A stretch of 64,000 bases of DNA from Castanea sativa. Lineage: Eukaryota; Streptophyta; Magnoliopsida; Fagales; Fagaceae. Below the pieces are notes generated by a model. That model was not told the origin of the DNA, ran no database searches, and was given only the letters and a program-made list of their open reading frames with translations. Where the stretch lies: the NCBI RefSeq assembly GCF_040712315.1, contig NC_134015.1, positions 22,569,614-22,633,613 on the forward strand, written 5' to 3'. Shown piece after piece: positions 1-64,000 of the stretch. The position numbers and the translations under genes were made by a program. The first letter of the stretch is position 1. Every line of letters starts with the position of its first letter.

Positions 1-310
1 ATTTCAAAAACGTACTTAGGGTTTTCTTTATATACTAGAAGAAGTATATCTGAAACCTTAATCCTTAATGGGTTTGAACTGTTGTTTGAGCTAACTTAAA
101 ATTCTGCAGAAAATTCCTAATCTACAATTCTCAATCGATCGAGTCTATTCTCGATCAATCGAGCCTTGCAAAAATTACTTTATTCCAAACTTTCATTAAA
201 CCAAACTTTGAGCAAGCCTAAACTTAGACTAAATGTTTTGATCATGGTTTGCCAACATAATACATATTGAAGTTCTAATACATTAGTCTCTAAGGTCTTA
301 GAACCTAACA
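1..310. repeat. Partial LTR, same family as the solo LTR at 52759-53621
   Basis: The stretch matches about 53320-53621: both share the CGATCAATCGAGCCTTGCAA-type block, the GATCATGGTTTG block and the terminal TTAGAACCTAACA. The right edge at 310 corresponds exactly to the end of the solo LTR in the SKIP14 intron. The left edge is cut by the window start, so its length is unknown. It is non-coding. Confidence 0.7.
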
Positions 311-541
311 AAATATCTTCACTAAGTGACATCCTAAGGAACGCCTTTGTGCTTTGGTTGTCAACCTCAAGTTGGTCTCATACTCACCTTGAGTTTGAGG
401 GGGGCTGTTACCGTGTAATAGATTGTGGACTTTAAACCCACCTTATTTACTTGTACTACATATTCTGCCTCTTATATAAAAGTACTTTTATATATTTTAT
501 TACTTGTGAAATATAATACTATTCATTCAGTATTTTTAACA
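311..541 (+). mobile_element. Remnant 3' end of a Copia-type LTR element (polypurine tract plus short LTR)
   Basis: A purine-rich TTTGAGGGGGG tract ends at about 404 and is followed after one C by TGTTACCGTG, the layout of a polypurine tract followed by a 3' LTR. A TATA-like TATATAAAAG lies downstream and TTTTTAACA at 533-541 would give a TG...CA LTR of about 136 bp. No coding domain remains. The right boundary is a guess. 542-700 may be more element-derived DNA. Confidence 0.4.
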
Positions 542-1066
542 TCTTAGTTTAGGTGATGTTCTTGGTCGGATCAAGTGAATCCTACTCTCTTTTGTATTAT
601 TTTACAGACAAGGCTTCTAGTCCTAGAAATAGAATTGGCCCCGATACACTGGTTATCAAACCCTTTTCAGATTCGCATGCATAAAAATAAAAATAAAAAT
701 AAAGCAGTTTACTGTGGAGATCTCATACAAGGGTGGACATAGTCCCTAGCTCTATGATTATTCTCACATTAACTAATCCTCAACTGCCCTGTCTCTGTGT
801 ACAATATAATATGGTTTACCGAACTTTTTTTAGTGATTCAAAAGTCAAAAAAGCAGAGAGTTTCAGCCATGGCTGCGCTTGACTTGTAAAACATGAACAT
901 TCTGTAGTCACCATTTCTTAATCCTTACTTATACGAAAAAAACAAATCCCAGCATCTATCTAAATATATATATATATCCCTATCCAAGTATCGCCTCCTC
1001 ATAATTCTTTCAGCCTTTAAACCCTCTTTGTTCAAATCAATACGCCGTCCCATTTACCAACTCATC
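542..1066 (+). promoter_or_regulatory. Upstream region of the PLAC8/PCR gene
   Basis: There is no supported ORF here. A TATATATATATAT run at about 964-976 lies about 100 bp before the chosen ATG and could supply the TATA element. The start of transcription cannot be fixed from sequence. Confidence 0.3.
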
Positions 1067-2558
1067 ATGTATTCATCAAACCCAAGTTCAACAGAGCAAT
1101 ACTCCCATGCGCCGCCACCATTTGCTCAGGCCACCGTGACTGGTGTTCCAATGAACTCGACAAGCCAATACCACGAGAATTCCCAGCCAGCTTCATTTCA
1201 AGCTCCAGTCCCTTGGTCCTCTGGCCTCTACGACTGCTGCCATGACGTCTCAAATTGTAAGATATAGCTTAACACTTTCGCATGACACCCTACAAGACAT
1301 CAGTGAAACTACAAACACTAACACTTTTTACATTTTTTTTTTCCATAACATGACACATTGTTATAAAAATTGTGTCACTGATAAACCTAGATGAAAGTGA
1401 TATTATTCCCAACAAAACAACTCATATCAATAATCGTAAGAACAAAAGTTCTGAAAAATATTACTATAAGAGTCGCCCTCATTATTCATATACTTTTACT
1501 AAAGTTAAATGCTACAATGCTGCTCGGTATTTTTCACAGGTTGCCTGACATGCTGGTGCCCATGCATTACCTTTGGTCGAATTGCAGATATTGTTGATAA
1601 AGGATCAAAAAGTAAGTATACAGTGAATATATATCAAGTAAATGGTGATAGTTTTTGGTGGTGTTGATTTTTAAGATGTGTGGCATGGTGATTTGTGTTG
1701 CAGCTACTGGATTTAGTGAAGTAGTTTACGCACTAATAGCCAATTTGATTGGCTGTGGATGCTTGTACTCGTACCCATATCGCACAAAAATCAGGCAGCA
1801 GTACATGTTAGAGGAGAAGCCTTGTGGGGATTGCTTGGTTCATTTCTGCTGCGAGCCATGTGCCTTATGCCAAGAGTATCGTGAACTTGAAGCCCGCGGA
1901 TTCGACATGACCATAGGTTGAAAAAAACACGCTTCTCTTCTCTTCTCCTTTCTTTTCTTTTTTGTTTACAAGTAATTGAAAAAAAAAAAAAAAAATCCTT
2001 GCAAATCTTGGACCTATGATAAGTTGTAGGTAGAAATATATAACATCAAAGAAGAAAAATTACAATATGTTATAAGGTTTAATTATATTTTCAAAACGTA
2101 GTTTCTAAATGAGTTTCACATTCTTTTATATTGACCCAAATGACATATATAGTCGTTCATAAAAATACAAAGGTCGTATTGCTAGTAAGTAAATTGAAAA
2201 TGGTTTTATTCCTATTGAGGATGAGTGAATTAATTTACCGCATTATTAATATTTTAAAAAAACACTCACACACTTAGACTGGTTTTGTAATAAAAATAAG
2301 TGTGGATATACCTATAAATAATAAGATCAAAAAATATATACCTATGAATAATATAAAATGAAATAAAGTCCAAAAAATTATAATAATAATAATAATAATA
2401 ACTGGTTGTATAATATATCTTCTAGGGTTACTCTTGAGGGTGAGTTTTTTTTTTTTTTTTTGGGAAATTGTTTAGGCTGGAAAGGAAATGTGGAGCAACG
2501 AACTGGTGGAGTGATGGCTACAACAGCTCCAGTGTTCCAAGGAAGCATGAATCGCTAG
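1067..2558 (+). CDS. PLAC8 / plant cadmium resistance (PCR)-like membrane protein
   Basis: Four exons, 1067-1256, 1540-1611, 1704-1916 and 2476-2558, all with GT-AG borders and compatible phases, give a protein of 185 residues. The N-terminus (about 1-60) is polar and Pro/Ser-rich. Exon 1 ends in the [12 protein letters not shown] stretch and exon 2 opens with the hallmark [19 protein letters not shown]. Exon 3 carries the second hydrophobic segment ([14 protein letters not shown]), [20 protein letters not shown] and other cysteines; exon 4 has the short tail ending in SMNR. This is the full PLAC8 (DUF614) layout. Relatives in Arabidopsis (PCR1/2) and fruit-weight proteins (FW2.2/CNR) are small plasma-membrane proteins linked to Cd/Zn efflux or organ size. 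Which of these roles applies here is not shown. An in-frame upstream ATG at 1028 would add 13 residues; 1067 fits the family start better. Confidence 0.9.
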
Positions 2559-2742
2559 AATATTGATCAAACATCGATCTATGATCTTATTGTTGATTGG
2601 CCTATTAATAATTAAGAAGATTCATAAGATTTGTGTCTTCGAGTCATGATTGCAATAATAATACTACTGTTGTATCAGTTAAGAGCTCCATTTTTCGTTC
2701 GCTTGTATTGTCCATTTGTTTTGTGGCACGTGCCACCATATG

Positions 2743-2812
2743 TAATAAAGATAGATGAAGGTGTGTGCTTCATCTGTAATAAAAGATAGATGAAGGTGTG
2801 CTTCATTTGTTT
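2743..2812. repeat. Short tandem duplication in the 3' flank of the PCR-like gene
   Basis: The motif AAAGATAGATGAAGGTGTG followed by CTTCAT occurs twice about 35 bp apart, just downstream of the stop and probably within the 3' UTR. The rest of 2559-3487 is AT-rich DNA without a supported gene. Confidence 0.6.
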
Positions 2813-3495
2813 GTTCGCATACTTCAAGTTTTTCATTTCATTTCTTCATCTTACATCTCTTTCCATTACTTGTCCTCCCATCCACTTTCATCAAGTATGC
2901 TACTATTTAGTTTATTTTTACTATTATTTATAGGTTTCATTGTACTATTTGGTACTATTCATAAATCTCATCGTACTATTTCAACTAACTTTTACTTTTA
3001 TCTATAGTATTTTCAACAAAAAGCTTTCAGTGATTAACAAAATAAGCAGATCCAAACAAATACTAAATATTTAAAAAATCAAGCCTTAGCAATTGCACCT
3101 TGGGCCAATTTATTCACATTAAAAAAATCTTTAAAAATATATATATTGCTTTTTTTTAAAATTAATCCAAAAAAATTTTATTTGAACTAACTCCTACATA
3201 TAAAAACATTTTTCTTCTCTCTCCTGAACCAAATTCATTATCTCTTTACTTCCTCTATTTCTTTTTGCCTGTTTGGCATTAATTGGCTTTTTTGTTAGAG
3301 GTTTGTCGCTTCAAATTGCAAGAGTGGCTCTTCGAGTCTTTTCAAAACAATGGGAGTTGTCAACTTTGGACTCTAACGTAACTCACTCAGATGAGTCGGA
3401 TCACACCTTCGTAGGGCAAGAAGTTCAAAACTTGACTTAGAAGGAAGCACATTATATTCTAATATTAGTAAAGGCATCTTATATAGCATATTTAA

Positions 3496-4407
3496 ACCAA
3501 GGTAGTGAATCTCGTATCGTACCAGCCGGTATGACCGGTAATTTTTGTACCGGCACCTACTCCAGTACAAAAATGCCTCTGTTTTGTGCCGGATTAAATA
3601 CCAGTCTTACCGGTTTGATCCCGTCATACTAGAGCTAATACCGAATTCCAGCCGATAAATGCATACCGGACTGAAACAAAAAAGAGTTAACTATCAGATC
3701 TAAAACTAAAAGTCGCTCTCCCTCCTCTCAATAACTTACTAGATTAGCGCCGATCACGTTGCCTACGCAGTAAACATGCTTCTTTGTCACCCTCACCTTG
3801 TTGATCTATCTCTCTTCTTCATCATCGTCTTTTTCTTATTCATTTGCTCTGCTCCTCTGGTTTATTTTCTTCTTTATTTTTGTTTTACACGGGTCTTAAT
3901 TTAAGTGCTGGTTGCTGTGTAAGTGTGTGACTGGCAGACTCACTGACCCCTCATGTGATGGGTAATTATTTTTGAATTGAAGTAAATGGTTAAAAAGCTT
4001 TCTTGGAACTATAAGAAATTGTACAAATAGTCAAACATTACTCCAATAGCTGTCCGCCACTCTTGTTTCATGGAAAATTGTTTATCATTCAATATCAATT
4101 TTGTGCTCTGAAAGTTTTATTGGGCAGTCAAATAAAATATTGGGCTTGGATAGAGGTTTAAAATAGCTTGGACATGGGCTAGTAGCATAAACAAAATAAA
4201 TAGGAATTTAAGTTTTAATTAAATATATTAAATTATGTTTTAAGATTAATAAGTTCTAATTATTTATATAAATTCATATATATATATATATATATATATA
4301 TAAATTGCGGTAAATCCAAAATGGTACACCGGTATTAACTGGTACTCGAAATATATCCTACCGTTGGCCAAATCAGTACAGCCTCCGGTACGGTATTGAC
4401 TTCTTTG
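3496..4407. mobile_element. Non-autonomous hAT-like DNA transposon (912 bp)
   Basis: Flanked by an exact 8-bp direct repeat ATTTAAAC (3488-3495 and 4408-4415), the hAT target-duplication length. The ends form an imperfect inverted repeat: CAAGGTAGTGAAT at the left and, reversed, CAAAGAAGTCAAT at the right, followed on both sides by CGTACCGG-like sequence. The interior is rich in ACCGGT/CCGGTA motifs near both ends and contains a (TA)n run at about 4278-4302. No transposase is present, so it would depend on one supplied elsewhere. Confidence 0.8.
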
Positions 4408-4415
4408 ATTTAAAC

Positions 4416-7400
4416 ACGGGCATTTTCTTGATCTTGAGCATTTTAATTTTCAATAAGGACATTTATGCTTTACTGATAGTGATAGATTATATGGGGCCTA
4501 ATCTGATAGTTAAAAGTGTCCAATAAGCCATATTTAGCGGTTCCACTATCAGTAATACATGGAAAAATTGAGGTATTACTTCTTTCTCTCTTTTTTTTCT
4601 TTTCTTTTTTTTTAATATATAAGATGTCATTTTATGTATAATTTTTTAAAACCTTGTTTTTTTTTTCCCTAAATACAACTATACTTCAGCCAGCTTTCTA
4701 TAAAATGTCAAATAAATTGATAACAAATGGACTAAAACTTGTCATTCTCTCTCTCCATTACTTAATGGTGGTGAAGATCTCAAACCAACATACAATATAG
4801 TTCTGTTAATTTTGCTAATGTGGATGTGACTTGAACTTTTAATATGCATATATGGTTGATTCTAGTTAGGCCAAGTATGTCATATAATTGGGATTGCAAA
4901 TTAGCAAATTGTATGTGATATGCTCCTATATAATGATATCAATTAACAATACAAGCATTTGAATTCTTCTTTTTTTACATTATTTTTTAAAGTTCGCATT
5001 TTTTTCATATCATCATTTTAATAATATTTTTTAATTTTGTTTTAAGAGTTAGTTAGAATTCATCATCTTTTTGGATAAAGCAACACAACATTAAATAAAT
5101 TATGAATTAATTTAGATTTTATATTCCCTAAGCAAATTTTTAATAATATAAAAACATTTTTTTCTTTTAAATTCTTTAATTTGAATTTTTGTATATTATG
5201 TTAATAATTATTAATTAAATTTTTATTAAATATAAATATTTGTTGTCAAAAATTTTTTGTGCAATACTGCGTAGATGAGTACTGCCTACTAGTTATATAA
5301 TAATAAAAAAGAAATTGTCCTACATGTTACGTGAATGACACATAGCTCAGCGTAAATGTTCACATCATACAAGATATTTTGCTCGTGTTGTCTAAAAATA
5401 ATTAACATAATTTATTTCATGTAAAAATTTATTACAAAAATTTCAAGAAATATAATACTACTCTAGTCAAAATTCTATTACAATGTTTCAAGTAATTTTA
5501 AAAATAAAATTATTATTTATTTTATATTATTTTAATCAACTAACATAATTTTTTGTTTTAATGAAATTCAGTCTTACACTGTGATTTCTTGAGGTGCCTT
5601 AATTAGGATATATCTTTTCATGTGTAATTTTTTTTTATAACATTATTGAATTTTTTATTTTAAATATTTAGTTTTTATTAATTCATACATCATACGAGCA
5701 TATATTATTAATATATGTAATTATTAATATATCTATGCATTAATATTAATGAAAAGTCCTCGTGCAAGCAAGTAGCCGAAACCTTGATTTGTCAACTGGT
5801 CTTGGGTTTGGCGTCCATTCAAACTTCTAATTTCAACAACATTTTAAGTCCCAATTTGCTTCTTTCTCCACAAAAAAATAAATAAATAAATAAATGGTCC
5901 CAGGTTGCTTAATTACGAAAAGTTTTGGCTGGGTAAGCAGTATGTCTGAAATCAACTGAAATGTTTTCAGTTTCAACCAAAATACCCATAGTTTTCTTTT
6001 CATCTTCCATCAAAAAGTACCAATTTTCAAGTTCTTCGAATTTTTTTTTATTTTTAAACGGACCTGGAAGGCTGGAACCTTCAGTTAGTTGGCCAGATTT
6101 GGCATGACATCCTCTTCTCTTTCATTTTCTTTATATATATTTTGTTGGAACAGGCATTCATTCAAATGACTTATTCTTAATTGAACCAACATTTTTTAAA
6201 TCCCTTCTGGATAGCTCTAAATGGTTGTTGTCACAGGGGCGGAGCCACCTTATGCATTGGGGGCCCATGGCCCCTTCAAAATTTTTTAAAATCTCTCTAA
6301 TAATAGGAAAAACTAAAAATAAAGTTATGATTTTCTCTATACCTCATTAATCTACAATTCTTCTCCAAAATTCTTTCCACTAACTTAACCTTTAGATTGC
6401 CTCTCTTCCCATTAACCCCACCAAATTATTCGAAGAGGTTGTTCAATTTTTGTAAGTTCAAATCTGGTTAATTTCCACTCGTATGTAACACTGTTTTGTT
6501 GGAATCCTTGGTTTGGTTCTCCTTTATTTTTATTTTTTTATGAATTTATGAATAAAAGACTTTATTGAGGAAGAAGAAAAAAAGTCAGCCTTTTTTACAA
6601 TTACATCTATAATATTGTTCAGTTGGAATCCTTGTTTTAATTCTCCTTTATAAAACTTATCCCCTACATTCTTTCATAAAACTTACCCCTACATTCAAAG
6701 AAGTAAATTATGTTGCCGATTTCATATTTTTATTCTTTTGTTTAAAAAAACAAAGATTATTTTGGATTGAGCCTCTTATAAGGGACATGATGGACGCTAA
6801 GTGTTGTTCATTTTTATCATCATTTTGAGACCCCAAAAAAAAAACAAAACCCTACATATCATCGTAAGAGGAGGAAATTAATGATAGGTGGAGCCATTGG
6901 ACTATCACTGGTCAATGTCCAAATGAACTCACGAGGGGAATGGACTAAAGGAGGGACAAAATGAAAAGACTCTACCGACTTTTTTCAATTGAGTTTATGG
7001 GGACCGGCGCCAGCTTTATCCCGCAATTGCCGTTTGTTTTGTCTCGAAACCTTAGGCCCACCTTGAGATTGAGAGAATCGGCACTAATTACATTACGAAA
7101 CCTTTTGCTTTTAAAGCCTTTTCCTAACTCCAGTCCACATTCTAGGATTGGTTTATAGCCTAAATCCATTCGTTTATTTCTAGTCAAACTTTGTTTTTAA
7201 CCTTCCGATCAGGTTTCTAGATAATGTAATACAAATATAGTTGCGGAATATATTAAAGAATGCGTAAGGATAAAGATTTAAAATAGCTTCAAAAGTTTGA
7301 CAGTTGAAACTAGACATTCTAGAATCTAGACTGGATTTGGTTTGACAGAAGTGTTTTCCTTCTTTCTTTTATTTTTTCCCCCTCGTAATGCCATAGGAAT

Positions 7401-7512
7401 AACATTTTTAACAGGAAATTTTACTATTATTGAGTTGGCATGTTTTGATTTTAAGCTTAACTATCATTGACAATACATTATTTTTTTTTTTTCATGAACA
7501 AAAAAAAAAGGT
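4416..7512. other. AT-rich intergenic DNA without a supported gene
   Basis: No ORF shows a recognisable domain or codon bias. Poly-T and AT runs are frequent. At 6235 the sequence GGGGCGGAGCCACC followed by a GGGGGCCC block resembles the left terminus of the MULE-like element at 7523, but I found no partner end or target duplication, so it is at most a truncated copy. Confidence 0.5.
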
Positions 7513-7522
7513 CTCACGCGTA

Positions 7523-8867
7523 GTGGCGGAGCTAGGATTTTAGTCTAGAGGGGGCAAAATTAAAATGTGATATTAAGGCTGCGTTTGGTTCGGCAGTAAA
7601 TGGTTTTCGGGTGTAAAATAATTTCAGCTGAAAACATTTTCGGGAAAAGAAAATATTTTTAGGTGTTTGGTAACATTTGAAAAATACTTTGAAAAATATT
7701 TTCAGGTGTTTGGTTGTCATCTTGAAAATATTATAGAAAATACATTTTGTATTTATTGCTCACATTTTCTCACATTTTCTCAACTTCCAAAAAAATATCA
7801 TTTCCTGATCTAGAACAACAAAACCCAAAAAAAAAACTCATCAAATTTTCTCAATGAAGCACAACAAAACCCAAAAATAAAAAAAAAGCTCATCATCAAA
7901 AACCAAATCTGGTCAGAGAGAATGAAGACAGAGAGAGAGAGAGAGAGGCGACTGGCGATGGCGAAGGGGAGATCGCGCCGGCGCGGTGCGGCGATGGCGA
8001 AGGCGAGATCGCGCGGCGCGGCGACGGCGATGGCGAAGGGGAGATCGCGCCAGCGCGGCGATGGTGATGGCGATGGCGAAGGCGAAGGCGCGATCTCGCC
8101 GGCGCGGTCTGGGTGCTCTCTCTCTCTCTCTTCGTGCTCTGTGTCTTTGTTTCTTCATGCTCTCTCTCTCTCTCTTCGTGCTCTGTGTGATAATTTTCTG
8201 GAAAATTTCAATTTGAAGGTAAAATAGACATGGAAAACGTTTTCCGGGTGGGGAGGGTTTATTTTCCGGTCAATGGGTTTGATTTTCCGTTTTACCAAAA
8301 TTTTCGGTGTTGCCAAACACCCGCAAATACCGAAAACATTTTCCGAAATTACTTTACCGTCGAAACAAACGCACCCTAAAAGTAAAATTTATCTAAAAAA
8401 CATTAATCAACAATAATAACAAAATAAATAAACAATTGTAAGCAAATATGAATATATTTCATATTATTAAAATAAATAAACAAAAACATACAATTCATAG
8501 CTACTAAAAAATTTACAAATCGATGGAGTAAAAATATGATTAGTGTTACTTAAAAAATATAATGAATAAATGTTTGAAATTATTTTTTGTGATTGGTGAC
8601 ATGCCAATTTGTAAGACATAAGTAGTAAAATTTGTAATATCTCTAGCATCATTCAAAAATAAAATGCTGTGAAAAGTATCATAAATAGTAAAAATAGTGT
8701 AAATAATGATATATAAAAAATAGTGAAATAGTTGGTTTGGTCACTTTCAAGTTTCAACAAGTAAAAGTCTTTTTTTTTTCCCCTCCATGTGACTACTAAT
8801 ACAAAAATAAATAAAATTAGTAGTCAGGGGGCAGATGCCCCCCTCGCCCCCCCTCTGGCTCCCAGTG
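7523..8867. mobile_element. MULE-like non-autonomous transposon, interrupted by a nested element
   Basis: Exact 10-bp direct repeats CTCACGCGTA flank it (7513-7522 and 8868-8877), the target-duplication length typical of Mutator-like elements. The ends are short imperfect inverted repeats: GTGGCGGAGCTAGG at left and, reversed, CACTGGGAGCCAGAGG at right, each followed by a G-rich block. Removing the nested element at 7577-8376 leaves about 540 bp. It has no coding capacity. Confidence 0.75.
7577..8376. mobile_element. Harbinger/Tourist-like MITE nested in the MULE-like element
   Basis: The terminal inverted repeats read GGCTGCGTTTGGTTCGGCAG at left and, reversed, GGGTGCGTTTGTTTCGACGG at right. 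TAA lies immediately outside each end (7574-7576, 8377-8379), the usual 3-bp duplication of PIF/Harbinger elements. Subterminal GAAAACATTTTC and GGAAAACGTTTTCC palindromes sit inside the ends. The centre (7920-8190) is GC-rich simple sequence made of GAGAGA, GGCGATGGCGAAGG and CTCTCT repeats, which creates spurious ORFs on both strands. A hAT assignment is possible if the TAA repeat is chance. Confidence 0.7.
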
Positions 8868-8877
8868 CTCACGCGTA

Positions 8878-9720
8878 TAATTATTGACCCGACCCACTTG
8901 AACTCGCAAAACTCATGGCATGGGGCATCTTTGGATACATTAGGGTTATCCACGTTGTGGCACAACATTTTTGAGAAAACTATGACTCGAATCAGGCAAA
9001 TCTTAACTCCACAAATGTGACTCAGTTTGGGACTCCTACTAACGCACCACGACCAGAGATCTACATTAACAATTTGTCACAACTGTGAAATTTATTATGA
9101 TTAAGTGTGTGCCGCAATCTATATTATATATATACTAATTGTTTTATTTTTTTTATTTTGGTAGAAAAATATACAAATTGTTAATCCACAGGAAATATTT
9201 ATTTACTGTACATATATCAATATATAAAAGTCAAATATGAAAAATAATAGGAAAGATTGATATATATATATATGATGGTACGGAAAGTATGAACTTTCAA
9301 AAAGTGAAATCATTAGTCCTCCACTTTTTTTTTTCTTTTTCTTGGGTCTATGTTTTCATTTTCAATTCACTGGTTCCTAAAGTCTGGATTGTTGACGAGG
9401 ATTTTTAAATGCCTCTAGAGTATATAAACACACACATGTATATGCATATTTTCTTAATGGTTTTTCTTTCTGACTTTTTTAACTTAGGGTGACAAAATGT
9501 CATTGAAAATTTGAACAAAATTGTTTCTAAAAACCAATAGATTTGTAACTAAAACATCCAATCTATAATGTGTTTAAGAGGTTATTAAAGAAGGAAATTG
9601 ATAATATTGTGAATCTAGAAAGGATTGAATAAAATGAAAATGAATAAAGATGTTTTTATTTTCTTAATTTGGATATATATGATTAAAAAAGTATGAAAAA
9701 AATACACAAATCATCATTTG

Positions 9721-9757
<37 letters not shown>

Positions 9758-10608
9758 GGAGAAGACTACTCTAACCATGGCAAAGAGGCTATCATTCATC
9801 CCCTAACCAAGGTACTTTGTTGAAGACAAACTTTCATATGTGTCGGGTGCATGAGATACCATCTGCCTTGCTGAATTAGGAGACAATCTCCCCTTCAGTC
9901 CAGGTCTTCCAATCACGTGCACTTGAGATCAAACTTGGTCAATCAAACTATGGTGACAACCGGGCTTCAAAGCAAGGATACTAAACCCAAACCATGTGGA
10001 GTGGGATCAAAATTGGAAATATATTCCAGTCAATCGTGGGAAAAATAAAAAAGGCCTTGAATTGGAAGAAGATCCAACCTCGCCCTCCCCCCCCCCCCAA
10101 AAAAAGGGATCGTGAGATGCTTTTTTGAGAAACTTTGTTGGATTAGTTAAGCACTTATCAACATTTAATGCTCTCAACTACCAAGAAAGGCATGAAAAAA
10201 TGTTATTTGATATAAAGAGAAGACTACTCTGACCATGAGTAAGAAGAGCATTTTAGCCTTTCCTTGGTCACTTCAACCGACCTCAAATAGGGGGGTTGTT
10301 AGTAATCAATTTAGGGTTCTTAAGAAACAACACCAATCATTTTAGTTGACCTAGGGGAATGAGATGGCATAGAAGCCATCACTCAATTTACAAACACTAG
10401 CCTTAAGGCCCTCTTCTAAATACCCCATGGATCCTATTAAGTAAGGAGTTGAACAACCATTATTCTCTTAACTACTACAAAAACTTCACAAAACACACAA
10501 TTTATGTTATTTGTCCTTCTCTAACTCAAGCTTCCCACAATTTATGTAGCAGCCAATTAATGTTTTTTAAAAGAATTTTGAGTTATAATCAAGTTAGGGT
10601 TTTTATTC
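8878..10608. other. Intergenic DNA, no supported gene
   Basis: AT-rich, with a (TA)n tract at about 9724-9754. A motif GAAGACTACTCT followed by an ACCATG-containing stretch occurs at about 9762 and about 10220, suggesting an old duplicated segment. No domain was recognised on either strand. Confidence 0.4.
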
Positions 10609-11997
10609 TGTTGGAAAATCTAGTTTTGTATCAACAAACATAGATCTATTTCATTCAAGATTGATAACATGCACTATATAAATTTCAAAATTTAAGAACA
10701 AGATAGCATACCTTGATGTGGTGAAATCCAAAATAAAAGATTAGAAGTACTTGGGAACACTTTTAATCTTCACTCCAATTCCACTTTACGCCCAAGAAGT
10801 ATGGTCTCTCGATCAATTTCCAAGAGAGAATAATCAAGTAGAGTCACTTACACATACACACCTTTTGACAATGATGTCTCTCTTTCTCTTATAAAAAATT
10901 CTGTATGTTTCTCCCTTTATAACTAACTGATTATCTAATTGGGTTGGTCTATTCAGCCTTTCCAACTGGGCTTTAGTGTGTGACTTGGAGTGGGATCAAA
11001 AAGGACCAATAAGACACTATCTCCAATAGGCATTGGGCTTTCTGTCAACTCTTGACAAGTCCAAAGTTACCATTAACTATATTTAATACCACTATATAAA
11101 TATAATTGCACTCTAAGCCTTATTAATAAATTATATCCCAAGACTTTATTATATATGCAACTCCTTCATCAAATATTCGTAGTAATACAAAGTCATGAAT
11201 GTAGACTGCCACTTTGAAAATTACTACATCTTAATCCTTGAGTACCCAGTTTAATCCTTTAAGTTACTCATCATATATTTATGAAATTCAATTTCATAAA
11301 TATATACTTTAGTATCTCCTTATTAAAGTGGTTAGGTATAACACTTTGAATAACCAAACCCATTAAATTTATCTCAAATGAATATTTTATATCTTCGTTA
11401 AGAGATTATGAATTTCATCTTGAGAATATATGTTCCATCAACACTAAATGTGGCTGCCCAACATACTGAGGTTTTGATCATGACTTTAGATTTTACTCTT
11501 GATATATCAAAGCAACTTACACCTCATGATCAAGTCCATTATTCTCTCATAATTAAGAGTTCATGTAAATAGAAGTCGTGAGATTTATTATTCATTTGAC
11601 AGCCGTTAGGAGAATAATAAATTTCACAGCGATTCAGTTCAATATGTCTTAACTCTTAAAACATATCAACATACCAACTAGAAATCTTCACTTCCATAAT
11701 CAAGACAAATCATCTTAATTGATACATTATAGTCTTTGCAGATGAAATGCCCATTTTCATCACCGCCCAATTTCATCACCAACTACGAACTATAACTCTG
11801 AGTTTACAAAGAATCTGTGATTTATATCTTCCATGACTTTTCACATAAATCACATACTATGCATCTCATGGACTATATGATAATGTCCAAATATTCATGT
11901 TACCATTATTTTAGATAATAATAAAACAACTTTATTAATCATAACATTAAGTCATACATACATCATACAATAGGATTTAAGGACACACATCTTAACA
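10609..11997 (-). repeat. Copia 3' LTR (minus-strand orientation)
   Basis: 1389 bp, beginning TGTTGGAAAATC and ending CTTAACA on the plus strand. It aligns along its whole length with 31839-33223 with scattered substitutions and small indels, so the insertion is not recent. The adjacent TTCTCCTACTTGCCC (11998 onward) is, on the minus strand, the purine-rich tract expected to prime plus-strand synthesis. Confidence 0.93.
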
Positions 11998-12143
11998 TTC
12001 TCCTACTTGCCCTAAAGACTATTGTGTATTAATCTAACTCCTATTCCCTCTAAATGTGACTTAAAAATCCTTTGTGGCAAGGTTTTGGTAAAGAGATCCG
12101 CTAGATTACTTGCACTATCAATCTTTGCTACTATTACATCTCC

Positions 12144-12797
12144 TCAAGCAACAATGTCTCTAATAATGTGGTACTTTCTCTCAATGTGCTTTCCTTTCTT
12201 ATGATTCCTTAGATCTTTGGATTGTGCAACCACTCCACTATTGTTGCAAAACAATGTGATGGGAACTTGCTCCATGCTCACAACACCAAGATCAGAAAGG
12301 AATTTCTTGAGCCAAACAGCTTCCTTTGCCGCCTCATAAGTAGTAACATATTCAGCTTCTATGGTGGAGTTTGCAATACAAGATTGCTTAACACTCTTCC
12401 AACTTATGGTTCCACCTCCCAAGGTGAACACACAACCTGAAGTGAACTTTCTGAAATCAAGATCTGACTGAAAATCTGAATCTATATAATCAATGGGAAT
12501 CAAATCCTCACTGTAGTAAATAAACAAATAATCTCTCGTTCTCCGTAGATACTTGAGAATATGCTTTACAGCTTACCAATGTTTAAGTCTTGGATTTGAT
12601 CGATATCGGCTGACCATGCCAACTGAATAATAGATATCTAGTTTAGTATATAGCATGGCATACATGAGACTTCCAACTGCAGAAGCATAAGGAACTTGTC
12701 TCATTATATTTTCTTCCTCAAGAGTCTTAGGTCTTTGGTTATCAGACAGAGGAACTCCATGTCTAAAAGGAAGTAATCCTTTCTTGGAGTTTTGCAT
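12144..12797 (-). pseudogene. Copia RNase H and RT thumb region
   Basis: Two minus-strand pieces. 12573-12797 carries the PYASAVGSLMYAM block that follows RT, and 12144-12527 carries RNase H with SGCVFTLGGGTISWKS, STIEAEYV and the LRNHKKGKHIERKYHIIRD end. This domain would degrade the RNA strand during reverse transcription. The pieces are separated by a stop or frameshift near 12530-12570, so no continuous protein is made. The end near 12144 falls close to the polypurine tract, as expected for the end of Copia pol. Confidence 0.88.
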
Positions 12798-13696
12798 GCC
12801 AACCGTTCTAGAACCTTATCTATATACCCAGTTTGTGATAAACCTAACATCTTATTCTTGTGATTTCGCCAAAACCTGATCCCTAGAATAAAATTAGTCT
12901 CACCCAAGTCCTTCATATCAAATTGACTTGACAACCAAACATTTACTGATGACATTACCCCTACATCATTTCCAATGAGTAGAATATCATCAACACAAAG
13001 CACTAGGAACATTACTATTTTGTCTCAATGTCTTTTGTACACACATGGTTCATCAAGATTTTGTTCAAAACTAAATGATTTGATTGCTTGATCAAATCTG
13101 ATGTTCTATGACCTAAATGCTTGCTTAAATCCATAAGTGTACCTTTTCAACTTACATACCATATGCTCTTGGTTCTTTGTTATGAAACCTTCCGGTTGCA
13201 TCATATAGATTTCTTCTTCAAGATTGCTATTAAGAAATGCAGTCTTAACATCCATTTACCAAATCTCATGATCATAATGAGCAGCAATAGATAAGAGAAT
13301 TCTGATAGATTTAAGCATGGCTACTGGCAAAAAGGTTTCATCATAATCAATACCTTCTTTTTGTGTATACTCTTTCGTCACTAGTCTTGCTTTAAAGGTT
13401 TCAACATTTCCATCTATCCCTCTCTTCCTCTTTTAAACTCATTTGCAACCAATAAGTTTAATGTCATTAGATGCCTTTACAAGATCCCATACTTGATTGG
13501 AATACATAGAATCCAATTCATATTTCATAGCTTGGACCCAATGATGTGCATCTTTATCATTCATTGCCTCTTCATAAGTGTAGGGATCCGATTCAGCCTC
13601 TTCTGAGATAGCTTCATAAGTTTCTCCCAAACCTATAAATCTTATAGGCGGCCGAACAATTCTCCCACTATGACGAGGCATCTGTGTACTAGTCAT
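12704..13696 (-). pseudogene. Copia reverse transcriptase, broken
   Basis: The N-terminal RT block (13439-13696) contains EEAMNDKDAHHWVQAMKYEL. The middle is readable but has stops; fragments such as TFKARLV and MDVKTAFLNSNLEEEIYM can be seen around 13150-13430. 12704-13012 holds the catalytic motif as CVDDILLIGN (family usually YVDD). At least three in-frame stops interrupt it, several explicable as CAA/CAG to TAA/TAG or TGG to TAG changes. Confidence 0.88.
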
Positions 13697-13759
13697 CTCT
13701 TAAGTAATATCTTGTGGTGTATCTAATACATCCGCATTATCCCTAGTTTCATCCATTGG

Positions 13760-14695
13760 TTATTCAACTACATGTTCGTTCATTTCAACCAAAACAACTC
13801 TACTTCTAGGAGTATAATCATTCATATAGTCATTTTCCAAGAATTTGGCATTTGTGCTAACAAATACTTTATTATCCTTATGACTATAGAATAAACTTTC
13901 AATAGTTCCTTTTGGATACCCTACAAAGAATACCACTTCTGTTTTAGACTGTAACTTGTCAGACTTTCCTTTCAACACATGTGCTAAACAACCCCAAATA
14001 TGGAGATGTCTCATACTAGGCTTATGCCCAGTCCACAACTCTACAGGTGTTTTAGGAACATACTTTGAAGGTACTAAATTCAGAAGATACATTGCAATAC
14101 TTAAGGCATATCCCCAAAAGGAAATTGATAGAGTCGAATAACTCAACATGAATCTAACCATATCTAAAAGAGTCTTATTTCTTCTTTCTGCTACACCATT
14201 TTGTTGTAAAGTTCCAAGTGCAGTCAACTGAGATATAATCCCATTTTCAGTCAAGTAATCCTTGAAATCCCCAAGAAGGTATTCGCCACCTCGATCAGAT
14301 CAAATGGCCTTTATGCGTTTACCAAATTGATTCTCAACTTCAGTCATAAACTCTTTGAACTTTTCAAAAGTTTCAGACTTTCGTTTCATTAGGTACACAT
14401 AATCAAATCTAGAGTAATCATCAGTGAAGGTAATGAAATACTCATAGCCACCTCTTGCGTAGATTGACATAGGACCACATACATCTGAATGTACTAGTTT
14501 TAGCAACTCTTAGGCTCTTCTACCTTTTGCATTAAAAGGTCGTTTGGTCATTTTACCCTCCAAACAAGATTCACAAACTGAAAAACCATCAAAGTCCATG
14601 AGCCCTAAGAGTCCATCTTTGATAAGTCTTTGAATTCTGTTTGAATTAATATGACCCAAACGTAAGTGCCAAAGATATGCATCACTTGTAGAAGG
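13760..14695 (-). pseudogene. Copia integrase, broken
   Basis: The zinc-binding pre-integrase motif (WHLRLGHINS ... CESCLEGKM) is encoded at about 14550-14690. The core follows with LVHSDVCGPM, FTDDYSR and, after a stop near 14300, SDRGGEYL and QQNGVAERRNKTLLDM, which supply the D-D-E residues. Its ancestral role is insertion of the cDNA. Stops at about 14510 and 14300 separate the fragments. Confidence 0.88.
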
Positions 14696-15157
14696 AAACT
14701 TTCTCTTTAAGGATTTTACATGAGAGTTATTATCTAATTCAGAATTGTATAATTCATGCTTATCATAAGTTAAAATATAAAGACCATCTACAATAATGCC
14801 AGAACAGATAAACATTTTATCCTTCTTTATTATAACATTGTCTTTTAGGATAACATAATATCCATGTTTACCTAAATAAGTTGCAGAATTTAAATTCCTA
14901 CGAACATTAGGTACATACAAACAGTCTTCCAATATTAAAAATCTAGATTCAAAAGATAAATTAAACACTTCAATAGCTACAACTAGAATCCTGCTCCCAT
15001 CAGCCAAGGTAAGAAACATTTCTCCTTCATTCAGCTTTCTGGTCTCCTGAAACCCTTGCAAAGATTTGCAGATATGATTAGTACAACCTAAATCGACATA
15101 CCAGGAATCTATGGGATTTTGTACTAAACATGTTTCAAGAAGGAATGTACTTTTCAT
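14510..15157 (-). pseudogene. Copia aspartic protease and pre-integrase segment
   Basis: Reads WYVDLGCTNHICKSLQGF near the N-terminus, matching the Copia protease site, but the usual D-S-G is D-L-G here, which would abolish the catalytic triplet. The downstream LADGSRI and LYVPNVRRNLNSATYL blocks are typical of the protease-integrase linker. The region runs directly into the integrase zinc finger. The 215-residue frame is long for a decayed element. Confidence 0.85.
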
Positions 15158-15164
15158 ACCTTTA

Positions 15165-15976
15165 TTCTTGGCAGCCTTAAATATTGGACAATTCCTCTTT
15201 CAATGCCCTTTCTCACCACAATGAAAAGACTTTCTTATGGTTTTCTTTCCTTTGTTTGCAACTCCTAAGGTAACTTGTTTACCATCTTTCTTGGTGAAGT
15301 CCTTCTTCTTTTTACCCTTACCTTTCGACTTAGGTTGAGAAGTAGAAGTTTCAGCCATATTGGCATCAACATCAGAAGTACCAAGGATGCCTTTCGCCGC
15401 TACTAACTCATTCATTAATTCAAACAATGAATAAACATTTTTGTTCATATTATAGTTAAGTCTGAATTCCTTGAATGATTCTGGTAATGACTGGAGTATC
15501 ATATTCACTTAGGATTCTCCATCAATATCGGCATTTAAAACTTCCGATATATTCATATTAGAGATCATACTAAGACAATGCTCCCTCACTGAATTAGCTT
15601 CAGCCATCTTGGTATTATAAATCTGCCTCATAGTTTCTAGCCTTGCCTAACGACCTTGCTCACCAAACATCTCCTTCAGACTTAGCATTATGTCTGAAGC
15701 TAGTTCTACATCCTGCATTTGATACTGTAGAACATTGGAAATAGATGCTAGGATATAGCACTTAGCCATCTCATTAGATTTCTGTCAAGGATCATATCGT
15801 TGTTTTTCCTCAAGAAGAGCATCTAATGATAGAAAGCTAGGACATGGTTGAGTAAGCACATATTTGTGCTCTTCAGCAGTAAGAACAATGTCCAAATTTC
15901 TTTTCCAGTCAACATAGTTGGATCCAGACAATTTGTTTTAATTAAGAATAGCAACAAGTGGGCTAAATGATGCCAT
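15165..15976 (-). pseudogene. Copia gag (UBN2-type) with CCHC knuckle
   Basis: An ATG at 15976 starts MASFSPLVAILN, a stop, then NKLSGSNYVDWKRNL, the start of a UBN2-type gag. Further stops occur before NMILQSLPESFKEF (15508). A Lys-rich stretch (KSKGKGKKKKD) precedes the zinc knuckle FHCGEKGH, a stop, then KRNCP, near 15180-15225. The protein would form the virus-like particle. At least four stops make it dead. Confidence 0.85.
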
Positions 15977-17344
15977 GATTTTAAATCTGAAAATAACAAA
16001 CATGAATATAATTAGTAAACTAGACATTGTCAATTTAGCATATAAACATATATTATGGAATCTTAATAAAACGATAATATAAAATATGCAACGACAACCC
16101 AATCTTATGTTCAATATCCCTCAGAATAGAGTGAATATTAAATACTATGATTGATTGAGAACTATTCTCATTATAAGTGTTATCATAATAACTCTTATCT
16201 AATACTAATAATATACCCTTCGTACATTTAGCCTCTAAGTAAAAATAGTAAGAACTCAGCATAGATGATATTATAATACTTAGTCTAGTATATACCATTG
16301 TCTAGAATCATGTGTAGCCACATTTAATCTCCCTTAACAGGTTTATTTTGTAGTACCATGATACAAAACACCCTCCGCATGGATTGCAAAACTCAAGGCT
16401 AAAACAAGGCGTTTGATCAAACCACTATAAACCAGGTAGTTCAATCTTGTAGCACCATGAAATAAATACTCTTCGCATGGAATGCTAAGCTCGAAGCAAA
16501 GACAAAGTATATATTTCATACTACTATGAACAGATAATGAAAGCCATGAGATGCAACCCTTGTATCTCTCTCCCACTAGATATTTTAAATTAAAAGTTTT
16601 TAAGATCAAGAACCATAATAATGCTAGAAACCCTTGAAAAACATAATCCTAATCTCATTAGGAATAAATTTCATTAAAGGATTTTAATAGGAAACTAAAA
16701 TACTTTAATTCTAGCATTAATATATACTATTTGATCATAAATATAAATCACTAGACTAACATCTACATGTTAATCATTCAAGAATGAAAGCTATTCATTC
16801 AAACATGTACGTTAAGCAAAAATCAATAACAATTGGCAATATTAATTATAAAGCATTATAATAAACTCATGCCAAGAGATACATTTATATGCAATCGGTG
16901 CAAAACAAGGTGCACGTATATGAAAGTTATATACCAGTTACATTCATATGCCATGATTCATATATATATATATTAGTCATCTAGAAGGGTATGGAACTTC
17001 ATTCTATATATCTCATATATAAATCATCCAAGCGGTGCAAAGCAAGGTGCACTAACCAAGTGCAATAAATGAATTCAACTGTGGGCCTTGAAAGCTTGGT
17101 AAACAATCTACAGATGATAAGCAATCAAAGTTAAATTGTCTATTATAGCCAATCGGTGCAAGAAAGTCCAAGTGGTGCAATGAATCGGTTCACGCACATG
17201 ATAGTTATTGGAATAACTATATTCAAACCATAAACTTCACGCACATGAAGGCTAAGACACAGCACCCAACTAAAGCCAAGATGTCCATTCAAAGAAAGTA
17301 GTTATTGTCCATTGACAATCACTACTCTCAAGGGTAGTTATAGA
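15977..17344 (-). other. Copia 5' leader (internal part, left of the MULE)
   Basis: Non-coding leader between gag and the MULE insertion. It contains internally repeated blocks: GTAGCACCATGA...GCATGGA near 16350 and 16450, and CGGTGCAA(A)-type motifs with ACGCACATGA near 16895, 17033, 17154 and 17190-17245. The last 10 bp (17335-17344) are the MULE target duplication. Confidence 0.6.
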
Positions 17345-17459
17345 GGGAAAATTTGGGAAACAGTACAGGATGGAAAAAAATTTAGGACGAAAGCATGCGT
17401 TCAAACTTAATTAGTAAGTTGGACTCTTTTTGGAAGTCGAGTTTAGTATACTCGACTTC
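17345..17459 (+). repeat. Giant MULE left terminal inverted repeat
   Basis: Begins GGGAAAATTTGGGAAACAGT and ends with the first palindrome GAAGTCGAG...CTCGACTTC. It is the reverse complement of 31573-31687 with few mismatches, which lie in the outer 40 bp. Weaker homology continues inward (TGACGTGGATTAAAAA is shared by both ends). Confidence 0.93.
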
Positions 17460-17720
17460 TTACTAAAAATATTTCTGACGTGGATTAAAAAAAGAGGAAA
17501 AAAGCCAGGTGGAATTCTATAAAAGCGAGTAACTGGTACTCGACTTATGAAGTCGAGTACAGTGTACTTGACTTATGAATAAACAGTTAACCGTAGTAAA
17601 ACTACTAAAAACGAGTACCAGATACTCGACTTCCAAAAAAGTCGAGTATCCTGTACTCGACTTCCACTGCGGTTAAAATTTGTTTTTTTGTCTTCTAATC
17701 CGAGTATCGTATACTCGATT
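17433..17720. repeat. Left array of GTCGAGTA palindromes
   Basis: About six imperfect palindromes, consensus GTCGAGTA, 3-7 bp, TACTCGAC, at about 17433-17459, 17525-17547, 17550-17576, 17610-17633, 17641-17663 and 17700-17720. The counterpart array is at 31231-31599. Arrangement at both ends suggests transposase or host-factor binding sites; that role is inferred. Confidence 0.85.
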
Positions 17721-17732
17721 TGCCTTCTCTCT

Positions 17733-17912
17733 ACGCCGTTCCTCTCTCTCTCCGGCGTCTCTCTCTGTATACGCCGTAACTGTCTCTCTCTCCGGCGTCT
17801 CTCTCTTTCTACGCCGTAACTCTCTCTCTCCGGCGTCTCTCTCTCCGGCGTCTCTCTCTTTATACGCCGTAACTGTCTCTCTCTCCGGTGTCTCTCTCTT
17901 CCTACGCCGTCG
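17733..17912. repeat. CTCTCTCC-GGCGT minisatellite
   Basis: Blocks of CTCTCTCTCCGGCGTCTCTC alternate with TACGCCGTAACT over about 180 bp with slightly varying unit length. The result is a pyrimidine-rich strand with spurious ORFs on both strands. It lies just inside the left MULE end and ahead of the mobile-domain gene, so it may be part of that gene's 5' region. Confidence 0.7.
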
Positions 17913-18668
17913 TTTTCTCCATCCATCATCAACCAGCAGGTTTGTTTTCTCTCTCTCTCTCTAATGTGATTTGTTTCTCTTTATTTATTGGCTGAAATGG
18001 GTTTTGATTTGGTTTTTAGGTTTAGTGATTTGGAGATTTGGGTTTAGTTTTTATTTGTTCTTGTTATGCATCTGAATCGTCTAATTATTTATTTTCTATG
18101 AATTTAATCTGCCCAAATATAATCAACCAAATCATGATTTACCTATATAATCAACCAAATCATGTTTGTGTACATTGCTATCTGGAATGATTCAATTTTT
18201 GTAGCTTTCTCAAACAAACTAGAAGTTTTCAGACTTGTCAATTACTCAAAACAACAGAAGCACCGACTTAAAACTTCGATACATACTTGTTTTTATTTTA
18301 TTTGTTCTTGTTATGCCTCTGAATCTTCTAATTATTTCTTTCTCCCTCTTCCACCTATATAATCTGCCCAAATCATGATTACTTTTCTATGAGTTTAATA
18401 GTATCTTAGTTACTTTGTGTAGATAGTGCTCTTGAATGTTAGTTGTTTCTTATGTGCTAATGGTTGACTGAAATATGTTAGGACTAATTCAATTTTTGTG
18501 TTGGTGGGCAAACGAATGTGGCAGTTCAAGCCAAGTCATTTGTATTGTTTCCCTTGATTAATATTGTTCTAGTAGAGCATAGCTCCTCTTTATCCATGTT
18601 CTGCTTGAGCTTGACTTTTTTGATCTCCTTTTCTTGTTATGCCTTATGACACATAAACTTTTTGCAGT

Positions 18669-21208
18669 ATGACGATAGATCCTGGACCTATTGATCGTAG
18701 TGTATTGACGGAACAAGTTAAACATCGATCTGAGTTACTGTGGAACCCTGGGGGACATGTAATTGCATGAGTTTTATGTAACTATGCATTCATGTCACAA
18801 CTCTAATTAGCCATAAATACTAAATATTTGCATACGTTTTTCATCTATTGTTATAATATTTGTAGGATCCTCCTGGCACACTGGATTGTCGAAGTCGCCA
18901 TGAAGAATTGAGACTTCAAGATCCTATGGTAGATGATCGTGTCCTTGCCATTGTGAGGTTACTTGGTCTAGAGGGTTTGCACTTGGTCCCATCCATACAG
19001 CTTGACCATGCACTGATCACTTCATTTGTAGAGTGATGGCGCCCAGAGACCCATACATTCCACCTACCACATGGTGAGATGACGATCACATTGCAAGATG
19101 TGGAAGTTATCATGGGGTTGCCCATTGAGGGTGAGGCAATGGTTGGGCCTTCTAAAAGAATTTGGGAAGACGTGTGTGCTGAAATGCTTGGAATTCAAAT
19201 TCCAAATGGCCCTCAAACTGTGCTAAAAGGTCAAAGGATTCTAATACCCGCACTTGTTGAAAGAATCAGACAACCACTGCCTCCGAATGCCAATGAGATT
19301 CAAGTTCATCAGTATGCTCGTTGTTATATACTAGCCCTACTAGGAGATATGGTTTTTCTTGACAAGTCCGGAGATAGGGTCCATCTCATGTGGTTAAAGT
19401 TCATGCAGAACCTTCGTAATCCACGCAAGTATAGTTGGGGTAGTGCAGCCTTATCATGGTTGTATAGGCAGCTGTGCAATGCAACCGACAAGAAGGCAAA
19501 GCAGATTGGCGGACCACTGATTTTGGTCCAATTGTGGATATATGTTAGGTTCCCACATATGTCCCCTCAGATGGTGCCCCAACCCGAGGGTGTTTATGGT
19601 CCACCACTACCACCAATTCCTCTTGCTATGAAGTAAGTATCTATTGCATAATTAGTAAAACTCATGTATTATGCCACATTTTTATACGTAAACAGATGAT
19701 GCTAATGACCATGCAATGTTACTTGCTTGTAGGTGGACATGGGCGATGTGTACAAAGAATGCTCCCACGCACGTGCTTTCCGCATATCGCAATCAAATTG
19801 CCACGACACGGCCCGACCAGATATAATATTTATACATCCATAACATCTTATGTCCTTCAAAAAGTTTTTCATTGCCAACTATTGTGGTACTTGTTATGCA
19901 AATTATGGGAATAGACTGAATGTGTTTGCTTTACTTGGTGGCTTTTGTAGGTTAAGTGGGAGCCATACGGAAATGACTTGAGCCACCTTCCTCCTAGTTT
20001 TAGCATTGAGGGAAGTAACGTATGGAGGTCAACCGTTCCACTTATATGTTTTTGGCTTGTAGAGTTCCACCTACCCGATCGTGTCCTGCGACAGTTTAGG
20101 CTAAAGCAGGAACAACCCACAGATGCTAATACCAATCATGCTTTGCACAAAATAGATGCGAGGGGCAAGGTAGAGAAAAATTGGTCAGTGGAACATGCAG
20201 TCCATATTCAGAAGTGGAATGATCGTGACGAATACGTTTGTAATGCACCCAGGATGGAGGAGATGATGTCACGTCATCATCCATATATGGTGTGGTATCG
20301 TAGAATCACTCGACTGTATATCGACCGCACTAGTGCTAAGATGGACATTTTGGTAATGTGCATTAATTACTTTTTCACTTATATGTTATGTTTGATGTTA
20401 TGTATGTGTTGTACTTAATATATGCCCGTGATTTAATGACAGCTTGCAACCCAACTGGCTATCCTCAACTGGTTCAACGAAGAATCTTATGAATATAAGT
20501 TCATTAAGAAGGCCCTTGAGGATGTGGATGAGGTTGATCGTATCGAGGTGCCAGCCAATGATGAAGCAGCAAACCGATCGAAATACCGGATGTAGGGCCC
20601 GCACGAGCTTAGCTGCTCCAATGACACGTTATCGACCTGCCCCTACCCCTCCTTTGGCCACTGTGACTCCTGTTCCACCTGTGTCCACCCCTGAGGACAC
20701 AACCAGCCCTCCCATGCCACCCATCCCTCCCATTGACACTGGATCTCACTCGCTATTTACCCATGCTGAATTTGAGTCCTCCCCACACACCACCACCGTT
20801 GACCACCACTCACCCATGGCCCCGTCCTATAGCTCCCCCCAGATAGTTATACCCACCCCTAGCCTTCAAACACCCCACGTTGAGCTTATGTCTACCAGCC
20901 CAAGTCAGACACAATCACCTCCTACCTCCTCTACCTTGATACATGTTCCACAAGCCACGCATCCACATGAAAGTGACATTGAGCAGGGGCAAGGTGACCA
21001 AGCTGAGCAGCCACAGGATGCAAACGCTGACGCTCCACCCAAACGGAAATCGACTCGCGCCATCCAACCAAAGAGATGCGGCACAGGTTCCCACCTGGTA
21101 TTCCAAGTGGTTTACTCTGTTTTTGTAATTCCATATATTTTTTGGGTTTCTTTGTGCATGAATTTGTTTGTTTGTGACAGCTTAAAATATAACATTATGA
21201 GCAGGTAA
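18669..21208 (+). pseudogene. Plant mobile domain (PMD / MAIN-like) gene carried by the MULE
   Basis: Exons are inferred at 18669-18758, 18866-19632, 19733 to about 19830, 19951-20352 and 20443 to about 21100, mostly with good GT-AG sites. Exon 2 contains VDDRVLAIVRLLGLEGLH, TFHLPHGEMTITLQDVEVIM and the NANEIQVHQYARCYILALLG block of the PMD domain. Exon 4 adds VKWEPYGNDL, VPLICFWLVEFHLPDRVLRQ and DEYVCNAPRMEEMM. The last exon is Pro/Thr/Ser-rich. PMD proteins occur as host genes (MAIN, MAIL1) and inside Mutator-like and other plant transposons; their biochemical activity is unclear. Lesions: TGA at about 19035 where the family usually has Arg (VE-stop-WRPETHTFHL), a one-base shift near 19821, and a stop at 20593-20595 before the Pro-rich tail, which continues in another frame. 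Confidence 0.82.
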
Positions 21209-22217
21209 CAGAGCATGTTCCGGCCAAACAATACACCAGACGCAACCAGAAAAGAAGTAAACGAGGGGATGGTGCATCATGACTATTGGAATCCTATAAG
21301 GGCTGCTGCAGTCTTGGAATCCTATGCAGCTAACCCTTTGTGAGTTCTGATTTTATAGCCAATTTGTTTTTTCTTCTTAGCTAGACTTCTTATGGTTATA
21401 AGTCTGAGTTTTGCTTGATTTTTTGCTTTACAAAACTTGCAATTTTGTTGGGTATATCTGATATGTAACCTTAGGTATTTTTTCTGTCATTTTGATTATT
21501 TATTACTTATTTAACTTTATTATCTGCTATCTATAATTCTGTAAATTTTCAGAACAAATGAGTATAGAATTACTCCTAGGCATGTTGATCTCTAAGTTGT
21601 TTTAGCACAATCGTTGATGCAGTAGATGACACCACAGTTTTGAAACCCAGAGCATTCAAAGAACTAAAAAAGATAGAGGTTCAAGGTTTTTGGACTGGTG
21701 GATTATTGAGTTTGCTAAGACTGTTTGTTACTTTCTCTGCTTGCTAAGAAAAATTCTGTTAGTTAATTGGATTACTAAAGGAGAAAGATTGACATTAATA
21801 AATGACTTAAACAAAAGGTAAACGGTATGACTTTTGAGAGGCAGCTGAGTAGTGTATTTGACTTGAGAAATTGGAGGGAGAGAATGTGTAAAGGAGAAAG
21901 ATTTCCATCAATGAATGAGTTTAAACAATGTAAATGGTATGAACAGAGGTTTCCAATATCAATTAGTAATGAAAACTGTAAACTATCTCAATCAAATTCA
22001 TTTTGTAAACTGTAAACCAGCAAAAATTATGTAGTTTATCAAAAATTATTTTATAATATGAGCAGTGTTGTGGTTGTGTGAGATAAAAGATTTGTGAGAA
22101 CTTGAAAGAGTAGGGAACTTGAAAGATTTGTGAAGCTGAGTAGTTTGGTGAAGCTGAGTAGGGAAAGATTTGTGACAATCCCAGCTCACAGGCCAGCTGA
22201 GTAGTTTGGTGAAGCTG
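21209..22217. other. MULE interior, no supported gene
   Basis: Follows the mobile-domain gene and may contain its 3' end. Around 22085-22215 the segments GTAGTTTGGTGAAGCTGA and AGGGAA(A/C)TTGAAAGA recur several times in a short internal duplication next to the LRR fragment. Otherwise nothing recognisable. Confidence 0.4.
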
Positions 22218-22347
22218 AATTTTACTGGTAATAAGGTATCTAGTTTGGTTCCATTAAGTTTAGGGAACTTGAAAGAGCTGACCCACTTAGATTTGAGGTC
22301 TAATGAGCTAAATGGTGAACTTCCTGCATCTTTCTGGTCAGGTTGAT
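22218..22347 (+). pseudogene. Captured leucine-rich-repeat gene fragment
   Basis: Plus-strand translation reads NFTGNKVSSLVPLSLGNLKE, then LTHLDLRSNELNGELPASFW, matching the plant extracellular LRR consensus (LxxLxxLDLxxNxLxGxLP). It is one to two repeats long with no signal peptide, kinase or flanking repeats. A stop follows directly after SG. It appears to be an exon piece of an LRR receptor-like gene picked up by the MULE. The parent gene cannot be identified from this length. Confidence 0.6.
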
Positions 22348-23668
22348 GGGATGCTCTCCAATTCCATGTCCTAGAAGATTGAAACTATGAACTTGAGTAC
22401 TAATTTCAATCTCAAAGCTAACACCTTTACTACATTAGCAGCTTTTCAGCTATAGGCACTAACTCAAATATTCCCAATGGTGGTTTGTTCAGTGCATTTG
22501 TTTTCTCTTACCTAGTTTGTGTGTGTATATATATAAGATGCTATATCGTACTAATCTTGATTTGGCTGTATATTGTGGTTTATGCAGGCCGCACTGCAAT
22601 GATAGGCCGCACTGTTGATGATAGCTTGACTGGGGTGGGCAAGCAGGACCAAATGGGCATCTTCTTTTGTAAAACTGTACTGTTCAATCAGCAACCTTCG
22701 TTGCTTATCAAAAAATAGCATGTTCTTGTCTATTTCATGTTATTGTAGTTACTCTGTTTTAGTGAAGAATGTTGACCTTAATTTCACATCCTTGTAATTT
22801 AGTCTTTTGATTTATTAGTTCTTGTGCCTTTCTAGTTACAAGTTTCTACTTTTCTTAAATTCTCTGAACATGTTTTCTTTTGAATTGAGTCTGAAAAGAT
22901 CATGGTGGCACTGTGTAATCATCTAAACAAGCTTACATGTAGCAGGCTTCTTAGTTCTTGCATTACAAATATCAGCTTCATCATCACACAGGTCTGAGCC
23001 AAACTTATGTTTCTAATAAAGTATTGTTTTATTTTTTTTTTAAAAAGCAAAGGGTCTGAGCCTAAGTTATTTATCTAGTTATCTAGTATTTTCTATTGCC
23101 ATCAAGAAAGAGTGCCTTTTTCCATTAAAAAGCTGCTGCCACTTAACCAATCAGTCATTGAAGATGACAAAGACCCTCTAATATCTCTATCCTAAACATC
23201 CATTTTTGGAACAACTTCATAATCAAAAATTAAAAATTAAATACTGTATTTGAAATTCAGTCTAGAGGTTACTGACAGTCTAATTCCAGAATTTAAACAA
23301 ACAAAACACTTAATAACAGTCCTCTTGCTGGTCATCCATTTTTTTTGCTGGTCATGCTGATTCAGTGCTCTTGCAGTCTTGATTTTTCTGGACTAGTAAA
23401 TATTGACTCTCCATTGTTAAAGAGACTAGGGTGTGCAAGATCAGCAGTAGTCAAAATTTCGGCTTCGATGAGAAATGTTTACCTCCATTGCCGCACCTTT
23501 ATAAACCAATGAAAAGAAATCAGATAAAGACAAGTCACATAAGCTTCAAAGGTAATAGGATATGAAAAACAACAAAGAATATTTTGATCTTGCAAAGCCA
23601 ACCATCTAATTTAGAGTGCATTTCCAGCTATGGAAAGAAACAGTTGAGTATATTTTGCTCCTTCACAG
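22348..23668. other. MULE cargo of unknown origin
   Basis: Unique-looking DNA with host-like base composition. A frame at 22485-22718 has no recognised domain, although GGCCGCACTG is repeated inside it. The stretch just upstream of 23669 ends in a good acceptor (CTCCTTCACAG), so part of it is probably an intron carried with the GSA exon. Confidence 0.35.
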
Positions 23669-23758
23669 TTTGAGGCTGGATTTACAAGCTTGGCACATAC
23701 TCCTGCAGATATCCAGAAAACAATGGCAGCTGCTGAGAAGGTTTTACAGCAGATTTAG
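23669..23758 (+). pseudogene. GSA: Captured last exon of glutamate-1-semialdehyde 2,1-aminomutase
   Basis: After a CTCCTTCACAG acceptor the plus strand reads [20 protein letters not shown] then AAEKVLQQI and a stop: 29 residues. This matches the C-terminus of plant GSA aminotransferase ([11 protein letters not shown]...DIQ...AAE.VL), the plastid enzyme making 5-aminolevulinate for chlorophyll and heme. Only the last exon, its acceptor and probably some 3' UTR (23759 onward) are visible; the PLP-binding part is absent. The frame is undamaged, suggesting recent capture. Confidence 0.75.
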
Positions 23759-24291
23759 AGTGGCAATTCCTGTATCTATAGTCTATGATTTACCTTCCCA
23801 TTTTTTCCCCTCTAGCATAATTACTGTTTTGCATGAGGATTGAGAGTGTTGTAGTTAATTTTCTTTAATGAGAACATGCATTTCTACTTATTAATGTAAT
23901 CTAATTTTCTACTTGTGGGAAGGGTATTTGGAATCACCCATCTGTGTGTATGTGTTTGTTTATGTTGTGGTTATAGTTGGGGTGCTTGGCCACTTGTGTT
24001 CTTGATGCTGCTTTGTGTCTGAATCTTCCGTTTTGATGTCCATAAGTTGGAGCTGTATGGTGCAGAGAAGAGGTAGTACCAAGATAATTCACATATTAGA
24101 AATTAGGATACCTATGTAGAATATATATATAATGCTGTGGTTTTGTCTTCATATTGATAATTTGCTCTAATATTTTTTAATGGGCCTGGCTGATAGCTAT
24201 TATTAACAATCAGTATTTTGATGAGTATGTTTACACACCACATATATAGAAATGTGTTGAATATGTGTTGATCATGGATATTACTTATTAG
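23759..24291. other. MULE cargo between GSA and TTM fragments
   Basis: Probably 3' UTR of the captured GSA exon followed by intron DNA of the TTM fragment; no coding potential was recognised. Confidence 0.35.
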
Positions 24292-24606
24292 TAAAATCTA
24301 TCCAAGAACTACGAGAGAAAAAAGATGGTCTTGTTACAGTTGGCATTGGTGGTCCAAGCGGTTCTGGTAAAACAAGGTATACATGCTGTGTAATGCTTTA
24401 ATATTTTATTCCCCTGCAGATTTGTGTAGAGTGAAAGCATTTTCTGCTTGTTTTATTGTGAATGGTTCTAATTTGTAACGTAAATCTAATGGTCCCTGAA
24501 GCTTAGCAGAAAAGGTGGCATCTGTTATTGGTTGTACAGTTGTATCCATGGAGAACTATCGTGATGGATTTGATGAAGGGAATGATCTGGATTCAATAGA
24601 TTTCTT
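24292..24606 (+). pseudogene. TTM: Captured TTM / uridine kinase-like gene fragment (two exons)
   Basis: The first exon (24292-24376) reads [20 protein letters not shown] then PSGSGKT, ending in AG before GTATAC. The second (24502 to about 24606) completes the Walker A (GPSGSGKTS) and continues LAEKVASVIGCTVVSMENYR, DGFDEGNDLDSIDF. This is the P-loop kinase domain found N-terminal in plant triphosphate tunnel metalloenzymes TTM1/TTM2, which act on pyrophosphate or tripolyphosphate at mitochondrial membranes. The CYTH domain and all later exons are missing. The intervening intron (124 bp) is retained, so capture was at DNA level. A uridine-kinase-like paralogue remains possible. Confidence 0.75.
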
Positions 24607-25196
24607 TATCAACATTCAATTTTGAAAGATGCAAAACTGGAACTTGCCGCTTAGTACACCCTGGTACTTTTTCACCTCTTTCTCTCAAGTGGTGTGTAAA
24701 TAGAGTAATGGGTATATTTAACAGTTTATACAAAGTTTCATTAGGATATAAGAAGGGTATTACATGCATTTGTTGAAAATGGTTATTTTTTTAACCCTCT
24801 CTTTTCAAGTTTTATAGTTTTTAACAGCCAAGGTGAGACACAATAAATTAGTGCCCCAGCTGTAGCCTGCAACTTCTTAACATCGTTTACTTAAAAAAAA
24901 AAAAAACTTGTTAACCTTGCACTATGTGCTGGACAATGTAGCACATATAGCAACTTCTATAAAAACCAGTCTTATTAACTTTAGAAATATTTTGCGTCTT
25001 TTTCGTTAAAGCAACGCAGCACGGCAGAATTCACGTGCCTGTTATGACCAAATAAACTCCATTCAGATATGGTATAACAGAATCTGAATTTGTTTTGAAA
25101 AATGCATTATATTCATTAATTATTACTACTAACTCTTTTTTGGGTTATACATACTTGTGCTACTTCTTTGCTGTCATAGAGGGAATTCTCAAGGGA
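24607..25196. other. MULE cargo between TTM and SCPL fragments
   Basis: AT-rich with an A-run near 24890-24907; no gene recognised. The last few hundred bases may be promoter or 5' UTR carried with the carboxypeptidase fragment. Confidence 0.35.
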
Positions 25197-26691
25197 ATGA
25201 ATAGAAGAGTGGGGTTTTTTAGGAGTATCTTGAGAATTCCTGAGATGGGTCATTGTTGGTTTAGTTGGGTTTTGGTTGTGTTGTTGGTGTTGTTGGGGGT
25301 TAGTGTGAAGGGGTACCCAGTTGAGGATCTGGTTGTGAAACTGCCTGGACAGCCTAAGGTTGAGTTTAGACAGTATGCTGGGTATGTTGATGTGGATGTC
25401 AAGGCAGGAAGGAGTCTGTTTTACTATTTTGTTGAGGCAGAGAGCCAACCTGACAAGAAGCCCCTAGCTCTGTGGCTCAATGGAGGTTGGTTTTGTTCTT
25501 TAACTTCTTATATATTATTGTATGTTCCTGTTCAATTGTGCTTGCACTTAACTTCCTCATCATATGATGTTTGTTACTTAAGTATTTAAGTGAGACTGTT
25601 CCTTCTACTTTGTCTCTTTTCATAATCTTGAACCTGTTACTTCATTGTACTTCTGGATCTTGTGCTTACTTACTTTCCCTTCCTATGTGGAAAGTTATTC
25701 TTCTCTTTTTTAACTCTTTTCAAGTTTTCTGTTTGTTTTTCCCTATGCCAAATTAAATTTTGTTCCCTCATCTGTGCTTCTTTTTTTTTTTTTTTTTTTT
25801 TGCCTTTTCCAAATAATTAGGTGCCCAAATTTGAGGACTCTTAAAGCATAAAATAAAAAAAAAAGATGTCCTGTTTAGAATTTAGAATTCAATTTAGCTT
25901 CTTTAAGGATGACACAGTGTGCCAATTGTCAGTCAAAAAAGCGAAGCAGAATATTTCCTTGGCAAATGTAAAACTTGGAATTTGACAACAGGCACTTCAT
26001 CTCTAATCTTTTGGTGAATACATAACATTTAAACCTTTTTAAATGTAAAATCTATGTTTTAGATTCAGACATTTAGCAACTCAATTTTGATTGATCCTAG
26101 GGAATGGAACTCTACTAAATTACTATTTGCTGGTTCTCTTGTTAGTTTTAGAAGTGAGATGGGGAGAGCACTAATTTTGTTGTCCCTTGAGCTTGCAATT
26201 GAAGAGTCATGGGCTTGATTAATAAGGATGAGAAAGGATGTAAATTTTATTAGTACTAAATAAAATTCATTCGTTTACAGGGACAAAAAACTGAAACTAT
26301 TTTTTAAGTCTGACACTTTTATACACAATTATTGATGTAATTTTCTCTGTTCAGGTCCAGGTTGTTCTTCTATTGGGGGAGGTGCCTTTACAGAGTTGGG
26401 TCCATTTTATCCTAGAGGTGATGGTCGAAGCCTTCGAAAAAATTCAATGTCATGGAGTAGAGGTAAGTCACTTAGCATATTATGTGGAACTTTGTTTTCA
26501 TTTGGCTGGATCATGTAGTATGGACTAAAGTTCCCTTTGTTTAAAATTTTTAAATTGTGATACTAATGCATCCATCAAATTGTTCCTATTCTTTTCATTC
26601 TGTAGCATCAAATCTCCTTTTTGTTGAGTCACCGGCTGGAGTAGGATGGTCATACTCGAACACAAGTTCAGATTATACTTGGGGAGCTTCC
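25197..26691 (+). pseudogene. SCPL: Captured serine carboxypeptidase-like (SCPL) gene, first three exons
   Basis: Exon 1 (25197-25485) encodes [10 protein letters not shown], a hydrophobic signal segment ([14 protein letters not shown]), then [20 protein letters not shown] and [11 protein letters not shown]. Exon 2 (26355-26462) gives [20 protein letters not shown]; exon 3 (26606 to about 26691) gives [20 protein letters not shown]. Splice borders are GT-AG and phases fit. These are the substrate-binding and oxyanion-hole region of class II (SCPL40-51-like) serine carboxypeptidases, secretory or vacuolar S10 hydrolases. The coding match stops abruptly at DYTWGAS with an in-frame TAA, before the catalytic Ser (GESYAG), Asp and His exons. 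The captured frame is uninterrupted up to that point and could give a short secreted peptide if transcribed. Confidence 0.85.
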
Positions 26692-26900
26692 TAACGATTA
26701 CAACCAAAGACAAATGATCCATAAAATCAACTAATGAAGTAGGAAAACGCAAGAAAAAGGCCTAAAGATCAACCACAAATCTCTCCACACCTTCAAAAGT
26801 GTGACTATTATGTTCCATCCAAAGTATCCAGATAACACAATGAGAAGTCTCACAGCATTGTTCCTATGGCAATGACATGATTTGTGACAATGACATGATT
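26525..26900 (-). pseudogene. Possible non-LTR retroelement / zf-RVT C-terminal remnant
   Basis: On the minus strand about 26755-26880 reads HCVIWILWMEHNSHTFEGVE RFVVDL, resembling the W..W.ERN.R.FE...R block at the C-terminus of plant LINE-type reverse transcriptases. A short open frame (26525-26752) follows. Its edge coincides with the point where SCPL homology ends. Only about 100 residues are seen and the match is by eye. Confidence 0.4.
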
Positions 26901-27456
26901 TGGCTGTTACAATAGGTTCTATTTGTTTAATTTTAAAGAAGACTTTTGTAGTTTACTTAGCCTTTTTTTTTCTAAAATATTCTTTGTTATAGGTTATATT
27001 ACGTTTTTTAGTTGAGCGAAATTTTGTTTATTCTGTTTGAAGTTGGCTAAAGATGAATTTGTGGTCATTCTTCTAGGTACAATGTAAATTATTGAACAAA
27101 GCTTTTAATTGTTTATTGTTTCTCAGTTTTTAGGAAACAATTAGTTCATCTACCAAAGGAAACCTAAGACTGATGGAAAAGAACAGCCACAATTAACAAA
27201 ACTTGCAAATTTGCAGTAATCCATTTAACATGATCTGCCTTATAGGAACACGCTGCACATTACATTTAATGTAATTTTGTGGCTCCTCACAAACATAAAC
27301 TTTTAATAGATAATGCAGTATTGTTTTATGGTAAGTAACAAATAACAACACAGTGCTACTTTATGAGGATATATGTGCAAAGATGTGAATGAAAAGAAAT
27401 TGATTTTTTTCAAGATCATAGCTATTGATTTTAGTTGAATTGCATGCGTTGCTTAC

Positions 27457-30164
27457 CTAGTTTGGAACATGGCTGCTTGTTGATGCGCGAATCACATTCG
27501 GACATCTCCTGCGGTTATGGCCCTCTTCGTGACACACTCCACATTTCGGCTTGGGTTGACTCTCCCTCCAATCCATCTCGTTTCTTATTCTTGTTGACGT
27601 AGGTCGACCTTTGTCTCGCAACATTTCAAGGTCAGGGTACAACTTTGGGCCGGCAACCTCCCGCCATAATGACTTATCCTTGGGCACACAAAACTCATGT
27701 GAATAGGTGGCAAGTCGCTTTTGTAAAGTATAACATGGGTCAATATACCTCATTGCATTGACATGTTCCCTGATACAAACTGCAATCACATGTGAACAAG
27801 GGATCTTATAGATTTCCCATTTGCCACAAGTACATGTGTTCTCCAGCAATCTTACTTCATGACTATGGTCTCCCCCATTAGAGCTGTGTGGATTATGTGT
27901 TGTGCAAACCTGATATACACCGTTCTGCTGGTTAAATGGCCTCACATAGTGTCTTGTCCCTTTTTCGTAATTTGCTTCATATTTCTCCATGGCATGCTTG
28001 CTGAACTTCTGACCATGTTGAATATCACCCAATATTTTAGTGCGCCGATCATTGAAATAGGCGACAAGTTTGCACTAAATGTAGTCAACCAATGCAGATA
28101 TGGGTAGTCCACGTGCACCTTTTAGAACTCCATTGAAACACTCAGACATATTGGTAGTCATTGCCCCATAGCGGTGTCCACCATCATGTGACAGTGTCCA
28201 CTTATCTAGACCCTCCTTCGTTAGATAGGAGTACGGCTTCTTTTTTGCTATATTGGGATTGGGATCCTTACTGAATTTGAGTTCACATTCCTTAAGGCAA
28301 TCCAATATTTTTTCAAGTTTGCGATCTTGATGCTCGTATCCTGCTTTCAAGGCCAAAGACTTTAAGAATTTGTCATTAAATTGGGTGTTGAAGTTGCTGG
28401 CCACATGTCTAATGCAATATCTATGATATACCGAAACATAATTATTGGGCCACTGGGCAATGGATGATATTATACCTTTATGTCGGTCTGATATTATGCA
28501 AATGCCACCACATCCCGTATTGCAGTCCGCAAGCATTCTAAAAACCATCCCCAACTGGCCCCCGTCTCTTCATCCACAACCGCAAAGGCAAGCGGAAAAA
28601 TCTCATTATTAGCATCGGTAGCCATTGCAATCAACAACTTTCCTTTATATTTTCCATAAAGATGAGTTCCATCAATACTAATCACTGGCCTACAATGTGC
28701 GAATCCAGCAATGGAAGGAGCAAAAGCCCAGAACACATACTTGAATATAATAGTACCCGGTATGTCCCCGTTGATCGACCGAAACTTTACTTGTGTACCT
28801 GGATCGCTATCCTTATATGCCAACAACAACTTCTGCAACTTTTGGTACGACTCTTCCCAATTCCCATGTATGTTTGCAATAGCCTTTTGTTTCGCATCCC
28901 ATATCTTGTAGTATGATATATCGTGGTTAAACCTTTCCTTCATCAGATTTTGGAGATCCTTTATTTTGCTGGTGTGATCGTCAAGTATATATTTATGCAG
29001 TTCTTTGGCAAGAAAATTCGAATCCATCATTCTGCCATCTTTGTTTACCCCAACTGATGGACAAGTGTGAGGACCGCCAAATACTTTGACAGCCCATAAT
29101 CCGTTAAGCTTCGGTTGCGAGAATGCTCGGACTTTCCATGCACATGACTCATTTGCACACTTCATACAAAATCTTTTCTAGTTGGACCACTCAGTTATAT
29201 AATTCTTGTTGTTATCCAGAGAGTAAACTATTAATGCCTGTTTCACAGCCTCTTTATTAGGGAAAATCAACCCTTTGCTAAAATTCATTCCCCGCCCCCA
29301 ACTTGATGAAAATGATATCTCAACACTTGAAGGATCAATAACATTATCCCAAGTGTTTGCATGGAATGACAGGCCATGAGCTTCATATGTAGGGACTGTA
29401 GCATGATCACCATCGCCTATATCATCTTGAAACTCTATAGCATCATCATCATGATCATCCACGACATCATCACAGACATTGTCAACATTTTCATAGTTTA
29501 TAGTATTCTCGTGAAAGTCATCTCTCCCAATCATCTCTTCATACTCATCTCTACCATGATCAACATCATCTCTGTCTTCGTCTTCACCTTCCCCCCCTAG
29601 AGATTGAAGAAGTTCTTGTTGATAACTAGATCTGCAAGCCTCCATTGGAGTTGGTGTCTCTTGACATGGTAGTGTATAACCCTCAACTATAGTGGACGGG
29701 GTAAGAGTCAGATGACTATCTGCATGTAATGATTGGAATTCTTCCCCGCCACCACCCTCCAAAGTTGTTTGTTGCACATCTTCACCGCCAACTTCTATAC
29801 GAGGCTCCACACTTATATACAACTCAGCAGCTTTTAATTGGGGCGTAGAGTTTATCCTGTCAAACATAATCTTAACATGCTTGTCTCCTTTTATTTCAAT
29901 AGGTGTGAAGACAATACGGTCACTGAACACTGCAAGAGGAGCACGATATGTAATTTTTATGTCCTGCAACCGACGGTCCAAATTCAGCTCTTTCATAATT
30001 TTCTTTTTCAACTTCTTCAAATTGATCTCCCGCCGTTTTTTTAGCTGAATAATTTCTAACTTTGTACCAGGCCCTTCATATGTCACTCCATAAGTCACAT
30101 CATTGCAGACCTCCCCACCATAATATAGATATAAATCAACCGAACTCATTACAAGATATAACAC
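27457..30164 (-). pseudogene. MuDR-type MULE transposase with SWIM and CCHC zinc fingers
   Basis: Read on minus from ATG 30164 or 30149. The N-terminus (about 1-110) is a PB1-like domain common in plant MULEs (VDLYLYYGGEVCNDV), followed by an Asp/Glu-rich linker. A MuDR-type zinc region then gives MKCANESCAWKVRAFSQPKL, and the transposase core carries RPVISIDGTHLYGKYKGKLL (first Asp) and CIISDRHKGI (second Asp). TNMSECFNGVLKGARGLPI, the SWIM finger CTCGKWEIYKIPCSHVIAVC and the knuckle CGVCHEEGHNRRRCP finish the protein. It would cut and rejoin the element ends. Lesions: TAG near 29180 (before KRFCMKC), a frameshift near 28500-28530 between the two Asp motifs, and TAG near 28072. With three breaks the enzyme is probably inactive. 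Confidence 0.9.
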
Positions 30165-30304
30165 CTTTATTCGATATGAACTACAAATATTGCCTCAAGG
30201 AAAATATAAAGATAACATGGTCGCTAACATTAAAAAAAATTTTAAACAACTATAAACAAATTTTTAAAAAATTAATACGTTACACCTTACAACTAATAAG
30301 AGAA

Positions 30305-30890
30305 GTTCGTGTTTCTTGAATCACTATAATTTACAATGTTTTATTAAGAGAGCTGAAAATTTTCTTTGCTGGGATCAAAAAAAAAAAAACAGCACATCAT
30401 TATAATATAACAGCCCATCAAGTTCATGTTTCTTGAATCACTATAATTTACAATGTAATATTAAGAGAGGTGAAACTTTTCTTTGCTGGGATCAAAAAAA
30501 AAAAAAAAAAAAAACAGCACATCATAATAATATAACAGCCCATCAAGTTCATGTTTCTTGAATCACTATAATTTACAATGTTTTATTAAGAGAGCTGAAA
30601 ATTTTCTTTGCTGGGATCAAAAAAAAAAAAACAGCACATCATTATAATATAACAACCCATCAAGTTCATGTTTCTTGAATCACTATAATTTACAATGTAA
30701 TATTAAGAGAGGTGAAACTTTTCTTTGCTGGGATCAAAAAAACAAAAAAACAAAAAAACAGCACATCATAATAATATTACAGCCCATCAAATTCATGTTT
30801 CTTGAATCACTATAACATAGCTGAAACTTTTCTTTGCTGGGATCAAAAAAAAAAAAAAATACAGCACCTCATACTAATATAACAACCCAT
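30305..30890. repeat. Tandem array of about 120 bp, five units, alternating subtypes
   Basis: Units begin GTTC(A/G)TGTTTCTTGAATC at about 30305, 30422, 30547, 30664 and 30791. Units 1 and 3 share TTTTATTAAGAGAGCTGAAA and units 2 and 4 share TAATATTAAGAGAGGTGAAA, so the array expanded as a dimer. Each unit has an A-run of variable length. It lies just upstream of the transposase start, in a promoter or 5' UTR position. Confidence 0.85.
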
Positions 30891-31230
30891 CATAATAATA
30901 AACTACCATTAAAAACAACACATCATCAACTGAAAAAGTTAGTAATTTATTATAATAAAAAAATTTGAACAAGGTTGAATAACCAGGTATAACAAAAAAA
31001 AAAATATATATATATATATTTAAAATGTTTGAATAATTTACCTCCCTTATTGAAGAAGAAGAAGAAAACAACCTTTTTAATTTGTAGAATGTGATGTGTG
31101 GTGAAAGGGAGAAATTTGGACGTGGGAGAGAGCTGGGAGAAGTGAGAGTTGTGGGAGAAGTGAGAGTAAAGGATTAAGAGTCATCAGACTAATAATCTGA
31201 GGCAGTTGAGGTAGTTGCAGAATTAATTGG

Positions 31231-31599
31231 AAATCGAGTACAGTATACTCGATTTCCATTTAAAATTTTTTACCGTCACTGGTGGGATTAATGCCCAGAA
31301 GTCGAGTACATGGTACTCGACTTTAACTAAAAATCGAGTACCCTATACTCGACTTTAACTGAAAGTCGAGTACCCTGTACTCGATTTTATGTGTTCATGG
31401 CACCCTTAAAATGCAGTTCTCGGGGTATTTTTTGCGCATTTTTTGCGCCCTTGAAGTCGAGTTCACTATAATCGACTTATAAAAGTCGAGTATTTTAAAC
31501 TCGACTTCAACGGGGTCTTTTTTTACCTTTTTAATCCACGTCAGACAGAGAAAACATGTGTGAAGTTACCCGGAAGTCGAGTATACTAAACTCGACTTC
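31231..31599. repeat. Right array of GTCGAGTA palindromes
   Basis: Seven imperfect palindromes at about 31231-31256, 31299-31323, 31330-31353, 31361-31385, 31453-31478, 31485-31506 and 31573-31599, matching the left array in consensus but not in spacing. The last one lies in the terminal inverted repeat itself. Confidence 0.85.
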
Positions 31600-31687
31600 C
31601 AAAAAGAGTCCAACTTACTAATTAAGTTTGAACGCATGCTTTCGTCCTAAAATTTTTCCCTACCTGTACTGTTTCCCAAATTTTGCC
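31573..31687 (-). repeat. Giant MULE right terminal inverted repeat
   Basis: Reverse complement of 17345-17459, ending GGGAAACAG-type sequence and AAATTTTGCC on the plus strand, followed at once by the TAGTTATAGA duplication at 31688-31697. Confidence 0.93.
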
Positions 31688-31824
31688 TAGTTATAGACCA
31701 TGCTTTGACCGATATACCATTTTTATTTAAGAAACTTTATGCTAAAATTTGAAACACAAAGATAATGGTTTTCTTAAATTCTAAAACCTAATCACATGTT
31801 ATACAAACATGATATGAAAACCTA

Positions 31825-31836
31825 GCTCTGATACCA
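31825..31836 (-). other. Copia primer-binding site (tRNA-Met type)
   Basis: On the minus strand this reads TGGTATCAGAGC, the classic complement of the initiator tRNA-Met 3' end, two bases inside the 5' LTR (which starts at 31839). It fixes the direction of the Copia element. Confidence 0.92.
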
Positions 31837-31838
31837 AT

Positions 31839-33223
31839 TGTTGGAAAATCTGATCTTGCATTAACAAACATGGATCTATTTCATTCATGATTGATAACAT
31901 GCACTATGTAAATTTTAGAATTTAAGAACAAGATAGCGTACCTTGGTTTGGTAAAATCCAAAACAAAATATTAGAAGTACTTAGGAACACTTTTAATCTT
32001 CACTCCAATTCCACTTTACGCCCAAGAAGTGTAGTCTCTCAATCAATTTTCAAGAGAGAATAATCGAGTGGCTTCACTCACACATACACACCATTTGACA
32101 ATGATGTCTCTCTTTCTCTTATAAAAAATTCTGTATGTTTCTCCCTCTATAACTAACTGATTATCTAATTGGGATGGCATTTTCGGCCTTTCCAATTGGG
32201 TTTTAGTGTGTGGCTTGGAGTGAGACCAAAAGGGACCAATAAGACACTAGCTCCAATGGGCATTAGGGCTTTTCTGTCAACTCTTGACAAGTCCAAAATT
32301 ACCATTAATTATATTTAATATCACTATATAAATATAATTGCACTCTAGGTCTTATTAATAAATTATATCCCAAGACTTTATTATACATGCAACCCCTTCA
32401 TAAAATATTCGTAGTAATACAAAGTCATGAATGTAGACTGCCACTTTGAAAATTACTACATTTTAATTCTTGAGTACCCAGTTTAATCATTTAAGTTATT
32501 CATCATATATTTATGAAATCCAATTTCAAAAATTTATACTTTAATATCTCCTTACTAAAGTGGTTAGGCCTAACACTCTGAATAACCAAACCCATTAAAC
32601 TTATCTCAAGGGAATATTTTATATCTCCGTTAAGAGAATATGAATTCCTTCTTGAAAATATATGTTCCATCAACACTAAATGTGGTTACCCAACATACTG
32701 AGATTTTGATCGTAACTTTAGATCTCACTCCTAATATATCAAAGCAACCTACACCTCATAATCATGTCCACTATTCTCTTAGGATTAAGAATTCATGCAA
32801 ATAGAAGTCGTGAGATTTGTTATTCATTTAACAGTCGTTAGGAGAATAATAAATCTCACAGCGGTCCAGTTCAATATGTCTTAACTCTTAAAACATATCA
32901 ACATACCAACTAGAAGTTTCCACTTTCATGATCAAGACAAATCATCTTAGTTGATATATAGTCTTTGCAGATGAAATGCCCAATTTCATCAACGACTACG
33001 AACTATAATTCTGAGTTTACAAAAAATTTATGATTTATATCTTCTGTGATTTTTCACATAAATCACATACTATGCATCTCATGGACTATATGATAATGTC
33101 CAAATAATCATGTTACCATTATTTTAGATATTAATAAAACAACTTTATTAATCATAACATTAAGTCATACATAATGTCATACATAGTATCATACAATGTG
33201 ATTTAAGAGCACACATCCTAACA
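31839..33223 (-). repeat. Copia 5' LTR (minus-strand orientation)
   Basis: 1385 bp, beginning TGTTGGAAAATC and ending ATCCTAACA on the plus strand, followed by the TATTC duplication at 33224-33228. It pairs with 10609-11997. Confidence 0.93.
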
Positions 33224-33228
33224 TATTC

Positions 33229-33384
33229 AACATTCAACGTAGTAGTTATAACCACCACGCATCATTGACGTGATGGTCACTCCATAAGATTGGGGTTTAA
33301 AGGTCAAGGCTCAAATTTCTAGGAAGATATTTCGCATATATATACACTTAAATTAGGTTAAAATAGGATTTCTATCTCAAATAT

Positions 33385-33428
<44 letters not shown>

Positions 33429-35061
33429 TATTGTAAGGACAAGTTTTGAATTCAAAGCCCAAAAGTGAAAAGGACTAAGGGTCCAAAGAGCCAAAAACAA
33501 TGAATTTGTAGAGAGTAGGTTAGAAACTGAACTCCAATGAGTTGGACTGTAATCACAGTAGGCCAAAAGATACTGGAAAGCATGAATAAACAGTTTTGTG
33601 CAAAGAAAATTATCATCGGCAAAGTCCAAGGATGGTAGTTCTTATATATTTCTCTTAGACTTAAACACAGTTAGAGTTCTTGATTGTACAGTGATTTTTC
33701 CACAGGTTATCTGATGATCCTCTTGTAATGGGAATTTCCTTCTTTATATTCCCCTTCATCACTTCATCTCAGCCCTCAATGTGTAGATCAGATTGCTGGC
33801 TTTGATACTTGTCCCATCAGCACTTTCTTGAAGTCTTTATGGGTAGCTGTAAGGCTAGAGGTTACTATTCAGGTATCACCTCCACATTAATGCAGCCAGA
33901 AAGTTAGTTGCAGAGCATTCAATGCGGTGGTAGTAGTTTTTTTTTAAAATATTTCTTATCACTCCTTTGTCTTATCCCCATCTGATGCTTATCCTTACCA
34001 ACATGATCGTCTGGTGCCTTATTCTTGACAAGAGGTTGGACTTTTGACCTCTACCCTACTTAGCTGGAGAGGTGTTTCTCCTCGGACTACACTCCCAACC
34101 ACTTATGATCAGACTTCTTCCATGGACTCTTAACTTATATGCCCTCATTAGTATCTACGTGTTCTCGGATGACTTGATGTCATCAAACACGACCCACAAC
34201 CCAATATCCATTTGTGAACCCTTTATCCTTACAGTTATTATAAGAAGAAAAAACTATTAATTAAAGATGAGAAAATATAATTGAACAAAAACATATGTAA
34301 CAATGTAAAAGGAACACAACACGTACATTCAAATTGTTATTATAAAACTAAGATTAAAAACACTCTACACAACAATCAAATAGGGTATTTACTTGATGCA
34401 ACCACAATTTTTAGGACCCAATTTTCATTATATAGCATATAACTTTTTTTTGGGTACATTTTATCAATTGAAGGGTAAAAACTTAGACATTTGAGAAAAT
34501 TTCATTTTTTCAGCCCAATTTAAACAAAATGCATATAAGAGGGGAAAATTGGAACTTGGATCTCATTTCACCATTTCATTTTTTAAAAAATAAAAAGTAA
34601 ATTACTTTTCAGATCTTAAAGTTTTAGATATATTTTATTTAAATCTTAAACTTTTAAAATATTTTATTTAAACTTCAATGTTTTTTAAAATTTTTTTTTT
34701 TTTTAGAATGTTTTAAAATGTTTATTTAAACCTTTAAATATCAATTTGTAAACCACAAGATATATCAAGGTTGCCCGACTTTTTAGAATTGCTTAAGGGG
34801 CAGAATTTGTAAACAAATGCAACGATTGATGAGGCGAAGTACTCTCATATCAATCAAATTGCTCCTTGCCTTAATGAAAGGAGCAAAGACATACTCATTT
34901 AATTATAACTTACAAGAACATAAAACAATAAATAATATTAGTACCACTCATTCTATAAATGCTATGTACACAAATTATTTTACAATATTTTTATAAATTA
35001 TTGATGTGGTAAATTATAACTAGTTATCATCTGAGCCTATTACTAATATTACATTTTTACC
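33229..35061. other. Intergenic DNA with an old LTR-like segment
   Basis: No gene. A (TA)n tract lies at about 33391-33422. About 33432-34198 begins TGTAAGGACAAG and ends GACCCACA, with CTTATATATTTCTC inside, and has the look of a decayed solo LTR, but no 5-bp duplication was found. 34960-35056 reads as half of a MITE (ATGCTATGTACACAAATTAT and ATTGATGTGGTAAATTATAA), split by the Gypsy insertion. Confidence 0.4.
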
Positions 35062-35643
35062 TGAAGGGGAACAAAAATGAACATGACGGACCTACATGGT
35101 TGATATGACGACATAAGGATGACGGTTCATACTTAACATGGCCAAGGTGGACGGATCCAAAGTGGATGGATTGAGTATGATGCAGTGGTCATCCTTCCAG
35201 GATTGTTTCCAAGAACCTTAAATAGGATTCACGCTATATAAGTAGGGCTGATGTGGCCTGACTTGATCTCCACGTGACCATGTATAAGAAAAATTCTTGC
35301 ATCACACGTTTAGCCTTGATCAAATGACTCCTATGAGGAAAAGAACTCTAGAAGGTATCCAAAAGGAAAGAGTTCCAATTCTAGAAGGAAAGGACTTCAT
35401 GGTCAAGGCATGGATGCTAACTCTACACCACTATAAATACTCTAAAACCCTCATAAATTAAGGTACGCATTATTAACTCGACTCTGGTACTTTAAGGTCG
35501 TGAAAAACTCTAACTTGACCTTCGGAGGGTTTTTGGCCGACACCACACCGGTGCCCTCTGTTAGGTCTTCTCTTTTCGTTTTGCAGGTGCTGTTTCGATT
35601 TAGGAGTGTGTGCAGCTTACTGGTGATTTTTTCGGCATCATCA
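35062..35643 (+). repeat. Gypsy 5' LTR
   Basis: 582 bp, TGAAGGGG to CATCATCA. It includes a CTATATAAGTAGGG promoter-like motif (about 35234) and the sequence GTGGACGGATCCAAAGTGGA, which resembles the unit of the internal tandem array at 41144-41662. Confidence 0.93.
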
Positions 35644-35661
35644 GTTGGCGCCGTCTGTGGG
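35644..35661 (+). other. Gypsy primer-binding site
   Basis: GTTGGCGCCGTCTGTGGG starts immediately after the 5' LTR. TGGCGCCG...GGG is the common primer-binding sequence of plant Tat/Athila Gypsy elements; the exact tRNA was not determined. Confidence 0.75.
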
Positions 35662-35721
35662 AAAGAAAATCAGTGCTGGGAGGTAATTAGCCTTTGCTCT
35701 ATCCCTGAGACAAAAAGTTGC

Positions 35722-37248
35722 ATGGTACTCACTCGATCGATGGCAACAACCAATAATCAAGGTGACGAACCGCACGTTACAGCTCTAGAAAGGCAAGTCC
35801 AAACGCTTGCGGCGGCGGTTGAGCGCCTAACCAAGCAGAATCATGATCTAGAAGAGCAACTGCGACAAATGAATGCACACCTAAGCGCACCAGAGGAAGA
35901 CCAGGAAGGTGCTAGCGCGGATGGAAGGAACACGGAAGGGCCTGAGGGTAGCAACGCTCCGAGTAGACTGGAGCAGCAGGACACCAACCAACCATCCATC
36001 TCGGACACCTTACCAACTCACATAGCAGCTGAGATGCAAGAGATGAGGGAACGGATGGATGTGATGATGAACGCCCTCAGAGGTCGAATCTCCAACGACC
36101 TGGACGGCTTAGTCCATAGAACAGATTCGCCTTTCACAGTGCTCGTAAGTTCATGCCCCCTTCCCCCAAAATTTTACATGCCTCAGGTGGAGAATTACGA
36201 TGGATCCAAGGACCCATTAGATCACTTGGAATCTTTCAAGACCCTAACGTATCTTCAAGGCGTACCGGATGAAATCATGTGTAGGACTTTTCCCACCACC
36301 TTGAAAGGACTTGCGAGGGAATGGTACAGTAGGCTGACGCCTAATTCCATCGGCACTTTTAAGAAATTAGGCGCACAGTTCGTATCACACTTTATCGGGA
36401 GTCACCGGTATAAGAAGTCTACCGCGTGTCTAATGAACATTAAACAACGAGAAAACAAGACTCTAAGATCATACATAGCCCGCTTTAACAAGGAAGCCCT
36501 CTCAATAGACGACGTAGATGATAAGATACTTGTAGCAGCATTCACAAACGGGCTGCGGAAGGGTAAGTTCCTGTTTTCTCTGTATAAGAATGACCTAAAG
36601 ACTATGTCCGAAGTGTTTTACAGGGCAACAAAGTACATGAACGTAGAGGATGCCTTGCTGGCCCAAGAGGAAAAACATAGAAAAAGGGAAAGGCAAGAAG
36701 ATACACGACCGGACAAGGGACGAAAAATGGCTAGAACTGGAGAGCGACGGGAAGATCGACGACCCAAACCGCCCACGGGAAGATTCACAAACTTCACCCC
36801 TCTCACAGCCCCAATCGACCAAGTGTTAATGCAGATCAAAGATGAAGGAACCCTGACGTTTCCTGGCAAGTTGAAAGGAGATCCGAACAAGAGGCCAAAA
36901 GATAGATACTGCCATTTTCATGGCGATCATGGCCACGATACGACGGACTATTATGACTTAAAATAGCAAATTGAAGCCCTCATTAGGCAAGGAAGGTTGC
37001 AGAGGTTTGTGAGGAAGGAAAGAACGGATCAACTCCAGGAACAAAATCCCCGACGGGAGAACAAGCGTCCCAGACCACCTGTAAGAGACATACAGATGAT
37101 TGTAGGGGGCACTACTTCTGCAGGGTCATCCAAAAAGGCCAAAAAGACCTATTTAGGGATGGTTCAAAGCGTCCAGTCGACAGGTTCCTCACTGAAAGTG
37201 ATGCGACGAGATAACCCCAGCATCGGGTTTTCGGAAGAAGATGCGTGA
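35722..37248 (+). pseudogene. Gypsy gag with internal stop
   Basis: Starts MVLTRSMATTNNQ (in-frame starts exist upstream, but this follows the primer-binding leader well). Residues about 20-60 form a coiled coil (LERQVQTLAAAVERLTKQNH); the retrotrans_gag domain follows with EWYSRLTPNSIGTFKKLGAQ and HFIGSHRYKKSTACLM; the end has a basic region and YCHFHGDHGHDT. A TAG at 36964-36966 interrupts DLK-stop-QIEALIRQG, a spot where one C-to-T change from CAG explains the stop. The frame then continues to a TGA at 37248. Gag forms the particle that packages element RNA. Confidence 0.88.
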
Positions 37249-37261
37249 CGCCTTCACCACC

Positions 37262-37713
37262 TAGATGATGACACGCTCATTATCAGCATACGGGCAGGAG
37301 ACTACAACATGCATTGAGTTTTGGTGGACAATGGAAGCTCAGCGAATATCCTCTACTACCCCGCGTTCCAGCAAATGGGGATTGGTAGAGAACGACTGGT
37401 CCCAACGAATGCACCCCTTGTTGGCTTCGGAGGGACAAGGGTCTATCCTTTGGGAGTCGCCACGTTGTCTGTGACGGTTGGGGATTACCCACAGCAAGTA
37501 ACCAAGGATGTAGCTTTCCTTGTGGTCAACTGCTCTTCTGCTTATAACGCCATCCTTGGACGGCCCACTCTCAATGCATGGAAGGCTGTTACCTCGACCT
37601 ACCATCTAATGGTCAAATTCCCCACTGAATACGGGGTTGGAGAGTTGCGCGAAAATCAAGTGGCTGCACGGGAATGCTGCATCGCCATGATGGAAATGGA
37701 TGACCACCTATAA
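37262..37713 (+). pseudogene. Gypsy aspartic protease
   Basis: Reads LVDNGSSANILYYPAFQQMG with the catalytic triplet D-N-G in place of DTG/DSG, a variant seen in this lineage, then NAILGRPTLNAWKAVTSTYH. An in-frame TGA about 37317-37319 just before VLVDNGSS (probably from CGA) separates it from the upstream DDDTLIISIRAGDYNMH, and TAA at about 37711 ends it. Confidence 0.85.
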
Positions 37714-37716
37714 GCA

Positions 37717-39168
37717 ATGAGCGTCGAGGAACAGCGAACAGTGGCAGAACTTGTGGAAGAGTTAGAAGAAGTACACCTGGATGATTCTAGGCCCGAACGG
37801 ACCACAAGAATTGGCACCTTGGCCAGCCAAACAGTCCGAAAAATGCTCGCATTATTCCTCAAGGAAAACCAAGATGTTTTTGCATGGAGTCACGAGGACA
37901 TGCCGGGGATAGACCCGTCGATCATAGTTCACAGGTTGAACGTGTCACCCTCTTTCTCCCCTATCTGACAAAAGAAACGAGTGTTCGCCCTTGAACGAGA
38001 TCGAGCCATAGCAGAAGAAGTACGGAAGCTACAAGAAGCGAACTGCATACGAGAGGTGTACTTCCCTGATTGGTTGGCAAATGTAGTAATGGTCAATAAG
38101 GCAAATGGAAAATGGAGAATGTGTGTTGACTTCACAGATCTGAATAGGGCCTGCCCTAAGGGTAATTACCCACTCTCACATATTGACACCCTGGTAGACT
38201 TCACCGCAAGACATGAACTCTTGAGCTTCATGGATGCCTTCTTTGGCTACAACCAAATTAAATTGAACAAGGTTGATCAGGAGAAAACCTCGTTCGTAAT
38301 GAGTCAGGAGCTTTTCTGCTACAAAGTGATGCCTTTCGGGCTTAAAAACGCAGGAGCCACATATCAGAGATTGATGAACAAGATGTTCACACACCAAATT
38401 GGCAGAAACGTGCAGGTTTACGTAGATGATATGTTGGTAAAAAGCGTGCAGGAGTTCGAACACCTGAGGGACCTCCAGGAGACTTTCGATACTCTTCAGT
38501 CATATAAAATGAAGCTGAATCCGAGCAAATGCGCGTTCGGAGTAACCGCGGGAAAATTCTTGGGATTTATGGTATCCCAGAGGGGCATTGAAGTCAACCC
38601 AGAAAAGGTAAAGGCGATCACGGAACTATCTCCTCCAAGGACGGTAAAGGAAGTGCAAAGCTTGACCGACAAGATAGCAGCCTTAAACAGATTCGTATCA
38701 AGAGCGACGAACAAATGCCTCCCATTCTTCCGCACACTGAAAAGATCATTTCAATGGACAGACGAGTGCCAAAAGGCATTTAAAGAGTTAAAGGTGTATC
38801 TCTCCGCTCCGCCGTTGCTTAGCCCATCTATGCCAGGGGAAAAATTATTCCTATACCTTGTCATCTCCCCAGCAGTGGTCAGTGCAGCTCTTATTAGAGA
38901 AGAAGGTAAGGTACAAAAGTCCGTGTACTTTATAAGTCGGGCACTGAGAGAAGCAGAAGAGAGGTACCCCCAAATGGAAAAACTAGCATTTGCTTTAGTA
39001 ACCGCAGCTCGGAAACTTAAACCGTACTTTCAAGCGCATACCATAAATGTCCTGACAGATAAACCCTTACGAAGAGCAATGAGTAGTCTCGAAGCTGCCG
39101 GACGGATGGCGCTATGGGCGATCGAGCTGAGTGAGTTCGATATCCGATACCAACCCCAGCAGCCATGA
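37717..39168 (+). pseudogene. Gypsy reverse transcriptase and RNase H start
   Basis: The linker (37717-37968) has FLKENQDVFAWSHEDMPGID; a TGA at about 37966 (TGG to TGA in PI-W-QKKR) then breaks the frame. From 37981 RT reads WRMCVDFTDLNRACPKGNYP, FMDAFFGYNQIKL, MPFGLKNAGATYQRLMNKMF and the catalytic VYVDDMLVKS. After RT, FLYLVISPAVVSAALIRE and ERYPQMEKLAFALV are the RT-connection (tether) domain. The frame is lost near 39155. Confidence 0.9.
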
Positions 39169-40767
39169 AAGGACAGATATTGGCAGACTTCATTGCTGAA
39201 TTCACTATCACAAAAGATTAGGGGGCAGAAGAGACACCCATATGGAGAGTCCATACAGACGGATCTTCCAATAAACATGCTGGAGGTGTTAGAGTTGTAC
39301 TTCACACCCCGGAAGGAGACAAAATCAAATGCATGATCCATTTGGACTTCGCTACTACCAACAACGAGGCGGAATACGAGGCCCTAGTAGCGGGATTGAA
39401 CCTTGCGATAGCGACAGGAGCTAAGAATGTGGTCGTCTACTCCGATTCTCAAATCGTGACCAGTCAGGTTAATGGGAGCTATGACTGCAAGAATGAAAGG
39501 ATGAAAAGATATCTTGAGGAAGTGAAGGGTCGAACAAATAACCTCCAAGTCAAGATGATTCCAATCCCAAGGGAGGAAAACCAAGAAGCCGACCGACTCG
39601 CAAAGGCAGCTTCGGCCGAACACATGATCATCCCTAAACAGGTATGGTCCTTCGTCCAGCTCTCATCATTATTAGATGACATTAGCATGCAGGAGGTAAG
39701 CAATAAGTGTTGTTGGACGGCTCCAATAGTGGCGTATCTCAAGGAAGGCAAGCTACCCGATAACAAAGAGGACGCAAAGAAGTTGAAGGTTAAAGCTGCC
39801 CGGTTCGTTTTGATTAAAGACGTCCTATACAAAAGAGGATTCTCCCGACCATATCTAAGATGCCTCGGCCACGAAGAAGCAGACTACGTGATGAGGGAGG
39901 TACATGAAGGAGTTTGTGGAAACCATTCTAGATCAAGGTCTTTAGTGCACAAGCTACTCCGTGCAGGATACTACTGGCCAACAATGCAGAAGGATGCCCA
40001 CACATATGTTAGAGCTTGCGACAAGTGCCAACGATTTGGCAATTTCATAAGGCAATTTCATAAGGCAACCAACGGAAGAACTTACCCCTATGACGGCCCC
40101 ATGGCCGTTTGCACAATAAGGGTTAGACATCATGGGTCCGTTCCCGACAGCGATGAGGCAGCTGAAGTTCTTAGTAGTTGGTATTGACTACTTCACCAAA
40201 TGGGTGGAAGCAGAGGCTCTGGCCACTATCACGGAGAAGAATATCCATAGTTTTGTATGGAGAAGTATTATTTGCAGATATGGAATTCCGAAGGTGCTAG
40301 TTTCGAACAACTGGAAACAATTCGACAACGACACATTCAGAGACTTTTGTTCCCAGATTGGGATCAAGAATCACTACTCATCGCCCGCCCACCCGCAGGC
40401 CAACGGACAGGTTGAGGTCACGAACCGGTCCTTGCTTAAGATTATCAAGACCCGGCTCGAGGGGGCAAAGGGCATATGGCCGGACGAATTACCAAGTGTT
40501 TTATGGGCGTATAGGACAACGGCGAGAAGACCGACAAGGGAAACACCGTTTCGATTGGCGTATGGTAGTGAGGCTCTCATACCAGTAGAGGTAGGGTTAA
40601 CAAGCTACCGTGTGGAGAACTACGATAAGAGCAAGAATGACGAAGCTTTGCATTTACAGCTCGACCTTGTGGACGAAGTCAGGGCTACAGCTGCACAGAG
40701 ATTAGCGCGATACCAAGACCTAATGGCAAAGCATTACAACTCCAAGGTTAGGGACAGGGATTTCTAG
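39160..40767 (+). pseudogene. Gypsy RNase H and integrase
   Basis: RNase H residues appear in VHTDGSSN (about 39250), NNEAEYEALVAGLNLA and VVYSDSQIV, with a TAG near 39219 and a frame change near 39155. The integrase zinc finger (H..H..C..C) is in 39840-40040 as EVHEGVCGNHS ... CDKCQRFG. A duplicated CATAAGGCAATTT near 40050 and a frame change near 40110 precede the core (40132-40767): LVVGIDYFTKWVEAEALATI, VSNNWKQFDNDTF and HPQANGQVEVTNRSLL. The second catalytic Asp is Asn here (SNNW for SDNG), so strand transfer would fail even without the other breaks. Confidence 0.88.
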
Positions 40768-40962
40768 GTGGGAGATCTGGTCTTAAGAAAAGTACTCGGC
40801 CCTACAAAGGATGCCTCCCAAGGGAAACTGGGTCCTGATTGGGAAGGACCATACAGGATCACTTCATGGCATAGGAAGGGAACGTACTACTTAGAGACAC
40901 TAGACGGAAGAAAGCTGAGCCATCCATGGAACACGGAGCACCTGAAAAAATACTACCAGTAG
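40768..40962 (+). pseudogene. Gypsy integrase C-terminal domain
   Basis: 64 residues, GDLVLRKVLGPTKDASQGKL then LGPDWEGPYRI and HPWNTEHLKKYYQ: the GPY/F-type C-terminus of Gypsy integrase. A TAG at 40765-40767 cuts it from the core. Confidence 0.85.
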
Positions 40963-41143
40963 ACAAAGGGCAAAGACAACAGCAACATTTACCTCCTCAT
41001 TTCCAGTTTATTTAGTCATGATTTTTACTTCCTAAAGACAAAGTTTTTTATTTTTATTTTCTATGAACAATTTAGTCTACCAGTCCGTTATAATAAGAGG
41101 AGTTTTATTCAGAACGTATGGAATATGTTTTGCTCAAAATCTA

Positions 41144-41662
41144 CCAAGTCCACATAGTGGACGAATCATCCAAAATGGATGAAAATGTATTAAGTCCACA
41201 TAATGGACGGATCATCCAAGAAGGGTGAAAGATTATCAAGTCCACACAGTGGACGGATCATCCAAGAAGGGTGAAAGATTATCAAGTCCACACAGTGGAC
41301 GGATCATCCAAAATGGATGAAATGTATTAAGTCCACATAATGGACAAATCATCCAAGAAGGGTGAAAGATTATCAAGTCCACACAGTGGACGGATCATTC
41401 AAAATGGATGAAAATTTATCAAGTCCACATAATGGACGGATCATCCAAAATGGATGAAAGATTATCAAGTCCACGTAGTGGACGAATCATCCAAAATGGA
41501 TGAAAATTTATCAAGTCCACGTAGTGGACGGATCATCCAAAATGGATGAAAATTTATCAAGTTCACATGGTGGACGGATCATCCAAAAGGATGAAAATGC
41601 ATAAAGTCCACCATGTGGACGGGTTATCAAAAGAAAGATAAAAATATGTTAAGTCCACATAT
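41144..41662. repeat. 46-bp tandem array in the Gypsy element, 11-12 units
   Basis: Unit AAGTCCACATAGTGGACGGA followed by TCATCCAAAATGGATGAAAA and TTTATC. Every unit holds two small inverted repeats, GTCCAC/GTGGAC and TCATCC/GGATGA. Variants with AAGAAGGG alternate in the left half. It lies between convergent pol (plus) and the antisense gene (minus). Confidence 0.9.
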
Positions 41663-41784
41663 CACCAAAAAGACCAACAAGATTATAAAAAGAGAGCCAT
41701 ACATATCACTCAAACAAAGTTAACAAAAGGCAACGGTTGAAATCGGATAAATTGTTTTTGTTCACTACAAAATATACATCAGTC

Positions 41785-44438
41785 CTAAACTATGACGGTC
41801 TCCTCGTTGGCCTCAGGACCTTCTGGTAACGGCTGGCGGGTGTCAACTTCAACGGATTCTTTATCATCAACCTTTGGAACCCCATCGTCTCCAGGACCTT
41901 CGCCGAAAAGCTCATCCGTCCCTTCAAAATCAACGAGGTGAGCCGGGGTCTGGGCCTTGGCGTCTATATTGATGTGAGCCAGGTTCAGATCGGGAAATGA
42001 CGCCTTCACCTGACGGAGACAATTGTCAAACCCGTCGCCAAAGAAGGAGCCAAGCTCGGCCAGAAGGGAGTCGGAGTCACGGTATTCCTTAACAACATCA
42101 ATTTTGGCTGAACGGATGTTGTCCTTGTTAGCTTTTACCGTCTCCCTCAGCAACTCTACCTCTTTCTCCAAATTCTCCCAAGCCTGCTCTGACATTTTCA
42201 ATTTTTCTTCATGACGAATTCTCCAAAGTTTTAACTCGTCCAGTTCCTCCACCGTCGCCTTCGCCTTTGCACGAACCCGCTCAAGAGCTCTCTCTTGGGC
42301 AAGACAATGGTCCATCAAGCCTTTGGCCATAAGGACCCCCTGCACCAATATCAATAAGTAAGTTCGAAGTATAAAGGAACAAGACAAAGTAAATATATGA
42401 CGGGTACTGACCTGAGTCTAGCTAAACAAACATGTCTCCCCCATAGCTTCAATAGCATGGTTTTTCGAGATCTTCATAGTCTTCCTCCGTGATTATAGAT
42501 CTGATCCGACGGAGAGCGTACTGGGGATCTTCCCGGAGCAGGACAGGTGGTTTTTCCTTGACGAGGTCAGGGTTGGTCATCAGACCCTTGCCTTTACCTA
42601 TCCCTAGCTTGGGAGGCAACCTTACCACGCCGGACCCTTGACCGGCAAGTAATCCCGTCACCAGCTTCTGTTTTTTACTATGACGGTCCCACTTTTCAGT
42701 GGAAGGTCTCTTTGTAGCCGGGAGAGACGGACCCATCTTAGGAGGAAGATCACCTCCTTGTTTTTTCTTGGCTGCCTGCTGTTTGATAATGGCCCTTCTC
42801 CTTGCATCGTCCATTTTTGCAAAAGAAGACGGTTAAAAGTAGCATAAGTAAAATAACGACGGAAGGATTAAAAAACTTACGTTTGCGTACTCCTGCATCG
42901 TATCGACGGGCTGCAGTTGTAGGTTCAGGACCATCACAATACCAGTGCAGCGTATCTAAGGTGACGAGCTTTATCCAAGTCCTCTTCGACAACTTAGTTT
43001 TTTGAAAGATTTTCTCCAGAAAGCCGAATTGCTCTGTTGTAATAGGTGGATTGTCCCTCGCTAAAAAAAAAATAAAAATAAAAAAAAGAAAAAGAAAAAG
43101 GCTAAGAATAATTCCATAAAAAAAGGAGTGAACGGTTAAGAATAAGACGGGCTCATACTGGACAAGGGCATTATCCCCCAAATTTTATCTACTGGCATGT
43201 GTTCATCGTCATGGTTAAGAATAAGACGGGCTCATACCGGACGGGGGCATTATCCCCCAAATTTTATCTACTAGCATGTGTTCATCGTCACCCGGACGAC
43301 TCATCCAGTTATCTCCCCGAAGGAAGAAGTATCGACCCTTCCAGTTACTATTGGAGTCGGGGGTCTCGGACACTAGTCTAAGCACTGGACTCCTCAGCAC
43401 AAAGCTATACATGCCCTTCGACTTGGTAATCTCAGACGGGCGGTAACAATGAAAGAACTCTTCCACTGTTAACCGTCTCGCCCCATCAGACATTACATCG
43501 TACAACACCTCGACGTTCAGGAAAACCCTTCAAGCATTTGGTGAGATCTGAGTGATGGCCAAACCCAGGTACTGAAGAAGACGACGGTGTAAGGCACTCA
43601 GAGGAAAGCGCAGGCCAGCTTTTAGCATCTGCTCGTAAACACCGACGTCTTCAAGACCGTCGTAGTAACATCTCTTTGACTTCAAGGGTAGATGGATGGG
43701 TATGGTGTCAAGTATTTGGTACTTTTGCCTTAGTGTATTGAAGTGCGCTGGCTTGATGGAGGAAACGAAGTTGTTCACCGTCCACAAGAGGAGCAGGACG
43801 AATTCTCTGAAACCATCAGGGCCTATGATGAACTGGATCGGTGGATCTATACCGTCTAAGTCGTCGTTCGAGTCATATTCTGACCCGTCCTCATCCTGCT
43901 CATCATCTTCCACATGGGAATGAGAGCTGGCTAACGGTTCCCTCTCCTCGCTGGAGGTGTCCTGGTCTGCTTGACTTGACGAGAACACCTCTTTGTAGCC
44001 CGCTCCCTCGCGGACATAAGACTGACTACTTGACGCCTCACTAGACCTCTAACACCTACAGATGACAGGTAAAGGAAACCTAAGACTCTAGATCTGTACC
44101 GACGACGGACCAACATGCGAAATAAAGAATAGAAACTAAGTAAAGAAGATACTCACAGGTGGACGGCAAGGAAATGCGACGGAAGATCTAAGAGGACGAC
44201 AAATCTCAACTTCTAGAGGCAACGGATCACACGATGTGGACGGTTGCGCTCTGATCATCAGAAAATTTTCCAAAGTGTAAAAATGAAAACGGTGGATAGT
44301 ATATATAGAGGGAACAGCGCGGTAAACGAAGGGGCGCATCGTTTCCAACGAACAACCAGTAGAATACCACCACGTTTCCCCGGCGCATTTATGATAACGT
44401 TCCAGCCTGTCCGTCAAAACATACCTGTCGAGTGTCAA
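41785..44438 (-). pseudogene. Antisense gene of the Gypsy element (Transposase_28 / putative gypsy-type transposon protein)
   Basis: Read on minus, in pieces. 44136-44438 is a probable first exon ending at a GTGAGT donor. 43530-44040 has an acidic stretch (DDEQDEDGSEYDSNDDLDGI) then IPIHLPLKSKRCYYD, QMLKAGLRFPLSALHRRLLQ and QISPNA-stop. 43215-43508 continues RLTVEEFFHCYRPSEI and ETPDSNSNWKGRYFFLRGD. 42895-43060 has KTWIKLVTLDTL-like sequence and WYCDGPEPTTAARRYDAGV with a GTAAGT donor. 42449-42814 is Lys-rich (MDDARRRAIIKQQAAKKKQG) and 41785-42387 a coiled coil with an acidic tail. This matches proteins annotated with PF04195 in plant Tat elements; function unknown. TGA replaces TGG in PNA-W-RVF and a 79-bp duplication disrupts the middle. 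Confidence 0.8.
43134..43291. repeat. 79-bp tandem duplication in the antisense gene
   Basis: Two copies (43134-43212 and 43213-43291) of a segment starting GGTTAAGAATAAGACGGGCT, differing at a few bases. It falls at the border between two exons of the antisense gene and duplicates part of its splice region. Confidence 0.9.
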
Positions 44439-44501
44439 AATTAACCGTCATTCTATGAAACCGCAGAGGAAAGTTTACGGTCTCATGAAATGAGGGGGTA
44501 C

Positions 44502-45084
44502 TGAAAGGGAATAAAAATGAACATGACGGACCTACATGGTTGATATGACGACATAAGGATGACAGTTCATACTTAACATGGTCAAGGTGGACGGATCCAA
44601 AGTGGATGGATCGAGTATGACGCAGTGGTCATCCTTCCAGGATTGTTTCCAAGAAACCTTAAGTAGGATTCACGCTATATAAGTAAGGCTGATGTGGCCT
44701 GACTTGATCTCCACATGACCATGTATAAGAAGAATTCTTGCATCACACGTTTAGCCTTGATCAAAGGACTCCTATGAGGAAAAGAACTCTAAAAGGTATC
44801 TAAAAGGAAAGAGTTCCAATTCTAGAAGGAAAGGACTTCATAGTCAAAGCATGGATGCTAATCCTACACCACTATAAATACTCTAAAACCCTCATAAATT
44901 AAGGTATGCATTATTAACTCGAATCTGGTACTTTAGGGTCGTGAAAAACTCTAACTTGACCTTCGGAGGGTTTTTGGCCGGCACCACACCGGTTCCCTCT
45001 GTTAGGTCTTCTCTTTTCGTTTTGCAGGTGTTGTTTCGATTTAGGAGTGTGTGCAGCTTATTGGTGATTTTTTCGGCATCATCA
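44502..45084 (+). repeat. Gypsy 3' LTR
   Basis: 583 bp, TGAAAGGGAATAAAA to CATCATCA, preceded by the purine tract GAAATGAGGGGG and followed by TTACC (45085-45089). Confidence 0.93.
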
Positions 45085-45089
45085 TTACC

Positions 45090-46039
45090 TATCAATAATT
45101 ATTTACCACATTAGCAGTTTGTTAAATAGTTAGTCACTTGAGCATTTTCCTACTTTTATACCTACTTTGTCCTTAAAACTGTAAATAATTATATATTGCT
45201 TTACATGAGCCCAACTTTTTTTTTTTTACAACTCACAATCCATCACGTAGAACAATTTTAACAAAGCGTACGAAAGTATATGGTAATAAGATTATGGAAC
45301 AAAATTAACAGATGCTATAAGAATATTTTGTAATAAACTAATAATTTAGGATAGTTTTTACAAGAAAAGAAATAAAATAATTAATAATTTAACAATTTTT
45401 TCTACTTTTTATAAAATTGATATCAAAAAAATTTTTAAATAATTTATTAACAATAGTAATAAAATCACCAATAAACTTCCCTAAGATTACTGCAACAGAG
45501 AATGACAGTGAAAACTTAAAAAGGTAAGGGCACATGAGACTGTTAAACAGTTAAAGTCACACAAGGTTCTCGGTTATAGTAGTACTCTAAACTTTACCAT
45601 ATTTATTATTAGTGCTTTTGGACCTTCCTCTGGGTCTTGGTCGGCAGTTTCCCAATAATCAAAGTAAACACTAATTTGTCCCCTCTGCCCTCTACCCTCT
45701 CTATGCCTTTAGCCCCAACCTCCTCGTCCATACGCAACAAAATAAACAAAAACAACAGCACCAACAAACGCATCAAAAGAAAAGAAAAAAAGAAAAAGAA
45801 TAAAGAGCAAAAACAACCCAACAAACATATAAACATTACGTTCGAGACCTTTGTTTCCTTTCCTTTCCTTTCCTTTTCCACTCTCACACTCTCTTTTTCC
45901 TCTGCACATTTACTTTTCTTTCAAACAAATGGAACACTAAAACACAGTTGTAGCGGGAGTGATTAAGTGTGGGAGTGATGAGAGAGTGAAGAAGAAGAAG
46001 AAGAAGCAGTGAGTGAGTGAGAGAAAAGAGAGAGAAGAA
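45090..46039 (+). promoter_or_regulatory. Upstream region of the dynein light chain gene
   Basis: The first 80 bp or so (TATCAATAATTATTTACCAC ATTAGCAG) pairs with 34960-35056 as the other half of a split MITE. Nearer the gene are CT-rich (TTTCCTTTCCTTTCC, about 45855) and GAAGAAGAAG tracts at about 45991-46006, typical of plant 5' UTRs. No gene on either strand. Confidence 0.35.
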
Positions 46040-49000
46040 ATGGAGGGATCAGCAGAGGAAGAACTGGAGAGGAGGAGCAAGTTCCTCAGCAGTTTGATAC
46101 AGAAGAAGAAAGCGATAGAGCAAGAAGATCCGCATGACTATCTCAACGTTCGCGTCAGAGCCTCTGACATGCCACTTGCTTTGCAAAACCGTGCCTTTCG
46201 TTGCGCACGTGACCACCTCGACTCCATGCCTTCCAAGCTCGACAGTAAACGCCTTGCTCTCGCGCTTAAGAAGGTCAAAAATTGGTTATTCTTTTTCTTT
46301 TATTCTTATTGGTTTTGTTTTTTTTTTTTTTTTTACTTTTTTTTTTAAAAGATTTTTGAGCTGGGTTTGTTTGGATACTAGTTTATTGGAGTGATCGGAG
46401 TGATGGGTAGTGAATCAAATTAAGTGTGGTGCATGTGGTCCTGCTTGGTCTTTGCTAGTCTTGGACTCGAGCCGAATGTGTTTGCCTTTTTCTTTTTTCT
46501 TTTTTCTTTTTTTCTTTGTGGGTTCTGATTTTTGTTTTGTACTTATAGGATAATTTAATTTTGATTGTTAATTGGTGCGTTTTAGAGCAAAGGGTATTGA
46601 ATAGATATATTATAGAGGTGGTCCAATGACTTATTTGTCTTGGTTTGAGCTGAAAAGGGAATGTTCTTTTATTCGTTTTGGTTCTGTTTTTTCTGGTGTT
46701 TATATGTGGTCTAATAGGGTTACTGGATCTACATTTGTTTTTAATTTTTATATTTTGCCTGTTTGGACTGGGCAGATTGAATGAATCTATGTGAAGGTGT
46801 AATTGCTTAGTAGCTTTAGAGTGTTTCTGTTTCTGTCTTTCCTGGTGACGATCGTTATCTTGTCAGTCTGTTTATCTGGATTGTTATTTTAAATATTTTT
46901 AGTGGGGATCTCAAATAACTTTGTGTAGGGATGGTCCAAATGGTCAGTTGTGTTAGCTTGAGCTTAAAATATTCTCTCTGACTCTCTTTAAATTCTTTTC
47001 TGGTCATTATATTGAGAATAAACTTAATTGATTTTTAATTTTCTTTATTCGTAATTGCTAGATTTGAAGTGTTCCAAATGTTTGGTACCGTCAAATTGAG
47101 CTGGTGGCTTTTTCAATTTCAATCTTCACTCTTGGATTCCAAATTTTAATTTACTGTAATTTGTATGTATTAAGTGAAGTAACTTACACTTGGCCCAACT
47201 GTTTAGTTGGATTAAGCTGAAATATATAAGAATTAAGAAGTCTCTCACACTCTTGTGCTTTTTAATTTTGTCTCTAATAAATTTATTTGGTATCACCATT
47301 TGAATTTAGACAAGCGCCGTAACTGAGCAACTTGTATACTGATCCAATTGCTTGGTTATTTCATATTAAGCTACAAAACACATACACACACATGCAGTTT
47401 TCTACTATAACCTTCCTTGTTATGAACTTCATTTGTTAGTTTAAGATCAAATGCTTTATTTGGATGGCTACATTTCAATTTCAAAGTAAACCACAATACA
47501 AGTGGTTCCATAGGTTCATTGCGTCAGCTTACTCTGAATTTAATCCTAATTCATCAGGAGGGGTGTATATTAAGTTGGGTTTCTTACTTGGAGTCTAGTT
47601 CTATATTGTATGGTTTTTGGATGGAGAATACAAATGCATGAAAATACAAATATCATAACATGGTTTTTATGTTTGCTATTGACTTGGTTGGTTCCAATTT
47701 GGTCGTGTTTGAGAGCATAAGCTTGATCCAGCTTCTTAAATTCTAACCTTTTTTTTTTTTGAGAAAATTCTTAAATTGTAACTAATTAGGCTATATTGGT
47801 TACCCGAAAATGAACTGTCTGGCAAGATGGTCAACATTATGGTTTTGTTTATGTCAAAAAGGCAATGGAATTTGTTCGTGTCAGGAAGGCAACAAGAGAG
47901 AGGGGATGTGTTGCCATAGATGGCAAAAGAGAAGTTACAAAGGTGCTTTCTTTTTATAAAGGTAGTCATAGCTAAGGTTTAATGCTTGAGAGTCAAAGCA
48001 AAAATATGAAAAAGAAGCATTAAGGCTTGGTTTGAATATCTTAATATAGTGGTATCAATTTAGCATATACAATACATGGTTCTAGTTCATAGTACTGAAA
48101 GAGAAGATTACTGATGCAGTGATGTTGGCATGTAGTTAGGCCTTATGCTGGTAAAATTTTCTAAAGTTGTAATTAGATCATGATGTGAGAGGCAATTTTA
48201 ATCATTTGTGAAGCCAACATGATATTCGCTAATTAAGAGGAGGAGATCTAAGGTTGGATTCACCGTAGGTGTAGCATCTGTGGGGATTTACAGGATGAGG
48301 GGACTAAGGCTACTTCTTTTATTTGAGAACAAAATATTCACTAGTAGATTAAAAATAGATCCTACATGATAGAAAATTCTAATTCTAGAGGGGTGTTTCT
48401 CTCTGTTTTTGCAAATAGTAAGATGGAGGGATAGAACTCTGGAAACAAGCCCCAAAGAGGCGGTAGAATGTCATCTGGCCAATAGGCCATTGGCCCTAAT
48501 TTTAAGGTTACATAATGTTTTGATTAATACCATTTCAATATGTTTTTCTGTCTTCTAATGGTGAGACTCCAAGATTTTTCTCATCTTTTTTTTTCTTCTT
48601 CAAATTTCAGCCACATCCAGACATTATTTTTACACCATTAACTCGTAAGAATCATATCCTATAAAACCCTAACCATCAATTTTCATAAGAAATCTTCAAA
48701 ATATCAAAATTACCACTATCGGTATTATTCATGGATACTCTCCACAGCCCCCTTCATACCACCTTTTTGGTTCTCAGTTTTCTTTTCTTTTCTTTTCTTT
48801 TTGTGGGACCTAAAACCCTCCTTTATCCTTAAACTAGTCTTCTTAGTTATATTTATCTACTGTTTTTTATTCCTATATTGATTGTAGCAGAATGTTGATC
48901 CTTGAATTAAAGGCCCATCCTCCAATAGATTTGCCACTTACGATTGTGCTGGCTTGGACTTGCCATTATTCTGCCTCTAGATTGAGATGCATGAAAAATT

Positions 49001-50761
49001 ATAGCCTCTAGCGATTCTTTCAATATAATTCTTTTCTCCTGGTTTTCTTATTCTCCATGGTTTCTTTTCTGTTCTTCTTGTCAATATATGGTTCTTCTTC
49101 TTCTTTTTTTGGTTGGGAAAATATGTTATTGAATGCAACCATATTCTTCCTCACGCTATCAAATCCCTTTGTCAGATTTTTTTCTATTGTACTTTTTCTG
49201 CTACAATCACATTCCTGTTCCTTTCTCTCTCCCCCTCATCATCACATTCATCATAAAAGTCATCATTACATTTTCTATATTTACTTGTCAAGTGTTAAAT
49301 TGCCATTTTTTTTGTCAATTTATTTTTAGGTGAAGATTGAATTCAAACAGGATGTGTGGTGAAACACAAAATTGCCAAAAATTCAAGTATAGTCAACCAG
49401 TTGGTTGTCATAGTGCATCACTAGTGCTTGGCTCATGAATGGTAAAGGTTGCATCATCTAGAGTTTGTGAAATCAAAAACAGTTTTGAAATGAGAAACAC
49501 AAACTCAACTAATTGATAGTTTCTAGGTTTAAACTTCTTTTGCATTTATATAATGATATCTACTAAAACAATCAACTGTATGAAATACACTAACAATTGT
49601 TACCATTTTTTCCCTTTTTTTAATAATCTGTCTTGCTGTGCATGAACATTAAATAGCTGAAATTATTAGGCTTGGTGATATTAGAGTATAATATAATACA
49701 TATACGACAAGCTAACCTTAAAATGGATCCTAGCTTAGTGGGTAATTGAGACTTATGGTACAAGTAGCAATTATGAGAACCTTGTAATTCACCTTATCAA
49801 AAAAAAAAAATGATAACTTTTGATTCGTAAAAATTGTAATTTTAAGTGATCTGCCATCAAGCTAATTGGTTGATGATTTTACTTCTTTTTTTTCCTAGAA
49901 GTGTGATCTGTATTTATAAAATAAATAAAATAAAATAAAAAGGTTTTCCTAGACGATGTTTGAGCTTTTCTTTTTTATGGTACTGCTTTTCAAGATGACC
50001 TTAATTGGAGAAGCAAGAGCATTTGATGTCTTGATTTAAAAGAAATAGGCTGTCTGATATGTATGTGGAACTGGTCTTCAACTGTGTTTTAATCCTTGCT
50101 ATATAAATCCATTGGAATTACTAGGGCATTGCAAACAACATTTGATATTAGCCCAAACATTGAGAAAGCTAGATTGCAATAAAATTAATTTTATGAGTCT
50201 GACCTATCATCATGGAATACATGGAGATAATAATGATGATTGGTATATGATCATAGAACCAAACATTGATATTTCTGGTGATGTGAGCGGAACAAGATTT
50301 GATTTTAAACCTCTATACAGCAGCTTCTATGGCAGAGTGGTGTTGAAAAGAAGGAACAGAGGGAGAGAGAGAGAGTTCTCTAATCTAGACCCAATACTTT
50401 GGTTCACTTCCTTGAATGTGCTCTTTGTGAATATATGAAATTTCATGGATCCAATATGGCCACTGGAAAATTGCTGCCAGTTCTCCCTGTTGTTCCAGAA
50501 AAGTTCTAAGACCATTTACTGTTAAGGAATCATATTGCCTTTTTTCTTCTTTTAATTTTATTATGCAGAAAGCTTCTGATTAAGTTTTTTTTTACTTGAC
50601 AGGAATTTGATTCATCATATGGTCCAGCTTGGCACTGCATTGTGGGAACTAGCTTTGGCTCATACGTCACACATTCCATAGGGGGCTTCTTGTATTTTTC
50701 AGTTGACAAGGTTTACATCCTTCTATTCAAGACTGCTGTTGAGCCTTTAGAACAGTCTTAA
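46040..50761 (+). CDS. Dynein light chain, LC8 type
   Basis: Two exons, 46040-46273 and 50603-50761, joined in phase 0, encode 130 residues. Exon 1 has an acidic/basic N-terminal extension ([20 protein letters not shown]) and then the LC8 start: [20 protein letters not shown] and [12 protein letters not shown]. Exon 2 gives [40 protein letters not shown] and [13 protein letters not shown]. The WHCIVGxxFGSYVTH signature is the LC8 core that dimerises and binds short linear motifs. Land plants with flagellum-less sperm lack dynein motors, so LC8 here probably acts as a dimerisation hub, for example in nuclear pore or myosin-type complexes. The 4.33 kb intron holds poly-T runs and no recognised insertion. 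The gene looks intact. Confidence 0.93.
46274..50602 (+). other. Intron of the dynein light chain gene
   Basis: A 4.3 kb GT-AG intron. It contains T-runs (about 46319-46345, 47750), TTTTC repeats (about 46487-46517, 48780-48800), an A-run at about 49800 and a GAGAGAGA run at about 50362. Open frames at 49057-49333 and 50112-50438 have no domain or coding bias and were not called. Confidence 0.6.
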
Positions 50762-51860
50762 CAATTGAGCTGTATCCACTGTGTTTTATGAAATTAAATA
50801 TTTCCACGCTCAACTTGAATGTAAAATTATAGACTGCCATATACAGAAACATTTTATATTCTGTGTTGTATTTAAATCGTTCTAGATTGGTGACTCTCGT
50901 TATACTAAGTGCATAAATGGTGCCAGTTTCTTATGATAAACTGCAAAATATTCCTTTAGGTTATAGTCAATTTTGCTACATACTTTCATTCTGTAAAACA
51001 TAGAGTTATGCCTCACTTTTCAAATTGAGTAAATTAATTAGCGTTTCCACAAAGCTTGAACACAACTCTCTTAGTGATTGGTTACGTGTGTGTGTTAATT
51101 TCAACTTATATTTGGTGCAACTTTTGGTCAATGTCACCCCAAGTCACCAACAAATATCTTTTTATTGGCCAAACATTTCATCAAATATGCGGTGTCATAT
51201 AGTCAGGTACTCCTCAGACCCGTCAAGCTTGTGAAATATTTGATATTAATTGAAAATTAAGAAGCATCCCATCTATATATCAATCAAAAATTTAGTTGTT
51301 ACTTTTTCAGAATATACTTAATACATGAATTCATAGACTCGGTAGTGAGATAAGATGCAATTTAAGGGTAGACTTGAAAAATATTAATCTAATAAAAAGT
51401 TACTGAACAGTATATCTTTGTTATGCTAGATGTGATTTGAATCTAACATGCCCTTAATCATACTTAACTACATGCTAATATTTTAAAATTTGGATTACAT
51501 GTTACATTTATTTAGTTTGTCACCATCGTAAATTCGTTCTTGAATTCAGCTTTAGCAATATTCATTTACTTGCTAGGAAAGAAGACTCCGTCCGAAAATT
51601 CTACATACCGACTCACAGACTCACAAGTCACAACTTGCACATGTGGCTTATATCATCCTAGTCTTGAAACTCTTAACTACTAAGTTTGTTGTAGCCTTTC
51701 TTATCCTTTAACTTCAAACTCTCTCCTCTCTCTGCAAAGTAAAATAAAAGTTCCTTCCTTCTTCCTTTCAATTCTCATTCCGTTGCTTCATGCAGCTTAT
51801 ATAACTCCTTTAAATCATTCTTATTTTGAATTTCTATTGTCAATTCTCAAACCCACGGAC
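50762..51860. other. Region between the dynein light chain and SKIP14-like genes
   Basis: 3' UTR of the first gene and promoter/5' UTR of the second. A CTCTCTCCTCTCTCTGCAAA tract at about 51718-51738 precedes the SKIP14-like start. No gene recognised. Confidence 0.4.
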
Positions 51861-54697
51861 ATGGAAATTTCACATGTTGTGGAGGACAACAAAAATGAAG
51901 ACATGCATAATTCACTAACTCTACTTTCATCCAAATCTGTAAGTTCCCAAAACGAGTATACACAGGAAGTAGAACCAGGGCCACCCCATGAGTCTTTGTT
52001 CCTTGTTTTGGCTTACCTTCCTTTGTATGAGCTTCTTGCCATGAGTGAAGTTTGCATGTCATTAAGAGATGCAGTGCACAATGATGTACTGCTATGGCTG
52101 AATATCATTGTTGAAAGGCCTTTAAGTTTAAGGTTGTCTGATGAGATTCTGATGAAGATCACTTCAAAAGCGAGTGGTAGGCTGAAAACTTTGGTTCTGA
52201 TAGACTGTGAGAAGATTACAGATGATGGGCTTCAGCTAGTCATAAGGAAGAACCCCCATATCAACAAGGTATGAAAACCAAAAAATTGATGTCTGATGTT
52301 TCTTTATGTTCCATCTCCAATTAATTTTGCAGTTTCAATTTTATTTTTGGTGCTTTAATTGGATGAAGTAGTTCATATTTGGGACAGTTGATAGCCATGA
52401 ATAATTTGCATTGGATTGTTAAGAGATGGCAATGGATAAGATTTGCCTGGTGGTGGGCAACTGGGATTTCCTCTATCATAAAAGTCTGTCTATTCTCCTC
52501 TTTCATGATACGATTGGCTCATTTGGGTGCTAAATTGAGTTGTAGAGCAATATAATATATGTACGTACTATGTATATGTTTATAGTGCGGTTCAACTCAG
52601 TTATCAATCTGGGTACAAAAGTGAGCTGATCCTGCACCAGCACAACTTATTAAAAACAGTACTTCCACAGGGAAGAATAAAAAGGCACTGTGATATGCTT
52701 TTGCCATTTAGCCTAGGCATTGGCCTCTACAGCTGCCTGGACAGGGCCTTGTACAATTTGTTAAGTTTTAGACCCCATAACACAATATGTTTAACTTAAT
52801 ATTAAGCCAAGTTGATTAACAAGTTTGTCATTCAAGTCTAGGTTAAACAATTGTGAACAAAACAAATAGAATGCGGAAAGTAAAGAACACAAAGATTTGA
52901 TGACCTAGGAAAACCAAACCGGTAAAAAACCTAAAGAGGATTTGACCTAATTATCCTCAAGATAAAAAACAAATTTACTATAAAAAAATTGAAGTTTTAC
53001 AAAAAAACTTAAACCACTAACATCCTAATGCTACCTCGTGTAAAAAACCTACTACTACGACCACGTGACAGCTTTGAGTCCATAAACTACTTCTTTTCTT
53101 GAATCTGCACTAAACACAAGTTCTCCTACTTGTGACTTTGAGACTCCACTCAAAGGTTTTGTACTTTGAAAGATCTTTGTGCAACAACTGAATCACCACC
53201 AAAACTTGATTTCAGATCTAGATTTTGGTAGAGCTTTCCTTGTGTTTTAAGGTAAACACATCTCAAATCTCACACTAGAAAAAACACAAAACTATTTAGA
53301 GACTTCTAAAACATGGTTAGGATTTTTCTCTTTATACTTGAAATAAAACACTTAACCCTACATGTTATATGAGCTTGGGCTGCATTTGAACTTTTTGCAA
53401 AATTTGCTGATCCACAATTCTCGATTGATTGAGCCTTATTTTCGATCAATTGAGCCTTGCAAATTTACACAGTAAATTCCTACAAAACATTCGATTCAAA
53501 CTTACACTTAAACACGTTTTAAGCAAGCCTAAACCTAGACTCATTGTTTTGATCATGGTTTGTCAGCATATACAAAATGAAGTTCTAATACATTCAGTTT
53601 CTAAAGTCTTAGAACCTAACACAATTGCTCCCAACAATCAACTAGATTCAATTCATAAATCAATGGAATGGGGATTTATTTGGACACAGCCCTCTGTGCA
53701 CATAGTTTACGCTGCATTTTTTTTTTTTTAGATTAGTTTATGCTATACTTGATTCATACATTTTTGCATATAACATCGTTTGATTTACTGTATCAAGATT
53801 TTACACCCCAAAAAAAAAAAATTGTGATCAAAATTACTTTAATTGATTAATGTACCAGAATTGCAAAAGCTCTCAACCATAACATCGTTTGATTTATTAT
53901 GTCAGTTTGTAAGCATTCTGCCATCTTATAATGAAATTGATGCTACTTTTTAGCATTTTTCACTGAAAATATGCATCCCATCAATGAATCCTTTCGGGGG
54001 AAAAGTGCCTTACTCATTCTTTGAAGACACTCATGTAACAAACATATATTATCGGACAGTTTTTAACTGCATTATTGTTCTTTGCATATGGATTCAGCTC
54101 TTCCTACCAGAATGCACTGGCTTAACCCCTGAGGGAGTCATTAGAGCTGTAAAGACATTATCCGAAAATCATCAGAGTTTAAAAAGTCTAAGGATACATG
54201 GCATCTACAACATAAAGAAAGATCACCTCAACACAATTCGCTCGTTTTTCCAAATGAAACTGCCTCAGCAGGAGCATCAAAGGCAGCAACCTATCCTATT
54301 TCATCACAGGAATTCCCCAGAGTTTAGAAATGAAGAAAGTAACCCTATGATCGACATTGACGTGGATATTTGCCCAAAGTGCAACAATGTAAGTATGGTA
54401 TATGACTGTCCACGAGAGACCTGCAAGAATAAGGGTTGCAAGGCATGCAGCCTTTGCATTCCGAGGTGTGAAGAGTGTGGTGGATGCATCATAGAATCTG
54501 AAGAACTGGAAGCCACTGCGTGTGGTGACAACTTGTGTTCAAACTGCTGGTTGCAGCTTCCTAAATGTAATTTATGTAACCAGCCATATTGCAAGCTACA
54601 CATCAATCACCAACACAGGCTTTCCAGCTCTACTGGTTTCGTTTGTGATGCTTGTCATGTGAAATTTGTTGCGATGTTGGGTGCTTGGTACTGCTAA
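51861..54697 (+). CDS. SKIP14: F-box protein, SKIP14-like
   Basis: Exons 51861-52268 and 54098-54697 join in phase 0 to give 335 residues. After a polar N-terminus comes the F-box (about 43-85): PPHESLFLVLAYLPLYELLA and VCMSLRDAVHNDVLLWLNII. Then follow an LRR-like stretch (SGRLKTLVLIDCEKITDDGL), CTGLTPEGVIRAVKTLSENH and GIYNIKKDHLNTIRSF. The C-terminal 120 residues are Cys-rich: CPKCNNV, CPRETCKNKGCKACSLC, CEECGGC, CSNCWLQLPKCNLCNQPYC. This order matches SKIP14, an F-box subunit that docks on ASK1 in SCF ubiquitin ligases; the Cys-rich tail probably binds zinc. Arabidopsis SKIP14 is longer at the N-terminus, so an upstream start (ATG 51783 is in frame) or exon is possible. The intron contains a solo LTR. 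Confidence 0.87.
52759..53621. mobile_element. Solo LTR inside the SKIP14-like intron
   Basis: 863 bp starting TGTTAAGTTTTAGACC and ending GGTCTAAG-like inverted counterpart (TTAGAACCTAACA). A 5-bp duplication CAATT flanks it (52754-52758, 53622-53626). TG...CA ends plus a 5-bp duplication fit LTR excision by recombination. The ends are unusually palindromic for an LTR (about 15 bp). A relative lies at 1-310. It is within the intron and leaves both splice sites intact. Confidence 0.8.
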
Positions 54698-55009
54698 TGT
54701 CGAATATTGACATGCACACTCTAGTTGTAGAATGTCATAATCAACCTCAAAATCTTATTTCTCATATCAGTTCATCACTCGTATTAGTTCATCAGTCGTA
54801 TATATGTACAACTTAATGAGAATTGGAGATGCATCTCACGTAACTCTTGCTTTAATGTTACTCCACTTATTAACTTTTTATTAGATTAAAAGTTTAAATT
54901 TTTCACCAATAGATTATATGTTTTTTATATTCTTAACAAGCATGTCAGAATTTCGTATCAATTAAATGTTACTATTTGATAAATAAACTTGTTGTATATA
55001 ATTTACAAT

Positions 55010-55060
<51 letters not shown>

Positions 55061-55106
55061 CACAAATGGGTAATTCTACCATACCCCCCCTTTTTATTGA
55101 GGTACG
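54698..55106. other. 3' flank of SKIP14-like gene with (TA)n microsatellite
   Basis: A (TA) tract of about 45 bp at 55013-55059 is followed by a C-run. No gene. Confidence 0.6.
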
Positions 55107-55675
55107 TGAAAGGAATGTGGGAAATGGGAATTGATAGTTAAATTCAAGGACAACTAACCTCCAGGAATAGAGATAAAGAAAAAAAAAGACAAAGATAGAG
55201 ATATAGAGAATAGACAAAAAGGAAGTATTTAATTAACAAAACTCTCCTAATGATCCCCTACAACCCTTTCCCAAGTCTAATACTCTTAGCCACTCCCTCA
55301 ATACTAGCTGTGTAACTACCTTGACAGCTAATCCTTCTAACTAACTCCTACATCAGTTAACATACACTTGCCACATCACCATTACAGTAATATACGTGTC
55401 ACTATCCTACAATACAGGTATACAGTGCTAAGTAACCAATACACACATTATCTGCAACATAGTCCTATACAATCCCAAGCTGCACTGAAAGCACATCCTG
55501 CATCAACTGAGCACGCATGCTCCATTAGCAACACACGCCCCCCACATCATCAGCCTAGGTACACTCTGTAGCACCATCCTCTGCAGCACCACACACACTG
55601 GGCATCAGCACCACACGCCCTAACCATCAATCCCACATGCACACATACAGTTGGACAGTAGTTAGATTCCTAACA
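55107..55675 (-). repeat. Chromovirus 3' LTR (minus-strand orientation)
   Basis: 569 bp from TGAAAGGAATG to GATTCCTAACA. The adjacent ATGCCCTCTCCTTCAAAAC (55676 onward) is, on minus, the GAAGGAGAGGG purine tract. Confidence 0.92.
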
Positions 55676-56905
55676 ATGCCCTCTCCTTCAAAACACCTTG
55701 CCCACAAGGTGTGGAAACTTCTTTTGCAATTCAAACAAGCTCTCCCAAGTAACATCATCCTTTCTCTCACCTTGCCACTGCCCAAGCACTTGAGTGATGA
55801 GCCTGCTCCTCAACTGATGAGTTTTGGAATCCAAAACAGCCACAGGCTCAGGGGCAATGATCTGATCTACAGACACAGCAGGCAAAGTAGGTCTAGGAAT
55901 CACATGAGCACCCAATTTGGCCTTGAGACTTGAAACATGGAATACAGGATGAATTTGTGACCCCTCAAGTAGAGCAAGCTTGTAAGAAACCTAACCCACC
56001 TTCTGCACAATCTAAAAGGGCCCATAAAAACGTGGAGCAAGTTTCCCAAACTGTCTGGACTACACTGAGAACTGCTTGTATGGATGAAGCCTAAGATAAA
56101 CCCAATCACCCACCTCAAAGGACCTATCCACCCTCTTTTTGTCAACAAACTAGTTCATTCTCTCTTGAGCCATATTTAAATTGTGTTTCAGCAAGGAAAA
56201 AAGTTGTTGCCTATCTTGCAAATAAGAATCAACAGCTGCAACTCTTGTCACATCAGGTACATACTCCACAACCTTAGGAGGGGGATAGCCATAAAGTGCC
56301 TCAAATGGAGTGAGTTTAATGGATGTGTGGAAGTTAGTATTGAACCAAAACTCAGCTAAAGGCAGCCATTCCACCCAAGAATGAGGTCTATCAGCAGCAA
56401 AGGCCCTCAGGTAGTTCTCCAGACTTTTGTTTACCACTTTAGTCTACCCATCAGATTGGGGATGATAGGAAGAAGACATAGCCAATGTAGTTCCTTGTAG
56501 TTTCATCAGCTCAGACTAGAATTTGGAAGTGAACACTGGGTCCCTATCACTCACAATTGTAGAGGGCATCCCATGTAACTTGAAGACATACTGCATGAAC
56601 AAATGAGCAACCTTAGCAGCAGTGTAAGGGTGAGCCAAAGGAATGAAATGCACATACTTGGTGAACCTGTCCACCACCACAAAAACAACTGACTTAAGTT
56701 GAGACTTCGGCAACCCTTCCACAAAATCCATACTAATGTCTAGCCAAGGCCTATTATGAATAGCCAAGGGCTGCAACAAACCAGCAGGTAAGCAAGTTTC
56801 ACTCTTCAACCTTTGGCAAGCATCACATTCCCTCACAAACTTTTTTAAGTCCCTCACCATACCAGTCCAAAAAAAATCTTTCCTAAGCCTTTGAAAAGAC
56901 CTCAA
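55676..56905 (-). pseudogene. Chromovirus integrase and chromodomain
   Basis: On minus, 56516-56905 gives the zinc-finger half ECDACQRLKSETCLPAGLLQ and the core DISMDFVEGLPKSQ, VVVDRFTKYVHFIPLAHPYT and IVSDRDPVFTSKF. After a stop, SSYHPQSDG and 56150-56437 (NKSLENYLRAFAADRPHSWV, TPFEALYGYPPP) complete it. Farther on, 55900-56148 holds the C-terminal domain (ending HPVFHVSSLKAKLGAH in pieces) and 55688-55915 ends in a chromodomain-like VTWESLFELQKKFPHLVGKV F. Chromodomains steer integration towards marked chromatin. At least six in-frame stops are present. Confidence 0.88.
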
Positions 56906-57054
56906 ATAGCCAAAATGACCCCCGAGAGGACTAGCATGAACCTACTGCAACACATGAGTCTTCAAATCCTGAGCTGAATTACCCAAAACAATCTACCCTT
57001 ATAAAACAACAAGCCATTACAAAAAGTAAACCCAATTGGAATATCACTGCCTGA

Positions 57055-57591
57055 CTAAATAGCAAGAATTATTTTCTGAATTGTAGAATCAGAATTGTAA
57101 GTCTTCTTGAGATCATCCAACCAAGTGGGAGTAGGGAAAGAAATAATACAAAGGGTGCCCACATTAACACCCTCAACAGCCACATCCTCAACAGCCCCCC
57201 TCCTTGAAAGGGCATCAGCCACCAAGTTTTCTTTCCTATGTTTATATTCAACCAAAATTGCATAGCCAAGAAGCTTAGTAATCCATTTTTGCTGAGTAGG
57301 GGTCCCAACCTTCTATTCAAGCAAGTATTTAAGGCTTTGATGGCCTGTTTTAATCACAAATGGCCTACCAAGGAGATAAGGTCTCCATTTCTTCACAACC
57401 ACTACTAGAGCTAGCAATTCTTTCTCATAAGTTGAAAGAACAAGGCTTTTACCCTTTAATGCTTGCCTGTGGCAAGCTATTGGTCTTTGGTTCTGCATTA
57501 GGACAGCTCCAACACCCACACCAGATGCATCACACTCCACCACAAAGGACTTAGAGAAGTTAAGTAAAGCCAAAACAGGAGGATTGGACAT
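57055..57591 (-). pseudogene. Chromovirus RNase H
   Basis: 57313-57591 reads FVVECDASGVGVGAVLMQNQ, STYEKELLALVVVVKKWRPY and TGHQSLKYLLE (the usual TDH is TGH). 57055-57255 continues with MVEYKHRKENLVADALSRRG, the end of RNase H. The two pieces are in different frames. Confidence 0.88.
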
Positions 57592-57633
57592 TGCATCCTT
57601 AAGAAGTTGGAAAGCATGAGAAGCTTCAGAGTT

Positions 57634-58431
57634 TCAAATGAAGGAATCCTTTCTCAATAAGGCTGTTAGAGGGGCAGCAATTTGACCATACCCCCTAACA
57701 AACTTCCTATAGTAGCCTATCAAGCCCAAAAATCCTTTCAAGGCCTTAACATCTTTAGGAATTGGCCACTGCTGCATAGCATCTTTTTTCCTTAGGTCTG
57801 TTCTAACCCCATCACCAGAAATGAGGTGTCCTAGATACTCCACCTCCTTACAAGCAAACACACACTTTGATTGTTTAGCATACAATTGGTGTTTCACCAA
57901 AACTTCCAACACCAATTTAAGGTGATGCACATGATCACTCAAATTCTTGCTATATACAAGGATGTCATCAAAAAAGACCAAAACAAATTTCCTTAAGTAA
58001 GGCTTCGAATTCATGAGGGATTGGAAGGTGGAAGGTGCATTGGTTAAGCCAAATGGCATTGCCAAAAACTCATAGTGACCTTCATGAGTCCTAAAGGCAA
58101 TATTGGGAATATCCTCCTCCCTCATTCTGATTTGGTGATACCCGGACCTTAAATCCAATTTAGAAAAAATAGTTGCACCAAACAACTCATCTAACAACTC
58201 ATCTATGACAGGTATAGGGTATTTATCCTTAATGGTTTCTTGATTTAAAGCCCTATAATCAATACACATTCTCCATGAACCATCAGCCTTTCTAACTAAA
58301 AGGACTGGTAAAGCAAAAAGGCTGCTACTGTTTCTAATTAAACCAGCAAATAGTAGTTCCTTAACAATCTTCTTAATTTCACTTCTTTTTTTTTTTTTTG
58401 GTAATAAGGGTACCTGTAAGGCCTCTGGCAA
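57634..58431 (-). pseudogene. Chromovirus reverse transcriptase
   Basis: A 265-residue open stretch carries [55 protein letters not shown] and the catalytic [15 protein letters not shown]-run of about 15 (58386-58401; A-run on minus) has shifted the frame between [10 protein letters not shown] upstream and [15 protein letters not shown] downstream. Confidence 0.9.
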
Positions 58432-59080
58432 ATAGCTTGAGCTCCCTCATTCAAATTGATTTGGTGTTCATGGTCCCTTAAGGAAGGCAGCCCCTCTGGT
58501 GTAGCAAAAACTGACTTGAACTCATCCAACAAAGCAACTACTTCTTCAAGTACCTGAGCTGAACAATTTGCAGCTGACAATTGAGGCTGGAAGCAAATGT
58601 GTAAAACCAACCCTTTCTTAACTAATTGCTTCAAAAAAGAATCCTCATCTTGCAATTGAGAACTTGTACCTCTCAAACCTTGTAGCAAAACCTGCCTGTG
58701 GTTATAACAAAAGCTCATTGTAAGCAGCTTGAAATCCCAGTGAATGACTCCTAAAGTGCCCAACCACTGAGTCCCTAAAACCAAATCACACCCCCCCCCC
58801 CCCATTGGCAACACATGCAAATGTACCAATAATTAATTCCCTTGCAACCAGATAGGCACTTCCTCACAAAGACCTTGAGTCTTGATCAAATCACCATTGC
58901 AACCTTAACTTCCAAAACTTGAGAAGTATCAACATTAATGTGCAAATGTGACACCAAGGCAGCATCAATGAAGTTGTGGGTACTACCTGAATCAATGAGA
59001 TTGACAAAGGACTTATGCTTAATCCTCCCCATGACTCATATAGTGCTTGAAGTAGGAGTGCCACTTAATGCATAAAGAGT
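58338..59080 (-). pseudogene. Chromovirus protease and RT linker
   Basis: Around 58980-59030 the minus strand reads SFVNLIDSGSTHNFIDAA, the retroviral-type aspartic protease site. Downstream, 58338-58829 has DLVLGTQWLGTLGVIHWDFK and the linker [42 protein letters not shown]-run at 58789-58803 (G-run on minus) and stops break the link between the two parts. Confidence 0.82.
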
Positions 59081-60020
59081 GATCTCAACACGCTCTGGTC
59101 CTGCCCAATCTGATCTACAACACCATTCTCCTCTAATTCAATGATATGCACCCCTGAGTTGATGTTTTCTTGAGCTAATTCCTCATAATCCAAAAGAAAT
59201 AACATTGCATTCTTGCATTTGTGGCCCGGACCCCACTTCTCATCACAATTATAGCACAAACTCTTCTTCTTCCTCTCTTCCATTTGAGCAGGAGAAATCC
59301 TTTTAATTGGCAGTCTGGCTTTGGATTCCAAAAGAGAAGTAGTTTTAGGTGGGGCACCCAAAATAGAAGGCTTTCCCTGATCCAACTTAGCACTTTGCTT
59401 GCAACTCCAATAATATTCCTCTGGTATTTTTGCCAAACCAAAAGCCTCATTTAATGATTTTGGGTTGAGCATCCTCACTAGCAGCCTTATTTCATCTCTT
59501 AATCCACTAAGGAAGCAACTTAATTTATGAGAAACAGATGAGCCTTTAATCCTATTGGACAAAACCTCAAATTGAGCCTTGTACAAGGCCACTGAAGCAG
59601 TCTACCTTAGCCTAGTGAGAGTCTCCATAGGATCATCGTAGACTATTGCACCAAATCTGATGTGCAAGGCTTGAATCAATGACTCCCAATCAACAAAAAG
59701 ACCAGCTTCTTCACTATCTTGAAACCATATTAAAGCCTCACCCTCTATGTGAAATGAAGCAAGCATCAACTTCTCTACAATTGGGGTGTTATAATACTTG
59801 AAATATTGATTGGCTTTGTAATCCCAACTAGTAGGATCTTCCCCAGAAAACCTTGGAAATTCCAATTTCACAAGGCGTGACAGAGCAAAAGATGAAGATT
59901 TGGCATGTCTGGTTCCACCATTTGTTGGAGATGGGGGCAATACTTCTTGATCTGAACCACCACGCCTTTGTACCATAATTGCCAATTGCTGATTCATCTC
60001 ATTCAGAGTTCACGTGTGCA
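59065..60020 (-). pseudogene. Chromovirus gag
   Basis: 59602-59997 encodes KLEFPRFSGEDPTSWDYKAN, QYFKYYNTP, KLMLASFHIEGEALIWFQDS: the retrotrans_gag domain. After a stop near 59600, 59065-59592 continues YKAQFEVLSNRIKGSSVSHK and the knuckle CYNCDEKWGPGHKC. Only one stop lies within the core. Confidence 0.87.
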
Positions 60021-60143
60021 CTTTTTGAATTGTTCGCATTTCTTGAATTTCTTTAGCATAATGATCAGACGCAATCCTGAGTGAAGCAATGGCTTCCTAA
60101 GTAGCAGTGCTTGATTGTGTTTCTGCTATAGCCAAGAAAAGCC

Positions 60144-60157
60144 AAGCTCTGATACCA
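60144..60157 (-). other. Chromovirus primer-binding site (tRNA-Met type)
   Basis: Minus strand TGGTATCAGAGCTT, two bases inside the right LTR (60160). Confidence 0.9.
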
Positions 60158-60159
60158 AA

Positions 60160-60706
60160 TGAAAGGAATGTGAGAATTGATAGTTGAATTCGAGGACAAC
60201 TAACCTCCAAGAATAGAGATAAAGAAAACAGAGACAGATATAGAGATATAGAGAATAGAGAAAAAGGAAGTATTCAATTAACAGAACTCTTCTAATGATC
60301 CCTTATAACCCTTTCCCAAGTCTAATACTGTCAGCCACTCCCTCAATGCTAGCTGTGTAACTACCTTGACAGCTAATCCTTCTAACTAACTCCTACATCA
60401 ATTAACATACACCTGCCACATCACCATTACATTAATACACGTGTCACTATCCTACAATATAGGTATACAGTGCTAACTAACCAATACACTCATTATCTAC
60501 AACATAATCCTATACACTCCCAAGCTGCACTGGAACCACACCCTGCATCAAATGAGCACGCGTGCTCCATAAGCAACACACGCCCCCCCACATCATCAGC
60601 CTAGGCACACTCTGCAGCACCACAAGCATTGGGCATCAGCACCACACACCCTGACCATCAGTTCCACATGCACACATACAGTTGGACAGTAGTTGGATTC
60701 CTAACA
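60160..60706 (-). repeat. Chromovirus 5' LTR (minus-strand orientation)
   Basis: 547 bp, TGAAAGGAATG to GATTCCTAACA, matching 55107-55675 with small indels. Confidence 0.92.
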
Positions 60707-60749
60707 GTATGGTATCCACTAGTATGCAACTTGCTATACCAGGTTACCA

Positions 60750-62325
60750 AATCCTCACATTTGACGGTTTTATCCTCACATTGTGCAATTCTAACATCAC
60801 ATATGACAGTTCTTTTGTCACATTTGGTAGTTCTCTTTTTTTCTTTTTTTTTTCTCACATTTGATGGTTTCATTCTCGGCCAAAATGGGTTTTTACCCCT
60901 TTCTCACAAACTTTCTAGCAAAATACCCCATGTCTGAAACTAATTAGGGAACTGTCTCTGTTTTGAAACTCGATTTTCTAAAAATCAAGTTTCAAACGTA
61001 TAACTCGATTTTTGGAACATCGAGTTATAGCGAACGAGGACATAGAATTTTTTTTTTTTTTTGGAACTCGAGTTCCATGTAAAGTACTCGAGTTCTATGT
61101 TAAAAAAATTAATTAATTTTCAATTCGCTATAACTCAATTGTCCAAAAATCGAGTTTTAAATTGAAACTCGATTTTTAGAAAATCGAGTTTCAAAACAGG
61201 AGCATTTCCCTAAATAGTTTGAAAAATTAGGCATTTTGCTGGAAATTGTTTTTAAACAAAAAGGGCAAAAACCCATTTTCTCATTTCATCCTCACATTGT
61301 GCAGTTTCAACATCACATGTGACAACTCTTTTATCACATTTGGTGATTCCTTTTTTTTCACATTTGACAGTTTCATCCTCACATTGTGCAATTCTAACAT
61401 CACATGTAACAGTTCTTTTGTCACATTTTGTCATATTTGGTGGTCCCTTATTTTTTTCTCATATTTGATGGTTTCATCCTCACATTGTGCAGTTCTAACA
61501 TCACATTTGACATTACTTTTGTCATATTTGGTGGTTCCCTTATTTTTTTTCTCACATTTGACAATTCCATCCTCACATTGTGCAGTTTCAATATCACATG
61601 ACAATACTTTTGTCACATTTGGTAATTCCCTTATTTTTTTCTCACATTTGACGGATTCATCCTCACATTGTGTAGTTCCAACATCACATTTGACAGTAAT
61701 TTTGTCACATTTGGTGGTTCCCTATTTTTTTTCTCACATTTGATGATTTCAACCTCACATTGTGCAGTTTCAACATCACATTTGACAGTATTTTTGTCAC
61801 ATTTAGTGGTTCCCTTATTTTTTTTCTCACATTTGACAATTCCACCATCCTCACATTGTGCAGTTTTAAAATCACATGTGACTGTACTTTTGTCACATTA
61901 GGTGATTCTTTTTTTTTTTTCTCACATTTGACGGTTTCGTCCTCACATTGTGTAGTACCAACATCACATGTGACTGTACTCTTCTCACATTCAGTGATTC
62001 CTTTTTTTTTCCTCAGATTTGATGGTTCAATTTTCACATTCGACGATACGAGCATAACATTTGACAATACTTTTGTCACATATGGTAGTTCCCTTTTTTT
62101 TTTCTCACATTAGATAGTACAAACGTCAAATCTGATTATACTTTTGTCACATTCGGTGACATCCTATTTTTTTCTCACATTTGACAATTTCATTGTCACA
62201 TTGGGCTGTACCAACATCATATGTGATCGTACTTTTGTCACATTCAATGGTTTTTTTTTTTTACTCACATTTGACAATTCTATCGTCATATTAAACCATA
62301 CCAATATTACATATGGGCGTAACCA
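60750..62325. repeat. Minisatellite of about 90 bp, interrupted by a MITE
   Basis: Repeated unit with the landmarks CTCACATTTGACGGTTTCAT, CCTCACATTGTGCAGTTCTA, ACATCACATGTGACAGTACT and TTTGTCACATTTGGTGGTTC, then a T-run. About a dozen units; landmark copies occur near 60773, 61290, 61377, 61571, 61752, 61850 and 61940, with divergence rising to the right. Long frames on both strands are by-products of the repeat. Confidence 0.88.
60878..61283. mobile_element. MULE-type MITE inserted in the minisatellite
   Basis: The ends are inverted repeats of more than 100 bp: AAAATGGGTTTTT...AGCAAAATACC...TGTTTTGAAACTCGATTTTC at left, and the same order reversed at right. The minisatellite unit is duplicated across it as TTTCATTCTC (60868-60877) and TTTCATCCTC (61284-61293), a 10-bp duplication with one mismatch. 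The interior holds AACTCGATTTTT/AAAATCGAGTT palindromes and ACTCGAGTTC. No coding capacity. Confidence 0.8.
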
Positions 62326-62379
62326 GCCCAACCCCATCGAATTATCTAATAATCGACGAATATATATATATATATAACA

Positions 62380-62760
62380 AAATTACTCCTAAAATATCTA
62401 AAATTTATTAAATACCCTTTAAAATACTAAAATTACCAAAACACATCCTAACACTCAAAAATTACCAAAATAGACGCAAAACTCTCAAAAATTATTGGGT
62501 ATCCTTAAAACCTAAAAAATAATTGAAATGACCCTAAAACCTAAAAAAGACTAAAATACCCTCTAAACCTTAAAAAAAATTGAAATACTCTTAGATACTA
62601 AAAAATCGACCTAAATGACCATGAAACCTAAAAAATGACCATAATGCCCCCGAAACCTAGAAACTTACCGAAATACCTTTGAAACCTAAAAAATGGCCAA
62701 AGGACCCTTGAAATCTAAAAATGACCAAAATACCTTCTAAAACCTTTATTTGCAAGACCA
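62380..62760. repeat. Degenerate short tandem repeat (about 29 bp)
   Basis: Repeats of CCTAAAACCTAAAAAATGAC and CAAAATACC-like blocks with variable spacing, preceded by a (TA)n tract at about 62358-62376. Confidence 0.65.
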
Positions 62761-64000
62761 AAATGATAATAAAAATTTGGACAATGTTTAACTACAAAAT
62801 TAGTTGTAGCTTTAGACTACGAAATTGGTTGTAACCTTACTCAATATATTTTTATTGGAAATGAATTTTAACAAATCCACCATTGGATTACATCTTATTC
62901 TTATATCCTGCATGCTTGCAAAATTTCAAGAAAATTAAAGATCAACAGCTATGTCATCAATAAATTGTTGAAGTTGCAACTTTTTGCAGTTTAAAATTAT
63001 GAATAAAATATAAGCTTATAGATTATATAGTAAATAATATTCAATTGACACAAAACTTGGCATGTGTGTTAAATTTTTAAAATATGTAGTAATTTTTATT
63101 TTATTGAGTAAGGTTTTTATAGTTAAACTTTGTTCTACAAATTTTATACATCCACTTTATTTGCTTGATTTGAAACCCATTGATTTTAAAATTAATAAAT
63201 TCAAAAAGCCTTGATTTGAAATTCATTGATTTTCAAATTCCTTGTTTGGGTCTTTTTATACAATGAAGGATTTGAAATTCCATTATTTGGATACCTAGAT
63301 TTGGATTTAGATATGGATTTAAGATCAATAAAATATTTTTCCAATTATTATTTTTCTTAAACCTTCTACATTTCAATTTTAGTAACATTTTTTAATAAAT
63401 AAATGAGCTAATAAAAAAGCGATTGATAATCCAATTGACAAGATGATTACTAAAAATCATTCATCATAGCCAACTAAATTTTTTCTTCTTTTGCCAACTA
63501 TTGGTAACTAAAATGTTCAATATCAACATAAAGAGAGAACCCAAATGCATGAGTTTTTTCTCAACATCTAAAATCTCAAACTAAAAAATTGTTTCAAAGT
63601 TCTGAACAGCTAAAAAGTTGTATTTCAAGAGAGAAGATAAAATATCCAAAATGTGTTTTTTACACAAAATTCAAAACAAAGAAGCCATTAATAGACAAAT
63701 TGACAAGATAATGATTAAATATCTTCCATCATAGCCAACTAAAAAAATGTCTCACCAACTCTGGCCAACTAAAATATTTTAAAGAGAGAGAGAGAGAGAG
63801 GGTACCCAAAATGCATGGTTTTTTTTTTAACAACATTAAGAATCTCAAATTAAAAAATTGTTTCAAAGTGGATCTTTTCTACTCTTTTTTCTTTGGCAAG
63901 GCTCAATTGCATAATTTATTGATACTAAATGTTGACGTGTTGTTGTGCAATAGGAGAATTCATCACTTTTTTCCTTCCTCAGTCATAACTTCAATTGCAT
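62761..64000. other. AT-rich DNA with a duplicated segment
   Basis: No gene. About 63420-63600 and about 63690-63875 are diverged copies of one segment (CAATTGACAAGATGATTA, TCATCATAGCCAACTAAA, CCCAAATGCATG, AAAAAATTGTTTCAAAGT recur in order). Confidence 0.55.

Follow-up and report, generated by a model that had tools for sequence, protein, structure and literature searches.

Pack-MULEs of rice, maize, and tomato are Mutator-like elements (MULEs) in which MULE ends and target duplications surround pieces of host genes, which at times derive from more than one parental gene (PMC4858842, accessible portion). They are non-autonomous and, by the definitions given in the available parts of the sources (PMC3310237, PMC8903248, PMC4858842), lack a transposase; two published screens put transposase-bearing elements aside (PMC4858842, PMC8903248). 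As far as the accessible text of each source goes, maize MuDR has two convergent genes between long terminal inverted repeats (TIRs) (PMC3310237) and internal deletions ascribed to interrupted gap repair (Hsia and Schnable 1996, per PMC10288884), and the MULEs of grasses and Amborella that carry a plant mobile domain (PMD) are reported to have it fused to the transposase (Ikeda et al. 2017, PMC5418596). In grapevine, transduplicating class II elements bear a transposase together with genic pieces, some of them common to several copies, and the accessible part of that source reports no nested, layered series (PMC2528002). KAONASHI/VANDAL-type MULEs with ULP1 have one established host-derived gene besides the transposase, according to the portions available (PMC2528002, PMC13317346). 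How DNA transposons acquire unlinked host genes is unsettled, and an undiscovered mechanism may remain for the capture of such genes, according to the accessible part of a 2026 review (PMC13317346).

The element examined here, W, is the copy in a 64-kb window (the whole stretch of DNA that was analyzed, to which positions without a chromosome refer); its sister copies elsewhere in the Castanea sativa genome are designated C4a, C10a, C2b, and so on. W is a Mutator-like element of 14,343 bp (17345-31687) with the following ends.

17335-17344, no strand: left target-site duplication, TAGTTATAGA
17345-17459, + strand: left terminal inverted repeat
31573-31687, - strand: right terminal inverted repeat
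31688-31697, no strand: right target-site duplication, TAGTTATAGA

The two duplications agree at 10/10 positions, and the inverted-repeat pair 17344-17459 / 31573-31688 spans 116 nt with 96% complementarity, in keeping with the exact 10-bp target duplications and the near-identical 115-bp inverted ends described in an earlier note on this DNA. Long TIRs, a target duplication in the 8- to 11-bp range, and a MULE-type transposase place W among the MULEs, and captured host gene sequence lies between its ends. Since the published definitions of Pack-MULEs exclude transposase, and W retains transposase sequence, it is a MULE with both a transposase and captured sequence, and the Pack-MULE label that the earlier note gave it does not apply. 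Its description there as a single transposable unit with a transposase gene, a PMD gene, and a multi-gene cargo holds.

When the flanks of W (400 bp on the left and 400 bp on the right) were searched apart, both matched one place on C1 in the same orientation, at 94% and 86% identity, respectively. The left match stops at 14560353 and the right match starts at 14560362, so that the two share exactly 10 bp, the length of the target duplication. This is a paralogous empty site, located in another copy of the retrotransposon that flanks W; the empty Copia site for which the earlier note had called thus exists as an empty retrotransposon site, in the same genome and not in a sister accession. The left flank has another strong match on C1, 6.5 kb away. 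Gag-pre-integrase and SH3-like domains are present at 13760-15199 (-) in the retrotransposon flanking W, which we take to be Copia-type, and W appears to be inserted in the leader of this retrotransposon, in agreement with the earlier note. The matching duplications and the empty site argue against an assembly join of unrelated contigs, as do colinear parts of W that recur on other chromosomes in C4a (17342-23905, in pieces), C10a (25659-31689), and C1a, such that support from other copies lacks only about 23.9-25.7 kb. An assembly join is therefore extremely unlikely, even though W comes from a single assembly.

A genome search with the left end of W gave 138 first-look candidates, and the 40 of these that were scored yielded 42 places. 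The ends pair in at least 20 copies, the pairing that had been set as a check on the element, with lengths of 339 to 16,369 bp (one partner end was added from fetched flanks); besides these pairs, the search gave one internal match of 28 bp and two ends for which the fetched surroundings contained no partner. Target duplications of 9-10 bp with at most one mismatch, scored as the best among several lengths and one-base offsets, are present in 17 of the 20 listed copies: 15 are exact at 9-10 bp (three with a one-base offset) and two have one mismatch. The duplication of C11a differs by an indel and was read by eye. With several lengths and one-base offsets tried, no target duplication was found in C4a and C1c, which rules out C4a as a clean single insertion. 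Internally deleted copies that keep both ends are common in the family. C7a, at 339 bp, is barely more than two ends and has a perfect 9-bp duplication; C6a is missing the transposase gene, and approximately 1.3 kb next to one of its ends is unexplained.

Repeats of two kinds accompany the ends of W.

17434-17721, no strand: six palindromes of approximately 25 bp (AAGTCGAGTA-N5-TACTCGACTT type)
31231-31598, no strand: seven more palindromes of approximately 25 bp
30303-30815, no strand: tandem array of approximately 117/125-bp units beside the 5' side of the transposase gene; related arrays occur in other family copies

All 13 palindromes in the 64-kb window lie inside the two ends of W, against an average of 0.1 over 20 base shuffles. 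Across 20 copies, the left and right 800 bp contain 98 and 119 palindromes, respectively, and the interior none; two of the 20 copies are too short to have any interior. These palindromes may constitute a transposase-binding array.

Two element genes converge on the interior of W.

18866-20595, + strand: PMD gene (PF10536), four exons set by eye, common to family copies; premature stop at 19034-19036
27457-30194, - strand: MuDR/MULE transposase gene (PF10551, PF04434); interrupted by in-frame stops at 29178-29180 and 28075-28077 and, near 28507, by a 10-bp deletion that shifts the frame

Pfam matches inside W comprise PMD (PF10536, E 2.4e-45 and 4.3e-18), MULE (PF10551, E 1.6e-10), SWIM (PF04434, E 8e-11), Peptidase_S10, and LRR. 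Matches to PMD and transposase occur together in 14 of the 20 listed copies (transposase alone in 2, PMD alone in 1, and neither in 3), so the convergent pair is the core of the family and the PMD gene is not cargo of W; its presence across family copies rules out that it was captured by this element. The second gene of maize MuDR is mudrB, whereas that of W is a PMD gene, and a large host cargo lies between the W genes. Like the PMD-carrying MULEs, W has a PMD within a MULE, yet here, in a eudicot, it is a separate gene convergent with the transposase gene rather than fused to it.

Unlike Pack-MULEs, W keeps both element genes, in a broken state. The position of the transposase stop at 29178-29180 is also a stop in C10c, while the stop at 28075-28077 and the 10-bp deletion are private to W among the copies aligned there. 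The PMD stop is absent from the 14 other copies in which that codon is aligned, and the match of C5a ends short of it. W was called autonomous-type in the earlier note; with transposase and PMD both broken, it is predicted not to be autonomous now. Assuming no intron, there is no uninterrupted transposase frame in the nine copies spanning the whole region, nor in C11a, which is without the 3' end, so that past transposition must have depended on a functional relative or on a previous state that was still functional. The best match to the C4a transposase frame is a C. sativa protein with PF10551 and PF03108 (98% identical), and the named proteins ranking next to it are mostly from Quercus and Lithocarpus. 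A predicted Quercus suber protein has LRR as well as MULE transposase domains, possibly through annotation across captured sequence.

Comparison with the rest of the genome resolves the middle of W (21.5-27.4 kb) into a partly nested mosaic of about 11 donor loci.

21467-21692, + strand: captured piece; donor C1:90055900-90057069, 1.8% mismatch
21692-22011, + strand: captured piece; donor C6:49128692-49127693, between CTLH-domain exons of a gene
22026-22099, + strand: captured piece, also in C2b; 22026-22089 matches C5:40350944-40351007 at 98%
22190-22407, + strand: LRR receptor-kinase gene piece; donor C12:13351203-13351470, within a 1,074-aa open frame
22481-22943, + strand: captured piece; donor C10:8733543-8732924, weak PsbS match
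22937-23421, + strand: captured piece; donor C5:78884738-78885155, 6.7% mismatch
23412-23643, + strand: captured piece; donor C3:43638645-43638409, 3.0% mismatch
23646-23905, + strand: outer layer, left part; donor C7:22112182-22112442, 3' end of a glutamate-1-semialdehyde aminomutase gene
23913-24603, + strand: middle layer, left part; donor C8:55404403-55405420, non-coding DNA retained
24601-26692, + strand: inner layer, serine carboxypeptidase gene; donor C1:24827728-24830106, 0.9% mismatch
26680-26857, + strand: middle layer, right part; donor C8:55405671-55405848
26878-27149, + strand: outer layer, right part; donor C7:22114395-22114645
27145-27443, + strand: captured piece; donor C5:10974622-10975297

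The earlier note had counted pieces of at least four unrelated host genes; the capture is real, and the count rises to about 11 donor loci. Ten of the 11 were fetched, the C5:40.35 Mb donor being known from its match alone. They lie on other chromosomes or, for C3, approximately 21 Mb away, and are mostly low-copy in the match tables, with several paralogues for C7. Six of the 10 donor frames had no Pfam match (C7, C10, both C8, C1:90 Mb, and C5:10.97 Mb). The C7 donor was named through NCBIfam and PDB sequences; the C10 donor frame, whose PsbS match is weak (E 0.0043), is presumably LIL3-like, and we take the C8:55.40 Mb donor, which has no Pfam match, to be a TTM-like P-loop kinase. No gene was identified for the C1:90, C5:78.9, C3, and C5:10.97 donors (the frames of C1:90 and C5:10.97 were scanned). 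The donor loci are probably sources rather than copies made from the element, because genes or frames continue beyond the captured piece for the serine carboxypeptidase (SCPL), LRR kinase, glutamate-1-semialdehyde aminomutase, and CTLH loci.

The carboxypeptidase piece (0.93% over 2,054 bases) and the C8 pieces (1.04% over 869 bases) have the lowest mismatch to their donors among the ten compared. They are followed by C1:90 (1.76%), C5:10.97 (2.99%), C3 (3.02%), LRR (3.21%), C6 (5.60%, or about 3.5% without one secondary 75-bp match), C5:78.9 (6.71%), C7 (7.27%; left 3.1%, right 11.6%), and C10 (10.26%).

Because donor non-coding DNA is kept and gaps against the donors have no splice borders, the captured material derives from genomic DNA. 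Processed (spliced) capture is ruled out: read by eye, 0 of 13 gap borders have GT-AG ends, several of these borders being the same gap against two references. C4a retains DNA missing in W at the four borders compared, and this together with the lack of GT-AG borders indicates that the gaps in W are deletions. The nested order alone could be read as a series of separate transposon or retrocopy insertions into the element. Such a history is most unlikely, given the retained non-coding DNA, the gap borders without GT-AG ends, the mostly low-copy donors, and junctions that, where scored, overlap by 0-5 bases and otherwise contain filler.

W holds pieces of about 11 chestnut loci, some inside others like the layers of an onion. 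By coordinates, the C7 pieces bracket the C8 pieces, and these bracket the carboxypeptidase piece, in the order C7[C8[C1]C8]C7. C4a contains the C7 piece but neither C8 nor carboxypeptidase DNA and is, on this comparison, a putative pre-capture copy for these two layers. Layer presence was scored over the copies after removal of simple-repeat C8 matches and one 71% C6 match in C6b. The LRR and C5:78.9 pieces are each in W, C4a, C2b, C10c, and C6b; the C10 piece is in these five and C1c; and the C3 piece is in W, C4a, C2b, and C6b. Both the C1:90 and C6 pieces are in W and C4a, as is C7, the right part of which is also in C10a and C1a. The C5:10.97 piece is in W, C4a, C1b, C10a, and C1a, and C8 and carboxypeptidase DNA are in W, C10a, and C1a. 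These last three form one clade in the transposase trees (support 0.985 and 0.996), so that the youngest layers, also the innermost, are consistent with the tree. The three occupy different sites, all with perfect 10-bp duplications, and this sharing of the youngest layers between sites shows that the cargo moved after capture. As the earlier note had anticipated, W does reveal how capture builds up, since sister copies keep earlier stages.

Older layers are patchy on the tree, with C11a and C1b lacking the LRR, C10, C5:78.9, and C3 pieces kept by more distant copies, so losses or exchange must be assumed. Divergence from the donor is not monotonic with depth (C10 10.3%, C3 3.0%, C1:90 Mb 1.8%). 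C8 and carboxypeptidase DNA may have been captured in a single event; because they co-occur in all three copies, one multi-switch event and two events are indistinguishable.

DNA from identified other loci is present in at least 11 of the 20 copies, namely nine with W-type donor pieces, C2a, and C11a. The middle of C2a is 99% identical to C2:1091219-1093472, with the 3' end of the transposase replaced as well, and C11a and C2b have a common piece from C8:22191853-22193737 that is partly repetitive in the genome; these copies have different donor loci in the region occupied by the W cargo. C10a, which groups with C2a by PMD (0.997) and with W by transposase, is a recombinant with a C2a-like left part, a W-like right part, and a switch inside the capture interval. 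In the Pack-CACTA type of capture, the published model for those elements (PMC13317346, accessible portion), a host gene lies between two neighboring insertions of one family and is enclosed when an aberrant excision event unites them. This route is very unlikely for W, given that about 11 unlinked donors, and a donor within a donor, are unexpected from single neighbor pairs, and that the terminal repeat occurs in the window only at the two ends of W.

Microhomology at the junctions was scored by best breakpoint, exact extension being unusable with old donors that are too diverged. Eight of the 14 capture junctions examined were scorable (four between donors, which sum to 11 bp, and four trimming losses within a donor piece), the other six containing filler or being ambiguous through divergence. 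These eight sum to 21 bp of microhomology against 6.3 expected (P 0.005), and one of them is blunt; the two youngest have 3 and 2 bp, not significant singly. Among junctions of deletions or recombination in sister copies, 6 of 8 were scorable and gave 12 bp against 4.5 expected (P 0.01), with C1a blunt and C9a at zero on a poor alignment with 16 mismatches; the 13-bp overlap at C9a suggested by BLAST coordinates was not confirmed by the same scoring. Leaving out filler and ambiguous junctions favors homology, and the tests are therefore supportive and not proof.

W belongs, in decayed form, to a two-gene MULE family, and host DNA has accumulated in it between the 3' ends of the two genes, probably by repeated interrupted gap repair with template switching. 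Each round would start with a break or an excision gap in a resident copy. Both ends would be re-synthesized from an intact template, and repair would fail in the middle and, at short stretches of homology, switch to unlinked templates elsewhere in the genome. Where no host template was taken up, this process would leave internally deleted copies; where the new template was another copy of the family, it would yield the recombinant C10a. Retained ends, central losses, central gains, and a recombinant within the family are as interrupted gap repair with template switching predicts. Alternatively, fork stalling or a chance break in a silent resident element could have been filled by template-switch repair independently of transposition, with transposase needed only for later movement. 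Junction microhomology and the internal position of the cargo fit this equally well, and gap filling is the favored model for single-copy animal Pack-TIRs in the accessible part of PMC8277862. There, donors are mostly near the element, whereas those of W are on other chromosomes or approximately 21 Mb off; in addition, captures are found repeatedly among the copies of a single mobile family, and internally deleted copies with both ends are common in that family. We regard transposition-independent filling as unlikely, though a serious competitor. Excision was not observed, and the sequences at hand do not separate repair driven by excision from repair independent of transposition.

Transposase-bearing capture is already known, and the value of the chestnut family is its layered record within one genome. 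For the grapevine elements, the accessible text reports no nested series, and KAONASHI/VANDAL-type MULEs have one established gene, in contrast to the changing multi-donor mosaic of W. In the literature searched, of which the portions available were mostly outside subscription journals, we found no earlier description of a transposase-bearing MULE with captures nested in successive layers. Within that scope, a series of layers from many donors, with its intermediates present in one genome, appears to be new, as does a separate convergent PMD gene in a eudicot MULE family. Since the family is a series of states in one genome, with donors, junctions, and pre- and post-capture copies, the order and rate of capture are measurable. 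Pack-MULE surveys that set transposase-bearing elements aside would miss the stage represented by W. More tentatively, and with the balance slightly against it, transposase-bearing MULEs may be able to act as serial capturers: host DNA would accrete round after round, layer inside layer, between convergent gene ends, where failed repair of a long element resolves, and would move with the family, and transposase-free, fragment-laden elements may partly be later deletion products. If this is true, screens that discard transposase-bearing elements first would hide that origin.

Elsewhere in the window, LTR-retrotransposon frames with gag, reverse transcriptase, RNase H, and integrase domains lie downstream of W at 35446-40767 (+), and a further reverse-transcriptase domain is at 57634-58446 (-). 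A frame with an F-box domain at 51684-52274 (+) is possibly a host gene or a fragment of one.
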